A DNA stretch of 64,000 nucleotides, from NCBI GenBank assembly GCA_907165275.2, contig OU015675.1:7457501-7521500 (forward strand), in the 5' to 3' direction. The position numbers and the translations under genes are program-made. This stretch comes from Zygaena filipendulae (taxonomy: Eukaryota > Arthropoda > Insecta > Lepidoptera > Zygaenidae). The notes under the pieces are model-generated. The model did not search any database, was not told where the DNA came from, and saw only the letters and a list, made by a program, of their open reading frames with translations. Of this stretch, positions 1 to 64,000 are shown piece by piece (position 1 is the stretch's first letter; each line of letters opens with the position of its first letter).

Positions 1-1318
1 ATTAACAAACCATATTCTTCTATAGTACAGATTAATGGCACAAATATTAGATGTATTGATTAATTTGATTCACAAATTATATGATTTTACAAATTTTATT
101 TATGCTGTTGGTAGTACACAGTGAAAGAGATGTTTAAATGTATTCTTATAAAGGTTTCGAAAAATGTGTGATTGTACACCTCTTTCGATGTTGCTATCCT
201 GTGTCCTATATCTCAAAGACCTTAAGAACTTGTATTTTCACATATTTCGCAAACTTTCAAATTGATATTTGAAAACTTTCAACCACTTAAAACGATTTGT
301 TCATTGTTAAACTTATTAATTTTATTGTTTCTATTCTTTTCGACCGATTTTTATTTGATATTTGTTTTTTGTTTTAAGATTGTGACTTGGACACAAGTGA
401 AATAAGTTGCCAAGCTTATCGCTGCTTTCCTTCGAATTGTAAAACTTAGTTAAAATATAAAAAAACAGTTCGGTTCTTTTAAAATCATTAAAATACTTAA
501 AGTGAAATTGTTAAATTAGAATAACTAACTATTGACTGATGTTATTCCACAAACGGTGGATATTTATATACTAATCTTACTTATGTACTGTATACCTGAA
601 AGGTTAGGTTATGAAAATTTGAATAAAATTAGTAGGTAAAGAATGCAATATTTTGTGCTAACAGCGTGCCTTGCGGGCCACCGTTTTGTATAACGGAAAC
701 ACTTAAATATATTTAATTTTAGATACGTTAATATTATAGGAAAGCTGTGATAAAAGTGGAAGGTAGGGATTCATTGGTGAAAACTATATTTCTAAACGTT
801 ATTTAAATCAAATTGTAGTGATCGAAGCGGTCGAAGGCTTCAACGCGGTCAGAAAACGGTTGAAACTTTATATTTTTCGAATTGTCTCCAGAATGTTTTG
901 TACTTTTAGTTTTTTATAATCTTATACTTGTTACTAAAACTGTGATTTTTTTTTCATTATTATATATAGTTATGTTCACACTTAAAATTATTAATGTATT
1001 TATAGGAGTAGCCAGTAGGGACACGGTATAATGTGTTGTCGAATATATTTTTTTATCTGTGATTTTTGTTAAAGGTCAATTATCTTCCTCGCGTGTATTG
1101 TGTATTTTTGTGTAAATGTCAAATAAATATTCATGTAACAATACTTCACGGTGTATTTCTTCGATCCCCAAATCCCAGCTTGCTTATACTTTTCCCAAAC
1201 ATTTCATGGAAAAAAACGTGATCAACTATTCCTATTTCTATAACTATGCAATCGATTTAGGACATAAAAGAAGCAACTATTTTTATTCCCAACAGCACAT
1301 TTAAATACTTACATTATA
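1..1318. other. AT-rich unique sequence, no gene seen
   Basis: No convincing coding frame or recognisable repeat was found here. An AATAAA hexamer lies near 1123, so this could be the 3' UTR of a gene outside the window on the left, but nothing else supports that. Confidence 0.3.
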
Positions 1319-1319
1319 A

Positions 1320-1489
1320 ATTGTGAAAGTGAGTTTGTTTGTTTGTTACGCTTTCGGCTCAACCGATCATCATGAAATTTTTTATGCACGTTGTCAGAAG
1401 TACAGAGAAGGATATAGGGTACTTTTTATCCCAGAATCCCCGCGGGAACTCCGAATTTACCGTGGGTGTAACCGCGGGGAACAGCTAGT
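1320..1489 (+). mobile_element. Helitron-like short element, near full length
   Basis: The copy runs from a GTGAGTTTGTTTGTTTGTTA block through the ACCGATCATCATGAAATTTT block to the terminal hairpin and CTAGT at 1485-1489. A short CG-rich hairpin about 10 bases before a terminal CTAGT fits the Helitron 3'-end rule (hairpin then CTRRT) and Lepidoptera-type non-autonomous Helitrons. No coding capacity. Confidence 0.7.
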
Positions 1490-1932
1490 ACCTACCTATA
1501 TTATATTTAAGATTACATATAATTTTATTATTAATATTTTATTTCAAGATTTTTGCCCTAGTCGTTGTCAGCAGTAAAAACCTAACCTAGCATTTCGAGG
1601 TGCTTATTATAAGCCTGAATAATAACAGTCAAGCTACCTCTTTCGTTGTTCTGCGATCCTGATGATTTTTGTAAACTCATAGAACTTTTTTTTTTTGTTT
1701 AATCCCCCCGGAAGGCCAAGTAGTCTAAGTCCATACAGCCAAATTCGCGATTGACAGGCCTTAATATCTGTTTCGTTTTTTTAATTGTAAAGAATTTTAT
1801 GACATATTTAAAGTATAATTGGCTGAGCGCCCGAACAAGAGAGTTCATTCACAAAAGAATTATATTTTTAGCTCTCATTAAGTAGTAGCCATTGAGTCGA
1901 GACTCGGGAGTGTAATAAAAATAAAATGTACG

Positions 1933-2011
1933 CCCCGTTCAGGAATCGAACCCGGCTTTGATGAGACAAATTTACTCGGCCGACTTAAGTGCTACAAGAG
2001 TTATGGGCCAC
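1933..2011 (-). mobile_element. tRNA-like SINE fragment
   Basis: Read on the minus strand it has a B-box-like GGTTCGATTCC and an upstream A-box-like stretch. The cloverleaf is not intact, so a tRNA-derived SINE head is more likely than a tRNA gene. Confidence 0.4.
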
Positions 2012-2088
2012 GTGGCAGATCTTATACAGGGCGCTCGAATATTGAAAACAGATCACAATACAGTACCTAGGTATAGGTAATAGACTAA

Positions 2089-2507
2089 GGCCCGTATTCC
2101 AGAAGGTGACTCAGATCACGTTTTACTTGAGATTAGTTTTAAGCTCTGAACATAACTCAAGCGTACATCTTATTATAGAAAGCGTTTTAAGTTCTAATCA
2201 CTTCAAACTAGTCTTTAATAGAGATTCTGAACTCTGATTGGTTCTAATCAGTTGAAACTAGTCTTGAGTAGAGATTTTGAACTCTGATTGGTTGAGTGAT
2301 CTTGACATGACAGACGTAAACAAAGATCAAATCTTTGCTTGAGAATAGATTAGTACCTACTCAAGCGTCGTTCTAGATTAAGGAAATAACTCAGCTGATT
2401 GTTGATTGATGAATCGCGTTTCAAGTAAGGTTCTAAAATTAAAGCTTTACTTGAAATTAGTTTTAAAACTAGATTCATGACTTGAGTAACCTTTTGGAAT
2501 ACGGACC
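2089..2507. mobile_element. MITE, PIF/Harbinger-like, about 420 bp
   Basis: Terminal inverted repeats GGCCCGTATTCCA (left) and GGTCCGTATTCCA (right, reverse complement) continue imperfectly inward (AGAAGGTGACTCA / AAAGGTTACTCA). The element is flanked by TAA on both sides, a typical PIF/Harbinger target duplication. Inside, a unit of about 60 bp containing AACTAGTCTT..GATT(C/T)TGAACTCTGATTGGTT occurs twice in tandem (about 2200-2295). No coding sequence. Confidence 0.65.
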
Positions 2508-2691
2508 TAAGATAACATTATTATTCAGTAAAAAAACTCAGTTAATAAAACGTTTGGTACAGGTAGGTTTGTAAAGATCTAGATTTAGAAAAAAGAAAGA
2601 AAATGAGTTTATTTGTCCCCATTTAAAAGATACAAAATAAGATGATTATAATATGATATTATTATATTGATGATATTGATGAAGATTACCT

Positions 2692-2860
2692 ACTAGTGGA
2701 TCTCCCACGGTTTCACCCGCGTTTATTACGGAGTTCCCGTGGTAATTCCGGAATAAAAGTATCCTGTGTCACTCATGCAGGGTCACCGCAGTTTCCCGGA
2801 AGTGAAATAATTTTTAAAATCGGTTTTGTAGTTTATCCATTATAAACAAACATACATAAA
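2692..2860 (-). mobile_element. Helitron-like short element
   Basis: It starts on the plus strand with ACTAG followed by the hairpin sequence (ACGGTTTCACCCGCG), which is the 3' end of the family read on the minus strand. The distal part is degraded. Confidence 0.55.
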
Positions 2861-3651
2861 GGTTTTATTTTATAAAATTAATGGGTAAGTACCTACTCTA
2901 ACTTCTGAACGACTAGGTCTAATGAGCTGATTATTTATTCGGTATATTTACTTTGTCGAAATGGCGGTTTATAAGTTAGGTCTCGAGGGAATCCCGAAAT
3001 TCAAGCAACTGCAACCGCGGGGATAGCTTGTCTGATTCTTACAGATCTCGCACTTTCTAGCAAAATTTGGATGATGTATAATATCTCTATGTTGGTATTA
3101 TTAGAAGTATGTAGGTAAGTAATTACTTCTGACAATTATTTTATCTTATTCCAATAGTATTATAATAAAGTTCAGAGACGAACAAAAATGTTCACATAAT
3201 TATATACCTACCTATTTGATGCAGATACTTACACAACAGTATTAATGTCATGCATTACAACTTTATTTAGTCCATGGCATTTCATTCTCCTCTCGAAGAT
3301 TACACAAGTGGATACCAAGGATAAAACAGGCAACAGCGAGTTTAAACCCTACGCACATTAGACATAAGAGCTACATCAAAACACCCGAGACGTCCCTAAA
3401 CCATCGCATTACAAATTTAAGCACACATCACTTCATCACAATGCAGATATCGTAATTCGTAACAAAACGTTTTGATAGAATATTACTATTAAAGTACTTG
3501 CAAAAAAAAAAAAAACGGGCGCCATAATCGGGCCTCGGGCGTCGAAATGGAAAATCACTTCCGATTCCCGAACCAAGAGGGGGGCGCGGATAACGTTGAA
3601 CTGCCGATTTGAAAATCGCTCAAATTGCGGGTTAAATTGCTTGTAATCATA

Positions 3652-3778
3652 CCTTTTTTTATGTCATAGGGGCAAACGGGCAAGTGGTACACCTGATGGT
3701 AAGTGATTACCGCCGCCCATGGACATCTGCAACACCAGAAGGCATGCAGGTGTGTTCCCGACCTGGAATGGGGATGAC
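3652..3778 (-). mobile_element. SINE 3' fragment (tRNA-derived family S1)
   Basis: The 3' half of the S1 SINE in reverse orientation: poly-T, then TATGTCATAGGGGCAAACGG, the ACACCTGATGGTAAGTGATT block and GACCTGGAATGGGGATG. The tRNA-like head is missing. A full copy lies at 52840-53200. Confidence 0.75.
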
Positions 3779-4047
3779 CTAAATCTTTGAATCCTGTGTT
3801 AGCTAAGTTGGAGTTCTATAGAAGAAAGAAAGAAAGAACGCATAGAAAACTAAGGAATGTATCTTCATGTCACATGGTCATGCAAAACTGGATTTGATTG
3901 GACGATTCGCTTCCTTCATCCATCTAGGACCCGGGGTCTTCATCAGTTCGTCGGTCCTAGAATACCCTATATCATTTTCTTTACCCCTGAGAACGTATAC
4001 TTACCTACTGTGCAAAACTTAATGCAGTGTTACTTGCATTAATTTCA

Positions 4048-4175
4048 GAGTTCCCGCGGGAATTCCGGGACAAAAAGTACCCTATGTCCTTCTCTGTACC
4101 CCAGTCAATGCGCATGCAAAATTTCATGAGGATCGGTTCAGTCGTTATCGCGTAAAATCGTTACAAACTCATCTT
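4048..4175 (-). mobile_element. Helitron-like short element, 3' end truncated
   Basis: It begins inside the AGTTCCCGCGGGAATTCC block and continues through CCTATGTCCTTCTCTGTACC and CAAAATTTCATGAGGATCGG, i.e. the family body on the minus strand without the terminal hairpin and CTAGT. Confidence 0.6.
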
Positions 4176-4179
4176 CGCA

Positions 4180-5220
4180 TTAGATGGATGGATGCATCTA
4201 GGACCCGGAGTCTTCATCATGCGCCGCCCACTATCACTTGCCACTCTTCGAGCTATGTAGGTCAATCTGGCTCTACGAATCTCCTCATCAGAACTACAGA
4301 TGACTAACTGATTCCCCTCAATAGAATTACAAAAGACTAGCTGATGCCCGCGGTTTCGCGTTATTGTAGATTTTGTCAATTATCTAATTTTCTATTCTTC
4401 AGAAACAGTACTTTTTTAGATGTAAGATACGTACCCACTCTATGTCTTTTATTGTACCCCAGAAAATTTCTATGCGAAATTTTAGCGTCGCAAAGAAAAA
4501 AAAGCTATTTGTATGTATGTATTTAAGCTAATAATAGCTTACTGTGGGATCAAGTAGATCTGTGTGTTGTGATGTGGATTATTATTAATTATATTAAGTT
4601 ACTGATTAAATAAATAAATAGAATCGATGTGTGATTGTATTAATGAAATATTCTTTCCATTCTTGAGTTTTGTGCCCCGCCATTAACAACGGTGTTGTTA
4701 TTACCAGCCGTTAAAATAGTTTATAACAATACTGTCTGAAGCGAGTTATGCTTTACGTATGAAGCACTAACGGCACCCACCAAACGTGGAGTAAATAGTG
4801 ATATAAAGGTATAGTAACGGTCGAGTAGCCGTCCTCGTGCCGCGTGCCTACGCCGCGGCGCCGCGCCGCTGTGCGACAACTTAAAAAATACTACGTCAAT
4901 CTAACGCTAATGGAGATCATAGACGGACAGGGAGTCACCTTCTTCCAACAAAAATTAAATCTTTTATATAGCCAACTAGCTGTTTCCTGCTAGAATTCAG
5001 CAATATAAAGTACTCTATGTCATTATCTGTACTCCTTTTGCATGTGGGTGTATGCAAAAAATACTATATACTAAATATTATTTAACGGACCAACAGATAG
5101 ACGATAGACACTGTTACTTTCAAATCTGTACAAATAAAAATGAATCTCATCACTTCCAAACGACTGCACCAAATTGGATAATTATTTTTGTTTTGTGTTT
5201 GTAATTGTCAAAACAAGGTT
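4180..5220. other. No gene; unique and GC-rich patches
   Basis: A CATC(T)AGGACCCGG(A/G)GTCTTCATCA motif at 4190-4220 also occurs at 3915-3945. A CG-rich patch lies near 4830-4880. The open frames here are short and overlapping with no family resemblance. Confidence 0.3.
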
Positions 5221-5223
5221 TGT

Positions 5224-5450
5224 ATAAAAGAAGTTTGGAGTTCCTGCGGGAATACCGAAACTCACGCCGGTTGCTCTCCGAAACGATTGGACCGATTTTG
5301 AGGGGACTTTCACTGCTAATTAGCTGATGTTACAACTAAAAGGACAAAGAAGTAAAATTTAGGCTACCTTGGGATTATATTATCTGTGCCTTGGGTGTTC
5401 CTGCGGGTACTCTGAAACTTACGCGGGTGAAACCGCGGGGTACAGTTAGT
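5224..5450 (+). mobile_element. Helitron-like elements, two fragments
   Basis: The first part (5224-5370) is a divergent subfamily with AGTTCCTGCGGGAATACC and CGAAACGATTGGACCGATTT. The second (5395-5450) is a 3' end with ACGCGGGTGAAACCGCGG and a mutated terminus (TTAGT for CTAGT). Confidence 0.55.
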
Positions 5451-5639
5451 TTATAACATTTAGATGGATTGTGTAAACGCGTGTTAAAAGACGTAATAGT
5501 CAAATTATTACCTGAAATTATTATAATTAATCTTATAATTTTATTGTCGTCTCCGCTGCTGGTCGTGTGACACAGGCGCGGCGTCAGCGTGACGTAGCCG
5601 CGTACATCAGGGACGGTATTATACAATGCAGACGCAGTA

Positions 5640-7480
5640 AAACAACTTTCAAATAATTTCGCCTGCTTGTGACCTCTCGCCGCAAATAGGTACGTTTGCA
5701 GTTTGCACAGTCTAGGAACAGGAAAGGAATTATTTGTTGTTTGATTTCGACAGAAAAAAAGCTATGATTCGTGGTGTTAGATAGGTACGCAAAGTTTTTA
5801 GATTAATAGAATGTAAAATACTTCTCAGGTTAGCGTTTCTTAAAGTAATAGATACCTACAACTACTTCGATCTGCTATATTGAATTAAGAAAGCATAAGT
5901 TAAAATTAAATTTTAGCCATTTTACTTAAGATGTATCGGTTATAATTTCTGTTTGACTAACATCTTTTCTTCTTAGAGAAGAAGAAGACGTAAGATGTAT
6001 CGATTATAATTAATGTTTCAATAAACATGGTTTGACTTAAAATTTCACGAAAGTTATAAGTATTCAGTTAAAAATTTTAAAAAAAGTATAGAATGGTATC
6101 TTATTTCATAAACCATCCATAGGTGTGCGCGGCTAAAAGCTTTCAGGGTGCAGACACATTCATGCACGATGTATAATATTATATATTTACATACATACCT
6201 ACATTATATATGTATATCACACAACAAGGACGTAGGTACAAATATACACATATTGTACCGTAATTCACGTTCTAATTTTAGTCTAAACAGCTACAATTGG
6301 TTTCTGACGGAAAGTTATTATGTTGTAATCGAATAATCGCTTGAGTTATTCAATTTTTGAAATGTTCTCAAAGCTTTTGGTGGTATTAAAAATTTTAATA
6401 TATTGCACTAAGAAGTAAAAATATAGAGTATGTAAGTATTATTCTTTTGTTGATTGATTTATTAAAGTGTAGTTCCGTTTGCTATTAAACTGAAATTTAA
6501 TCAACAAATAGAGCGAAGTTACCTATATTTTTCAATTTCAGAACCTTAAATTTTTTTGAAGCTTTACAAACATGCAATAGCTGAAAAAAATGCGTTAGTG
6601 TCGTGGAACACAACCATGTTGACTAGCTGTGTCCCGCGGTTTCACCCGTGTTAATTTGAAGAAAAAAAAATTAGTGAATTTAAATTATTATTAACTGATA
6701 TACATTTGTTTTTCAGAAGCTTAACTAAGATGCATTTGTAAAAAGCATATAAGTGTGTTTTCGAGTTGATTAAGTATGTATGTACAACAATGTACACAAA
6801 TAATTTGTCTCCTTCTTTAAAACAATGTGTAGACTATTTCTTATATCATGTGTAGGTAACCAAGAATATCAACAAACAATTATCGTTTACAAAACTACAA
6901 ACCTTCATGTATTTGTGCAATTAATTATTACATATATATTGTCCAATTACACTGGTAAACAATATTTTTTTTAATACAATTCTACTTATTTATATGAAAA
7001 CAACATCACAATTGGCACTGCAATGTATTCCTAGATGTATTTAATAGATTGAAGCGCCCCAGCCATACAAGCGGGCCGGCAATCATTTTATTACTGCATC
7101 ATCTAATTACGAACGAGCCTGTGTCGATGGTTATCTACCACACATATGGCGCGGCACGTCGCCCGATCTATGGGGTAGATAGCTAAACAACACGACCAGA
7201 AATAACAAACACTCTCTCGTAGAGAATGGATGGGAACAGAGTTCATGTTACGATGGTATCGACTTGGACGTTTCAAGGTGGAGTTATGATTTTAAACTGA
7301 ATTATCGTCGAGAAACTTTTTCTGTGACTCCTATGCGAGATTACCAACTGCAAAATTGTAGCGAAATTTCTTGACTTCCTATCAAGAAAAAGGATCATAC
7401 CTACTTTAAAAGGATGTCTTCCAGTTAGGTAACAAACATTTTAGTGAGCGATTGCCAATCCAATTATTAATATTATAATC
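5640..7480. other. No gene; AT-rich sequence
   Basis: No supported coding sequence. AAGATGTATCGGTTATAAT occurs at about 5929 and, with one change, about 5992, around a small hairpin (TCTTCTTAGAGAAGAAGA). A short Helitron-like 3' scrap lies at 6620-6655. Confidence 0.35.
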
Positions 7481-7482
7481 AC

Positions 7483-7661
7483 GAAAGTTTGTGTGTATAG
7501 ATGTTTGTTACTCTTCCACGCAAAAACTACTGAATGGATTTTAATGAAACTTTACAATAATATAGCTTATACGTCAGAATAACACATAGGGTACTTTTTA
7601 ACCCAGAATTCCCGCGGGATCTCAGAAATTAACGCCGGTGAAACCGCGGGGAACAGCTAGC
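7483..7661 (+). mobile_element. Helitron-like short element
   Basis: The body includes TAGGGTACTTTTTAACCCAG and TTCCCGCGGGATCTC, ending in the GCCGGTGAAACCGCGG hairpin and CTAG at 7657-7660. Confidence 0.65.
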
Positions 7662-7799
7662 AGTGTAATATTCTCAAGAAAGTCAGCTACTTCAAAAATT
7701 TTCTCAAACAAAAAGAACTGTAAAGTACCTACCTATATTAAAACAGGTTTCTTAAAACATTTTTACTTTACATACTTTTTCAGTAACAACCTTGTTTAA

Positions 7800-7965
7800 T
7801 AGCGGTTCCCCGCGGTTTTACCTGCGTCAATTTCGGAATTACCGCGGGAATTCCAGGATAAAAGTACACACTTTCTATTCTGTACTCTCAAAAAGGTGTG
7901 TGCAGAATTTCATGATAATCGGTTGAGTATGAAGGTGTGAAAAGATAACAGACAAAGAGACAGGT
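7800..7965 (-). mobile_element. Helitron-like short element
   Basis: Minus-strand copy: CCCCGCGGTTTTACCTGCG at its plus-strand start, then the TTACCGCGGGAATTCC block and the ATTTCATGATAATCGGTTGA block. Confidence 0.6.
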
Positions 7966-7977
7966 TCTTTCGTAATT

Positions 7978-8207
7978 GGACGCAGATAAGCAATAACACG
8001 TTAACCCACAAAATTAAGTTATTGATTCAGAACGATTTATTGAGAGTTAGGGAACGTTTTTTAATTATGTGTTTACCTTATTACATTGCTTAAATATGTA
8101 ACTAAATATTGAACATAAAAAATGTTGATACAAAATGGCGCTCCTACTTTTAAAACACGATCTACTCAAAATTTCTCCAGTTAACACACTATTGCTTATC
8201 TATGTCC
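7978..8207. mobile_element. MITE family B, copy 1
   Basis: A 230-bp element with imperfect terminal inverted repeats: GGACGCAGATAAGCAATAAC at the left and, as reverse complement at the right, GGACATAGATAAGCAATAGT. No coding sequence. Four near-complete copies and one fragment are in the window. Confidence 0.8.
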
Positions 8208-8687
8208 ATTTATAATGTTAGAATAGATTCAGGGATAGTTTACAATTTCCACCTTTTGAAATAACTTTCATAAGAAACTTTGAATCCGGTTGAAATGTAA
8301 AAAAATAATAATATACACAGTATATGGTCATTAATAACAATAAAAGTTACTTTCGCTATTTGGTTTTGGACACGAAGTCAATCGCGATATAACGAGGCGC
8401 GTGCATCATCAAGCTACGACCGCCCGGGGGTGACCAGGGGTCGTAATTAACCAGATGGCACGGCCTACCCTATTGATTTATATAGAGGGTGTTCTTCCTT
8501 TTGTTTAAAACCAGATTGATATCTTTTGACGAATAATAATCGGAAAATATTTTCGGACTAGCGGTTGACGGCGGTTTTTTGCACAAGACCCTATCAATGT
8601 CTTTCTACCTTATTTTAAACCTTATATCGAAATTTAGTAAATTGAAATAGAGATCGAACTTTGAACCAAATGATAGGTTTTTGGTTA

Positions 8688-8849
8688 CTAGCCAAGCGGT
8701 TTCACTCGCGGAAATCTCGGAGTTCCCGCAGTAATTCCGGGATAAAGAGAACCGTATGTCCTTCTCTGTATCTCTGTCAACGTGTGTACAAAATTTCATG
8801 ATGACAGACAGACAGAGTTACTTTCGCATTTATAATATTAGTAGGGATT
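8688..8849 (-). mobile_element. Helitron-like short element, near full length
   Basis: Plus-strand ACTAG, then the hairpin (GCGGTTTCACTCGCGG) and family body, ending at ATTATAAATGCG-type sequence (here TTTATAATATTAGTAGGGATT), the usual 5' end of the family. Confidence 0.65.
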
Positions 8850-9420
8850 GATGATTTAATTATAAATGTTACACTTTTTTCTATTTTATCATCCTGAAAA
8901 TCTTCAAATAGAATAACCATGAACTTCTATCATGTTGTTTTGTTTTTCCACAAACTAAAAGTGGCTGAGTTAGAAATTCGCGATGTATTTTCACAAAATA
9001 TTTTTCTGAATATGACACTGCATCATCTGTCCAAACACAGATGGTACACACACGGTAACAGGATCCCCGGCGTACATGGTGTGTGCACTGTGCACGTTGG
9101 AATGCAAACAGTATCGCATGTCATTCGCAGTGTCAACAAACTGAACACCCTATGTATAGTAGCGGTGGCATCCGAGGCGCGACCCTAGTGCGACACACTG
9201 CCGTTTAGAGAAACGTATTTTTTATTATGAGTTCATATTTTTCAGCACTCGAAAAGCTCATAATGTGTATAAACCAGATTGCCCGTCGATGGTTTTTTAA
9301 TTCGTACACATCCCAGGCTTAATCGTAAGTATTTACCTACAGATACGCACGGAATTTCACTTTTGAAAAAACGACTTCTTTTTCCAGCTCAGTGCATTGC
9401 AATCTCAAGAATGAGCTCAA
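8850..9420. other. No gene identified
   Basis: A GC-richer patch at 9040-9200 is open in one plus frame (8919-9188), but the translation resembles no family known to me and no splice or promoter signal supports it. Confidence 0.25.
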
Positions 9421-9422
9421 AT

Positions 9423-9548
9423 TGTCGGGAAGCAACCATAGCATAGTGGTAGGGCACTTTTTAGTGCCCGCCTGGTTAGCTGCTACCTTCAAGTTGGCAA
9501 CCAGTGACCAAGCATGCATGGCTTTTTTTTTTTTTTTTTTTTTTTTTA
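9423..9548 (+). mobile_element. SINE S1 middle fragment next to a poly(T) insertion
   Basis: 9423-9508 matches the middle of the S1 SINE (AACCATAGCATAGTGGTAGG, TAGTGCCCG). It is followed by AAGCATGCATGGCT, a run of more than 20 T, and a second AAGCATGCATGGCT. Confidence 0.6.
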
Positions 9549-9604
9549 AAGCATGCATGGCTGTCATCCTATAGGCTCACTTAAGAGCCAGTTCCTATTC
9601 TAGG

Positions 9605-9667
9605 CTAGGTGTTTTTCCCGCGGAAACTCCGAAAATGACGCGGGCGAAACCGCGGGAAACATCTAGT
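9605..9667 (+). mobile_element. Helitron-like 3' end fragment
   Basis: Only the last 60 bases: TTCCCGCGGAAACTCCGAAA, the hairpin GCGGGCGAAACCGC and terminal CTAGT at 9663-9667. Confidence 0.6.
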
Positions 9668-9859
9668 ATTTTCATAAAAATAAACTGCTGAACATTTATT
9701 ATCCGTATGAATCGTGGGTCAGAAGTCATTATGTTCGCGGCGCCACGCGGCCGTGTGTCCCCTTGACAAAGCAAGCGACAACACCTGGTCGTGACGTCAC
9801 TGCCCACCCTCGCGGCGGTCAATCGCAATTATATCAAGATTAACTTTTAAACACCGTGC

Positions 9860-10087
9860 ACTATGCGTGCCGGCTTGTCCGTGCGTTTATGGGCGAGGCG
9901 TGGCCGTGGCCGAGGTGTGCTCCGTGATTATCGGTCCGAAAGGCCAGCGACTTATAATAGAAGCTTACAGCTCACTCGCCTGGCGAATGGAAGAGAGGTC
10001 AATGACAATGGGAAAAATTCAACCCAACGAAATATTGTGGGTTGTGTGTCTCATCTTGCTTAAATAAATCTTTCTTTCTTTCTTTCT
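9860..10087 (+). mobile_element. Possible SINE or retrocopy with TTTC-repeat tail
   Basis: A GC-rich head (9860-9990) is followed by AT-richer sequence ending in TAAATAAATC and (TTTC)n. That layout suits a non-LTR-mobilised sequence. Two plus frames are open across it at once, which argues against real coding. No second copy was recognised. Confidence 0.35.
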
Positions 10088-10256
10088 AATAGCGAATGTG
10101 AGTTTGTGTTTGTTTGTTAAACTTCCTCGCCTTATTCAATTCGGTCATCATTAAATTTTGCATACCTACATTTTGTTTGTAGGCCTATACTATTTATACC
10201 GGAATACCCGCGGGAACTCCGAAATTACCGCGGGCGAAAGGCAGGGGACAGCTTGT
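10088..10256 (+). mobile_element. Helitron-like short element
   Basis: 5' GCGAATGTGAGTTTGTG block, partly rearranged middle, TACCCGCGGGAACTCCGAAA, then a degraded hairpin and CTTGT in place of CTAGT. Confidence 0.55.
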
Positions 10257-10377
10257 TATATATGTAGGTATATGTATAAATTATCCCTTTTTCCTTTGGT
10301 CATGGCATCACACGTGAACGGCTGGATCAATTTCGCAAAAAAATTTTTTCGTTGTTTGTTATTGTAAGGAGAAGGTT

Positions 10378-10490
10378 CTTATAAAAGAAGTTTGGAGTAC
10401 CTGCGGGAACTTCGAAACTCACTCCGAAACGGTTGGACCAATTTTGACGAGACTTTCATTGCTAATAGCTGATAGTTAAATAATATACTT
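10378..10490 (+). mobile_element. Helitron-like element fragment, subfamily 3
   Basis: Shares AAAAGAAGTTTGGAGT(T/A)CCTGCGGGAA and the GAAACGGTTGGACCAATTTT block with 5224-5370 and, inverted, with 27303-27455 and 60302-60460. Confidence 0.5.
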
Positions 10491-10606
10491 AGGATACTAG
10501 CAAAAGCAGTTTTGGGCAAGTTAGAGCATTTGCTCTAACTTCCTTTGTAACGGTGGCGCGCCCGCCCCGCCTACATGCACTCTCTAGTTAATTTATTTGC
10601 TCTGTG
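10491..10606 (-). mobile_element. hAT-like MITE family L, 5' half only
   Basis: On the minus strand it starts CACAGAGCAAATAAATTAAC and runs to the AGTTAGAGCAAATGCTCTAA palindrome and TTGCCCAAAACTGCTTTTGC. It matches the left part of 28228-28565; the right half is absent. Confidence 0.65.
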
Positions 10607-10686
10607 GTTGTAGATATTGTTTTCAATGTATCCTAACCTAAGTAAAACAGATGTAACCTTTTGTCTTCCCAAATACAAGAATAAAT

Positions 10687-10921
10687 GGACGCAGATAAGC
10701 AATAACATGTTAACCCACAAAATGAAGTTATAAATTCAGAACGATTTATTGAGAGTTAGAGAACGTTTTTTAATTATGTGTTTATCTTATTACATTGTTT
10801 AAATATGTAACTAAATATTGAACATAAAAAATTTGACACAAAATGGCGCTATAATTTTAAAACTTTAATTTAATCAAAATTTCTCCAGTGTGGGCTAACA
10901 CACTATTGCTTATCTATGTCC
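10687..10921. mobile_element. MITE family B, copy 2
   Basis: Terminal repeats GGACGCAGATAAGCAATAAC and (reverse complement) GGACATAGATAAGCAATAGT. Flanks GAATAAAT and AAATAAAT agree at 7 of 8 positions, suggesting an 8-bp target duplication. Confidence 0.8.
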
Positions 10922-10989
10922 AAATAAATGAATGTCTTTTCTTTCGTGCAATAATTTATTTGCAACCAAACTGAGTTATGCTGGAACGT

Positions 10990-11570
10990 CGTTAACTGTG
11001 TAATTTGAAAACAAAGCCTTAGTAGTTATAAAGTAGCTATATGCAACGATCTGACTCAAAAACCAGCGCCAGCAAACTCGCGTGCCTCAGCTATAGTTGT
11101 ATAGTAGGTACGTTAGTTCAATACATAAAACAACTGAACTCAACAAAAACATAAAACGGATGGACGAACGGACAACTCCGTGTGTAATCCCCAGCGCTGA
11201 GTAATCTTCAGCGGAGTCTTAAAATTTCATGCACCCACATGCTCTGTCGCCCCGGTACTTAGCGCCCCAAATATAACGTACCCATTTAGGTACCTACATT
11301 TGCGCCCCGGGGGCGGCGGGGGCGGCGGGGGGCGCACAGGGGTGCAGGGTAAAAGCATATTTATGTTAGTTTCTGATTGACGATGATGCCTTCCCCTTGG
11401 TTCGGGACTTGGAGGTCTCATTGCGACGAACATTTCGTTGACGCATGCAAGTTAAGAAAGCATTTCGTTCGGAAATGAGATGAAAGAGTTGTGAAATTCG
11501 CTCGGAAAATGGGCAATGGGAATACTGTCGAGTTAAACCATAATAAATAAACAAACAAAAAATCATATCA
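10990..11570. other. No gene; G-rich patch
   Basis: A G-rich simple tract (GGGGGCGGCGGGGGCGGCGG) lies at 11308-11335. Open frames on both strands across it are composition artefacts. Confidence 0.4.
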
Positions 11571-11571
11571 C

Positions 11572-11712
11572 CTGCATTAATTTCGAAGTTTCCACAGCAA
11601 TTTCGGAATAAAAAGTACCCTATATCCTTTTCTGCACCCTTGACAACGTGTACGCAAAATTTCGTGATGATCGGTCGAGCCGTTGAGGCTTAGAAGTGTA
11701 ATAAACAAACTC
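11572..11712 (-). mobile_element. Helitron-like short element, lacks 3' end
   Basis: Minus-strand copy with AAAAAGTACCCTATATCCTT, CAAAATTTCGTGATGATCGG and AACAAACTCACTTT. Confidence 0.6.
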
Positions 11713-11727
11713 ACTTTAATTAGGCAC

Positions 11728-11900
11728 TAGCTGTTCCCTGCGGTTTTAACCGTGGTAATTACAGAGTTCATGCAAGAATTCCGCCATAAAAAGACCTTAT
11801 ATCTTATAATTCCAGACTAAAATAATTTATCTTTGTGCCAAATTCTATCCAATTACGTTCAGCCGTTCTGGCATGATTGAGTAACAAACATCTATCCATC
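11728..11900 (-). mobile_element. Helitron-like short element
   Basis: Plus-strand CTAGCTGTTCCCTGCGGTTT (the 3' end inverted), a diverged body, and the CAGCCGTTCTGGCATGATTG block. It directly follows 11572-11712. Confidence 0.55.
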
Positions 11901-12195
11901 CATCTTCCAACTTTCACATTTTATAAAATAAGTATAGAAAGTTGGATTCGCCGCAGCGAGCCCGCACGTTTCGCTTTTAACGCACTTAGTTCGCGCAAGC
12001 AGGCTTTCCACCGGGGACGCACTTTCGCAGTGCGTTGCTTCTGGACGCGTTTTACATTTATATAGAAGGAAATATTGGATACAGTATCTATGTAATTTAT
12101 TAATTTGGTCAAAATTGAGCTGAATGACAGAATTTTACCTGAAAAAAAAAATTGAAAAATTCTAAAACTCCCAGGAATGTTGGGATAAAAAGTTC

Positions 12196-12289
12196 GGAGT
12201 TCCCGCAGAAATTCTGGGATAAAAAGCGAAAATGCCTCATTTCATGACCATCGGTTTGTACCTTGTATAGCGTGAAACGGTAACAGACA
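12196..12289 (-). mobile_element. Helitron-like fragment
   Basis: AGTTCCCGCAGAAATTCTGG and the ATTTCATGACCATCGGTTTG block only; it abuts the TGACGTCA-type MITE. Confidence 0.5.
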
Positions 12290-12614
12290 GGCATTATGAC
12301 TAATTTTTATTTTTTAGTCCGTCTTGTAGATTAATAAAAAATATTGGACACGTATTTTTTCTTTTTTTACGTAATCAAAAAATAACGGCGATATATTGAG
12401 TTGAAATTTCACATGACGTCACTATTTTGGACAGTTTGTATGGCGGTTTTAGCGGTTAGTGACGTCACGACCCCCTCACCCTAAACTTTAATGCGCTTTA
12501 TCTCTGTATATTTTAATTTATTTGAAAAAGCAAAAAATACGTGTCTATTGTTTTTTTATTTTCTAACTGACGGACTAATTAGAATTTTGATTATCAAAAG
12601 TAGTCCACATCCCC
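12290..12614 (-). mobile_element. MITE family A (TGACGTCA-bearing), copy 1
   Basis: Ends GGCATTATGACTAATTT and (reverse complement) GGGGATGTGGACTACTTTTG, each followed by an inner inverted AGTCCGTC. The body carries ATGACGTCAC and, at 12459-12468, the perfect palindrome GTGACGTCAC. Strand is assigned by comparison with copy 2. Eight copies are in this window. Confidence 0.8.
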
Positions 12615-12831
12615 ATTGCAGCTGAATAAATTTTACAGGAGCAAATCGGAAATCGCTTTATTCAAAATAATCCTTCCAAGTTTAACGATTGTCTTTGCTT
12701 TGTTTTTCCTTAGAGCAGCCGAGCTAGTTTCGCATCCATAATAATATTTAGTATAGTACAGATGGATTTGTATCATTCGTACGGTTATACCGTACTGAAT
12801 AGTATATTTCTATAATATATGCGCATCAATA

Positions 12832-13154
12832 GGGATGTTGACTACTATTGAAAATCAAAATTCTAATTAGTCCGTCAGTTAGAAAATAAAAAAACAATAG
12901 ACACGTATTTTTTGCTTTTTTAAATAAATTATAATGTACAGAGATAAAGCGTATTAAAGTTTAGGATGAGGAGGTCGTGACGTCACTAACCGCAAAACCG
13001 CCATACAAACTGTCAGAATAGTGACGTCACGCGAAATTTCAACTCAATATATCGCCGTTATTTTTTGATTACGTAAAAAAAGAAAAAATACGTGTCCAAT
13101 ATTTTTTAATAATCTACAAGACGGACTAAAAAATAAAAATTAGTCAACATGCCC
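12832..13154 (+). mobile_element. MITE family A, copy 2
   Basis: GGGATGTTGACTAC left end and GGGCATGTTGACTAATTTTT (reverse complement) right end. GTGACGTCAC occurs at 12977-12986 and 13021-13030. It lies in inverted orientation 217 bp from copy 1. Confidence 0.85.
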
Positions 13155-13718
13155 GCCCATTCCGTTGCCTTCTAAAATATTACCTACTTAAAAAAATAAA
13201 TTATTTTTTTGCCCGCCTTAGATATCTATTGCCGTTTGGCAGTATGGGCCCTGTACTCTTAGCCTTTCCTACATATATAGGATAAATAAACGAAAAAAAA
13301 AATTTATTGCCGCTCTGGAAAAGACATGGGTATAATTTTAACGCCGGAGTCGTTAAAACTTTCCAAAACCCAAACGAATTAAATATAAATATTGCTTTTG
13401 TTAATTAAACCAATACTTTTATGTATAAACAAACCTACCTAAAAGCTTACACTTCGGACGCAAGCGGAAGGGTTAAGCTCGCCCGCCGGGTCTGCGATGG
13501 CGTTTTGTTTTGCCGGATTATATGACAATTAGCTGATTGCCTAGCTACCCGGCTAGGGTTAATTTGTAACCCTTTCTGGCATCCGATGACTTTTGTCTGT
13601 AAACAGGTGTTAATCACCACCCGTCTATTGACAAAAGATCCATTCAGTTTAGTGTTAAAACTGTAGAAAAGATTTTTTTGCCGTCAAAATATAAAATTGT
13701 GTAGGTATAACCTAAGTC

Positions 13719-14172
13719 GGGGTTAGCCAAGTTGTCATTCTACAATCGTTAACGCATAGAAAACATAAGCAGCGAACCGTCATGTCACTCGGTCAGTCAA
13801 TCAAAACTCTAGTTTTCAAGTGGTCACGTTTTGTTGACGAGTGAAAGCCGTATCGAAAACACGCGTGTCACGTTTTTCATTATTTCAGTCACTTTTCAGC
13901 ATCTATTTTGGACCCTGAGCAGGAAACTGACTTTCAAGAGATCCATGTTGTAACTTGGGGAACAATATAACATTGTCATTGGCGATTCGCCATAATTGAA
14001 GAAGTAGATGAAGAGATTGTTATTATTAAGAAACATTGTCATTGGCAAATTATAATTATAGACGCCATTATTAAAGAAGAAGAAGAAGCTAGAGTTTAGA
14101 TTGGCTGACCAAAGTTTTCTATTCTAGTTTTTTATGCGTTATCGATTGTAGAATGTCAACTTGGCTAACCCC
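13719..14172. mobile_element. MITE with terminal inverted repeats of about 40 bp
   Basis: The left end GGGGTTAGCCAAGTTGTCAT and the right end (reverse complement) GGGGTTAGCCAAGTTGACAT continue as ATTCTACAATCG(T/A)TAACGCATA. The 454-bp interior has no coding frame. A related fragment lies near 3838-3900 (ACGCATAGAAAAC). Confidence 0.75.
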
Positions 14173-15955
14173 TCAGATTCTTTCAATCACTCAAAGATTG
14201 ACTACAAGAAACCCGCTCGCGGGATAAATTCACCTTTGCGCAAGAATAAATGGGTTCCTACTGATTTTTATAGGTAAATATAGTAGTATATTTCTATTTT
14301 TATTATAAATTCAATGTTACAATTAAGTTTACACTTAGTTACAAACAAACAAACAAACAAAATGCTCTCTAAACTAGAGGTTATACTCTTTTTCGATATT
14401 TCACAATAATTCACAAAAAAATACAAATGTGAAAACAACGCCAAGTTTCAACACAAAGCAGGTACCTATATACGTAATATTCGTAATAACTATCATCAAA
14501 ATTATGGACAAGTTCTTTCGTAAACTTCTCTAACAAATATTTTTACTATTTTCTGTCTTCTATTAAAACGGGAAAAACGAAGCAGCGTCAAAACAATCCT
14601 CTTTCGTAATTACGAAGACTAATTACTACCTAAAACGGACCAAAAGGAAAAAATACGCCAAGTTAAAAACAGAAAAATATTAAAATTTCATATCATTACT
14701 TTTATGGGTTGAAACTTTTTAGATTAAAACTAGGTAGGTACACATTAGTATCGACGACTACTTATCTATTGATTTTATTTACGGTTCTAGAAATGAATTG
14801 TATTTGGCCATCGAAATATTTCACTAAATTAAAGTCAATACAATGTCATTACAAATATTAATATTAAAAAATAATTATAATTCCATATGAGACAAGTCTA
14901 ACTTTACTAATGCGAAGGAGTAATATATCATAATGCCCTTGTTTGTTTGTCTGTCAGTTGATATTGATGATGAGTCGTCACGCGCTCACATCGGCATAGC
15001 TAAAGTAGGTTTATAATAACTGTGGGGTCGGACATGTGTGTGATCTGTGACCTAATTTATTTGATCTATTGCCATATTAATGATGATTATGTCGATGGTG
15101 AATTGAAGTAGAGAAAGTGTACCTAGTTGTAACGAAGTTTTATCGACACGAAAACCTTAATAAAAGAGGCAACATTCAAGTTATTTTTGGTTTCATTTGG
15201 GTTATTGTTTGTTGCATAACAAATAGAAAAAAAAATCTTCGTTAACAAACACAGTCAGAACTGCCTCAGACTTTGTACCTAATAGAAATAATGAATTCAT
15301 ATTTTCATATCTGTTACCGACGAGGTCTAGAAATATTTTTACACGAAAATATTTTTTTGAAGTAGGTACATTTTCTCAAAATCTTTTCTTATCCTCACCA
15401 TACTATGGATATAAAATGTTGATTTTCCCAAACTGCGCGGTTCACGGGCGAATGGCATCTGTCAAAACACATCGCTGTCACCCGTTCATGCCACAGTTAG
15501 CACATTGTTCACGACGTACAACCAACGGTTGGCTAACCAGAGTGAACTGCAATCGAGAATGAGTCAAGATTGGTTCGCGATCGAAACAATTAAAAAAAAG
15601 TCATCGGTGAAAATTATTATTAGTAGCCCTTCCCCTGCGCTTCAATCCCATCAATTTCGGGTTTCTCTGGAAACTTTTTATATCGGGAAGAAAATTACTT
15701 ACCCTATTCAAGAAAAAATTTGTCGTAACTATACCAATATCATTCGGTACACCAAATAGCTAGCTGGTTGGCGCAGGTTTTCCCGGCATGAATGTCGAAA
15801 CTTTTTCTTTGTTAGGTACTCAAGGATAGGGTTGTTTCCATGAAATATTTTCACAATGTCATTTCAATTTCAACGAAAAAATGTTTAGCTACGCTTCAGA
15901 ATAGTTGAAGAAACGTTCCCAGAACTCAATAATACCTAGAGCACTTACCCGCTCC
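14173..15955. other. No gene identified; AT-rich sequence
   Basis: No repeat family or coding region is supported. A plus frame of 84 codons at 15505-15759 has no recognisable motif, and its first part overlaps a stretch of near-random composition. Confidence 0.3.
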
Positions 15956-15959
15956 AAAT

Positions 15960-16110
15960 TATGAGTTCCTGCGGGAATTGCAGGATAAACTATACGTATA
16001 AACCTTCTTCTTGAATCACTCTGTCTATTGGTGAAAACAGCATGAAAATCCGTTGCGTAATTTCAAAGATCTAAGCATACATGCATAGGGATAGACAGTA
16101 GGAAGCGACT
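15960..16110 (-). mobile_element. Helitron-like element fragment, subfamily 2
   Basis: GAGTTCCTGCGGGAATTGCA, then TCTTGAATCACTCTGTCTAT and CAGCATGAAAATCCGTTGCG. This is the 'CATGCGGTTTTC..GACAGACAG' subfamily read on the minus strand. Confidence 0.5.
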
Positions 16111-16144
16111 TTGTGTACTATGTAGATACCTAGTGATATAGAAT

Positions 16145-16318
16145 AGTGATGCAAAAGTGAATTTGTTTGTTTGTTTGATACGCTTTCACGCCTTGATGGC
16201 TGAACCGATCATCGTGAAATTTTACATACACGTTTTCAGGGGTACAGAGAAGGACATAGGGTACTTTTTATCTCGGAATTCCCGCCTGATCTCCGAAACT
16301 TTCGCGCGCGGGGAATAG
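16145..16318 (+). mobile_element. Helitron-like short element
   Basis: Good match to the family from TTTGTTTGTTTGATACGCTT through GGGTACTTTTTATCTCGGAA. The terminal hairpin is degraded (GCGCGCGGGGAATAGCAAA). Confidence 0.6.
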
Positions 16319-16909
16319 CAAAATAGTTTCTTCAGAATCAGCAATAGAATAATGTACCTAGATGTTAATACCATGTTAAAAATAGATGAAAAACTTTCAA
16401 ATTGTAAACCTTACGATCCGTTCGGTGGCCATTTTGTGGAAATAACGACCCGAAAAATAAAAAATACAAGTTGTTTTTTTGGTATATGGATACTAAAATA
16501 ACCTTTTTTAAAGGAGTTCCCGTGGGTATACTGAACTACCTCGTATACATAGACAACAAATCAATCTGGCATACTGGGTTATATGTACCTACCTATTGTG
16601 CAGATAAAAAGTGCGGAAAGTGGTTACGGTAGGTGAACTATAGCTATAAATGTAATGTATGTATGTACGTCTGTAGCTACATCAACACCTCGCTAACACC
16701 GCGCGCATTAATCCTCTTAATGGAATAGGGGCGACGAACAGAGGCAGGGAGCGGACAAAAACACAAAAAACAATCTTAACTTATAGTACTTACTGGGAGT
16801 TTAGGCAGAAAGGAGTCTTTTAGAGGATTGGGTCAAGTGACCTTTAAACCTTCTTTTGTAATTTCGAAACTTACGATTTTTGAATTCGAAATTGAAATAT
16901 TATACTTTA

Positions 16910-17050
16910 CTAGCTGTCCCGCGCGGTTTCACCCGCGATAATTTCGAAGTTCCCGCGGAATTGTTCCATACAAACTTTGCAATCATCGTCTTTTATAAAG
17001 TATGTAGGTATCTTTATCAGTTTACATGTTGGGCTGAATCACATTGCAAA
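16910..17050 (-). mobile_element. Helitron-like 3' region
   Basis: ACTAGCTGTCCCGCGCGGTT and CACCCGCGATAATTTC followed by GAAGTTCCCGCGGAATTG; beyond that the similarity fades. Confidence 0.55.
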
Positions 17051-17700
17051 GGTAAAAATTCTTTCACTGATAGGAAACGGTAGTATCCTTGAGTGATATA
17101 GGAAAAATTTTATCCTGGACGAAGAATCTCCGCGGTAATAACGGCATTAATGCGAAAGGAATACCTGGTTTAGAAATACGAGTACATATTGAAAATCTAG
17201 ACTCAGGGTAAAAACGAAATCGACATTACTACCTACAGCTACACTACAATGCTAATACCGGGCCCTGCCCCCCGACCCGTATGTGCGATAGAGAGACTTG
17301 CAGGACCTAGAGGCGAGTGCCTACTTTTTCCTTCTGAAATATTGTTTCGGGCCAAACTGTTTTTACCCCCCTAAACCTTCACTAAATGAGACAATTTTGG
17401 TGTTATTAGATTCAGTACACTTTAATCTAGGGCTGTACGTTTTTCTAATTTAGTAATTCGGTTTAGTTTAACTTTAATAAATTAAAAAGCTCGAGGAAGA
17501 TTTTTTGTAAAAAATATGGATATTGAGATGCTAATAACTTTTGTTATAAGCAATATTCCTTTAAAATGAAAACGTACAGCTCTAGTTATCCAATACATCA
17601 ATAACATGTAAAAAAATCATCAAAATTTGTCTATGTTTAAGGGTAGATAAACGGTTTGACTTTTTGTATGAAAATTTGCAGACTCACAATCGTCAAATGA
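17051..17700. other. No gene identified
   Basis: AT-rich sequence with a short GC patch at 17255-17330. No repeat or coding frame is supported. Confidence 0.3.
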
Positions 17701-17706
17701 TGTTTA

Positions 17707-17776
17707 CTCTGAGGCGGGGATCGAACCTGCGATACCTGGCGTAGCAGTCAGGTCTGCTAACTACTACACCGACAGT
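17707..17776 (-). mobile_element. tRNA-like SINE head
   Basis: Minus strand: GTGTAGTAGTTAGCAGACC (A-box-like) and GGTTCGATCCCCGCCTC (B-box-like), spaced as in tRNA-derived SINEs. The acceptor stem does not pair, so a functional tRNA is unlikely. Confidence 0.5.
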
Positions 17777-18117
17777 GTACGACAAAGTTTACATCGATCA
17801 AGTTTTAAATCTCCATTCATTTCCCTGTCGCCAACTAAAGACCGCTTCTGTTATTGTTGCGTCGGGCCAAGTAAGACAGTAGGGGACCTCGGGGATTCCC
17901 CCGTCTTGCCGACACGGACGCTGGGTTTATAAGCCCTTAAAAATATAGATAAAAAATGTATTGAACGGATTTTTTTTGCAGCACTCTTAACAGGTTCCGT
18001 CAGTCGAGCCGGTGTCATGCCACGGGAAAAATACTTGAAGGTTGGAAATAAAACGTGGGCGTTGGCGTGGAGAAGCCGCACCGAGTGCACGCGTTTTTGT
18101 CATTTGCAACCACAATA

Positions 18118-18440
18118 GGGATGATGACTACTATTGAAAATCAAAATTCTAATTAGTCCGTCAGTTAGAAAATTAAAAAAAACAATAGACACGTATTTTT
18201 TGCTTTTTTAAATAAATTAAAATATACAGAGATAAAGCGCATTAAAGTTTAGGATGAGGAGGTCGTGACGTCACTAACCACAAAACCGCCATACAAACTG
18301 TCAGAATAGTGACGTCACGCAAAATTTGAACTCAATATATCGCCGTTATTTTTTGATTACGTAAAAACAGAAAAAATACGTGTCCAATATTTTTTAATAA
18401 TCTACAAGACGGACTAAAAAAATAAAAATTAGTCAACATT
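18118..18440 (+). mobile_element. MITE family A, copy 3
   Basis: GGGATGATGACTAC at the left, AGTCCGTCAGTTAGAAAA near it, two GTGACGTCAC palindromes, and AGACGGACT..TTAGTCAACAT at the right. Confidence 0.85.
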
Positions 18441-18577
18441 CAGCAGCCATTGTTTTACCACAAAAAATCTTGAAATCTTGAAGAATAATCTAAGATTTTC
18501 ATCGGCAGAAACGAGTTGTCCATTCGTAAACCGTGAATCGCAAGCTAAACACTCGTCGATATTAATGTGAGCAGTGA

Positions 18578-18787
18578 GATGCGACATTTGTATTTATATT
18601 GACGCCATCACGCTCCGCTCAGTCTGGGGTGGGCAGCGATGCGGAAGCGGAGCTCGGAGATATTAGACGCGCAATCTGCTCCCTGACCTGGAAGCTGTCG
18701 CGCTGCCTCGATGAGGGGGTGGGCAGGACAGCAATAACCTCAATGAGTGCTAATGAAGATGAGTTTACACTTGACTTGCAACCTTGA
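18578..18787 (+). CDS. Possible orphan C-terminal exon or ORF remnant
   Basis: A GC-richer stretch, open from 18578 after an in-frame stop, encodes about 69 residues. It includes an acidic/helical segment (GSDAEAELGDIRRAICSLTW) and ends DEFTLDLQP before TGA. Base composition differs clearly from the surrounding AT-rich DNA, which is the main reason to list it. No ATG start, no polypyrimidine tract before an AG and no neighbouring exon were found. It could be a terminal exon, a fragment of a transposon gene or chance. I do not recognise the sequence. Confidence 0.25.
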   Translation, partial: DATFVFILTPSRSAQSGVGSDAEAELGDIRRAICSLTWKLSRCLDEGVGRTAITSMSANEDEFTLDLQP

Positions 18788-19620
18788 TTCGTCTTATGCC
18801 AAATTTTTGTAAATACCAGATATTTTAATTTTTAAGACCCTTGAAGAACTATTAAAAAAAAATTCTGACACAATATTTCGTTTACAAAGAAATCTATAGT
18901 AGAATATGTTAAATACTTACATATATGGTGAACGGATAAATACCTATTTATTTTTGATGATACTACTGCAGCATTCAAACATGATAATATCAAAAAATTT
19001 CAACAATTGTCAAATAACAACGGTTTTTAACCGACTTCCAAAAAGGTGTGTTCTATGTTCGATTGTATGTATGTTTTTTTTTTCAATTAAATGCATGCGC
19101 ACTAACACTCAAGCTTATACTAACACACAAATAAGATTTTAAAAGGTAGCACAAAATTACCTAATAAAGCAAATAGAAAATTTTATTTTGTTAAAACCTT
19201 GATATAAAACTGAGACTATTCGGCATTCACCTACTGAGGTCTCAAACCACTATTTGTGAACAATTTGAACTTATATAAACTGATAAATATATACAATTTA
19301 TTGCTTCTTTCTCTCGTGCATGCTGTGGCGACCTATAATTGAGGCAGCGCCATAATTTTTCTATTATAATATCCAATATGATATCACTAACAATGTTACG
19401 GTGTATGCTTTGTCGGTCGTTCTTTTGAATAAATAAATAAATATATAAATAGAGGACAAACATACAAACATTCATTTTGATTCATAAAGATAATATAAAG
19501 TAGGTACCTAACGAGCGAACAATAAAATTACTATCAATATAATAAATTATATTTAATGTAAGTAATATTTAAGTAAATGTTTACATGCATATTTTTTTCT
19601 CTTTTCTCATTATTATAGCA
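18788..19620. other. No gene; repeat fragment
   Basis: 19030-19085 holds a fragment of the ACCGACTTCCAAAAAGG / GTTCGATTGTATGTATG repeat. The rest, up to the serpin promoter, is AT-rich without features. Confidence 0.4.
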
Positions 19621-19634
19621 TGGTACTGCTGTGT

Positions 19635-19705
19635 CAATATTTTCACAAATCCACAATAAAAATTATGCGAATATAAAACACCCGATCGTCCGCAACTCGT
19701 ATCAT
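19635..19705 (+). promoter_or_regulatory. Serpin gene core promoter
   Basis: ATGCGAATATAAAACACCCG places a TATA-like ATATAAAA at 19671-19678, so transcription should begin near 19700. The TATA box, the downstream TCCGCAACTC and an upstream TGCTGTGTCAA(T/C)ATTTTCAC are also found in front of the inverted copy (30809-30850), as expected for shared promoter elements. Confidence 0.6.
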
Positions 19706-19740
19706 AATTTTTGATGATATTTCTCTCGACGCAGCGAGCT

Positions 19741-21087
19741 ATGATGAAGATTTGTCTGCTGCTAATGGTGTCTAGCTGGGCAGTTCTGGGCCTGTCGAAC
19801 GGTGATCAGCCTGAAGATCAATGTGATCAAAGCAACGGTGATGCTTATGGTGGCCAAAGCGACCGAAACAACAGCGATTCTCCTGATGACAGTTACGACA
19901 CTTGCGACTGCGGTGGCCGTGATGAAAAAGATGACCAATACGATTGTGATGATAATTTAGAAGAAGACATATATACAGCCATTTCCGCCTTCGCGGTCAA
20001 TGTATACAAGTTGAATTCGAAATACTATAATGATATGTTTATAATATCGCCGAATGGGATGTATCTTGAACTGGCTGCAATGGCGGAGGGAGCCACGGGC
20101 GACGCGCAGTTAGAACTATTCCGGGTCCTCGGCCTACCAGAAAACAATATGGCCCTCAGAGAGAAATATTATGCTCGGATCCGCAGTTCGATACCAGTTA
20201 CGTCCGAGTGCCCAGAAAACGGCACCTATTTTACTACAAGAATCTTGGCTATCGATGAAAGTTATTGTGTCAATGAAACTTGGGCTGAGTACGCGCGCAG
20301 CAACGGACTCCTGGACTATGTGCTATCATTGCCTTTGAAATGCAACCCGGACGCCGCTGTTGAAACTCTTAACAATATAACTTATAATATATTCGGACAA
20401 AATATTAACCTGGATGGTGATAATTCTTTAATCGACGCAGTGGATCAAACCATCGTTTTTCAAACCGAGTTCCCTTTGTCCAAAATAGAAGAAAATGCCA
20501 CATTCTACAACCAGATGGGACAACCTATAGGTACTGTGACTCTTATGCGTTCCAGGAACCGTTTCATGATAGCTCCCTTGGAGAAGTACAAGTCTCGCGC
20601 GTTAGTTCTGCCGCTAGGTGAAGACGGAAGGTATGCCATGATATACTTTCTCAACTACTGCGATCCACTAGAGCAAACTGTCTTTGAGTTGGACACGACA
20701 ATTTTAAAAGAAATCTTATACAACGCCACAGAAACGAAGGTACCAATTGATATAGCTGTACCTAAATTCACGGTGGAGTCCAGCGATATGTCAATGAAGT
20801 GTATATTGGAGGAGCTGGGTGTGAAAAAACTGTGGTATGATTCTGATGGTTCTAACCTAGTTTCTGATCCTCCAGCCATACCAAGCGCCCTGTACCAGCG
20901 GATCAGGTTCAAAGTCGACTCTCAGGGCGTCTTTCCCTACTGTGAGGATGATTCGAGCGAGGGCAGCGACGGCTGTGAGGAATCGGCTGACAATTTCATT
21001 GTCAACAGGCCATTTCTGTACGGTGTGGTTGATACATCAACCAAGTTCTCCATCACAGCTGGTGCTTACAGTTGTCCGCAAGTGTAA
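19741..21087 (+). CDS. Secreted serpin-fold protein, probably non-inhibitory
   Basis: A single uninterrupted frame of 448 codons. Residues 1-19 form a signal peptide, so the product is likely secreted, e.g. into haemolymph. Residues 20-76 are an Asp/Asn/Cys-rich acidic extension uncommon in serpins. The serpin body starts near 77 with FAVNVYKLN and MFIISPNGMYLELAAMAEGA (helix A/strand 6B region), includes VPKFTVESSDMSM, and ends with the family C-terminal signature at 419-445 (NFIVNRPFLYGVVDTSTKF). Inhibitory serpins have an Ala-rich hinge (G-T/S-E-A-A-A) in the reactive loop. Here the equivalent is G396-VFPYCEDD, acidic and with Cys401 and Cys412, so trapping of a protease is unlikely. Several N-x-S/T sites fit secretion. 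Translation is placed at the Met pair at 19741/19744, not the in-frame ATG at 19711, which would sit only about 10 bases from the expected start of transcription. The inverted copy supports this choice. No introns, unlike many insect serpin genes. Serpin fold: confident. Function: unknown. Confidence 0.87.
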   Translation: MMKICLLLMVSSWAVLGLSNGDQPEDQCDQSNGDAYGGQSDRNNSDSPDDSYDTCDCGGRDEKDDQYDCDDNLEEDIYTAISAFAVNVYKLNSKYYNDMFIISPNGMYLELAAMAEGATGDAQLELFRVLGLPENNMALREKYYARIRSSIPVTSECPENGTYFTTRILAIDESYCVNETWAEYARSNGLLDYVLSLPLKCNPDAAVETLNNITYNIFGQNINLDGDNSLIDAVDQTIVFQTEFPLSKIEENATFYNQMGQPIGTVTLMRSRNRFMIAPLEKYKSRALVLPLGEDGRYAMIYFLNYCDPLEQTVFELDTTILKEILYNATETKVPIDIAVPKFTVESSDMSMKCILEELGVKKLWYDSDGSNLVSDPPAIPSALYQRIRFKVDSQGVFPYCEDDSSEGSDGCEESADNFIVNRPFLYGVVDTSTKFSITAGAYSCPQV

Positions 21088-21093
21088 TATCAT

Positions 21094-21099
21094 ATTAAA
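21094..21099 (+). terminator. Possible polyadenylation signal of the serpin gene
   Basis: ATTAAA, a common variant hexamer, 7 bases after the stop codon. This would make a very short 3' UTR. No better hexamer was seen close by. Confidence 0.35.
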
Positions 21100-23080
21100 G
21101 TCGTTAAATCGATATTCAAAGTATTGGTCGTGTGTATTTTATACACTATCAAACAAAACAGAATTTTCCAAATCGGTCCAGCCGTCTTCGAGTAATCGCG
21201 TAACTAAGATACAAGAAAAAAAAACGTACAGTCGAATTGAGAACCTCCTCCTTTTGGAAGTTCGTTAAAAATATATTTCATTTAAAATCATTATGCATCG
21301 CTATAGAGTAGACTAGCTGGCTGATGGATCGCGTGGTTTTACCCGCAAGTCACTCTTTCCACCTTTGATCTTGAATCACCAACAACACTGAAATACGTGT
21401 CTCTTTAATTGAAGAACTCAAATATCAATTTCCATGACTAATAACTTGAAATGGTATGGTACTTCCATGCAAAGTAAACTCTTGGGAATTGATTTTTCTA
21501 AATAAGCTAGGTATTCATATTTCTAGTTTGAGTAATTCAGGCCTTGGTAAGTTGGTGAAGAATCTTCTATACCTAAATGCTAAAACGGACATATAAATCA
21601 TGTGGATTCTGTTTTTAGTCTTTTTTTTCCAAATTAGCGTTAATTGTAGGTAGGTATAAAACCTTTTTAACACGCTTTTATTATTTTCACTTGTAAGGTA
21701 GGAAACTAACGAACAATTAAAATGTAAAATTAATAAATTTTAGAAGTCAATTTTAACCTGATTCTTTTTGTCGTATCGAAATGTAACTTGGTTTGTAGTT
21801 ATAAATACTATGTAGTTCGGATACTAAAACCTCAGAGTAAATATACTACGCACTTTAGTATCTTAGAACTGATCTGATGATGGAACCAAGAGGACAGGAG
21901 GTGGATAGGTACTGAATGAAATATTCAATGGCTACTTTGTTAGTAGCCAAAGTGTTGTCATATTATTAAGATTGTAAAAATTATTTGTGCCAAAAAAATA
22001 TTATTATTATTATTATTATCTGATAAATAGATAATCAACACATAACTGATCTGATCGAACTGGGAGTCCCCATTGTGCGAAAACCAAAGAATTATATTAG
22101 CACAAAACACATTATGTCATTGAGTATCACTAATCTCGTACTTACAATTATTTTGAGGAATGCCCACTGTGCACGTAGGGTTAACACAATATGCCTAGTA
22201 ATTGAGTTCTCACGGACACCGATCCGTTACACTTGCCAACCCTGTGGGGAGGCTACGGCTCAGTGTGAAAAATCGAGGGCTCAACCCTTAATTAAAGAGA
22301 CAGCTAAGCTTAGTTACATTTAAAACTGTGAGAATTTAATATTTACTTCTCTAGCAATTATGAACTCTCGCTTTCAAATAGGTAGATACTAGGTAGGTAT
22401 ATATTTTGCAATTCATCATTTTTATTTATGCGTCAGCGAAACAATTAGGTATGTCCGAATCTTATCGTTAGTGATTATCTGTTTGTTAACCGACTTCCAA
22501 AAAGGAGGAGGTTGTGTGTTCGATTGTATGTATTTTTTTTTTAAATCATACGCCAGGTTTCCCACAGATGATTTTAAACTTTATTGAATTGCAAAAAGAG
22601 TTGGGTTAAATAAATTTTGATTAAAATTATTGATAGAGAACAAAATTTTATAATGACAAAATTGGCGGTTTATCTACTGTCAAATCTGACGTTCCAAAGG
22701 CCACCATTGTTCATGCAGGCTGGCCAATGGCGGCTCCTTCTTTGTGTTTCGAACAGATAGAATATACTTTCTTTTTTCGTTAGCTTGCCATTGTTTTAGT
22801 GGCCAGTTTGACTTTTGTGTCGTTTTATTTTATTTTATGCAGTTTACGTGCTGTCAACTAACAGAATGAGTAAAAAACTACGAAGTTTTTAATAATACAG
22901 ATTCTTTCTTTGATAAAAAGGATTCAAGATCTTTGCCGGTTTTTTGTACAAATTACTGTTTTTTTTTTCAAATAATTGCGTTGCGTTGCCTAATAAGACT
23001 TACCTACACCCTTCCAAGTTCTTTGAGTTTTGGTGTGTTATTTACAATAGTCATGGAGAGGTATACAATGAAAAACCTTG
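21100..23080. other. No gene; scattered repeat fragments
   Basis: 21130-21270 carries TTTTCCAAATCGGTCCAGCC and AACCTCCTCCTTTTGGAAGT, and 22491-22545 carries ACCGACTTCCAAAAAGGAGG, fragments of the repeat seen more fully at 54225-54972. An ATT microsatellite lies at 22000-22018. No coding sequence is supported. Confidence 0.45.
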
Positions 23081-23084
23081 TAAT

Positions 23085-23384
23085 GGGCATGTTGACTAAT
23101 TTTCATTTTTTAGTCCGTCTTGAAGATTATTAAAAAAATATTGGACACGTATTTTTTCTTTTTTTAAGTAATCAAAAAATTACGGCGATATATTGAGTTG
23201 AAATATCGCGTGACGTCACTATTCTGAGAGTTTGTAAGGCGGTTTTATCGGTTAGTGACGTCACGAGCCTCTCACCCTAAACTTTAATGCTCTTTATCTC
23301 TGTATATTTAAATTTATTTAAAAAAGCAAAAAATACGTGTCTATTGTTTTTTTATTTTCTAACTGACGGACTAATTACAATTTA
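23085..23384 (-). mobile_element. MITE family A, copy 4, one end truncated
   Basis: Starts GGGCATGTTGACTAATTTTC and carries GTGACGTCAC sites. Homology stops after GACGGACTAATTACAATTT, losing the other terminal repeat. Confidence 0.75.
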
Positions 23385-23859
23385 ACTAACTAATATAATT
23401 ATTATTGACACTACATACTTCCATTAACAGCCTAGGTGGAGATGCGTAGTCATTTTTTTTTAAATAGTCAATGAATTTCATCCAATTTGTTCAAGATTAG
23501 CCATTTTGTACAAAATAGCATCAATTTAGTCCATTCGGACGCATCGTGGCGAGCGGCTAAAAGCATTTCCAACCAGTCACCCTACGGAGGAAGCGCGGGT
23601 GATTTTAAAAATTGTACCAAATCACCCCTCCTTTGAAGCTGCCGGCAATATTTTGACAGCCCATTTTTAGGGTACCGCGGCCGGGTTGAGAACTTAAAAG
23701 CTTTCCAACGTGACGGTGCAAAAAGAATATAACTTCGTATTCTTAATAATAAAAAATATAAACGAGGTTTTAAAGTTTTTCTTTTCGATGCAATTTCCGC
23801 TTGACTTTGCCCTGTCAAGTTTTTGAATAGCCACCTTGTAATCATCACTAGGCACCTAC

Positions 23860-24040
23860 ATATTATAGAACATAGTGCTCTGCCGCGTCTGTCTGTCTGT
23901 CTGTTCGCGATAAACTCAAAACTCAAAGACTACTTGAACGGATTTTCATGCGGTTTCTACCAATAGACAGAATGATTCAAGAGGAAGGCTAATCCTAGAG
24001 CTCCCGCGGGAACTCCGAAATTACCGCGGGAACAGCTAGT
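23860..24040 (+). mobile_element. Helitron-like element, subfamily 2
   Basis: A CTGTCTGTCTGTCTGTTCGC 5' block, then GGATTTTCATGCGGTTTCTA and TCCCGCGGGAACTCCGAAAT, ending in CTAGT at 24036-24040. The 5' region differs from subfamily 1, while the 3' end is shared. Confidence 0.65.
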
Positions 24041-24149
24041 CTTGTATAATTTACACGTAAGTAAACAGCTCTCACCTCTGGCGCCAGGAGTGCTTCTTTC
24101 GTAGATCGTGATATTACGTTAATGGCGGTGAATGAATTAATAATACTGT

Positions 24150-24335
24150 CTTACATAATAAATGCGAATATCAGTTGGTTTGTTTGATTGTTTGTTACGC
24201 TTTCACGGCTTAACTACTCAACCGATCATCGTGAATTTTTTGCATACACTTTTTCAGGGGTACCGAAAAGGACATAAAATCCCAGAATTCCCGGAGGATC
24301 TCCCTAAACAGAAGAAACCGCGAGCAACACCCAGT
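24150..24335 (+). mobile_element. Helitron-like short element, degraded 3' end
   Basis: AATGCGAATATCAGTTGG, GTTACGCTTTCACGGCTTAA and CAACCGATCATCGTGAATTT are present. The terminus is CCCAGT and the hairpin is disrupted. Confidence 0.6.
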
Positions 24336-24339
24336 CATA

Positions 24340-26680
24340 ACTTATGTTAACACTTTAGATAAAACCACAGTTCTATATTTATTAAAACCACCGATCAGCT
24401 GTTCCCGAGTGAGGTGAGAACCTATTAGGACGGTGCTGGTGTAGAGTTCATTGCCACCTGCAAGTACCAACCCATCACTCCAAGCTCTAACAGCGCCCGA
24501 CGAATGATCTACTTAACATAAATCCCTCGTCAATGCATTAGCATAACGCATTAAAGAGTAGAGCGAAGAAAAAAATATATTATATTTATTTTTATCTAAA
24601 AACAAGCGCTGAAGTATTTACAAGCCATAAATGACTTGATAATAAACAAAAATACGGATTTTTATGCGCAAGCGCACGCGCTACGGCGCACCGCGACTGA
24701 CCAATCGGGAGGCACGCCGCCTTCTTCAAAGACAACAGGGCGGGGCTTGCAAGAAAAGAACTTTAAGTTATCGCTTCAATGCGAGATGGGCTGTATGATA
24801 AATTGCCCTTCTTTCTCAATAGTCATTGTTTTTTTTTATGGGAACAATGGGATGTCAAAATATTTTTTGGGTTTTTATCTTCGTCGGTCAGTTTGCCATG
24901 TTGCAATGTTACCGTTCGAAAAATCAATGTGTTTTTATTTCGAACTCTATTTTTACACGGACAGAGTTCGAAGTGTTCTGTTGTGTATCTTTGACACTGT
25001 ATACTCCATAAGTTTGTGTCGAGTTATATCTTATTTTCGTAACAAAATGATTGGTTTGCGGCCCGTCATTTCGTGGTGTTTAGTTTTATGGATTCAAAAT
25101 TGGCCATATTTTAAAACAGAGTGCCTTTTTTGGGTTATTTTTTGGGAATAATAATTATATTAAGTAGGTATGTTATACAGCACTTTGTTGCTGGGATATC
25201 GAAACATATTGAACGATTCTGCCTTTATAATTAGGTTGCTCCGACATTTTTAACTTTCTCTGATGACACTCAAAATTGTTTATACTTACAAAGAACAAAA
25301 TATTTAAAATTAAGAAGCGAAAACGTTACTGGTCTAATAAAGTTTTTGAATACACATTTCGGGACCTTATATAGTCTATACCTACCTAGTCTGTGTATCT
25401 ACTTACAGAATAACTTGTGTCCTATATACCTACGAGTATGTCACTTTTTAGCCGACTTCAAAAAAGGAGGAGATTCTATGTTCGATTATTATAATATGTA
25501 GGCACCTAGTTGTGTTTTTGTAAACTTTTTACTATGTAAAAAATAACATTGTAATGCTGTTACTTTATCACGAAAAGTCTGATTCCACCGAAAATTGAAC
25601 CTAGAACTTCTCGATTATCTATGGATTATGTAGATACCTACCGTGGTGATCACGTGCACTGATCCAGTCATCGCACTAAATTATACAAGCTTCAAGTAAG
25701 TAACCAGAACGGGAGCTAAATATAGTGTCGTTATTTATGAAGCACTCTGCCGGGATCGTTTCGAGCACCTCCAGAGCTTATCTATGACGGCGGAACTCTA
25801 AAAAAAACATGGCGCCAAGCGTCGGCGCCTTTCAAGTGCGCGCAGTGACGTGGGAATGCGCGGGAGTAGATCGGAAGGTCATTTGAGTGGTTGGCGCGCG
25901 ACTGTGATGGAGGTCGCTTGGGTTGTGCACTTTTTTAGTGCTTTTTTTTTTTAGTTTTTTAGTTTCTCATTGAGTCCGTAGAGATAGACTTGGCTGTGGT
26001 TTTCTTCGATTAGCCGCTCTACCCGATTAAGAGATTCGATTAATCGTTTGATAATAGTCAACTATGAAAATAATTTAGTGCTTATCTTGCAAAATAATTT
26101 GTTTTCCTATACGTAATGATTGGCATTTGACACCTATTACAATATTATGATAGATTTATTATTATTATAGGTGAGTTGCAGAAAGAATGGGCACCTTCGA
26201 TTAGTAAGAAACGATACATATCTTTACCTCTTAGCTCTCTCTCTCTCCATAATCTATAATCGTCATTAATGACTTTGGTCATAGCCATAAAGAAAACAAA
26301 GGAAAATAATATCTTCAAGTGACGTGGTCAAAGCAATCGTCCAATCAAAAGTCAAATTTTCGTGATTTTGGCTAAAGAGGCTGTTATTTTTTTATTATTT
26401 TATTGCTGGTGCTAAACATAAACAATACAATATACATAGTTATAAGCTATTTTTAAACAAATTACATCGGGTTTCCTGATTTAACGATCAGTGTGTCCAG
26501 GCCTCCTCCAGCTGTTTCCATTCTCTTTTATAGTTTGCTTTTCTTATTCCTGATATCATCTTTTTCGTGATTTTGACTAAAGGGGCTGTTAATTTACCTA
26601 TCTGTGAATTCCGTTCGCTTTTTTACGCATCTATTGCTCACAAGTCACAACACCCCAGTTATAAGCACCTACCTAGCTAG
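24340..26680. other. No gene identified; two GC-rich patches
   Basis: 24660-24760 contains a CCAAT motif (GACCAATCGGGAGG) and a GC box (GGGCGGGG). 25787-25920 is another CG-rich patch with ATGGCGCC. Either could be promoter-like, but no downstream gene was found. Three overlapping open frames at 24636-25151 look like chance. 25452-25495 is an ACTTCAAAAAAGGAGGAG repeat fragment. Confidence 0.35.
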
Positions 26681-26683
26681 GTC

Positions 26684-26938
26684 TCAGTGCTCATCCAAAA
26701 GCTGCAATACCAAATCCATCAACAACACCAAAAGTGCCGAAAACCAATCAAACCGTTCGGAAACACCGCCAAGACTCTCGGTGTCGTTCAGAAATTGTCG
26801 AGTGGAAGCATCCTGACTGAGCACTGTGAGCTCGGGATATGAACTCATTTGAATGTTATTACTTCCGTACGCCGCTATGCGAGTGTTTGGCACTTGAGAG
26901 TCGAGCTCAGCCGATCCCAACGACGCGACGGCTCGCAG
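26684..26938 (-). CDS. Possible orphan terminal exon or ORF remnant
   Basis: On the minus strand the frame is open from an in-frame stop near 26952 to the stop at 26684. Translation includes NTRIAAYGSNNIQMSSYPEL, STRQFLNDTESLGG and a hydrophobic, Leu-rich end (ALLVLLMDLVLQLLDEH). Mixed composition and moderate GC make it look more protein-like than most frames in the window. No family is recognised and no flanking exon was located. It could be a terminal coding exon, a pseudogene or chance. Confidence 0.25.
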   Translation of the reverse strand: MRAVASLGSAELDSQVPNTRIAAYGSNNIQMSSYPELTVLSQDASTRQFLNDTESLGGVSERFDWFSALLVLLMDLVLQLLDEH

Positions 26939-27076
26939 CGTTCAATTGTTTGGTTTTGGAATCGAAATTGGTTTTTAAAATAAGTAAGTAGGTAGATAGA
27001 GCTTATCTAAGACTAAGACGCGCCACTCCATCGGGCATACGCACACGCACAACCGTTAAAATATCGATACGACACA

Positions 27077-27108
27077 TATAAATCTGATCTTGCCATTCGT
27101 CCTCAGTT
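27077..27108 (+). promoter_or_regulatory. TATA plus arthropod initiator, no gene assigned
   Basis: TATAAA at 27077-27082 and TCAGTT at 27103-27108, with the initiator A at 27105, 28 bases after the first T of the TATA. This spacing and the TCAGT initiator fit a canonical arthropod RNA polymerase II core promoter. The downstream sequence has only a five-codon frame (ATGATATCGCACATCTAA) and no evident exon. Confidence 0.45.
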
Positions 27109-27302
27109 GCCGCACAGTGTCGCCGCACTCACACTATTGAAGATATATTTTATCAATACATGATATCGCACATCTAAACTGCTTATAGAGTAGTGGGGCG
27201 TGTCATTTTAGTTTAGATATAAAGAGCTTAATTTTTTTATAAAGGTTGAAATGGTAAAATGTATTGTGCCGCTCGCTGAAAATATATCTAGATATTTATA
27301 GC

Positions 27303-27455
27303 TGTGCCTCGCGGTTTCACCCGCATGAGTTTCGGATTTCCCTCAGCAACTCCAAAGTAGCCTAATTTACTCCTTATAACATCAACTAGTTAGCAGTGAA
27401 AGTCCTGTCAAAATCGGTACAACAGTTTCAGAGATTCACCCGCGTGAATAAGCTA
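27303..27455 (-). mobile_element. Helitron-like element, subfamily 3
   Basis: TGTGCCTCGCGGTTTCACCC, TCGGATTTCCCTCAGCAACT, then GAAAGTCCTGTCAAAATCGG and GTTTCAGAGATTCACCCGCG, the minus-strand form of the subfamily at 5224 and 10378. Confidence 0.55.
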
Positions 27456-28000
27456 GCATTATACCCATTACTAGGCTCCATAAAACAAGTAAAACTTTTA
27501 TAGTTAACAGTATAAAATTTTATAACAAAATCCTTGAAACAGCGACAAATTTCTCTCTTACTAAATGTAAAACTTATGTTAAACAAAAATTAATTTCCAA
27601 GGCGTATAATAGTGTGAGTGAGCACTTGACCGGCAAGCATGGAATTAGGCCTCTTTTGGTCACTCTGATGCATTTTGTATTTTATTACTTAACTTTATAT
27701 AATATTATGATTGACGTGTAAAAGAGCCCATTGAGGCCTATTTACAGAATAAATATTTGAAATTTTGAAATTTGACATTTGAGTTTCGGAATTCCCGCAG
27801 GAACTCCAAACTTCTTTCGTAAGAACCTTCTCCTTACAATAACAAAAACAACAAAAAAGAATTAGCGAATTGGTGCAGTCGTTTTGGTTGCACCCCGAAA
27901 TTTTTAGAATTTACAGGATGTGAGATTTTTATGAGGTCTGATTATGGTGCCTAATTTAGTCCTCAGGGGGGCAAACGGACCCAATGCCCTCTCGTAGATC
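27456..28000. other. No gene; Helitron-like scrap
   Basis: 27780-27850 contains GTTTCGGAATTCCCGCAGGA (subfamily 3, minus). Otherwise no supported feature. Confidence 0.4.
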
Positions 28001-28004
28001 AGAC

Positions 28005-28090
28005 CCTGAAGGACATAGGGCGCTTTTGTTCCTGAATTCCCGTGGGAACTCTAAGATTAGCGCGGGTGAAACCGCGGGAAACAGCTAGCA
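28005..28090 (+). mobile_element. Helitron-like 3' half
   Basis: GAAGGACATAGGGCGCTTTT, TTCCCGTGGGAACTCTAAGA, the hairpin GCGCGGGTGAAACCGCGG and CTAG at 28085-28088. Confidence 0.6.
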
Positions 28091-28227
28091 ATAAATAAAT
28101 TTGGAAAATATCGTTTGAAGTAGGTGTTATCCATATCGCAGATAATATAATACTACTATCCATACTATCGATCAATATTACGTAATTTACGCTGTCTATA
28201 TGCGCACGCGATGTGTTACTTTAGAGA

Positions 28228-28565
28228 CACAGAGCAAATCAATTAACTAGAGAGGACATGTACGCGGGGCCGGCGCGCCGCCGTCGCAAAGGAAGTTAGA
28301 GCAAATGCTCTAACTTGCCCAAAACTTCTTTTGCTGCCATCCCAAGTATATTTACCACAATATTCCAAAAACTGTGAATTTTGAAAACACTGATTAAGTA
28401 AAAACATAACTATAAAGCGTTTAATACATTTCTTTATGTTAATGAATTTTTTAGTGCGTGATGAATAGTTTTGTCTGCGAAAATCACCCGGCGACACTGG
28501 TTTTCATCTGTTTTCATACTAAACTAAGTTGGTGTCCCTTCTATCTGTTATTTTCTGTTCTGTGG
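28228..28565 (+). mobile_element. hAT-like MITE family L, complete copy
   Basis: Ends CACAGAGCA (left) and (reverse complement) CACAGAACA. Internal landmarks are AGTTAGAGCAAATGCTCTAA, ACTGTGAATTTTGAAAACAC and GGTGTCCCTTCTATCTGTTA. It aligns with 40265-42792, which is interrupted by a hAT transposon, and with parts of 10491-10606 and 51573-51805. Confidence 0.75.
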
Positions 28566-29346
28566 TGTAGGTATACACCTTATTAGGCAATAATATCGTG
28601 ATGTCCGACAGTTGTGTTGCGTCGTGACTCGTGGGCAAATGACGCGTGCGCACCCCGAGCCCGCCATATGGACGGGGGTGGTCAGTGATTATGTAATGAC
28701 ATGACGTGTTTTGTGCTAGCGGGGACTCCCAGTGCGATCGGAGAGGACTGTGACTCTCGCTTGTCGATGACTAATGTTTTTTTTATTAGGTAAGTAGGTA
28801 CTACACCTCGCGTTAATTTCGGAGTTCCCATGGGGATTCCGGGATAAAATTACCCTATTTTACTTGAGAATAGTGTGGCTTCCTATAACTGAAATAATTT
28901 TTAAAAAGTGTTCTAAAAGTTTCGCGTTTATCCAATACAAACAAACAACTAAACACACAAACAATTAAGTTTTTTTTTCTTATATTATCTATGGTACCTA
29001 CATGAGAAAAGTGTTTATCTACCTAATATATTATAATATTATGTCACATTTAACTCTTAAGCGAGTGGAAAGTTTGTGTCTATGGATTACTTAAAACTGT
29101 TAGTGTGAAATTAGAATCACAGAAATTGGTTGGTATTTGAACTTTTCAAATAAGGAAACACGTTTTTCAGGGTTGTTACAAGTGAAACCTCGCGGGTCAG
29201 CTATATTCTACTATTTAGCGGTTCCTGCCGAAGTTCGACGCACGATTAATTCTTGTACCATTCCATTTTACTTTATGTTATTTTTACATGCTTTTAAATG
29301 CAGTAGGTACAATAAAATACAACATAATATGTACATTAAAAAACAA
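28566..29346. other. No gene; Helitron-like fragment inside
   Basis: 28800-28960 is a diverged minus-strand Helitron-like copy (GGAGTTCCCATGGGGATTCC, GGGATAAAATTACCC). The rest is AT-rich, up to the end of the inverted serpin copy. Confidence 0.45.
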
Positions 29347-30755
29347 TTACAAAGGACAATTGTAGGCACCAGACGTGATAGTCAACTTGGTAACTACGTC
29401 AACGACAGCGTAAAGAAATGGTCTATTGACGATAAAATTATCAGCTGATTCTTGACAGCCTTCGCCGCCCATGCTTAAACCATCCTCACAGTAGGGAAAG
29501 ACACCCTGCGAGTCGACTCTGAACCTCACCCGCTCGTAGAGGGCGCTCGGTATGGCCGGCGGATCAGACACTAGGTTGGAACCATCAGGATCATACCACA
29601 ATTTCCTCACCCCCATCTGCTCCAATATATACCTCATTGACATATCGCTGGACTCCATTGTGAATTTAGGTATAGCTATATCAATTGGAATCTTCGTTTC
29701 TGTAGCGTTCTTTAAGATTTCTTTATTGATTGTCGTATCCAATTCATAGACGGTTTGCTCTAGTGGATCGCAGAAGTTGAGAACAAACATCATGACATAC
29801 CTTCCATCTTCACCGACGGGCAGAACTAACGCGCGAGACTTGTACTTCTCCAAGGGAGCTATCATGAAACGGTTCCTGGAATGCATAAGAGTCACAGTAC
29901 CTATAGGTTGTCCCATCTCGTTGTAAAATATGGCGTTTTCTTCTATTCCGGACAATAGAAATTCCGTTTGCCAAACGATGCTGTGGTCTACTGTGTTGAT
30001 CAAAAAGTTACCATCCAGGTTAATATATTGTCCCAATCGATTGTAGGTTATACAGTTGAGAGTTAGGAGAGCGACGCTCGGGTCGCGTCTCAAAGGCAAT
30101 GATAGCGCATAGTCGAGGATTCCTTTGCTGCGCACGTATGCGGCCCACGTTTCGTTCACACAAAAACTTTCATCGACGCCCAAGATTTTTGTAACAAAAT
30201 AACGGCTATTTTTTGAGCATTCAGATAGTGGTGGCCTCGAATTGAGGATCTGAACATAATATTTCTCTCTCAGGGCCCTATTATTTTCTGGTAGGCCAAG
30301 GGCGCGGAATAGTTCTATCTGCACGTCGCCCGTGGCTCCCTCCGCCATTGCAGCTAATTCCATATATACCATTTGGCGATATAACAAACATATCTTGGGT
30401 GTATTTCGCATTCAACTTGTATATGTTCATTGCAAAAGTGGAAACGGCATTATATATATCATCTTCTATATTATTATCGTATATATTAAATTGGTCATCT
30501 TTTGTATCACTGTTGCCGTATTTGCCAGTATCAGCATATTTATCAGTGTTGCCGCTATCGTCAGCATATGTAACACCATGTAACACTGTCGCCACGATCA
30601 TTAGGATATGTATCACTGTCGCCACGGTCGTTTCGGTCATCTTTTATGTCACTGTCGCCGTAGACTGAGTCTGCGTAGCTGGGGTCACATTGATCTTCAG
30701 ACAGCACCAGAACTGTCCAGCTCGATACTATTAGCAGCAGACTGGTAATCTTCAT
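29347..30755 (-). pseudogene. Serpin paralogue with two frameshifts
   Basis: An inverted copy of the gene at 19741-21087, very similar along its whole length. It begins with the signal peptide MKITSLLLIVSSWTVLVLS at 30755 and ends GAYNCPL-stop at 29347. Two lesions break the frame. In the Asp-rich extension a 10-bp unit is tandemly duplicated (30568-30577 and 30578-30587); without it the frame continues. About 200 bp further on, near 30361-30363, two bases are missing compared with the intact gene, after the ISPNG motif. The last 340 codons are open and keep the serpin C-terminal signature and the same Cys-containing loop. The good preservation suggests very recent loss, an assembly or sequencing error, or a partial product from an internal start. 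The two genes converge, with about 8.3 kb between their stop codons. Confidence 0.8.
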
Positions 30756-30808
30756 TATCGCTCTTATAATGCGCAAAAAATATGATGTGAGTTGCGGAGG
30801 GTCGGTTG

Positions 30809-30850
30809 TTTTATATTCGCATAAAATATGCAGTTGTGAAAATGTTGACA
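30809..30850 (-). promoter_or_regulatory. Promoter of the inverted serpin copy
   Basis: On the minus strand ATGCGAATATAAAACAACCG puts a TATA-like box at 30816-30809, matching the intact gene. The upstream TGTCAACATTTTCACAA is also shared. The promoter therefore appears structurally preserved although the coding frame is broken. Confidence 0.55.
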
Positions 30851-31129
30851 CAGCTTTGTAATATTCAAATTATTAGGTACATCCATAGGTATACTTACTA
30901 ATATTATACACATAAAATGCGAAAGTAACTCGGTCTGTCTATCTGTTACCTTTTCAAGCCTAGTTGTCAGGGCAAGGTTTTTTTGGAATATCTACGAGAG
31001 AAATCGGATTTGAATGGTAGGTTTTATTTTTATTTGAGAACACACTTAAACTAATCAAGAAATTTCGAAAACCGCTTGACCTATAAAGCTGTAACGACTG
31101 ACACGACCTTAGTTAATAGGGAGGAGGCG

Positions 31130-31210
31130 TCGATCAGGAAAGGATTTCCATCCAGAAATTCTCGAGGTATCCTGAAATTCACGCGGATGAAATCGCGGAA
31201 AATAGCTAGT
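31130..31210 (+). mobile_element. Helitron-like 3' end
   Basis: TTCTCGAGGTATCCTGAAAT, the hairpin ACGCGGATGAAATCGCGG and CTAGT at 31206-31210. Confidence 0.55.
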
Positions 31211-31340
31211 CTAATATATTTTATTCAAATTGGAATTACAAATTATATCATAGTACAAACAACAAAACAAAAAATATCTATACTATCATATTATATAAAA
31301 GAAATTCCAAATTAATGTTTTGTTTTTTCATTATTTTTCA

Positions 31341-31640
31341 CTAGCTGTTCTCCGCGGGTTCACATGCTTTATGGGCTCTATCCCGGCATTCCCACAGTAC
31401 CTTATATTGTGTCGCTTCACTGTGTTTCTGTCATTGTGTATAGTTATGCAAAATTCCAGACACACCCGCGTCAATTTCAGAGTTCCCGAGGGAATTCCAG
31501 GGACAACTACCTTATGTCCTTCTCTGTAGATACCCCATACAATATGTATGCAAAATTTCAGGATGATTTGTTGAGCCGTTGAGGCGTGAAAGCGTAACAA
31601 ACAAACAAACAAACTTACTTTCGCATTTTTAATCTATACT
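31341..31640 (-). mobile_element. Helitron-like elements, composite
   Basis: A first 3' end (CTAGCTGTTCTCCGCGGGTT) is followed by a second internal piece (CGCGTCAATTTCAGAGTTCC, TATGTCCTTCTCTGTAG, ATTTCAGGATGATTTGTTGA) and the 5' AACAAACAAACAAACTTACT block. It looks like two copies joined, or a rearranged one. Confidence 0.6.
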
Positions 31641-31744
31641 AATGTTATAAAAAGAAAAGATTTGATTTTTGGTTTGTTTGTTTGAAACCGCGGGGAACAG
31701 CTCGTAATATTAATTAATATAGGTGAAGATGATTAGGTAGTATA

Positions 31745-31890
31745 CTTGAAAGGCTTAAAGTCGATTGCCCACTGGATGCGACGGCGCAACGACCGCGCAA
31801 CGACTGCGTGACGACTACGCGACGAGCACGCGACGCGCGGTCTGCGGGCGTGTGAACGCTTGCCGTGACGGATCGGACACGTGCGGCGTA
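31745..31890. repeat. CG-rich degenerate decamer repeat
   Basis: After TCGATTGCCCACTGGATGCG, units resembling GCGCAACGAC / GCGTGACGAC / GCGACGAGCA recur every 10 or so bases. Such blocks occur as subterminal repeats of DNA transposons. A matching far end was not found. Confidence 0.4.
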
Positions 31891-32009
31891 ATCCAGCGGG
31901 ATGCACCTACGTAATGAACTTATTGATTGACGCCCAACCAACGCTAACGTGGGATTCATACACTCACGCCTGGCTATGACAAAGGGGAATGCAAAATTTT
32001 TTTCATTAC

Positions 32010-32345
32010 TCATACTCGGAAAGTAGGTCTGAAGTTGCCTGCGAAGCGGGTTGAAAGTAACACTTTTCAGCCCTAGGGAGAATCGCTTTCAACTGACAGC
32101 TGGATACTGCAGAAACTCAAGTTTTTTTTTATGTCATAGGGGGCATACTTACTGACCAGTAGCACACCTAATGGTTGATTTATGTAAAATAAAATTCACT
32201 CATTTTTTTCTTTAGCTAATTCCTATTTTTATTTTGACTTTCCTTGCATTCGTAATGAAAAGCACTGTGTTATCCTCGGGAGAAAGACTTACTTTCACCC
32301 CTAGGATAACAATGTACTATTACTGCCTATAATTTTTTAACCTTT
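32010..32345 (+). repeat. Repeat copy 1 of an inverted pair around four-Cys gene 1, exon 1
   Basis: Contains TACTCGGAAAGTAGGTCTGA, CTAGGGAGAATCGCTTTCAA, TTTGACTTTCCTTGCATTCG and AGCACTGTGTTATCCTCGGG. The same blocks occur in inverted orientation at 34825-35415. A SINE S1 3' scrap (TATGTCATAGGGGGCA) is inserted at 32121-32177. Confidence 0.6.
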
Positions 32346-32900
32346 CCCAGCGGTTTAAATTGAGGGTTATAATTTAGAGTAATTTTAGGGTATACATAAA
32401 AAATATCAACGACTACCTCCATCGCACTTGCTAATAATTGTTGCTCTATTTTTTTCTGAGATTCATAAATATCGAAATAAATTTAAATAATACTTTGCTC
32501 GATATTTTTAGTCTGTCTAGGTATGCATATCTCTGGTTTGTGGTCGGAACATTATAATAATACACTATAATAAGTAAAAATCTACTACAATCTGTTTTGT
32601 GTACTTTAATAAATAAATAAATTAATAAATAAAAAGTATATACCCTATATACTTTTCTGTGTCCTGGACGACGTTTTTCATGATGATGTTGAGTAGGTAG
32701 TTAACACGTGAAAGCGTAACAAACAAACATGGGTGCATTCGAATTTTTAATCGACTTCCAAAAAGGAGGAGGTTATGTATTCGGCTGTATTTATGTTTTT
32801 TTTTTTCTTTTTTTATATTCAGCGGAGGTAGCAAACTTTTAAAATATGAAACATTGAATAGAAATATAATAAAGTTTTTAGATTTTCGCGTTTTGAGCAC
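32345..32900. other. No gene; repeat fragments
   Basis: 32680-32730 holds a Helitron-like 5' scrap (CGTGAAAGCGTAACAAACAA). 32748-32812 holds a GACTTCCAAAAAGGAGGAGG fragment. Confidence 0.4.
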
Positions 32901-32904
32901 ATTA

Positions 32905-33061
32905 TATTATGTAAATTACGCGGGACTTGAACGCGATGTTTTTTATTACCTTTTTTGCCCGACGTTTCGGCTGACCACGGCGTGATGCAACTCAGCCGAA
33001 ACGTCAGGCAAAAAAGGTAATAAAAAACATCGCGTTCAAGTCCCGCGTAATTTACATAATA
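32905..33061. mobile_element. Short foldback element
   Basis: Inverted arms of about 70 bp (TATTATGTAAATTACGCGGG and its complement at the far end) with one or two mismatches. They surround a spacer of about 17 bp (CCACGGCGTGATGCAAC). The arms include CGACGTTTCGGCTGA. No coding sequence. Confidence 0.8.
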
Positions 33062-33396
33062 GAAATATAATAATCGATAATAATAATAACAAAAAATTGA
33101 TAAAAAAAAAAACAAAAATCCTGCCTTAGTGAGAGAGGTTCATGTTTCTAGCTTCAGTTAGTTGCGTCTGAAGTGAACGTTGATGAGTCATGAGAAAGCC
33201 CATTTAATAACGTTATGACATTTTTTTTTGGTTAATTTCAAAGAATATGAGTTATACTTGACTTGTCACGTTTTAAAACGATCTTAAAATGTTTTACAAT
33301 AAATTAAACGAAGTAATTAATTATTTACGGCTAATAATCATTATATTTATTCACGTCACGGCTTCGGTTAATTGCTTATGTTGCTTAGTCGATAAG

Positions 33397-33480
33397 TATA
33401 TATAAGTGCGTATATAAGAGCAATCTGGGGCAATAGGAGCATTATATACCACGACAGCGGGTGGAATTTTCTATGTGAGT
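33397..33480 (+). promoter_or_regulatory. Promoter and non-coding first exon of four-Cys gene 1
   Basis: Two TATA-like runs occur (TATATATAAG at 33397-33406 and TATATAAG at 33411-33418). About 30 bases on is a likely transcription start near 33440-33450. A splice donor CTAT|GTGAGT follows at 33475. The matching acceptor ATAATTCACAG ends at 33951, one base before the A that precedes the ATG. An untranslated first exon is inferred because the second four-Cys gene also has an acceptor immediately upstream of its ATG. Confidence 0.5.
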
Positions 33481-33952
33481 ATTTAGCCTTGTTTTTTTTT
33501 ATTCATTCAGGCAAGAATTATTGCGTTTGGTTTAACTTAACTCAATAGTGAAATGTTTATTTTTGCAAGCTGGGAGCTTTTGTTCTCAAAGTAGTTGCTA
33601 TGTTGTCTATGGTATACTTTGAAAGGATGAATTATTGTTCTCTAGAGCGATCACGTAATTTTTGTTGCTATCAATTTTCGATTTCAATCCGAAACGGAGC
33701 GGTTTTTTTCATTATTTGTGAAATATGGTGATTTTGATTGACTGCTAGAAATTCTATGTGTTAATTTACAATATCGTATTAAACCGATTGCAACCGAACA
33801 ATGATAGCAACAGTTCTGCTGTTCTCTTTAGCACAGCTTTTACAACACTTTGACGTTGATTTTGTCATGGTTGCACAGTTGTGACAATTGACAAAATATA
33901 TGACATATGTCTCGTCATAATCTGTACGTAACCTGCCGATATAATTCACAGA

Positions 33953-36593
33953 ATGATACGCCTCATAGTATTGCCATTGGTGGCATGCGCTTGCGCTGTC
34001 GTCATCGCCGTCGGCGTTGATGGCACAGCACCTGTAGTCAAAACGACTGTAGTCACAAAGCCTGTAGTCACAACGCCTGCGGCTACAACACTCAAACCTA
34101 CTGCTGGCACGACCAAGGCCCCTTTAATCATACCCAAAACCTATCAAGATAATGAACAACTCATTTCTAATTTGAACTCCATTTATGCACAACTGTAAGT
34201 AAACAAGTTGTGTGAGTTGAGATGGGAAGTCTCTCGTTCTTTAAGTCAATATTTTATTTTTATAAGTTAGCGGAGATTAGTGGTGAAGGTGAACCGACGA
34301 CTCGGTGAAAGTCGCGGAGATACCATTGGATGCGGGCAGAGCACAGAACCGGTCGCGATCCTTGCGATCGGCGATCCTTAGGGGAGGCCTGTGTCCATCA
34401 GTGCACGTTTTTCGGCTGATTTGATGATGATGAATGGAGAATGGGAAGTTTTTTTGTTTTATTTAGATAGAGAGTAATGTCATTAGAATCCTCCATTATC
34501 GGAGCAATGATGTGGGATGGTTCTGCAGTCTGTTGATAAACTAAGTCTTCTATATTTATAAAAATGAATCCCTATTTCCCTTGGTGAGATAAGATAAACT
34601 TTATTCAGCAAAAACAAACACGTACACCATCCATACAACAAACACTATAGATAGTAAGTAAAACTATGTAGTGCAGTGCCTTCCACCTTCCTCCACTCAG
34701 CATATGCTGCGAACGTAGTCGTCACAGCGCTGATTTTCAGTGGAGCCCCAGCTCAAGGGAACGTATTTCTCCCCTTGGGTTAAATAAGTTAAATAACATT
34801 ATAAGACCGGAGAAACAGTTGTGACAATAGTACATTGTTATTCTAGGGGTAAAAGTAACTTATTTAGTCCCGAGACGGGGTTTGGCCAATAGATCGCCAA
34901 TAGATCGTGGGACTAAATAGTCTTTCTCCCGAGGATAACACTGTGCTTTTCATTACGAATGCAAGGAAAGTCAAAATAAAAATAGGAATTAGCTGAAGAA
35001 AAAATGAGTGAAGATCGGATAGTCGCTTGACACTTTCCCACCTATTTCTTTTTCTTTGGCCAGCTAGCTATTCAGCCAGTATTTTTTATTTACATTGTGG
35101 CGACCTAAAAAAAAAATATTTTCTTTAATTATTAAGTATTAATTAAAGAAAATAAAAAAATGTTAATTGGAATTAGCTTAAGAAAAAGTGAGTGAATTTT
35201 ATTTTAATACCTACTTAAACTTTACGTTATTTCAATTTTACATCGCGCTGGCTGTATAGAAAGTTGAAACATGGTTCAATAGAAATGTGAAAATAGACCT
35301 AGTTTTTTTTTAATAATTTGACAGTTGTCAGTTGAAAGCGATTCTCCCTAGGGCTGAAAAGGGTTACTTTCAACCCGCTTCTCAGGCAACGTCAGACCTA
35401 CTTTCCGAGTATGATTAATGAAAAAGCTATTACAGTTATAGTTGGTTATAGTACATGTTCTATCTTAAATAGGAAAAAAAAAACATTTAAGTAAGATAAA
35501 GACGAATCAATGTTTGAAATAACTTTCGTTTTCCAGCGCTCACACTAACAAACACTCATCGGATCGCCAGAAGAGAGCATACTCGATTATGCTTATAACA
35601 TTGCTACAAATTCTCGAAGACAGCAAACTGATAAATCTGAAGAGTCGAGTTGAGAGTAGGCTCGGAGCTATCAACGACTCCAGCATTCCGTATCCTGCTG
35701 CCGTTCTCGGGAGTCAGCCCAGAAGGACACTGGACATTTTGAGATCACATATCGAAAAGGTAGGACTCACTCGCGCGACTTATAGAACTCTAGTCAAGGG
35801 AAACCATAATAAGGTATCCACCATTAACGTAGCTAAGGATTTGATCAAGGGTTGCAGCAGGCTCCCGAACTAACCACAGTCATGTAGTGGGAGATCATAA
35901 TCTCCTGTTTGCATAGTATGGCCTCTTACATCATAAGTTAGAAGCGATTAAACAGTAAATTTCAATAAACTGTAAATTTTTCTAGGTTGGGCTAAGTAGT
36001 TTTTAGAGTGAGCAATGAGTATGGCCTACCCTGCCTGCTCCGCTAGCTACGTCTATGGAATCCACTTAACTTGTCTGCCTCTTTTGCTTTTGTTATGATT
36101 TTAGTCCATTTTATTCAGCTATTCCTTATCATCAGTTCTGTCCACTGCCAATTTACCTGTCTTATTTTCTTCAGTATTTATATCTTCCACGTTTGTTTTA
36201 GATCAAATTTTCCTTAATTCTTTCGTGATTTATTTTCAGCCAATGATCGTTATACAAAGATACTGTACTAAAAAAATGTCGGAGAGAGCATGCCGTGACA
36301 CCGTCGAAGCGGTCAGCCTGCGTATTCAGAATACTTGCCGCAACTATAACCACCATGTCCGGTTGAGGCATTTGACTTCAGAATTGAACAATGACATTGG
36401 AGTGAAAGCCATATTCAACCGCATAACAGAGAAGTCGAAGCTGAAAGGAAGCGATATGGAGAATTTCCTCTTTGTTTTCGACGATGTTGTACTGCATATA
36501 GATGATTATGTCAAACTATTGATATTTTACAAAGAACTCAAGAAACCCATTTATACTTGCAGGACACTTGAGAAAGATGATATTTTGGTTTAA
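33953..36593 (+). CDS. Secreted four-cysteine protein 1, three coding exons
   Basis: Coding exons 33953-34194, 35537-35759 and 36240-36593 join in frame to 272 codons. Donors GTAAGT and GTAGGA and acceptors TTTTCCAG and TTATTTTCAG all fit GT-AG; intron phases are 2 and 0. Residues 1-22 or so are a signal peptide (MIRLIVLPLVACACAVVIAV). A Thr/Pro/Val-rich mucin-like stretch follows (about 25-55, e.g. TTVVTKPVVTTPAATTLKPT), then exon 2 opens with RQKR|AYS (residues 91-94), a good furin site. Exon 3 has cysteines at its residues 9, 18, 33 and 107, the last in KKPIYTC near the C terminus. The downstream neighbour at 45720 has the same exon plan and cysteine spacing. I do not recognise the family. 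A secreted proprotein with two disulfides and a mostly helical mature domain is an inference; role unknown. Confidence 0.75.
34587..34790 (-). mobile_element. Non-LTR or SINE 3' end with TTATC tail
   Basis: Minus strand: CTCCACTGAAAATCAGCGCT, AAGGCACTGCACTACATAG, then CTGAATAAAGTTTATCTTATC. It matches 39180-39375 in the other orientation. It lies in intron 1 of four-Cys gene 1. Confidence 0.65.
34825..35415 (-). repeat. Repeat copy 2 of the inverted pair, in intron 1
   Basis: Inverted relative to 32010-32345, sharing CCCGAGGATAACACTGTGCT, CGAATGCAAGGAAAGTCAAA and TTGAAAGCGATTCTCCCTAG. Extra sequence in the middle makes it longer than copy 1. Confidence 0.6.
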
Positions 36594-36713
36594 TTGAATT
36601 CGGGATCCTTTGGGAATCTAACGATGGGATGCGGGCGTCTTATGTAGTTAAATGTAGATATTGACAAGAGCTTTTTAATTTATGACTTATACTAATTTAT
36701 TTGCAAAATACAA

Positions 36714-36719
36714 AATAAA
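36714..36719 (+). terminator. Polyadenylation signal of four-Cys gene 1
   Basis: AATAAA in CAAAATACAAAATAAACTT, 121 bases after the stop codon, a normal 3' UTR length. Confidence 0.6.
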
Positions 36720-36999
36720 CTTATAGTTTTATGAAGCATTGTTTATAGTTTCACTTCTGAAATGATTTTCCCCGAATTATTGCTTTTAGAACTGTTTACA
36801 GTTCAGATGCTCCTTACTTACCTAATCACGTCTCCGCGACTGATCCGATTTAGACCGAGTTTTTTATACATATAGATATACATATAATTTATTTATTATT
36901 TATTATTAGGCATAAAATTGTAACAGGTCGATGTCTGTACATGGGAGATAAATAAGAAAAAATGAATTTAGGCGACTCTATGAGTGATATAGAAGGCCA

Positions 37000-37270
37000 A
37001 GTATTTTTTTTCTTTTTTTACGTAATCAAAAAATAACGGCGATACATTGAGTTGAAATTTCGCGTGACGTCATTACCCGGCGCAGTTTGTACAGGGCTTA
37101 CCTATACTGAATAATGACGTCACGAGTCCCTCACCCTAAACTTTAATGCGCTTTATCTAAGTATGTGTATTTTAATTACTTTGAAGAAGAAAAAAATACG
37201 TGTCTATCATTTTTTTACTTTCTAACTGACGGATTAATTAGAATTTTGATTTTGCGTCGTCAACATCCCT
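37000..37270 (-). mobile_element. MITE family A, copy 5, diverged
   Basis: TTTTTTTACGTAATCAAAAA, GCGTGACGTCATT, AATGACGTCACGAG and CTAACTGACGGATTAATTAG. The left terminal repeat is missing. Confidence 0.7.
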
Positions 37271-37366
37271 TAAGCTCTAGGATTTATCGCGAAATAAAAG
37301 TGGTGATTAACCGTTACGCGAGAACGTAACGTCACACAGTAACGAAGTACCTATATACTTACATAT

Positions 37367-37600
37367 GGACGCAGATAAGCAATAACATGTTAACCCAGAA
37401 AATTAAGTTATTGATTCAGAACCATTTATTGAGAGTTAGGGAGCGTTTTTTAATTATGTGTTTACCTTATTACATTGCTCAAATGTGTAACCAAATATTG
37501 AACATAAAAATGTCTACAAAAATGGCGCTCCTACTTTTAAAACACGATTTACTCAAAATTTCTCCAGTGTGGGTTAACACACTATTGCTTATCTATGTCC
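37367..37600. mobile_element. MITE family B, copy 3
   Basis: Terminal repeats GGACGCAGATAAGCAATAAC and (reverse complement) GGACATAGATAAGCAATAGT. The body matches copy 1 closely, including AAAATGGCGCTCCTACTTTT. Confidence 0.85.
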
Positions 37601-37640
37601 ATATTATGTAGGTAATGAACAAACAAATGAAAACAAAAAT

Positions 37641-37875
37641 GGACGCAGACAGCAATAACATGTTAACCCACAAAATTAAGTTAGATAAGAAAGAACGATT
37701 TATTGAGAGTTAAGGAACGTTTTTTAATTATGCGTTTACCTTATTACATTGTTTATGTATGTAACTAAATATTGAATATAAAAAATGTTGACAGAAAATG
37801 GCGCTACAATTTTAAAACCCGATTTACTCAAAATTTCTCCAGTGCGGGTTAACACACTATTGCTTATCTATGTCC
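37641..37875. mobile_element. MITE family B, copy 4
   Basis: Same family and orientation, 40 bp after copy 3. The left end has a short deletion (GGACGCAGACAGCAATAAC). Confidence 0.85.
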
Positions 37876-38384
37876 AAATATGAGTTTCGAATTTATAACC
37901 CTGTCCCGAGTGAAAGACAGTGAATTAGGATTCTTTTAATAATAATTACATTTAAACAAGCGTTGTTTTATTAAAAAAAAACCTGCTAACAAACTGAATA
38001 TTATATGATTTTACTCACACTGATTTTTGCCATTTTAAAAACTACTAAAAACTAATATAAACTAATAAAACTATGCAACACCAGTAAAAGGTATACCTAA
38101 GTCCTAAGCGCAGTGCATTAATATTTAAGACCACTCTGTACATTTAGTAAGCAATGAATAAATAAATAAATAAATATGGTGAATGGTGACCTATTTATAA
38201 AATGGATAAACTCACAATTGATATTGATATGATGTGTATGTGTATATTACATATGTATGTATTGAGTTATTATAAAATGATTGTATATAATTTATGATAT
38301 TGTGTATTTATCTAATTTGTATTCTATTTACGTATGTATGGTATCTATTATTTAATTATACTGTTAACTAATTATCATGTATCT
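37876..38384. other. No gene; AT-rich sequence
   Basis: Short (AATA)n run at 38157-38176 and TATG-rich sequence. No feature is supported. Confidence 0.35.
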
Positions 38385-38660
38385 ATGTATCTATTTTTCT
38401 GCTTCGCTGCGCCGCACTCTGGGACGCTCGTGGGACTGCTGGCGCTGACTGAAAACCAGCGCTGAGGGTTCCCATCCTCAGCATATGCTGAGTCAGCTGC
38501 CATTTGCAGCAGCAGAGACACACCGCGACCAAAACCAGCCAACCAATATCTTTTTTCTTTTTAAGTTTAGTTTGTAATGAATTTGTTTGTGTTTTTGTTA
38601 TTAAGTTTTGTGTGTGTGTGTCTGTTGCGCAATAAAAAATATTCTATTCTATTCTATACA
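38385..38660 (+). mobile_element. Non-LTR or SINE 3' end with TTCTA tail
   Basis: CTGACTGAAAACCAGCGCTG and CTCAGCATATGCTGAG resemble the 34587/39180 family. A TG repeat, GCGCAATAAAAAATA and (TTCTA)n follow, a typical retrotransposed 3' end. Confidence 0.55.
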
Positions 38661-38731
38661 AGCTCGATAAACGCATACTAAGCCTGCCTATCATTGAACT
38701 ACGATCGCCTTCGTTCAAATATTATCTACCT

Positions 38732-38930
38732 ACTAGCTGCGCCCCGCGGTTTCACCCGCGGTAATTTCGGAGTTCCCGCGGGAATTTCGGGATAAAAAGT
38801 ACCCTATCTCCTTCTCTGTACCCCTGACAACGCGCATGCCAAATTTCATCCAAATCCGTTCAGCCGTTTTTGCGTGATTGAGTAACAAACATCCGTACAT
38901 CCACACTTTCACTTTCATATTAGTAGGATT
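38732..38930 (-). mobile_element. Helitron-like short element, full length
   Basis: ACTAG then the hairpin GCGGTTTCACCCGCGG, AGTTCCCGCGGGAATTTCGG, CAAATCCGTTCAGCCGTTTT and the 5' end ATATTAGTAGGATT. It is almost identical to 60631-60829, implying fairly recent spread. Confidence 0.75.
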
Positions 38931-39179
38931 TATTGGGTAGAAAAAACATCATCTTCAGCATTAATTTACCGACTTCAACGACAGAAGCTTTTTACTAGCA
39001 GCAGCTGCAGCAGGTAAATCTGATAATGTTAATTGGAACATGACTGCGTTTACACTTTACACGAATAAGCCTTTTCAACTGAGGCACAGGTCTCTCGCTT
39101 CTCGCAGGATGTTTGGCAACCCTAGTAAACCGTAAGTAAGCCCTATGACTTTGATAGTTCCGATAATTTCGCAGGCGAA

Positions 39180-39375
39180 ACGCTGGGGCTCCACTGGAAA
39201 TCAGCACTGTCGCTTCTCTACGGTCGCAGCTTAAGCTGAGAGGAGTCCGTTTTAGCAAGGCACTGCACTACATACTTTTATTTACCTTGATATTGTAAAG
39301 TGTTTGTTGCGTGGTGCACCTATGTGTTTGTTCTTGCTGAATAAAATTTATCTTATCTTATCTTATCTTATCTTA
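39180..39375 (+). mobile_element. Non-LTR or SINE 3' end with TTATC tail
   Basis: CTCCACTGGAAATCAGCACT, AAGGCACTGCACTACATACT, CTGAATAAAATTTATCTTATC repeat. Opposite orientation to 34587-34790. Confidence 0.65.
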
Positions 39376-40264
39376 AAGACCCTTGGTCATGAAGATACGA
39401 CGAGAAGGGAAGGGATTGTAATTTGTAACTTATTCTTTAGTAAAAGTTATAAACACACTCCACAGCAGCTACTCGAGGTTCAACCATTGTGTTTTACTGC
39501 TGACCCGTGACTGAACATGAAGAAACGTTCAAAGAGAAAGATTGTATTGGTGCTGACGACTTGGTACTTACCAATAGCCGTGTTTCGGATGTAGAGACAG
39601 TCCTTATGTACATAGTTGTGGAGCGACCACTCGTTTCTTGTTTCCGTCTAAAAAATTTCTATCACCCTTGAGAAGATTACCTATAGTAATAAAGCCTTTT
39701 GATGAGGTTATTGTGTTTTTTTGGGACAATAAAGTATTTTTGTAATGAATTGAATGATTTTATTTTATTTATTTATTAATGTTTTGCTGGGATAATTCCC
39801 AGCACAATAATGCTCAGCACATCTGGCTTGTGCTCGCACATTATAAATATGTGGGTACCTACACAGAATTCGACGCTGTTGTGTTCAGAGTTGAAACCTA
39901 ACCTAATTTAGCGCGTTGGGGTGTTTCTTTCTTCTTCTTATTGACTTTCGCATAATGCATTTAGCCAGTTTCAAGTAAAATTAGTCAGTTAAATGCTCAA
40001 ATTAGCGTTTAGCATCGTTGTACAATTTGAACTTGTGGGCTATGGTACTGATTAGACTACAAGAACTTTCTCGGAGCTCTTGGAGGATACCAAAGAAATC
40101 AGATCGAAATGTCATATATCTTCTTGAGCACACAAAAAAACATAACAGAATCCAATTTTTTTTTTGTTTTAACAATTTTTATCGACACGAAAATAAACGA
40201 ATGAACCGCCATCTTCGATGCCCGCCAACTCCGTTGGGGTGTTTGCAAAATATACGTACAAAAT
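39376..40264. other. No gene identified
   Basis: AT-rich sequence with several short open frames and no motif, splice or repeat evidence. Confidence 0.35.
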
Positions 40265-40407
40265 CACAGAGCAAATAAATTAACTAGAGAGGAAACGTAC
40301 CACCGTCGCAAACTTATTTGCTGTCCGAAACTTATTTTGCTGCCACCCCAAGTATATGTATTAACCACAATATTCCCAAAACTGTGAATTTTTAAAACAG
40401 TGACTAT

Positions 40408-42626
40408 TAGTGTTGCCCAAATTCAGTCTTGGTCTTGCAGTCTTGGTCTTGTTCTTGCGTTTTTGCAAGACCAAGACCAAGAACAAGACCGCGTATTTTT
40501 AGCAAGACCAAGACCAAGACTGACCGTGCAAGACTTGAGCAAGAACAAGACATAGCCTGCAGTGGCGAAGGGTGAAATATTGAGAGAGGTAACCCGGAAC
40601 AAAAAAAAATGCTACCTAATCCGGGTGCGGCACGCAGTTTTGAGTCCTTACCGAAAATCTGTGATTGGCATCCTGGCTTCAGTCTTGTATCTAGGCAGAT
40701 GACAGCTAATGTATCTTTAGTCCACTTTAATTATACGTGTAAGCACTCAGGTATTGAAACAATATCTTGCAACGCAAGTAACCTAATGCAAATCTACTTT
40801 AAATACCTACTTAATTTCTACATAGTAAACTATCTACTTACCGGCGGAATACCTAATTACAACGTACGCCTACGTACTAACTGCTTTCACTATCACTACA
40901 AACAACACAAATAAACAAAGTCCAACTACAATACAATACTAATCACTATTTTACACCAAGAAATAAATTGTAATAGATGAAACTAACTAATAAATTCAAA
41001 TACAAATTTAAGCATTTATGCAATGATGGTGAATAATGCAGGACGCAGGTGCATTATGCAATTACCTAAATACGTCAAATTTTCTGTCGTGTCAACAGTC
41101 AAAACAAATATCCGAGTCGTTACGAATTTCTACGAGCGATAGCGATGCAAGCATGTCGTAGACGGAGAATGAAAGCATATATTCCTCCATCTCGCTCACG
41201 CGCACGCATTTTCTAACATTGTACCTATCAGTATAACTCGATTTTCGTCGGCTTGCCAGAGTTCTACTGGGGTTTGAAGTGACCTTGTGATGTGACGTCA
41301 TTCTTGACGTTTATTTGTATAGAAGTTTAACTGCCAAAAAGCCGATCGTACCTGCGAGTTACTAGCAAGTAGTAACACGTTGTTAAACGTTGAAAAGCAA
41401 GTATTGTTGACTTAATGTGTAGGCGTTTTGTAATGTTTTATTTTATTTATTTTTATTTAATGTTTCTCTACTTTTAAAATGGTGTAAGCGTTTTGTAATG
41501 ATTGTCTTCTTTTAAAATAAAATTACTGATTATGCCATTTCTCAATTACGGTAGAGAGAGTAGTTACGTTCCAAGCTTTTGAAGGGAAGCCGGTGGGAAT
41601 CGGGTTATATGGTATCTTCGCTACTGATAGCCTGCAAGACTCTTGCGTCTTGCAGCTAGGACTTAGCGCTATTTCACTGAGTAGTTAGGTGAAGACGTAA
41701 TAGACTTTGATAAACTCTATGAATGTCCCTCGACGTCATCTGGATCTTGTCTTCAAGGCTTAGTGATAGACGAGTTGGAGGAGTACCTGAGAAAACCAAG
41801 AACTGCCAGCTCGGAAGACATTTTAGATTGGTGGAGGACGCATGAGACAGAGTATCCGATTTTATCGAAAATGGCCCGTGATTTTCTCTCAATACCTGCA
41901 ACTTCAGTACCTGCTGAGAGGTTATTTTCTAAAGCATCATTAGTAATTAGAAAACAGAAATAGGTTAAGTGATGAGTCAGCCAGATGGTTACTTTGTATT
42001 AATTCTTGGTAAATCGGTATAAGTTCTTGGTAAAAAAAAATTATATAAAGTATCATAACCTAATGATAAAGCTGTTGATTTGTGTTGTATTTTATTTTTT
42101 ATTCAAATAAATGATAAATCGTAAAACTCTTTTATTAAATTTCTTATAAGTTGAGGGTTCAATCTCTTTCTAGACAGATAAGTATTGTTCTTTAAAATAC
42201 AGTCAAGTTATTGTAATTAATTTGTTTTTTTACATGTTTTAGCAAATGTAAGCTTATAAATCATAAATGTTTATTAAGAAACAGTTACTTCCATGGAAAA
42301 CGACATATAGGTCAGTTGATTTTTCGAATTTCTTATCAAATTTTCAGTTATTTATTAATCTGCTTGATCTTTACTATGGCTATGTTAATTCAAGCTCACA
42401 ATGTTCCAATTCTAATACGTTTTTCTAAGATTTAAAGTAAACTTTAATAAATAGTAATAGACTAATAGGTAATTGCAAGACTTGCAAGACTCTTGCTGCA
42501 AGACCAAGACCAAGACCAAGACTGGGAGCGCAAGACCAAGACCAAGACCAAGACCAGGTGTATTGGCGCAAGACCAAGACCAAGACTGGCTAAGTCTCGT
42601 CTTGTTCTTGCATTTGGGCAACACTA
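40408..42626 (+). mobile_element. Degenerate hAT transposon, 2.2 kb
   Basis: Perfect 8-bp target duplication GTGACTAT at 40400-40407 and 42627-42634. Terminal inverted repeats TAGTGTTGCCCAAAT are at both ends. Subterminal arrays of AAGACC / GGTCTT units (about 40430-40560 and 42475-42610) likely act as transposase-binding repeats. The interior retains only the C-terminal end of a transposase gene, so the element is non-autonomous. Confidence 0.9.
41685..42012 (+). pseudogene. hAT transposase C-terminal fragment
   Basis: After a stop at 41682 the frame is open for about 92 codons and contains the hAT dimerisation domain: DILDWWRTHETEYPIL, ARDFLSIPATSVPAERLFS. It stops at RKQK near 41962, but shifting frame there gives RNRLSDESARWLLCINSW and a stop at 42010-42012, the usual hAT C terminus. 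The fragment thus has one frameshift and lacks the zinc-finger and RNase-H-like catalytic parts. Only the last part of a typical hAT transposase (about 600 residues) remains. Confidence 0.88.
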
Positions 42627-42837
42627 GTGACTATAAGTAAAAGCTAATCATAATACAGTTTTAGCGTTTAATACAGTTCTTTTACGATTTAGTGCGTGCT
42701 CAATAGGGTGCGAAAATCACTCAGCGACATTGATCTGTTTTCATACTACAACTAAGTTGATGTCCCTTCTATCTGTTATTTTCTGTTCTGTGTACAAAGT
42801 AGCACCATTTTCTATCCTCGGTATTAATTTTCATCCA

Positions 42838-42969
42838 TTCATTCCATCCCCATTCCAGGTCGGCAACGCACCTGCAAGCCTTCTGGTGTTGCAGATGTCT
42901 ATGGGCGGCGGTAATCACTTACCATCAGGTGTACCACTTGCCCGTTTGCCCCCTATGACATAAAAAAAA
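42838..42969 (+). mobile_element. SINE S1 3' fragment
   Basis: CCCCATTCCAGGTCGGCAAC, TTGCAGATGTCTATGGGCGG, CCCCCTATGACATAAAAAAA. It lacks the tRNA-like head. Confidence 0.75.
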
Positions 42970-42994
42970 CCGGTCTTTCGTAAACGGTTACAAT

Positions 42995-43320
42995 GGGCAT
43001 GTTGACTAATTTTTATTTTTTAGTCCGTATTGTAGATTATTAAAAAATATTGGACACGTATTTTTTTATTTTTTTACGTAATCAAAAAATAACGGCGATA
43101 TATTGAGTTGAAATTTCGCGTGACGTCACTATTCTGACAGTTTGTATGGCGGTTTTAGTGGTTAGTGACGTCACGACCCCCTAACCCTAAACTTTAATGC
43201 GCTTTATCTCTGTATATTTTAGTTTATTTAAAAAAGCAAAAAATACGTGTCTATCGTTTTTTTATTTTCAAACTGACGGACTAATTAGAATTTTGATTTT
43301 CAAAAGTAGTCCACATGCCC
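42995..43320 (-). mobile_element. MITE family A, copy 6
   Basis: GGGCATGTTGACTAATTTTT at the left and (reverse complement) GGGCATGTGGACTACTTTTG at the right: well-preserved inverted ends GGGCATGT(T/G)GACTA. Two TGACGTCAC sites. Confidence 0.87.
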
Positions 43321-44062
43321 ATTTGCCAGCAACAGATAGGTACAGGACCTACGTAGTCTACGTACGTCTGACCTAACGTCCTCTCACAGTCGCTCTTTCC
43401 TTCCCACTCATTCTAACTTTAAACAGAAAATTCCTCTCTATTTAAGTCAAAACAATAATAAAAGGTTGTTTTTCAATACGACGAGTAGGTATTAAGATTA
43501 TATTCTCCGTTGCGAATTTTTAAATTTAAATAATCAAACTGAAATTAAGCAGATCACAATAAACAACAAACACAATAACAATAAACGTATCATATTTACT
43601 AATTATCCATCAGATTTCAAGCTTCATTTGTATAATTAGCAACACCCACGTGTCGTCCAAATGACGCCAGCAACTTACCTATTTGTTTAGTTCACTCGTT
43701 TTCATTCTGTGGCTTTGCTTAGATAATTGTGTTTTAATTGAAATATGAACTACATTATAATTGGGGAAAATTTTAACTGCACATCAGAAAACTTATATGC
43801 ACGCTAAATGTAGCACAGTAAGTCTACGGGTTACATGAATCAGCAATGATTACGCCAAAACTAGTGCTGAATTTAGATTTGCAAGCACTCTTACTTTCTA
43901 GGTTAGGTTAAGTTGGAGCAACGACCACAACGCGTGAGATGAGCGAGCGTATCGAGCGTACCGCGGCGCCAGCGATGCGCCAAAGCCAGATGCAGTGTAC
44001 ATATTTTGGTGTACAATTAGTATTTAAGATAAAAAAGTAAAAAGAGAGACATGAATAATAAT
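43321..44062. other. No gene identified
   Basis: No repeat or coding frame is supported; a GC patch (ACCGCGGCGCCAGCGATGCG) lies near 43960-43980. Confidence 0.35.
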
Positions 44063-44383
44063 GGGGATGTGGACTACTTTTGAAAATCAAAATTCTAATT
44101 AGTCTGTAAGTTAGAAAATAAAAAAACAATAGACACGTATTTTTTGCTTTTTTAAATAAATTAAAATATAGAGAGATAAAGCACATTAAAGTTTAAGGTG
44201 AGGGGTTCGTGACGTCACTAACCGCTAAAACCGCCATACAAACTATCAGAATAGTGGCGTCACGCGAAATTTCAACTCAATATATCGCCGTTATTTTTTG
44301 ATAACGTAAAAAAAAAAATACGTGTCCAATATTTTTTAATAATCTACAAGACGGACTAAAAAATAAAAATTAGTCCACATGCC
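44063..44383 (+). mobile_element. MITE family A, copy 7
   Basis: GGGGATGTGGACTACTTTTG left end and (reverse complement) GGCATGTGGACTAATTTTTA right end. One site is GTGACGTCAC; the other has mutated to GTGGCGTCAC. Inverted relative to copy 6. Confidence 0.85.
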
Positions 44384-45254
44384 TATTCCAAACCCAAACG
44401 AGCAGAGCTTATAAATGACTTTTTAGCGGGGGAAGAGCGAGAGGAGCGGTCGCTCTAGGCACCAGATACGAAAGGGCGCCAAGAAATCAAATGTGAAAAT
44501 TTGAAAAACAATTTGCAGCAAAAAATAAAAGTATAATTTATGAGAAGTGAAATCGCCTACTTAATCAATCAGTCAAGTCAAAAAATCAAGTCAATCTCGC
44601 TCTACCCTGATCAAAGAGTAGCGCCGGCCCCTTTTGTCAGTTACCTATATTTGGATTCGAGACTGCTCTACCAAGTTTTATTCGTACTTAGTTCATATTA
44701 CAGACCGACAGACACATCCCCCGTTGCAGTATAATAATTACTTTTCCTATACGTCATAATTTCTTCCTTAGTTATCGTTTCGATTGTTAGCTTTAATTGC
44801 TTATCACGGTTCAAAGGTATAAAAACAAATGATGTGACTACTCTGGCACAGTGGTTGCTGGGCTGACACAAGGTGAGTGCGGGTTCGTTCGTGGATCCGA
44901 TCCGTTTTTGCACATCATTCGCACACTAAGCGACAGACGTCCATTGCTGGGATTTTAAGAGTCTCCTTAGGATGTATACGTAAAATGAAAAACCGATCTT
45001 TAAGTTACATCTACATGGGTCTATTTTAAAGTTTCTCAAACAAGGTTTTTGGAAATTCAACCCCTATCTGTATCGAAGTACGAAATCATGTTTTTTTTTT
45101 CCATCATGGAATTCTTCTTCATTAACTAAGGCATTTATCGCATTTTATCGCATTTAATTTTTGCCAACGACAATGTTTTATGAATAAAAATCGGTGTTTG
45201 TGCTATTACATCAATAAATCTTACAAATACTTATCAATACTTACTTATCAATAC
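44384..45254. other. No gene; SINE-like head inside
   Basis: 44840-44930 (CTCTGGCACAGTGGTTGCTG, GCGGGTTCGTTCGTGGATCC) looks like a degraded tRNA-derived SINE head on the plus strand. The remainder is AT-rich. Confidence 0.4.
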
Positions 45255-45546
45255 ATCTTCTATCTATACTATAATAAAAGAGTAGAATCCGCGATTTTGT
45301 TCATTGAATATTTTTGACAAATTTTGACAGGAAGTAATAAAAGAAGAGTGACCAACCCCAAAAAAGGGTTTTTAAAATTCTTTTCTGTCTGTCTGTCGGT
45401 CTGTTCGCGATAATCTCCGAACCTACAGAACGAATTTTCATGCGGTTTTCATAGGTAGATTAAGCTAAAGCTGGAGCGGAGCTGGAGAGGATGTTGGGAA
45501 AAAAGTTGTTATACAAAAACTTTTCATGCGGGTGAAACAGCTAGTT
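45255..45546 (+). mobile_element. Helitron-like element, subfamily 2
   Basis: ATACTATAATAAAAGAGTAG start, TGTCTGTCTGTCGGTCTGTT, AATTTTCATGCGGTTTTCAT, ending GCGGGTGAAACAGCTAGT, where the second half of the hairpin is deleted. It sits upstream of four-Cys gene 2. Confidence 0.6.
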
Positions 45547-45719
45547 TCAGATAATAATTTAAAACTAATTAAAACTAGTAATTTAACCCCCAACGGGAAA
45601 ACGGTCAGTAATTTTTAAGATCAAGGTGTCTGACTAAAAAAGGTTACTCTTCAAGAAGGTTAACATTACTTCCTAAACAGAAAGGCGTGTGTACTAATTT
45701 CCACGTGTTATTATACAGG

Positions 45720-48420
45720 ATGTTGCGTTATCTGGCGATATTCTCCGTCGTTATATACACATGTTCGTCGAACAGTCTGTCGGTATGGATCAAAAATGAG
45801 GCGCTGGTCGAAAACATCGAACTGCTATTCAATAAACTGTGAGTACCTATACCAGTGGTTTTCAACAGGCTTTAGATAAGTACCCACAAGTCACAACCCA
45901 CCCCATATGACAACTTATATGCAACATTTCATGGCGGTCGATTCAGCAGTTTAGCTCAGTGGTTGCGTTCGGGTCAAACTTCACAAGGAGTAAATTCAAA
46001 CCCTAATAATGAACTTAAGCTATCGGTGAAGGAAAACATCGTGAGGTAACCATAGCATGGTGGTAGGGCACTTTCTAATGCCCGGCTGGCTATCACCTTC
46101 AAGTTGTAAATCGCCAAGCACCTAACGGTGTGTTCCGGCAGCCCCACTTGAAAGGCATCCCCATTCCAGGTCAGCAACGCACCTGCATGCCTTCTGATGT
46201 TGCAGATGTCTATGGGCAGCGGCAATCACTTACCATCAGGTGTCCTACCTGCCCATTTGCCCCCTATGACATTAAAAAAAATCACGCACACAAGGCTGCG
46301 TACATGCGACGCAGTCTTTTTAGCCTGCTTTAAATGGCTTCACTCTGCTTCCCCAGGACACAAACCAGCGCGGACAGTCTTAACCGGGTGACACGGGCCC
46401 ACTCCGTCATCTCTCTGGCTATCCTGCGGGTGCTGGAGGAGGGTCCGCTCCCCCTCGGCGGATCGGAGGCCAATCAGATCGAGCACAAGTTGAAAGTATC
46501 CAAGACTCTCAGCTCAATGCGGATAAACCTGAACCTACCCTCAGAAGTGATGGCCGGGCCGGCGCGCAGGGACCTGGCGATTATCAAATCAATCATAATG
46601 AAGGTTTGTTGTTAAAATCTTACACCGATATAATAATTATTATCATAAAAAGTTTGTGAGTGTGTGAGTTTGTGACGTTGTAGGGGGTAATCTTTGGATC
46701 TACTCAACCGATTTTAAAAATTTTTTGACTTATAGGAAGCTACAGTGGTCCTGAGTATCATAGGGTAGTTTTAATTTCGGAATTCCCTTGGGAACTTTGA
46801 ATTTCCCGCGGGTAAAACCACGGGGAACTACTATCTCTGGATCTACCAAACAGATTTTGAAAATTCTTTCACTTTTAGGAAGCTACAGTGATCCTAAGTG
46901 ACATAGGGTGCTTCTTATCCCGGAATTCCTGCGGGAACTTCGGGGTTTCGGGTGTTTTTGTGAGATTTTAGGGGGTAATCTCTGGATCTACTGAAACGAT
47001 TTTAATAATCCACATCACAACACACAGATCTACTTGATCCCACAATAAGCTATAAGCTTGTGTCGTGGAAACCAAGCAAACGTAGTATATACTACATATT
47101 ATTACATATCTATTATACTATAGATATATATATACGCCCAGACTGGAAAATGGAACCCTGTGTTCATCACACAAAGTGCACCCCCACCGGGAATCGAACC
47201 CGGAACCCCTTGATTAGCGGGCAGGCATGGTGACCTACTGCACCATTCGGGTCGTCGATATCTTTGTACATTAGAAGTTTAAGTAACATATATAATATTA
47301 TCACTAGCTGTTCCTCCCGGTTTCAACGGCGTTAATTTCGGAGTTCCCGCAAAAATACAATATATATAAAATAAAAGCACCCTATGTCTTACTCCAGACT
47401 ACTATAATCTATCTCTGTGCTTCATCCCATCTAATTCCGTTCAGCCGTTTTGGCGTGACTGATAAGCAAACCACCATCCATCCAAACCTTCACATCTATA
47501 GGTACATTTATTATATGTATGTACATATACATATCGTCGCTGCGCGTGCGATCCCGCGTAAGAGCAATTTGTTAATACCGCGTAACAATAAAACACACTA
47601 AGCTCAAATAAGTGATTTTGTAGAAAGCAGAAGAAAACTACGGGTAAATTTACGTTATTTTCCAATAAAGTTGTGAAGCACAAGCTGTTAAGTTCAGTCG
47701 GTAATAAGAATTGAAATCGCCGAGATATTAAGTTTTTTATTCCTCCTGTCAAAACGTAAATACGCGGTCTTTACAAGTTGCTCTTACGCGGATTCGCATG
47801 CGCAGCGACGATATATTATGTAAAATTTGTGAGTTTGTGACGTTTAAGGAGTAGGTAATCTCTGGATCTACTGCAGCGATTTTTAAAATTCTTTCACTTA
47901 TAGGAAGCTACGGTAGTCCCAAGTGACATAGGGTACTTTTTATCCCGACTTTCGCACGGAAACTACGAAATCACCGCGGGCAAAACCGCAGGGGACAGCT
48001 AGTAGTATGGATAAATATATAGATTGAAATAACTGCCTTCCATTGATATATACGGAAAATTTTCTCCAGCCGTCGATGATAGTACAGAAGAATTGCGGTC
48101 CCGAAGTGTCGAACGTGACCTGTCTCTTCGGCGTGGTCTACGATACAGCTGCGGAGCATGACAAGTGCCTTAACTACCTGAACCATGTGGACCTCTTTGA
48201 CCACTCTCTGCGCCTGACCTCGGACGTTTCCATCATCAACCTGTTGAAGGACCTCGGCAACCAAGCGCAGAAGGGCCAAGACGACCTGAAGAATTTGGCC
48301 TACGTAGCAGCCAGCGTCATCAGCAACCCCAAGGAGTATCTCAAAATCCTCATGTGGTACAGGAAGTTGAAACTGCCGATATATGATTGCCTTCAACTGG
48401 ATACCGACATACTTTTGTAA
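45720..48420 (+). CDS. Secreted four-cysteine protein 2, three coding exons
   Basis: Coding exons 45720-45838, 46357-46603 and 48070-48420 join in frame to 238 codons. Donors are GTGAGT and GTTTGT; acceptors are CTTCCCCAG and TTTCTCCAG. Intron phases are 2 and 0, exactly as in four-Cys gene 1. An acceptor (TTATACAG) ends one base before the ATG, so an untranslated first exon is likely upstream. Residues 1-19 or so are a signal peptide (MLRYLAIFSVVIYTCSS). Exon 2 starts with an RVTR|AHS site (residues 50-53), aligned without gaps to RQKR|AYS of gene 1. Exon 3 cysteines fall at positions 9, 18, 33 and 107, identical spacing. The C terminus YLKILMWYRKLKLPIYDC.. matches YVKLLIFYKELKKPIYTC... The Thr-rich stretch of gene 1 is absent. 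Probably a secreted proprotein; function unknown. Confidence 0.78.
45943..46281 (+). mobile_element. SINE S1, nearly full length, in intron 1
   Basis: tRNA-like head (TTTAGCTCAGTGGTTGCGTT; B-box-like AATTCAAACCC), body GAAAACATCGTGAGGTAACC, and tail CCCCCTATGACATTAAAAAA. It ends about 75 bases before exon 2 of four-Cys gene 2. Confidence 0.85.
46650..47010 (+). mobile_element. Helitron-like elements, tandem copies in intron 2
   Basis: A variant with GTGAGTTTGTGACGTTGTAG and GGGGTAATCT(T/C)TGGATCTAC occurs in two partly overlapping units. The first ends TTCCCGCGGGTAAAACCACG, the second at TCCTGCGGGAACTTCGGGG. Confidence 0.6.
47178..47251 (-). mobile_element. tRNA-like SINE head in intron 2
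   Basis: Minus strand: TGGTGCAGTAGGTCACCATG and CCGGGTTCGATTCCCGGTGG. The B box and a T-arm are clear, but the acceptor arm is not, so a SINE is more likely than a tRNA gene. Confidence 0.5.
47303..47510 (-). mobile_element. Helitron-like element in intron 2
   Basis: ACTAGCTGTTCCTCCCGGTT, GTTAATTTCGGAGTTCCCGC, CCGTTCAGCCGTTTTGGCGT. Confidence 0.6.
47531..47814. mobile_element. MITE with inverted repeats of about 37 bp, in intron 2
   Basis: Left ATATCGTCGCTGCGCGTGCG and right (reverse complement) ATATCGTCGCTGCGCATGCG, continuing as A(T/A)CCCGCGTAAGAGCAA-type sequence. Interior AT-rich, no gene. Confidence 0.75.
47822..48003 (+). mobile_element. Helitron-like element in intron 2, complete 3' end
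   Basis: GTGAGTTTGTGACGTTTAAG, TAATCTCTGGATCTACTGCA, the hairpin CCGCGGGCAAAACCGCAGG and CTAGT at 47999-48003, ending 66 bases before exon 3. Same variant as 46650-46830. Confidence 0.7.
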
Positions 48421-48506
48421 GGCTCCGTTCATGGTACAATTAGTATAGGTCATAATTTATTTGTGGAAAGCTCTTGTTAATATATTAGTTATAGATAATA
48501 ACAATA

Positions 48507-48825
48507 GGGATGTTGACGACTTTTGAAAATCAAAATTCTAATTAGTCCGTCAGTTAGAAAATAAAAAATCATTAGACACTTATTTTTTTATTTTTCAAAT
48601 AAATGAAAATACACAGAGATAAAGCGCATTAAAGTTTAGGGTGGGGGCTCGTGACGTCACTAACCGCTACTAGCCGCAATACAAACGGCACTTGTTAGTG
48701 ACGTCACGCGAAATTTCGACTCAATGTATCGCCGTTATTTTTTTATTACGTAAAAAAGAACAAATACGTGTCCAATATTTTTATTAATCTACAAGACGGA
48801 CTTAAAAAAAAAATTGTCAAATAGC
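48507..48825 (+). mobile_element. MITE family A, copy 8
   Basis: GGGATGTTGACGACTTTTG left end, two GTGACGTCAC sites, AGACGGACTT near the right. It begins 86 bases after the stop of four-Cys gene 2, so it may supply part of the 3' UTR or its poly(A) signal (an AATAAA lies near 48559). Confidence 0.8.
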
Positions 48826-48947
48826 CTATTACAATAATAATAATATATTCCGATGAAAAAAGAAAGTGGGTTGTTTTTTAATTATCTATATAAAATAACA
48901 TGTAATAATAAAAAATAGGTAAAAATAGTTAAACATGTTTGCAAAAA

Positions 48948-49322
48948 TTAAAATCGACTTCCAAAAACACAAAACTAAAAAGCTAAAAATAACAAAATAC
49001 CGATTTAATCCAATAGACAGAAATACACGTAATACGTATACTATTATTGGTTTGTGCTACCACATTTCAATTTGAATTCGGTGCCAAGCCCGCTTGTGTC
49101 TGCCCACTTGGGTTGTTCAGCTCACGACGAGCTCGTGGCGGGAGTGGACTTAGCCAATCTACCTACTTCAAATTTGGCTTGTCACCCACTTCAAATTGAA
49201 AAGTGGTAGCACAAACTAATAATAGTATACGTATTACGTGTATTTCTGTCTATTGGATTAAATCGGTATGTTGTTATTTTTAGCTTTTTAGTTTTGTGTT
49301 TTTGGAAGTCGGTTTTAATGTT
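48948..49322. mobile_element. Long foldback element family C, copy 1
   Basis: The left arm (CGACTTCCAAAAACACAAAA ...) returns as a near-perfect reverse complement at the right (... TTTTGTGTTTTTGGAAGTCG). Arms of about 150 bp surround a spacer with TTGGGTTGTTCAGCTCACGA. Confidence 0.85.
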
Positions 49323-49458
49323 TTTTGTTAAAAACCAACCTAGAATTTTCAGTAAAAAAACTGAGAATTCGTTCCTAATTTTAAGTAGGTCAAAAAGGAA
49401 AAACTCGAGGATTAACAACAGTAGTACCTAGGTTGGTACGTAGTATAAATTACTCTGA

Positions 49459-49695
49459 CCGCCGCACTCAGAGTCGACTTTAATGATTACTTAGTTAAGT
49501 ATAGATTTTCAAAACAAAACTGCCGCAATCAGAGACGTTCAGTAAATTAATGTTAATTGGCATTTAATGAGATGTAACTTAATTAGTTAAATGCCAATTA
49601 ACATTAATTTATTAAACTTGTCTGATTGCGGCAGTTTTGTTTTGAAAATCTATACTTAACTAAGTAATCATTAAAGTCGACTCTGAGTGCGGCGG
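49459..49695. mobile_element. Foldback element with arms of about 110 bp
   Basis: CCGCCGCACTCAGAGTCGAC at the left returns as the reverse complement at the right. Arms include AAAACAAAACTGCCGCAATC and AATGTTAATTGGCATTTAA, with a centre of about 15 bp (GAGATGTAAC). Almost the whole element is a palindrome. Confidence 0.85.
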
Positions 49696-49759
49696 TAAGA
49701 CAACAGCAAAGCCCAAATCAGTCGGTGTAAACTTACATTTTGTACAAGTTTTACTACTG

Positions 49760-49896
49760 CTTACTACTCAACTGATCATCATGAAATTTTGAAAACATAT
49801 TATCAGATACTGAAAAGGACATAGGGTACTTTTAATCCCGGAATCTCTTCGGGAACTTCAAAATGAACTCGTGCGAAACCGCAGGGGACAACTAGT
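49760..49896 (+). mobile_element. Helitron-like element, 5' end missing
   Basis: CAACTGATCATCATGAAATT, GACATAGGGTACTTTTAATC, CTCGTGCGAAACCGCAGGG and CTAGT at 49892-49896. Confidence 0.65.
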
Positions 49897-50156
49897 TATG
49901 ATTAAATGTAAAAGCTGTTTTGGTAGTAGACACCGTTACTTACACAAATCAATAAGGGTGGTCGCACACCACCGCGTAATCTAGCTAATCGCATTATCGA
50001 CACATTCCCATCTTTGTATTGCTAGGGGTTTAAACTCGAACAAACATTTGTTTTAATACTTACAATAAATTTGTGCTATAGTAATTTGTAACTTTATACG
50101 GAGGTATACAAGACGATTATTGAAAATAGATAAAATCTATAAAGAAGATTGGATAC

Positions 50157-50475
50157 AATAAATCAAATCAAATCAAATCAAATATACTTTATTGCACCCA
50201 CACAGTAAGAAAACACATATTACAAAGACACAGTTACATAGTAGGTACGTACAATTTAGGTGACCTATATTGCTAAGAGCAATCTTTTCATAGGCAACCT
50301 ACGTTTGGGGGAGAGAGGAAGAGAAAGGTAGAGAGTGCGGCATTTAGATTACATTCTAAAAACAGATACAAAAACGAAATTGGACTACTGAAACATACAG
50401 CAGACGGATATAAACAAATAAATATATATTAGACATACAATGAACAAAGCAACAACAAACATGCTTAAAATGTTA
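50157..50475 (-). mobile_element. Non-LTR or SINE 3' end with AAATC tail
   Basis: (AAATC)n then ATACTTTATTGCACCCACAC on the plus strand. Read on the minus strand this is a 3' UTR ending in CAATAAAGTATATTTGATTT. A shorter copy lies at 51862-51905. Confidence 0.55.
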
Positions 50476-50990
50476 ATACATACACTGCAATTTTGCCATA
50501 TAAATCTTACTGCAATTTTGCCACTGGAATTGATCGTGTCTGTTACATTAAAATAAGTATTCAAAACAGTAATAAAAAGGAAATTTTAGTACCTAGGTTT
50601 TTTTAATTTCACAATGTCTTGCTTTGGTCTATGCACATTTTTTGCAAACAAATTTTACTTTTAATTCGAATTTGAAAGAACTAATTTCCTTAATATAGGT
50701 ATAGAAAAAATTTTAAATTTGGAAGAAATACAACCATAGATACGTTATACTTCCCCTCGCAGAGAATGGGCTAGCTAGGTACCTACACTCAGAACCCACC
50801 GCAATATTGCAATTTTCCACCCCGCGCACATGCGTGGCGCTGGCGCATGAAACATTCATGATGCATTCATGAGTATTTGTTATTTTAATCCCGATGATCT
50901 ATTGGCTGTGGTATTGGACGGTGTTATGCTAGATAGCTTGAGGAATGGAGATGGGTTCGCTTGGGTGGGAACAGCAGAAATAGATCTTTA
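50476..50990. other. No gene identified
   Basis: AT-rich sequence, with an unremarkable GC patch near 50820-50850. Confidence 0.35.
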
Positions 50991-50991
50991 T

Positions 50992-51180
50992 CGATATTGA
51001 TATTGATATTGATATTGGTATTGGTATTGGTATTGATATTGATATTGATATTGATATTGATATTGATATTGATATTGATATTGATATTGATATTGATATT
51101 GATATTGATATTGATATTGATATTGATATTGATATTGATATTGATATTGATATTGATATTGATATTGATATTGATATTTA
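50992..51180. repeat. Hexamer microsatellite (TATTGA)n
   Basis: About 31 units of TATTGA, with a short run of TATTGG variants near the left end. The long open frame read through it is only the repeat. Confidence 0.97.
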
Positions 51181-51218
51181 GATAAGTATATTAACTTGAG
51201 AGGCTAGTAGGCACTTAA

Positions 51219-51550
51219 GGTCCATTTATATCTACAGACATCGAGCGTGCCAGACACGTTCCGAGTAATAGTCTCCTATACAGTGCGTATCTGTCGTAAC
51301 ACGGCCGCGCAGACACGGACAGACACCGGCCAGTATTTGCGGCAAGAGTATTTTGTCTCGCGGTTCATTTCTGTACGTGTCTGTTGCTACATGTTGAGCA
51401 GTGTGACTGTGAATAGAGAATCCGAACCTTGCAGACGTCTTTTGTAAATAAACGGTGTATGTTGTATTTTTCACACATTTTTTTTTTCTTGGCACGTGTC
51501 TGGCACGGAACGTGTCTGGCACGATCAATGTCTGTAGATACAAATGGATC
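51219..51550. mobile_element. MITE with inverted repeats of about 45 bp
   Basis: Left GGTCCATTTATATCTACAGA and right (reverse complement) GATCCATTTGTATCTACAGA, both followed by CGTGCCAGACACGTTCC. The left flank is TTAA and the right TTAT, weakly suggesting a piggyBac-like TTAA target. No transposase gene. Confidence 0.75.
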
Positions 51551-51572
51551 TTTATGCGGGGCAGGCGCACTA

Positions 51573-51805
51573 CTAGGTTCCAAAGGAAGAAGAGCAAAAC
51601 ACTTCCTATGCTACCATTCCAATTTGGTATATTTTCGACAATATTCCTAATGCTGTGAATTTTGAAAACAGTGACTAATTAAATACGTAATCAAATGGCG
51701 CTTAATACAATATTTTTGAGTACGAATTACTTGGTGACAGTGATTTTCATTTGTTTCCATACTAAACTAAGTTAACACCCCTTTGTTGTTACTTTTTCAC
51801 TTGAA
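51573..51805 (+). mobile_element. hAT-like MITE family L, partial copy
   Basis: GGAAGAAGAGCAAAACACTT, ATGCTGTGAATTTTGAAAAC, GTGACTAATTAAATACG, TCCATACTAAACTAAGTTAA. The outer ends are lost. Confidence 0.6.
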
Positions 51806-51931
51806 GTGGTATCCAACATTCAATTTAGCGAGTTTTTTCTTCTTTCGTTTTTCTTACGATTCGAATCAAATCAAATCAAACATACTTCATTGCACACACA
51901 TACAGATCAGATTCAGTCAGTGAATTGGAAT

Positions 51932-52063
51932 AGTAGTTTATGCAACTGTCATATAATGAAGGGTATTAAAACACGAGTGTGAGTTTAAGAAACGAGCGCA
52001 GCGAGTTTCATAATAGTAACGAGTGTTTTAATACCCGTGTTATATGCAGTTGCATACACTACT
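51932..52063. mobile_element. Foldback element
   Basis: AGTAGTTTATGCAACTGTCA .. GGGTATTAAAACAC pairs with GTGTTTTAATACCCGTGTTA .. TGCAGTTGCATACACTACT. The centre has GAAACGAGCGCAGCGAGTTTC. Confidence 0.65.
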
Positions 52064-52189
52064 TTATCTTCACTAATGCAATTAATCAAACAACAAGAGT
52101 AAAAGCATTAAATTAAATTCACGAGTACGTGTATTGTCACAGTGATTTTGCCGCCATTAAAATCTAACCAATGAGAGCGTAGCTGCGCG

Positions 52190-52251
52190 CATCAATAAAA
52201 CGTGACCAACCTGATTGGCCCTGCAATCAAGTTGGTCGCGTTTTATTGATG
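52190..52251. repeat. 62-bp hairpin
   Basis: CATCAATAAAACGTGACCAA pairs with TTGGTCGCGTTTTATTGATG, extending to a 6-base loop. It may be the end of, or a relict with, the foldback element just upstream. Confidence 0.7.
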
Positions 52252-52839
52252 TTATAATGAGATTTTACGATATCGATGTCGATATTATCCATCCACCATA
52301 TTACCATCATGTGAAATTGCTTAAATTGAGTGTTTTGTTGTCTGCGTTATAACAGTAGTAATTATAAGTCAAGTATTGGAAACATAAGTAGAATGTTACA
52401 ACATTAGTGTAAATAAAGATATTTATAAAATTTAACAAATATACCTATTATACTCATTTATTTCTTATTGAGTTCTGCTAAGTAGGTATTTGGAGTTTGT
52501 CTATTTGAAGTTTGCTTTCGTAAATAAACCTACATTCTCCTAGGACGATATTTTATGACACAACTTGCACATATAAAATTTTAATTTTTTTTATCCGTAA
52601 TCGTTAAATTAAAGTAAATTAATAAAATAAATTCTCCAGTGTCATCACAGTTGCATAAGACCATCCCATTAAGTACTAAGCGCAATATCTGTTTGCCCAA
52701 TCGCGTTAAGTAGCCAGTGTGGTTTTTAGCCCTGCCTATTGAATGCAGCCATCGTCCATAACTGTAAGTTATGTACCGCAGGCCGTATGCACTAATACGT
52801 CGTCTCTTACACATCTACTTAAAAGAAATTGAAATTGTT
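52252..52839. other. No gene identified
   Basis: AT-rich sequence; open frames carry no recognisable motif. Confidence 0.35.
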
Positions 52840-53200
52840 GTTTGTTTTTTTTTATGTCATGGGGGCAAACGGGCGAGTGGTACACCTGATGGTAAGTGAT
52901 TACCGCCGCCCATGGACATCTGCAACACCAGGAGGCATGCAGGTGCGTTGCCGACCTGGAATGGGAATGGGAACTGACTTTCAAGTGGGGTTGCCGGAAC
53001 ATCATTAGGTGCTTGGCGACAGATTTGCACCTTGAAGGTGGTAGCTAGCCAGCCGGGCACTAGAGAGCGCCCTACCACCATGCTATGGTTTCCTCACGAT
53101 GTTTTCCTTCACCGACAGCTCAAGCTCATTGTTAGGGTTTGAACCTACGCCTTGCGGCGTTTGATCCGAACGCACCGACCACTGAGCTATCATCGCTGTA
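52840..53200 (-). mobile_element. SINE S1, full length
   Basis: On the minus strand: head GCGATGATAGCTCAGTGGTC (A box TAGCTCAGTGG), GGTTCAAACCC B box, body CGTGAGGAAACCATAGCATG and CAACCCCACTTGAAAGTCAG, and tail TTTGCCCCCATGACATAAAA with poly(A). About 350 bp; the best full-length copy of the family here. Confidence 0.9.
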
Positions 53201-53249
53201 AATGTTTTTTGGATTCATCTCGTATTTTAATAAATAACTCCAACTAATA

Positions 53250-53402
53250 TTATACGTGAGAATATTTTTTTGTTTGTTACACTTTCACGGCTTAAATACT
53301 CAACCGATCATCGTGAAATTTTGCATACACGTTGACAGAGGCACAAAGAAATACTTGGTTATACTTTGGAACTCCGAAATTATCACGGGTAAAACGGCCA
53401 GT
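53250..53402 (+). mobile_element. Helitron-like element, degraded 3' end
   Basis: ACACTTTCACGGCTTAAATA, CCGATCATCGTGAAATTTTG, CATACACGTTGACAGAGGCA, then GGAACTCCGAAATTATCACG. The hairpin and terminus are lost. Confidence 0.55.
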
Positions 53403-53680
53403 TCTTAATAAATTATTAGTTTCCAGGCACACTCCCCCACACAAAATTGAATTTGAATGAAGGAGGTACCTAACTAAGATGAAATTTCAAATTTTAATCA
53501 TTACATCATCACTTAGAAGTCTGAAATTTTAGATTGTAACAATTCCAAGCGTTTTAAAGTAACGTGTAGGTTCATAATTAGAATTTGTCACTGATGCAAG
53601 TAAACACTAAGTATTTAATTTGTCAGTAAATAGGATGTAATTTGCAGATTTTCAAACGTCGATTCCAAAATGAGCGTAAA

Positions 53681-54123
53681 AAAAATTTTTAACAAAAAAA
53701 TTAAAACCGACTTCCAAAAACACAAAACTGAAAAGCTAAAAATAAAATGCTAAAATTAACAACAAAATACCGATTCAATCCAAAAGACAAAAACACACGT
53801 AATATTATTATTGGTTTGTGCTACCACTGATCGGTTTGAATTCGGTGACAAGCCCGCTGGTGTCTGCTCACTTGGGTTGTTCTGCTCACGAAGAGCTGGT
53901 GGCGGGAGTCGACTTAGCCCATCTACCCCCTCCATATTTGGCTTGTCACCGACTTCATACCGATCAGTGGTAGCACAAACCAATAATAATATTACGTGTG
54001 TTTTTGTCTTTTGGATTGAATCGGTATTTTGTTGTTAATTTTAGCATTTTATTTTTAGCTTTTCAGTTTTGTGTTTTTGGAAGTCGGTTTTAATTTTTTT
54101 GTTAAAAATTTTTGTTTATTTTT
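53681..54123. mobile_element. Long foldback element family C, copy 2
   Basis: Arms of about 180 bp, from AAAAATTTTTAACAAAAAAA through ACCGACTTCCAAAAACACAA to GTGCTACCACTGATCGG and GGTGACAAGCC, repeated inverted on the right. The spacer (about 53863-53941) includes TTGGGTTGTTCTGCTCACGA. Two identical reading frames occur on opposite strands simply because it is palindromic. Confidence 0.88.
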
Positions 54124-54224
54124 CGCTTTTAAGTGACTAAGTTGGTAATTTCTCTAAGTTACAATAGCCTAATGTCAACTGCTCATCACCTTTTACAAAA
54201 TATTACTTTTCCCGACGCAGGGAC

Positions 54225-54972
54225 GTTAATTGTTGAGGAGTTCTCCTAGTGCTTCGCCATCAGTTCCACTTCAACATATACATTGTGATAGGCATAAATT
54301 TTTTAGAAACCATATTAAAGTTAACGATTCAGAACCCGTGAAATACCTATTATTGAGTAGTTCCGATGACCATCTGTGGTCTTCATCATCAGTTCCACTT
54401 CTTCAAATTTTGCTTTCCGAAAGCAAATAAACGATTTACTATAAAAAATACTAAAATCGCTATAGGTGTACCTATAATTTTTGAAGAGTTCCCTCGATTA
54501 CTCCAAGATTCCATCATCAGATCTCAATTTGGTGACAATGGAATCGATTTGGGAGTATCCCCTTTCAAACAAAAAAACAATTTTTGAAATCGCTCCAATC
54601 GGAACCCATGAAATAGGTATTATTGTTAAGTAGTTCTGATGACCATCCGTGGTCTTCATCATCAGTTCCACTTCTTCAAATTTTGCTTTTCATGAGCAAA
54701 TGAACGATTTACTATAAAAATTACCCAAATCGCTATAGGTGTGCCTATAATTTTTGAAGAGTTCCCTCGATTTCTCCAAGATCCCATCATTAGATCCCGA
54801 TTTGGTGGCAATGGGACCTAATTGGGAGTAAACCCTTTCAAACAAAAAAAGAATTTTCCAAATCGGTCCAACCGTCTTCGAGTAATCGGTGAACATACAT
54901 AAAAAAAAAAAAAAAAAACATACATACAATCGAACATAGAACCTCCTCCTTTTTGGAAGTCGGTTAAAAAAA
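54225..54972. repeat. Tandem 273-bp repeat with ACCGACTTCC-type terminus
   Basis: CATCAGTTCCACTTCTTCAA..TTTGCTTT, GATTTACTATAAAAA, TGAAGAGTTCCCTCGATT and CCCTTTCAAACAAAAAAA recur with a period of 273 bp (GACCATC at 54368 and 54641). A shorter third unit precedes them. The block ends TTTCCAAATCGGTCC, poly(A), AATCGAACATAGAACCTCCT and TTTTTGGAAGTCGGTTAAAA. Related ends are at 19030, 21220, 22491, 25452, 32748 and 62640. Confidence 0.75.
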
Positions 54973-57085
54973 CAACGAACCCCGCACATTACAAGTCAGG
55001 TACAACGGAAGACGGAAGTACCTATTCGCAAACCAATTTATCACAAGCTCGCGGAGCAGGAAAAACAATGTCTACAAAAAAATGACGTTATTCTTTACGT
55101 AATGGCGGAAAATTGAGAAAAATACCACTTATCTAGATAGGTCACTGAAAAAATAGACGATTCCCTCTACACGATTTCGCTAAATTCAAAAAACAATAAC
55201 AAATGGGGAAATAGTACCTACTCAACTAATTAACTTTTATATTTATGAAGGCTTACATTTTTTTTGTACTTTTTTTTTTTTTTTTTTTCAATTTGGACTC
55301 AACACTGAGTGTTATTTGCCACTTTCATTTTTTATTTAAGACGATAGGAAGCAAAGGTTAGGAAGCATTTATTCCACAGCATGTTTGTTTAGCTTCGTTT
55401 GCGAAAAAAGAAAAAGAAGCGACTCCTAGCTCTAACTCAATGCTGTTTCGCTAGTTTTGATTAATTATCATAAACATTAGCACCTATCTATTGAAGCCAT
55501 TTAAAGTTTCACATAATAGTTACCTACTGTTATCTCGAGAATTAGCTACAATTCGCACTTCCCCAAGCGTTTCTAGCAACAATAAGTAACTATAATTTTA
55601 CAATCAGTTGCAATATGTCACTTTTATTGGTGACATCACCAATCGAAAAACAGTCAAACAAAACTCGACTCTAAATTAAATCCAATCAGGTAGATATTCT
55701 AATAACAAGTTGTATCAAAATAGAAGTAAGAGGCAGAAAGGATAAACACTTACGCCATAGATCGTTTAAAAAGTTTTAGTTACGATTCTATAAAGCAATT
55801 CCGATTTGGGATCTTATGAGGATGCGGATAGAATTTATTTTCCACAATATCTTACCCAACAACACGTAGTCGAAATAATTTAAATGACATTCAACATTGT
55901 TACAATGATAATAAAGTTATTTTTGGTGGAAAGAATTATTATTTTGGAATTTTCTAAAATGGAATGCTTTCAAAACAATAGTATCCATTTGGCGCCACGC
56001 GCCGCCACGCGCCCGCCACGCGCCAACATGGCGGACGACGTTTGACAGTCATTAGAATGTTTTGTGTTCATTAGATTAATGTGCGGTCTTTTTCACTTTC
56101 CAAATGTGAAATTCTTCGGAAGTATGCCGGATTATTATTTGTTGTGCATTGGTTTTTTTTATTGCTACCGATGCGACAGTATGGGGACGTTTTGCGTTGG
56201 GTAATGTTTCCGTTGTGGATGAATGGCTGGCTAATTTGTGTTGTGGTTTGGGTATAAAAATATGGTACACCCTAAAAATTTGCTCATAAGAGCGTCTCAA
56301 ATAGTCTTACGTATAACTTTTGTTTATTTGAGTATCGAAGTACTACGACCATAAACAAATATTTTAGATAGAGTGTGTTTTTGTTGGAGTTTCTTATAAT
56401 ATCGACATCGACCCATTCGGGATGTTTAACGTCTATAGTATTGATTCTATATAGGATCTAGCCCAAAGCCTTGTAAATTTTGTCAAGTCATTTTCTTGTC
56501 TTGTCAGATTTGTAAATTGACAAAATGCTCAAAATTAACTCTAATCTATATATTTAATTGGACTGGCAATATCAGTGAAACCAATATACCTAAGTATAGG
56601 CTAAAAATTAAAAACTATGAATATTGAAAAGAATCGGTCTCAGGATGCACCCTTGCGGCACACCCCAATGCATTAGCGTAAGTTTTAATCAAAAAATCGT
56701 GGGTGTGAAAACCAAACAAGACTGGGGGAGCAAACTTTCCCATATTGATAATGAAACAGCGTAAAAATAACAAAAAAATATGTACTTTCATGCGTATTTT
56801 GTGTTCGTTTTAATCAAAAGACAATCATGGAAATTGTTTGTGTCAACAATTACACAGATTGGCGGGAAGCGGTGATTTCTGTTCCGATAGCCCGCGATGA
56901 CTTTTAGTGATTATTTTTGATTATTATAAGGGTGCACCGTGTGATTTTTAGATCTATATTTGATCAGATTTACTTTTATGGATGCAAACAAAAAGTTTTG
57001 TCATAATTATATCCTGTCATTCGTTTATTCCAAGCTGTTTATTGCAACGCACACCTGCTCTGTTTTGACCAATATCAGTTTTAAA
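54973..57085. other. No gene; small GC tandem repeat
   Basis: Mostly AT-rich. 55990-56025 has about three units of CGCCACGCGCC followed by AACATGGCGGAC. Poly(T) runs near 55258-55288. No coding gene is supported. Confidence 0.35.
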
Positions 57086-57090
57086 TATCA

Positions 57091-57262
57091 CTAGCGCGTT
57101 TCACCCGCGATTGTTTCGGAGTTCCCGCGGGAATTCCTGGATAAAAAGTACTCTATGTTCTTTCCTGTACCCATGACGTGTATGCAAAATTTCATGATGG
57201 TCAGTTGTGTCATTAAGGCGTGAAAGCGTAACAAACAAACTCACTTTCGCATTTAATATTTG
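57091..57262 (-). mobile_element. Helitron-like short element, near full length
   Basis: CTAGCGCGTTTCACCCGCG, AGTTCCCGCGGGAATTCCTG, CAAAATTTCATGATGGTCAG and AACAAACTCACTTTCGCATT. Confidence 0.7.
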
Positions 57263-60235
57263 TTCGTTTTTTTAATCAAATCATTTAAAAATGATTACCG
57301 ACATTATATCTCCGTCACCAGTATATCATTGTATCTCCGTCATTCGGTAGCATATTTATTTAAATGACTCAATGCAATTTCGAGTCATCATTTATTTACT
57401 TCTAACGGTACTTAGAAACTTTTGAGGTTTGAGACTTTATTTTATAGCTTTTATTGAACTTCAGCTACTGGTTCTGACGCTTCTTATTTATTTCATTATA
57501 CCTAATACCTATATTATATTTTATTATTATTGTAAATAAAATTAAGTACCTAATTTTAACAAAACAATCCAAAGCTTTATGCCAATTGTATGTAGCTATA
57601 ATGAATTGTAATAGAATAATGCTCTCAAAATCGGCTGTATCGATAACAATGCGATCAATGAAGCACACTAAGCTGCCGCTAGCGACACTTGCCTGTTTTG
57701 TTGCAGACTGTAACACAACGTGTATGCAGAACTGCACCCATATGGCAATACTGAATTTATTGTACGAGGTTGGAACGGAGTTGATATTTAACATAACAAT
57801 ATTAAAAAAAATTGCGTCACTGTTGTCTATTATAGAAAACTTGACTATGTCATGATGATGAAGAAAAATTGCCATCCGTGTACAACAATCCTCCACGTGA
57901 TCTTAGTGGATGGATGGTTATAAAGCTCATTTTAATCGATTTGATTTGTACCTACCCAGATTGGAGAAGATCCGTAGGCCTGGGATCAAATCTCCGATCT
58001 CCGAATAAGGGGTAAAAATTACGTGATAAAGTTGGTGGTAGATAATAGGTATGTTTCAAAATATAATTCTGCTTATCAATATCGACAAGTAGACTAGATA
58101 ATTTAACATCTTTTTCTCATATCGTCTGATATTTATTTAAAGTATCAAAGTCAAAAACCAACCGAAAACCAACCCACCCTACCCCAGTAGCGTACAGACA
58201 AAAACACCACTTGACTGACGTCTAAATGAAAAGAATTCGCCATCAACAATGCACCATACATTATGAATATTAATTATTATAAAAGATTTATTCACAATCA
58301 TCTCTATTTAAATTTACTTGACTATTATGATCAGGTAATTCAGGGAATATGCCACGCACTTTGAATGGAAGCGAAGTGGATTGTTGTACTTTTATATGCG
58401 TTTTGTTAATTTAATTTTGTTTAATTATTTAATAGTGAGTGGAGATAGGATTATCAAAGAGAGGGGTGGATTTGCATAGTTATTAATTGAGATATATAAG
58501 TATAATATTATAATTTTGTAAAAAATATCAGTAGATCTAGCTCTATAGTTAAAAAGGGAGAAGGGATATCAGGATGGTTTTCTGCATTAGAGACTTGACA
58601 AGGAACCACGTAAACATTCTTTCAGATTGGAACTTAATTCTTTTTTCAATAAGAATTAGGTGTTCCTCCGATTAAAATACTTCAGATTCCTTGATTCCTA
58701 CACTCTCTTATATTTTTCTTTTCCAACTTTTGTAATTTCGACTGAAACTTGAAGTCGAAAATTTGTCTTCTGCTAATGTTAAAATGATCATTTCACAATT
58801 GTCCGTCCAGCGGAACATAGAGAACTTTAGGTCAAAAGGAAAAAGAAGGTCAACGGCTGTAGGCATAGATGATCAATTGATTTGCCACACTGACTCCACA
58901 CTGAGACAGAGTGGCAGATAAAAAATGTGTGGCAAATAAAAAATGTGTGCGCGAATAAAAAATTAAGAAAGGAAATTTTAAATTGCCGTTATCTACTACT
59001 ACTACTCTATCTTATCAATTTTACTATCCATCAACAAATAGTTGTACGAGTATAGGTTGTAAGCAAAAATAGATAAATAACCAACTTAAATTGTTAAACA
59101 CTATATAGGTAACCGCTCTCTAGCGATGGTTTTTTGAGACACCAAAATATAAACAAATAAAAATAAGTAACAATATAAATATAGAAAATAAACTAAAAAT
59201 GGTGCTTTAACAAATGCCAACATTCGAACACATATTAATTGAACAAAGTCAATTAACTATGTTTTTTTGGTTATTAGGTGCAACCATGGAGGACGAGGTG
59301 CAACCTAAGTATATTCAAAAGACAAAACCAAAATAATCTATGGGTACTAAAACATTATAAAGCGGTATAGTTTGTAATTATATACGATTTTAAGTTTAGA
59401 TGTGGAGAATAATCTCTGAAACAACTGAAGCGATTCTATAAAATTTATATGTAAGCTATAAAATGACATAATTACGATACTTTATATAGTGGAAAAAACG
59501 AGTTCTCGGGGCTGATAAAACTTACTGAATCATGACTGTGTAGATTTTACCACCTATAATATCATTTATATCAATTTATTTCGTACAAAAAAGTTGTATT
59601 AGACGGAAAAAATTCGGCGAGCAACGATTTTTTACCAATCCGCTTGCATATGCGATGACGCGGCACTTTCTTCTGAACTTGCTAACGAGTAACAAACCAT
59701 TTGTTATAGTTAAAATGTAGGTTACATTATGAGTAAGTATAACGACCGCTTTCCCACAGGGGGACGCGCAGAAGCCAAATCGAGTTTCAGAACGGACGCA
59801 ACTAGACCCGACTCTCATAGCACAGATAATATAATACTATAGCTCATAGTAAACGTGATGAAGGATGACCAAAGTTTTCCCCTAAAGTAATTTAGAAACT
59901 CTATTTGAAAAAAAATTGCTTTGTGTGTAAAAATCTAATGTACGTTTGGAAAGCAGTTGTTCCAGAGATTATCTCATACAAACAAACAAAACCTTTCCAC
60001 TTTATAGCAGTGGCTGTTCCCTGCGTTAATTTGGGAGTTCCCGCGGAAGCTCATGTGAAATTCTTACTTCTTACAACAAACTATCTATCTGGGTCTGATT
60101 AAGCATGTACCAAAAATGATGGGATATGTTATACCTTTATCAAGATAATAAGTTCATTAGATAATAAGTATTTCAAATGGGCAATATTGTATAATGTCTC
60201 AATAAGATTTTATTTCATAAATAAGGTTTCATAAG
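57263..60235. other. No gene supported; open frames at 57.5-57.9 kb
   Basis: A 143-codon minus frame (57465-57896) and an 89-codon plus frame (57586-57855) overlap. The plus frame contains KLPLATLACFVADCNTTCMQ, faintly like a signal peptide and Cys-rich start, and a TTTTGTTGCAG acceptor-like string. No homologue or partner exon is recognised. The rest of this 3-kb span is AT-rich. Confidence 0.25.
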
Positions 60236-60239
60236 ACGA

Positions 60240-60460
60240 CTGACTCATCAGCTCCGTTGATTTAGTGGTTATTATTGCTACTTTAAAAACATTTATAATA
60301 AACTAGCTGTGCCCCGCGGAATTGTGAATTTCGGAATTCCCGCAGGAACTCCAAAGTAGGTACCTAGCCTAATTTACTCCGAATAAGATTAGCTAATTAC
60401 CAGTGAAAATTAGTTCAACCGTTTCGGAGATTCACCCGCGTGAGTTTCGGAATTCCCGCA
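60240..60460. mobile_element. SINE-head scrap and Helitron-like element, subfamily 3
   Basis: 60240-60275 (CTGACTCATCAGCTCCGTTG) matches the SINE head at 61475. 60302-60460 is a minus-strand Helitron-like copy (CTAGCTGTGCCCCGCGG, AATTCCCGCAGGAACTCC, GTTTCGGAGATTCACCCGCG). Confidence 0.5.
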
Positions 60461-60630
60461 AATATTTATATCATGAACCTTTGCGGACGCAGGCAGAACA
60501 ACCCGCCAAAGTTTCATCACAATTGGACCAATGGTTTAGAAACGCATAGAAGACAGACATAGGTACAAACATTCATTTTTATTTATAAAGAAAGATAATG
60601 ATATTGAATAAATAAATAAATTATTATAAA

Positions 60631-60829
60631 CTAGATGTGCCCTGAGGTTTCACCCGCAGTAATTTCGGAGTTCCCGCGTGAATTCCGGGATAAAAAGTAC
60701 CCTACGTCCTTCTCTGTACCCCTGACAACGTGCATGCCAAATTTCATCCAAATCCGTTCAGCCGTTTTTGCGTGATTGAGTAACAAACATCCAAACATCA
60801 ACACTTTCACATTTATAATATTAGTAGGA
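60631..60829 (-). mobile_element. Helitron-like short element, full length
   Basis: CTAGATGTGCCCTGAGGTTT, AGTTCCCGCGTGAATTCCGG, TTTCATCCAAATCCGTTCAG and 5' end ATATTAGTAGGA. Close relative of 38732-38930. Confidence 0.75.
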
Positions 60830-60839
60830 TTATTCATTC

Positions 60840-61284
60840 TTTCTAAAAAAATAAGTAAGTACTAGAATAATTTATTTCTTTCATTTATTCATAGATATAA
60901 ATAAAATTTTATGCAATTACATAACTTAATAACAGCTAGGTAGGTATATAACCTTACAAAACATTTAGCTTATTTAGGCTAATTCTAACATGATCTTTAG
61001 AAATTACGGATACTCTTAGCCCTGGCACAATATACTGTTTCCGAGGGAATCCTCGCTGACATTCACGTGGGCGAGACCGCAGGCGTCAGCCGGAGCTAGA
61101 ATGACGTCACTTCACACGAATACTTACCTAAAGGATGCCTAAAGGTACCAAAAAAAGTGTCCCTCGTCCATTCGTCGGCCGCTAACTCACCATTCGACAC
61201 GATTTATATGTGCGATAGTGCAGACGCCACTGTGGAATGTCGTCTTGACCGACCGTCTGACTTTACTTGAAATATCCTTACTGA
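60840..61284. other. No gene; degraded Helitron-like scrap
   Basis: 61040-61100 (CCGAGGGAATCCTCGCTGAC, GGGCGAGACCGCAGG) may be a decayed family 3' end. Otherwise featureless. Confidence 0.35.
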
Positions 61285-61450
61285 CAAAAATGCGAATGTT
61301 AACTTCTTTGTTTGTTACGCTTCCACGCCTTAATCACTGAACCGATCATCATGAAGTTTTGCATACACGTTGTCAAGGGTACAGAGAAGGAGATAGAGTA
61401 ATTTTTTTTTCTGGATATCCCGCGGGAACCCCGAAATCGCCGCCAGTAGA
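61285..61450 (+). mobile_element. Helitron-like short element
   Basis: AAAAATGCGAATGTTAACTT, GTTACGCTTCCACGCCTTAA, CCGATCATCATGAAGTTTTG, ATCCCGCGGGAACCCCGAAA. Hairpin degraded. Confidence 0.6.
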
Positions 61451-61474
61451 TTACAATTAAAATGACTGACTCAT

Positions 61475-61560
61475 CAGCACCGATGATTCAGTGGTTAGCG
61501 AAACTGACTGCTACGACAGGTCGCGGTTTCGATTCCCGTATCAGGTTTTTGTGTGATAAA
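61475..61560 (+). mobile_element. tRNA-like SINE head
   Basis: ATTCAGTGGTTAGCGAAACT (A box) and CGCGGTTTCGATTCCCGTAT (B box) 34 bases apart. No intact acceptor stem. Confidence 0.55.
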
Positions 61561-61787
61561 TGAGGAGTATAGAATCAAAGACAGCTAACTAAAACTTTTA
61601 TCTAGCTTAAACTTTGACGTTCCAATCCTAGTTTTCAACTATTGTTTTTTATGGCTATCAGCTGCATTTGATAACAAGTAGTAAGCGGAATCCATAGATA
61701 ATCATGAGATGAATTTAATGGCATTCATAGTCCAAATTTGAAATAACATGCAATTAGCTGCCTTTGATTTATACCCCTCAAATATCT

Positions 61788-61995
61788 GGACATAGATAAG
61801 CAATAGTGTGTTAACCCACACTGGAGAAATTTTGAGTAAATCGTGTTTTAAAAGTAGGAGCACCATTTTGTACCACCATGATAAGGTTTCCTCACGATGT
61901 TTCCCTTCACCGGAAGCTTAAGCTCATTGTTAGGGTTTGAACCTACGTCTTGCGGCGTTTGATCCGAACGCACCAACCACTGAGCTATCATCGCT
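61788..61995 (-). mobile_element. MITE B fragment joined to SINE S1 5' half
   Basis: 61788-61870 is one end of family B in reverse (GGACATAGATAAGCAATAGT .. AAAAGTAGGAGC). At about 61871 it changes abruptly to the S1 SINE, minus strand (GGTTTCCTCACGATGTTTCC .. CCACTGAGCTATCATCGC, ending 61994). Confidence 0.7.
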
Positions 61996-62355
61996 GCAAA
62001 GTTGTTCTTCGGAACACATCACAGACTGACCAAGTGACTACCTTTGAGTGTAGGTAGGTAGGTATGTACGCAAATTCTCGACATATGTGGTCCTAGTTCA
62101 AAGAGCTCCTATTTATTGTACTGTATTAGCGAGCCATATGGGGCCACAAGTAGCCAATGATAAAAATAATGTACACCTTTTAGATGTTAGGTGTTGTTTA
62201 CACAAACGATGTGTATGTCTGTTGACAAATGGAATTACGATAACGCGATAAAGTGACGCAATAGTGGATTGAGCTTTTTGTGTTTAGAAATTATGGTTTT
62301 AGTTTTAATAACTATTTTTATATTCGAACCGGCAGCAATAGTTTCACACTCTAAA
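61996..62355. other. No gene identified
   Basis: AT-rich sequence with no supported features. Confidence 0.35.
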
Positions 62356-62356
62356 A

Positions 62357-62690
62357 TTAACAAAAAAAATTAAAACCGACTTCCAAAAACACCAAACTAA
62401 AAAGCTAAAAATAAAAAGATAAAAATAACAAAATACCAATTTAATCCAAAACACAAAAAAACACGTAAAATTATTATTGGTTTGTGCTACCACTGATCGG
62501 TTTGAATTCGATGACAAGCCCGCTGGTGTCTGCTTGGGTTGTTCTACTCACGAAGAGCTGGTGGCGGTAGTCGACTTAGCCCATCTACCCCCTCCATATT
62601 TGGCTTGTCACCGACTTCGAACATCGACAATCGAACATAGAACATAGATAGAAAGGAGGAGGCCTTTTTGGAAGTCGGTTAAAAATAAAT
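62357..62690. mobile_element. Foldback element family C, copy 3, altered right arm
   Basis: The left arm and spacer match 53681-54123 (ACCGACTTCCAAAAACACCA, GTGCTACCACTGATCGG, TTGGGTTGTTCTACTCACGA). The right arm changes after TTGTCACCGACTTCGAAC to the CAATCGAACATAGAACATAG .. TTTTTGGAAGTCGGTTAAAA end seen at 54972. Confidence 0.7.
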
Positions 62691-62985
62691 TATCATCGCC
62701 GAATCAGAATTTAAAGTAGGTAGGTACTATATACCTATTTTAAATCGAAGCTTTTAAACCATGAATAAACAACTTAGTAATAAGTGGAAAAGAATGTGAA
62801 AACTGGTCACTTATGATAAATAATAATTTAATAGAAAATAACTTTTAATAATACCTACATAGGTAGCTAGTTAGTAATATGATATGTACCACAAAAAACA
62901 AACAGAAATTACTGTGATAATTCTTAAAAATCGGAAAACCCTATTATATAAATCTGAATGTTTGTGAAGATGTTTGCGCTTCATG
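62691..62985. other. No gene; AT-rich sequence
   Basis: No coding region or repeat is supported in this short stretch. Confidence 0.35.
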
Positions 62986-62989
62986 AATA

Positions 62990-63118
62990 CGGCTAAACAT
63001 ATTGTTAGGATGAAATTCGACGCACGGACACAAAATTATCTCTAGAATTTTTTTTATCCTGGAATGTCCGAAAAGAATCCTGAAAATTGCGCGGGCAAAG
63101 CCGCAGGAAAGAGCTGGT
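62990..63118 (+). mobile_element. Helitron-like 3' end, diverged
   Basis: TTTATCCTGGAATGTCCGAA, the hairpin GCGCGGGCAAAGCCGCAGG and CTGGT at the end. Confidence 0.5.
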
Positions 63119-63298
63119 AATTAATTATTATTAATAATAGTTTTGTAATATCTAGAAAAAACAATTAAAAGGCAATAACGATAAAACATAGAGCATTTTA
63201 AAACAAAAAATCCTTTTTGCCAAATATCGATTGCAATAGGTACCTTAAAAGCTAAATTCATATAAAATTTATCACCCACTTTAGTCGAATTTATATCA

Positions 63299-63500
63299 CT
63301 AGCTGTGTCACGTGGTTTCTCCCTAATATAAATTACTAGCTGTCCCCGCGGGTTCACCCGCGATAATTTTGAGTTTTTGCGGGAATTCCAGGAAAAACCA
63401 TAAGTATAAACCTCTCTCTTGAACAACTCTATTTATTGGTGAAAACCGCATGCAAATCCGTTCAGTATTTTTGAGTTCATCGCGAACAGACGGCAGACAG
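63299..63500 (-). mobile_element. Helitron-like element, subfamily 2, with extra 3' end
   Basis: A short 3' scrap at 63299-63320 is followed by CTAGCTGTCCCCGCGGGTTC, TTTGCGGGAATTCCAGG, AAAACCGCATGCAAATCCGT and TTCATCGCGAACAGACGGCA. Two adjacent 3' ends suggest insertion of one copy beside another. Confidence 0.6.
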
Positions 63501-63564
63501 ATACTTGGGTAATACACACAGCACCACCTAGCACCAAATTAGACAGAGCATAATCCCTTTATAA

Positions 63565-63747
63565 ATTTGAATGTGAGTTTATTTGTTTGTTTGTTATGCT
63601 TTCACGCCTCAACGGCTCAGCCGATCATCATGAAATTTTGCCTACACGTTGTCAGGGATATAGAGAAGGACAAAGGATACTTTTTGTCCCGGAATTCCCG
63701 CGGGAACTCCGAAATTTACGCGGGCGAAACCGCGCAGAAAAGCTAGT
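63565..63747 (+). mobile_element. Helitron-like short element, full length
   Basis: TTGAATGTGAGTTTATTTG, GCTTTCACGCCTCAACGGCT, CCGATCATCATGAAATTTTG, TTCCCGCGGGAACTCCGAAA, the hairpin ACGCGGGCGAAACCGCG and CTAGT at 63743-63747. One of the best-preserved copies. Confidence 0.8.
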
Positions 63748-63748
63748 A

Positions 63749-64000
63749 CATTATAAAAAGCCGTGTGCAAAACAAGCTTCTACTCGACATTTTGGGCTGG
63801 GCTTCGCCTGTTAGTTAACCACGTAACTACCTACTGTTGTATAGATTATTATGTACATTTTATATTATTTTATAGCCTGCAGTATCTACAGGTGATACCT
63901 ATAAAATAAATAACATAATGATACCAAGCGTAAAGAACAAAAACCACTCGAGTTGTGTACGAGATAGCGGGAATGTGTTTACAAAACGTTCTGGCGCATT
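63749..64000. other. No gene identified at right edge
   Basis: No repeat or coding region was recognised up to the end of the window. Confidence 0.35.

What the first reader, a model, noticed from the sequence alone, without database searches (positions are those of the whole stretch)
33953..48420. Tandem pair of unrecognised four-cysteine secreted proteins
Seen: two plus-strand genes 9 kb apart whose exons join cleanly (272 and 238 codons), both with intron phases 2 then 0. In the last exon the cysteines sit at positions 9, 18, 33 and 107 in both, with no gap needed across about 100 residues. Most other residues differ, so the spacing is under constraint. Shared motifs: P-I-Y-x-C near the C terminus and Y-x-K-x-L-x-x-Y-x-x-L-K just before it. 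Inference: an old tandem duplication of a fast-evolving secreted family held together by two disulfides.
Basis: partly seen in the sequence, partly recalled or inferred. Interest (0 to 1): 0.75.

Follow-up and report, generated by a model that had tools for sequence, protein, structure and literature searches.

The report
Twin unnamed secreted insect proteins
Two neighbouring genes in a moth or butterfly genome are confirmed as old, far-diverged duplicates that encode probably secreted, helix-rich proteins with four matching cysteines; they match no described protein family tested here, but so far they look like an uncharacterised insect protein family and no more.

Summary
Both gene models join as stated (272 and 238 codons, GT-AG introns, phases 2 then 0). 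Outside the signal peptides each protein has exactly four cysteines, at codons 9/18/33/107 of the last exon. A and B are paralogs (BLASTP E 2e-28); silent sites are saturated while the protein is kept. Single-protein searches of the window's own 366-Mb genome show only these two copies. Additions: R-x-x-R-A at the same codons of exon 2 in both (possible furin site, unproven), and an AlphaFold model (two sequences, best pLDDT 60) that is helical, its only two bridge residues being cysteines 3 and 4. No credible match in Pfam, NCBIfam, PHROGs or the PDB; the protein collection holds few lepidopteran proteins, so orphan status is unproven. DUF725, DUF1397, OS-D/CSP and L-fibroin are not listed by Pfam scans. 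One weak lead: after its phase-2 intron, A resembles L-fibroin after its own phase-2 intron without a gap; B does not, and unanchored comparisons are null. Best reading: a two-copy, diverging, disulfide-clamped helical extracellular protein family, probably binding or structural; tissue and partner unknown. Low to moderate interest.

The parts
33411..33418 (+). gene A: candidate TATA box (TATATAAG); a leader exon would run from about 33441 to 33474
   Evidence: one of 14 TATA-like matches in 33-49 kb, so weak alone; donor TAT|GTGAGT at 33475 is in the 97th percentile of GT sites by my own recalled weight matrix; inferred, no transcript data
33953..34194 (+). gene A coding exon 1 (codons 1-80 and two bases): presumed signal peptide, Thr/Pro/Val-rich stretch, start of domain; possible splice acceptor CACAG one base before the ATG
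   Evidence: acceptor pyrimidine content only 0.54
34031..34079 (+). 15-bp tandem repeat (3.3 copies) that encodes the Thr-rich stretch of A; no such stretch in B
35537..35759 (+). gene A coding exon 2
35565..35576 (+). A: R-Q-K-R (residues 91-94), complete codons 10-13 of exon 2, candidate proprotein-convertase site shared with B
36240..36593 (+). gene A coding exon 3 with stop; cysteine codons at 36264, 36291, 36336, 36558
36714..36719 (+). gene A: AATAAA poly(A) signal
44818..44872 (+). gene B: tentative TATA (TATAAAAA) and leader exon; donor AAG|GTGAGT at 44873
   Evidence: tentative, no sequence similarity to A's upstream region; no second copy in the window at E <= 1e-3
45720..45838 (+). 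gene B coding exon 1 (presumed signal peptide and start of domain); possible splice acceptor ATACAG one base before the ATG, as in A
   Evidence: acceptor pyrimidine content 0.62
46357..46603 (+). gene B coding exon 2
46385..46396 (+). B: R-V-T-R (residues 50-53), complete codons 10-13 of exon 2, at the same place as R-Q-K-R in A
48070..48420 (+). gene B coding exon 3 with stop; cysteine codons at 48094, 48121, 48166, 48388
48560..48565 (+). gene B: first AATAAA after the stop (lies inside a repeated element)

Best explanation
A and B are two working, diverged tandem paralogs that encode soluble extracellular proteins: a signal peptide, then an all-helical domain of about 210 residues whose C-terminal half is clamped by two disulfides, most likely C1-C2 (9-18) and C3-C4 (33-107), the last one tying the P-I-Y-x-C tail back to the C-x-N-Y-x-x-H-V stretch. 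Shown: gene structure, paralogy, conservation of protein over silent sites, four cysteines. Inferred: secretion, pairing, helices. Proposed function: a binding or structural protein of an extracellular fluid or gland secretion (haemolymph, reproductive or silk/salivary), not an enzyme, since the residues kept between A and B (Cys, Leu, Tyr, Pro, Asn, Arg, Lys, Asp, spread along the chain) form no catalytic set that I recognise. A carries an added Thr-rich, possibly O-glycosylated stalk, and the two copies differ in charge (pI 9.6 against 6.9).
For: Gene structure and paralogy; selection pattern; exactly four cysteines outside the presumed signal peptides; hydrophobic start in both (highest 19-residue hydropathy 2.94 in A, 1.40 in B) and nothing above 1.27 in windows after residue 30; helical models from two runs on the same two sequences, the better one with single bridge residues at 126 and 200 of mature A, i.e. 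cysteines 3 and 4; only two copies seen in the own genome by single-protein searches (4 matches at E <= 0.001 of 4 scored, all exons of A or B; 4 matches at E <= 10 of 5 scored, likewise) and in 264 kb by profile.
Against: No transcript, proteome or tissue evidence. The models rest on two sequences: best mean pLDDT 47.2 and 59.8, the other four of the second run 53.1 to 38.3, and the stretch around cysteine 4 is below 50, so the fold and the pairing are weak. First exons are not alignable above chance. Function is inferred from absence of recognised catalytic features, which is weak. Donor 46604 of B is poor (91st percentile).
Confidence: 0.6

Rival explanations
1. Proprotein ligand: both proteins are cut at the shared R-x-x-R|A site early in exon 2, freeing a cytokine-like helical, two-disulfide C-terminal domain from an N-terminal propeptide.
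For: R-Q-K-R-A-Y-S in A and R-V-T-R-A-H-S in B sit at the same complete codons (10-16) of exon 2, with R, R, A and S identical. A's site also fits the fuller furin consensus R-x-K-R (consensus recalled).
Against: Two conserved arginines are not rare in a 28% identical pair; A has a second R-x-x-R (171) that B lacks. In the model the site lies near the start of a helix in blocks of pLDDT 47 and 59, so exposure is unclear.
Confidence: 0.15
2. Far-diverged relatives of the silk protein L-fibroin (fibroin light chain), kept for another secretion.
For: Both helical and of similar size (mature about 210-245 residues). An alignment made before I looked at any L-fibroin intron puts the A/B phase-2 intron two residues from where the own genome's L-fibroin (C22) has a phase-2 intron (my reading of the two outputs). 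Anchored there, the next 28 residues of A score 21 ungapped: best of 228 places in own L-fibroin and of 235 in the recalled B. mori one, 5 of 18152 other windows as good, 2 of 5000 shuffles. Profile A+B anchored there: first 80 columns z 3.7, 1 of 200 shuffles as good; whole stretch z 2.4, 2 of 120.
Against: B alone at the same anchor is unremarkable (rank 23 of 228; 1775 of 18152 windows as good; A+B together 58 of 18152), and the 20 residues before the intron do not match (scores -18 and -35). Unanchored comparison is null: 330 and 140 of 1000 shuffles as good, hhalign probability at most 0.16%, ends-free z 0.55 with the reversed profile scoring higher. The second introns do not coincide in the alignment, and anchoring exon 3 at L-fibroin's phase-0 introns gives z 0.6 and 0.4. 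A has no Trp, an invariant of L-fibroin, and the cysteines do not align. Pfam L-fibroin rings only at C22 in the genome. The anchored test was built after the resemblance was noticed.
Confidence: 0.1
3. A divergent branch of another known insect secreted family (OS-D/CSP, odorant-binding, DUF725, DUF1397) beyond profile reach.
For: All are small secreted insect proteins with conserved cysteines (partly recalled); CSPs have four cysteines and helices (PMC12940638, passages).
Against: None is listed for the full proteins, mature parts or single exons in Pfam at E up to 10, though the program's filters drop most weak matches. CSPs have 110-120 residues and two disulfides between closely spaced cysteines; here the domain is about 210 residues and cysteines 3 and 4 are 74 apart. 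The genome-wide DUF725 search found nothing, but no control genome rang either, so it is uninformative; those for DUF1397 and OS-D did not complete.
Confidence: 0.1
4. Non-functional copies: one or both genes are no longer expressed.
For: A broken serpin copy lies 3 kb upstream, so gene decay does occur here; no expression data.
Against: Both frames are intact over 819 and 717 bases with correct splice ends despite saturated silent sites.
Confidence: 0.04

Closest known systems
L-fibroin (fibroin light chain, PF05849)
   Same: Secreted, all-helical, similar length, with an intramolecular disulfide; a phase-2 intron near the start of the domain, followed by a phase-0 intron, in the gene of this genome.
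   Different: No profile or pairwise match; three invariant cysteines in L-fibroin against four here, no Trp in A; five introns in the part of the gene read here against two.
OS-D / chemosensory proteins (PF03392)
   Same: Four cysteines, helical, small secreted insect proteins.
   Different: 110-120 residues and disulfides between closely spaced cysteines; here about 210 residues, last two cysteines 74 apart; not listed by Pfam.
   Same: Secreted insect proteins with conserved cysteines (recalled).
   Different: Not listed by Pfam scans at E up to 10.

Membership tests
L-fibroin (PF05849) | match to the family profile | tested here: not met
   Not listed at E <= 10 for A, B, mature parts or exons; positive control: recalled B. 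mori sequence 1.2e-98; genome search with the profile: 5 matches at E <= 10, all on C22
L-fibroin (PF05849) | three invariant cysteines plus invariant Trp and Arg (PMC9504780, passages) | tested here: not met
   A has no Trp; four cysteines, none aligned with those of L-fibroin
L-fibroin (PF05849) | 10-helix core fold | tested here: inconclusive
   model is helical but mean pLDDT 60; the recalled B. mori L-fibroin finds no relative among PDB sequences at E <= 1 beyond one chance row, so no structure to compare with
L-fibroin (PF05849) | intron positions and phases | tested here: inconclusive
   the phase-2 intron can be matched, the next cannot
OS-D / CSP | about 110-120 residues, two disulfides each joining closely spaced cysteines | tested here: not met
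   length and spacing; the pairing itself is not known; Pfam not listed
DUF725 | match to the family profile | tested here: not met
   the genome-wide search rang nowhere, controls included, and adds nothing
DUF1397 | match to the family profile | tested here: not met
   the genome-wide search did not complete
secreted two-disulfide insect proteins (the working class) | even number of cysteines outside the signal peptide, conserved between copies | tested here: met
secreted two-disulfide insect proteins (the working class) | signal peptide and no membrane segment | tested here: inconclusive
   hydropathy only; no signal-peptide predictor at hand
secreted two-disulfide insect proteins (the working class) | transcription, secretion and disulfide pairing | not testable with these tools
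   no RNA or protein data

The most novel reading that the evidence does not exclude
A and B are relatives of the L-fibroin fold outside the silk light chain itself: a two-copy, diverging branch that shares L-fibroin's phase-2 intron and helical scaffold, lost the heavy-chain-linking cysteine, and re-pinned its C-terminal half with its own two disulfides for a different extracellular role.
Probability: 0.1. Interest if true: 0.65.

Novelty: new member of a known kind. Interest (0 to 1): 0.33.

Why it matters
Diverging secreted insect proteins without a domain name are easily missed by annotation; a two-copy pair with a fixed gene structure and cysteine frame is a clean seed for a new family profile. 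If the L-fibroin lead held, it would give the silk light chain, whose core is described as a novel 10-helix structure (PMC9504780, abstract), a relative outside silk and a route to its origin.

Tried and rejected
Homologs: B alone and the A+B alignment against 5.8 billion proteins gave none of 818 candidates (E <= 0.001) and none of 7292 (E <= 10). Control with the intact serpin of this window gave one hit among 6072 candidates, a Trichoplusia ni protein at 28% identity, so the collection holds few lepidopteran proteins and the null is weak. Pattern scans confirmed no relative: 143 and 32 stretches of viral contigs, 9 of genome contigs. B's last exon in phages by tblastn: none. NCBIfam: best E 0.0094, a bacterial flagellar L-ring model in one of two members, far from credible; PHROGs: best 0.065; Pfam: best 0.12 for the full proteins, 0.1 for the parts. 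PDB sequences: best E 0.34 and 0.22.

Upstream regions of A and B share only chance-level words (best E 0.21); introns share one 11-base word. Extra copies: none in 264 kb by profile; the 5 further rows have E 0.92 to 4.9, the 16 further rows in the window alone 0.35 to 12.

Minor idea dropped: that the tentative leader of B is a repeat; it has no second copy in the window. Papers: ten searches named no matching family in the listings; beyond listings I saw the abstract and passages of PMC9504780 and passages of PMC12661448, PMC12940638 and PMC3998921. The library holds open-licence papers only.

Full report
WHAT WAS CHECKED. The stated exons were read and joined. Gene A (33953-34194, 35537-35759, 36240-36593) gives 272 residues, gene B (45720-45838, 46357-46603, 48070-48420) 238; every intron is GT...AG and the phases are 2 and 0 in both. 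The last exons align without any gap, 31 of 116 positions identical, cysteines at 9, 18, 33 and 107 in both. BLASTP between A and B gives E 1e-30 without and 2e-28 with composition correction. Against 1000 shuffles exon 2 and exon 3 each align far above chance, exon 1 does not.

AGE AND SELECTION. 18 of 22 fourfold-degenerate sites differ; third codon positions are 29% identical, second positions 60% (190 codons, the first 39 aligned ones left out). Introns and upstream regions show no alignable remnant. This is an old duplication with the protein kept. In the window's own genome (366 Mb, 56 contigs, window at C26:7457501-7521500) a search with B at E up to 0.001 found four matches, its own three exons and A's last exon (4 candidates, all scored); a search with A at E up to 10 found its own three exons and B's last exon (4 matches of 5 scored). 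The tool calls such counts lower bounds. Since these searches bridge the 24-26% identity between A and B (E 5.6e-11 and 2.6e-10), a third copy as close as that should have appeared; a more distant one need not. A profile of A and B run over the window plus 100 kb on each side found only A and B.

ORGANISM. The genome holds an L-fibroin gene on C22 (5 matches, four over the family's cut-off, best E 2.1e-25), a family of moths and caddisflies (PMC9504780, abstract). Its protein, read from L030, shares 112 of 255 aligned columns with my recalled B. mori sequence, against about 25% reported between moths and caddisflies (same paper, passage). The genome is therefore most likely lepidopteran; the species, and whether moth or butterfly, is not known to me.

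ANATOMY. Both proteins start with a hydrophobic segment and have no other strongly hydrophobic stretch. A then has a Thr/Pro/Val-rich stretch from a 15-bp repeat, possibly a mucin-like stalk, which B lacks. Outside the presumed signal peptides only the four last-exon cysteines remain. R-Q-K-R-A-Y-S (A) and R-V-T-R-A-H-S (B) lie at the same codons of exon 2. Both ATGs are preceded, one base upstream, by CAG, so both genes may have a non-coding first exon; for A a TATATAAG and a fair donor fit (33411, 33475), for B there is a weaker candidate (44818, 44873). TATA-like matches are common here (14 in 16 kb) and both acceptors are pyrimidine-poor (0.54, 0.62), so these leader exons are predictions only.

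STRUCTURE. With only two sequences AlphaFold gave best mean pLDDT 47.2 for full B and 59.8, pTM 0.59, for mature A (the other four models 53.1 to 38.3). Both best models are helical. In the better one the only two residues marked as strand or bridge are 126 and 200, which are cysteines 3 and 4 (numbering checked), consistent with a C3-C4 disulfide; that leaves C1-C2. Residues 196-210 are below pLDDT 50, so this is support, not proof. No fold match rose above the common helical background.

KNOWN FAMILIES. Pfam lists nothing credible for A or B (best E 0.12 full length, 0.1 in parts), nor do NCBIfam (best 0.0094, a bacterial flagellar model in one member), PHROGs (0.065) or PDB sequences (0.34 and 0.22). 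The large protein collection returned nothing, but its coverage of Lepidoptera is poor: the serpin of this same window found one protein only. 'Unrecognised' therefore means no curated family, not no relatives.

THE L-FIBROIN LEAD. Resemblance of length and helicity led me to L-fibroin. Pairwise shuffles (330 and 140 of 1000 as good), hhalign (probability at most 0.16%) and ends-free profile alignment (z 0.55; the reversed profile scores higher) are all null. However, the own genome's L-fibroin has a phase-2 intron two residues from where the unconstrained alignment places the A/B phase-2 intron (my reading), and with the two introns superposed A matches the following 28 residues ungapped better than at any other of 228 places in own L-fibroin and of 235 in the recalled B. 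mori sequence; 5 of 18152 other windows do as well. The A+B profile anchored there gives z 3.7 over 80 columns (1 of 200 shuffles as good) and 2.4 over the whole (2 of 120). Against it: B alone does not show it (rank 23 of 228; 1775 of 18152 windows as good; A+B together 58 of 18152), the residues before the intron do not match, the next introns do not coincide and exon 3 shows nothing (z 0.6 and 0.4). As the test was built after the fact I give the relation about 10%.

MECHANISM. Most likely an extracellular binding or structural helical protein clamped by two disulfides; tissue and partner unknown. The neighbours (one intact and one broken serpin, and two further small ORFs with signal-like starts 14-16 kb upstream of the window) also look secreted, which would fit a stretch of genes for a body fluid or gland secretion, by association only. 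A cytokine-like proprotein is the main functional rival.

VERDICT. A correct, careful observation of an ordinary kind of thing: a small, uncharacterised, diverging, probably secreted protein family in a lepidopteran.

Noticed in passing
19738-21084 (+) and about 29350-30869 (-): Two serpin genes, 81.8% identical over 1162 alignment columns: the first is one intact open frame with an acidic, cysteine-bearing N-terminal extension; the second, inverted, is spread over three frames and looks broken.
   Followed up: partly
L013:4234-4809 and L013:5412-5960 (+), 14-16 kb upstream of the window: Two tandem ORFs with signal-like starts and a shared 'GHELDRLAGTW' stretch, lipocalin-like by eye (recalled motif), no credible Pfam match.
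   Followed up: partly
48502-48827 and seven more places (12289-12618, 12827-13147, 18112-18436, 23078-23383, 37006-37270, 43002-43323, 44054-44391): A repeated element of about 0.27-0.34 kb, 82-89% identical to the copy directly behind gene B; one copy lies inverted 0.4 kb behind gene A.
   Followed up: partly
53678-54116: Near-perfect inverted repeat, arms of 177 bases, 98% complementary, 85 bases apart: a foldback element.
   Followed up: no
50989-51178: Array of 31.7 copies of TATTGA, 98% matches.
   Followed up: no
41685-41963 (+): Match to the hAT transposase dimerisation domain between A and B (E 1.2e-19).
   Followed up: no
47179-47252 (-): Marginal tRNA match (31.8 bits, cut-off 29) inside intron 2 of gene B, perhaps a tRNA-derived SINE.
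   Followed up: no
L030:2300-7254 (G000:C22): L-fibroin gene of the same genome, six exons read, intron phases 2, 0, 0, 2, 0; its first (signal peptide) exon was not located.
   Followed up: yes
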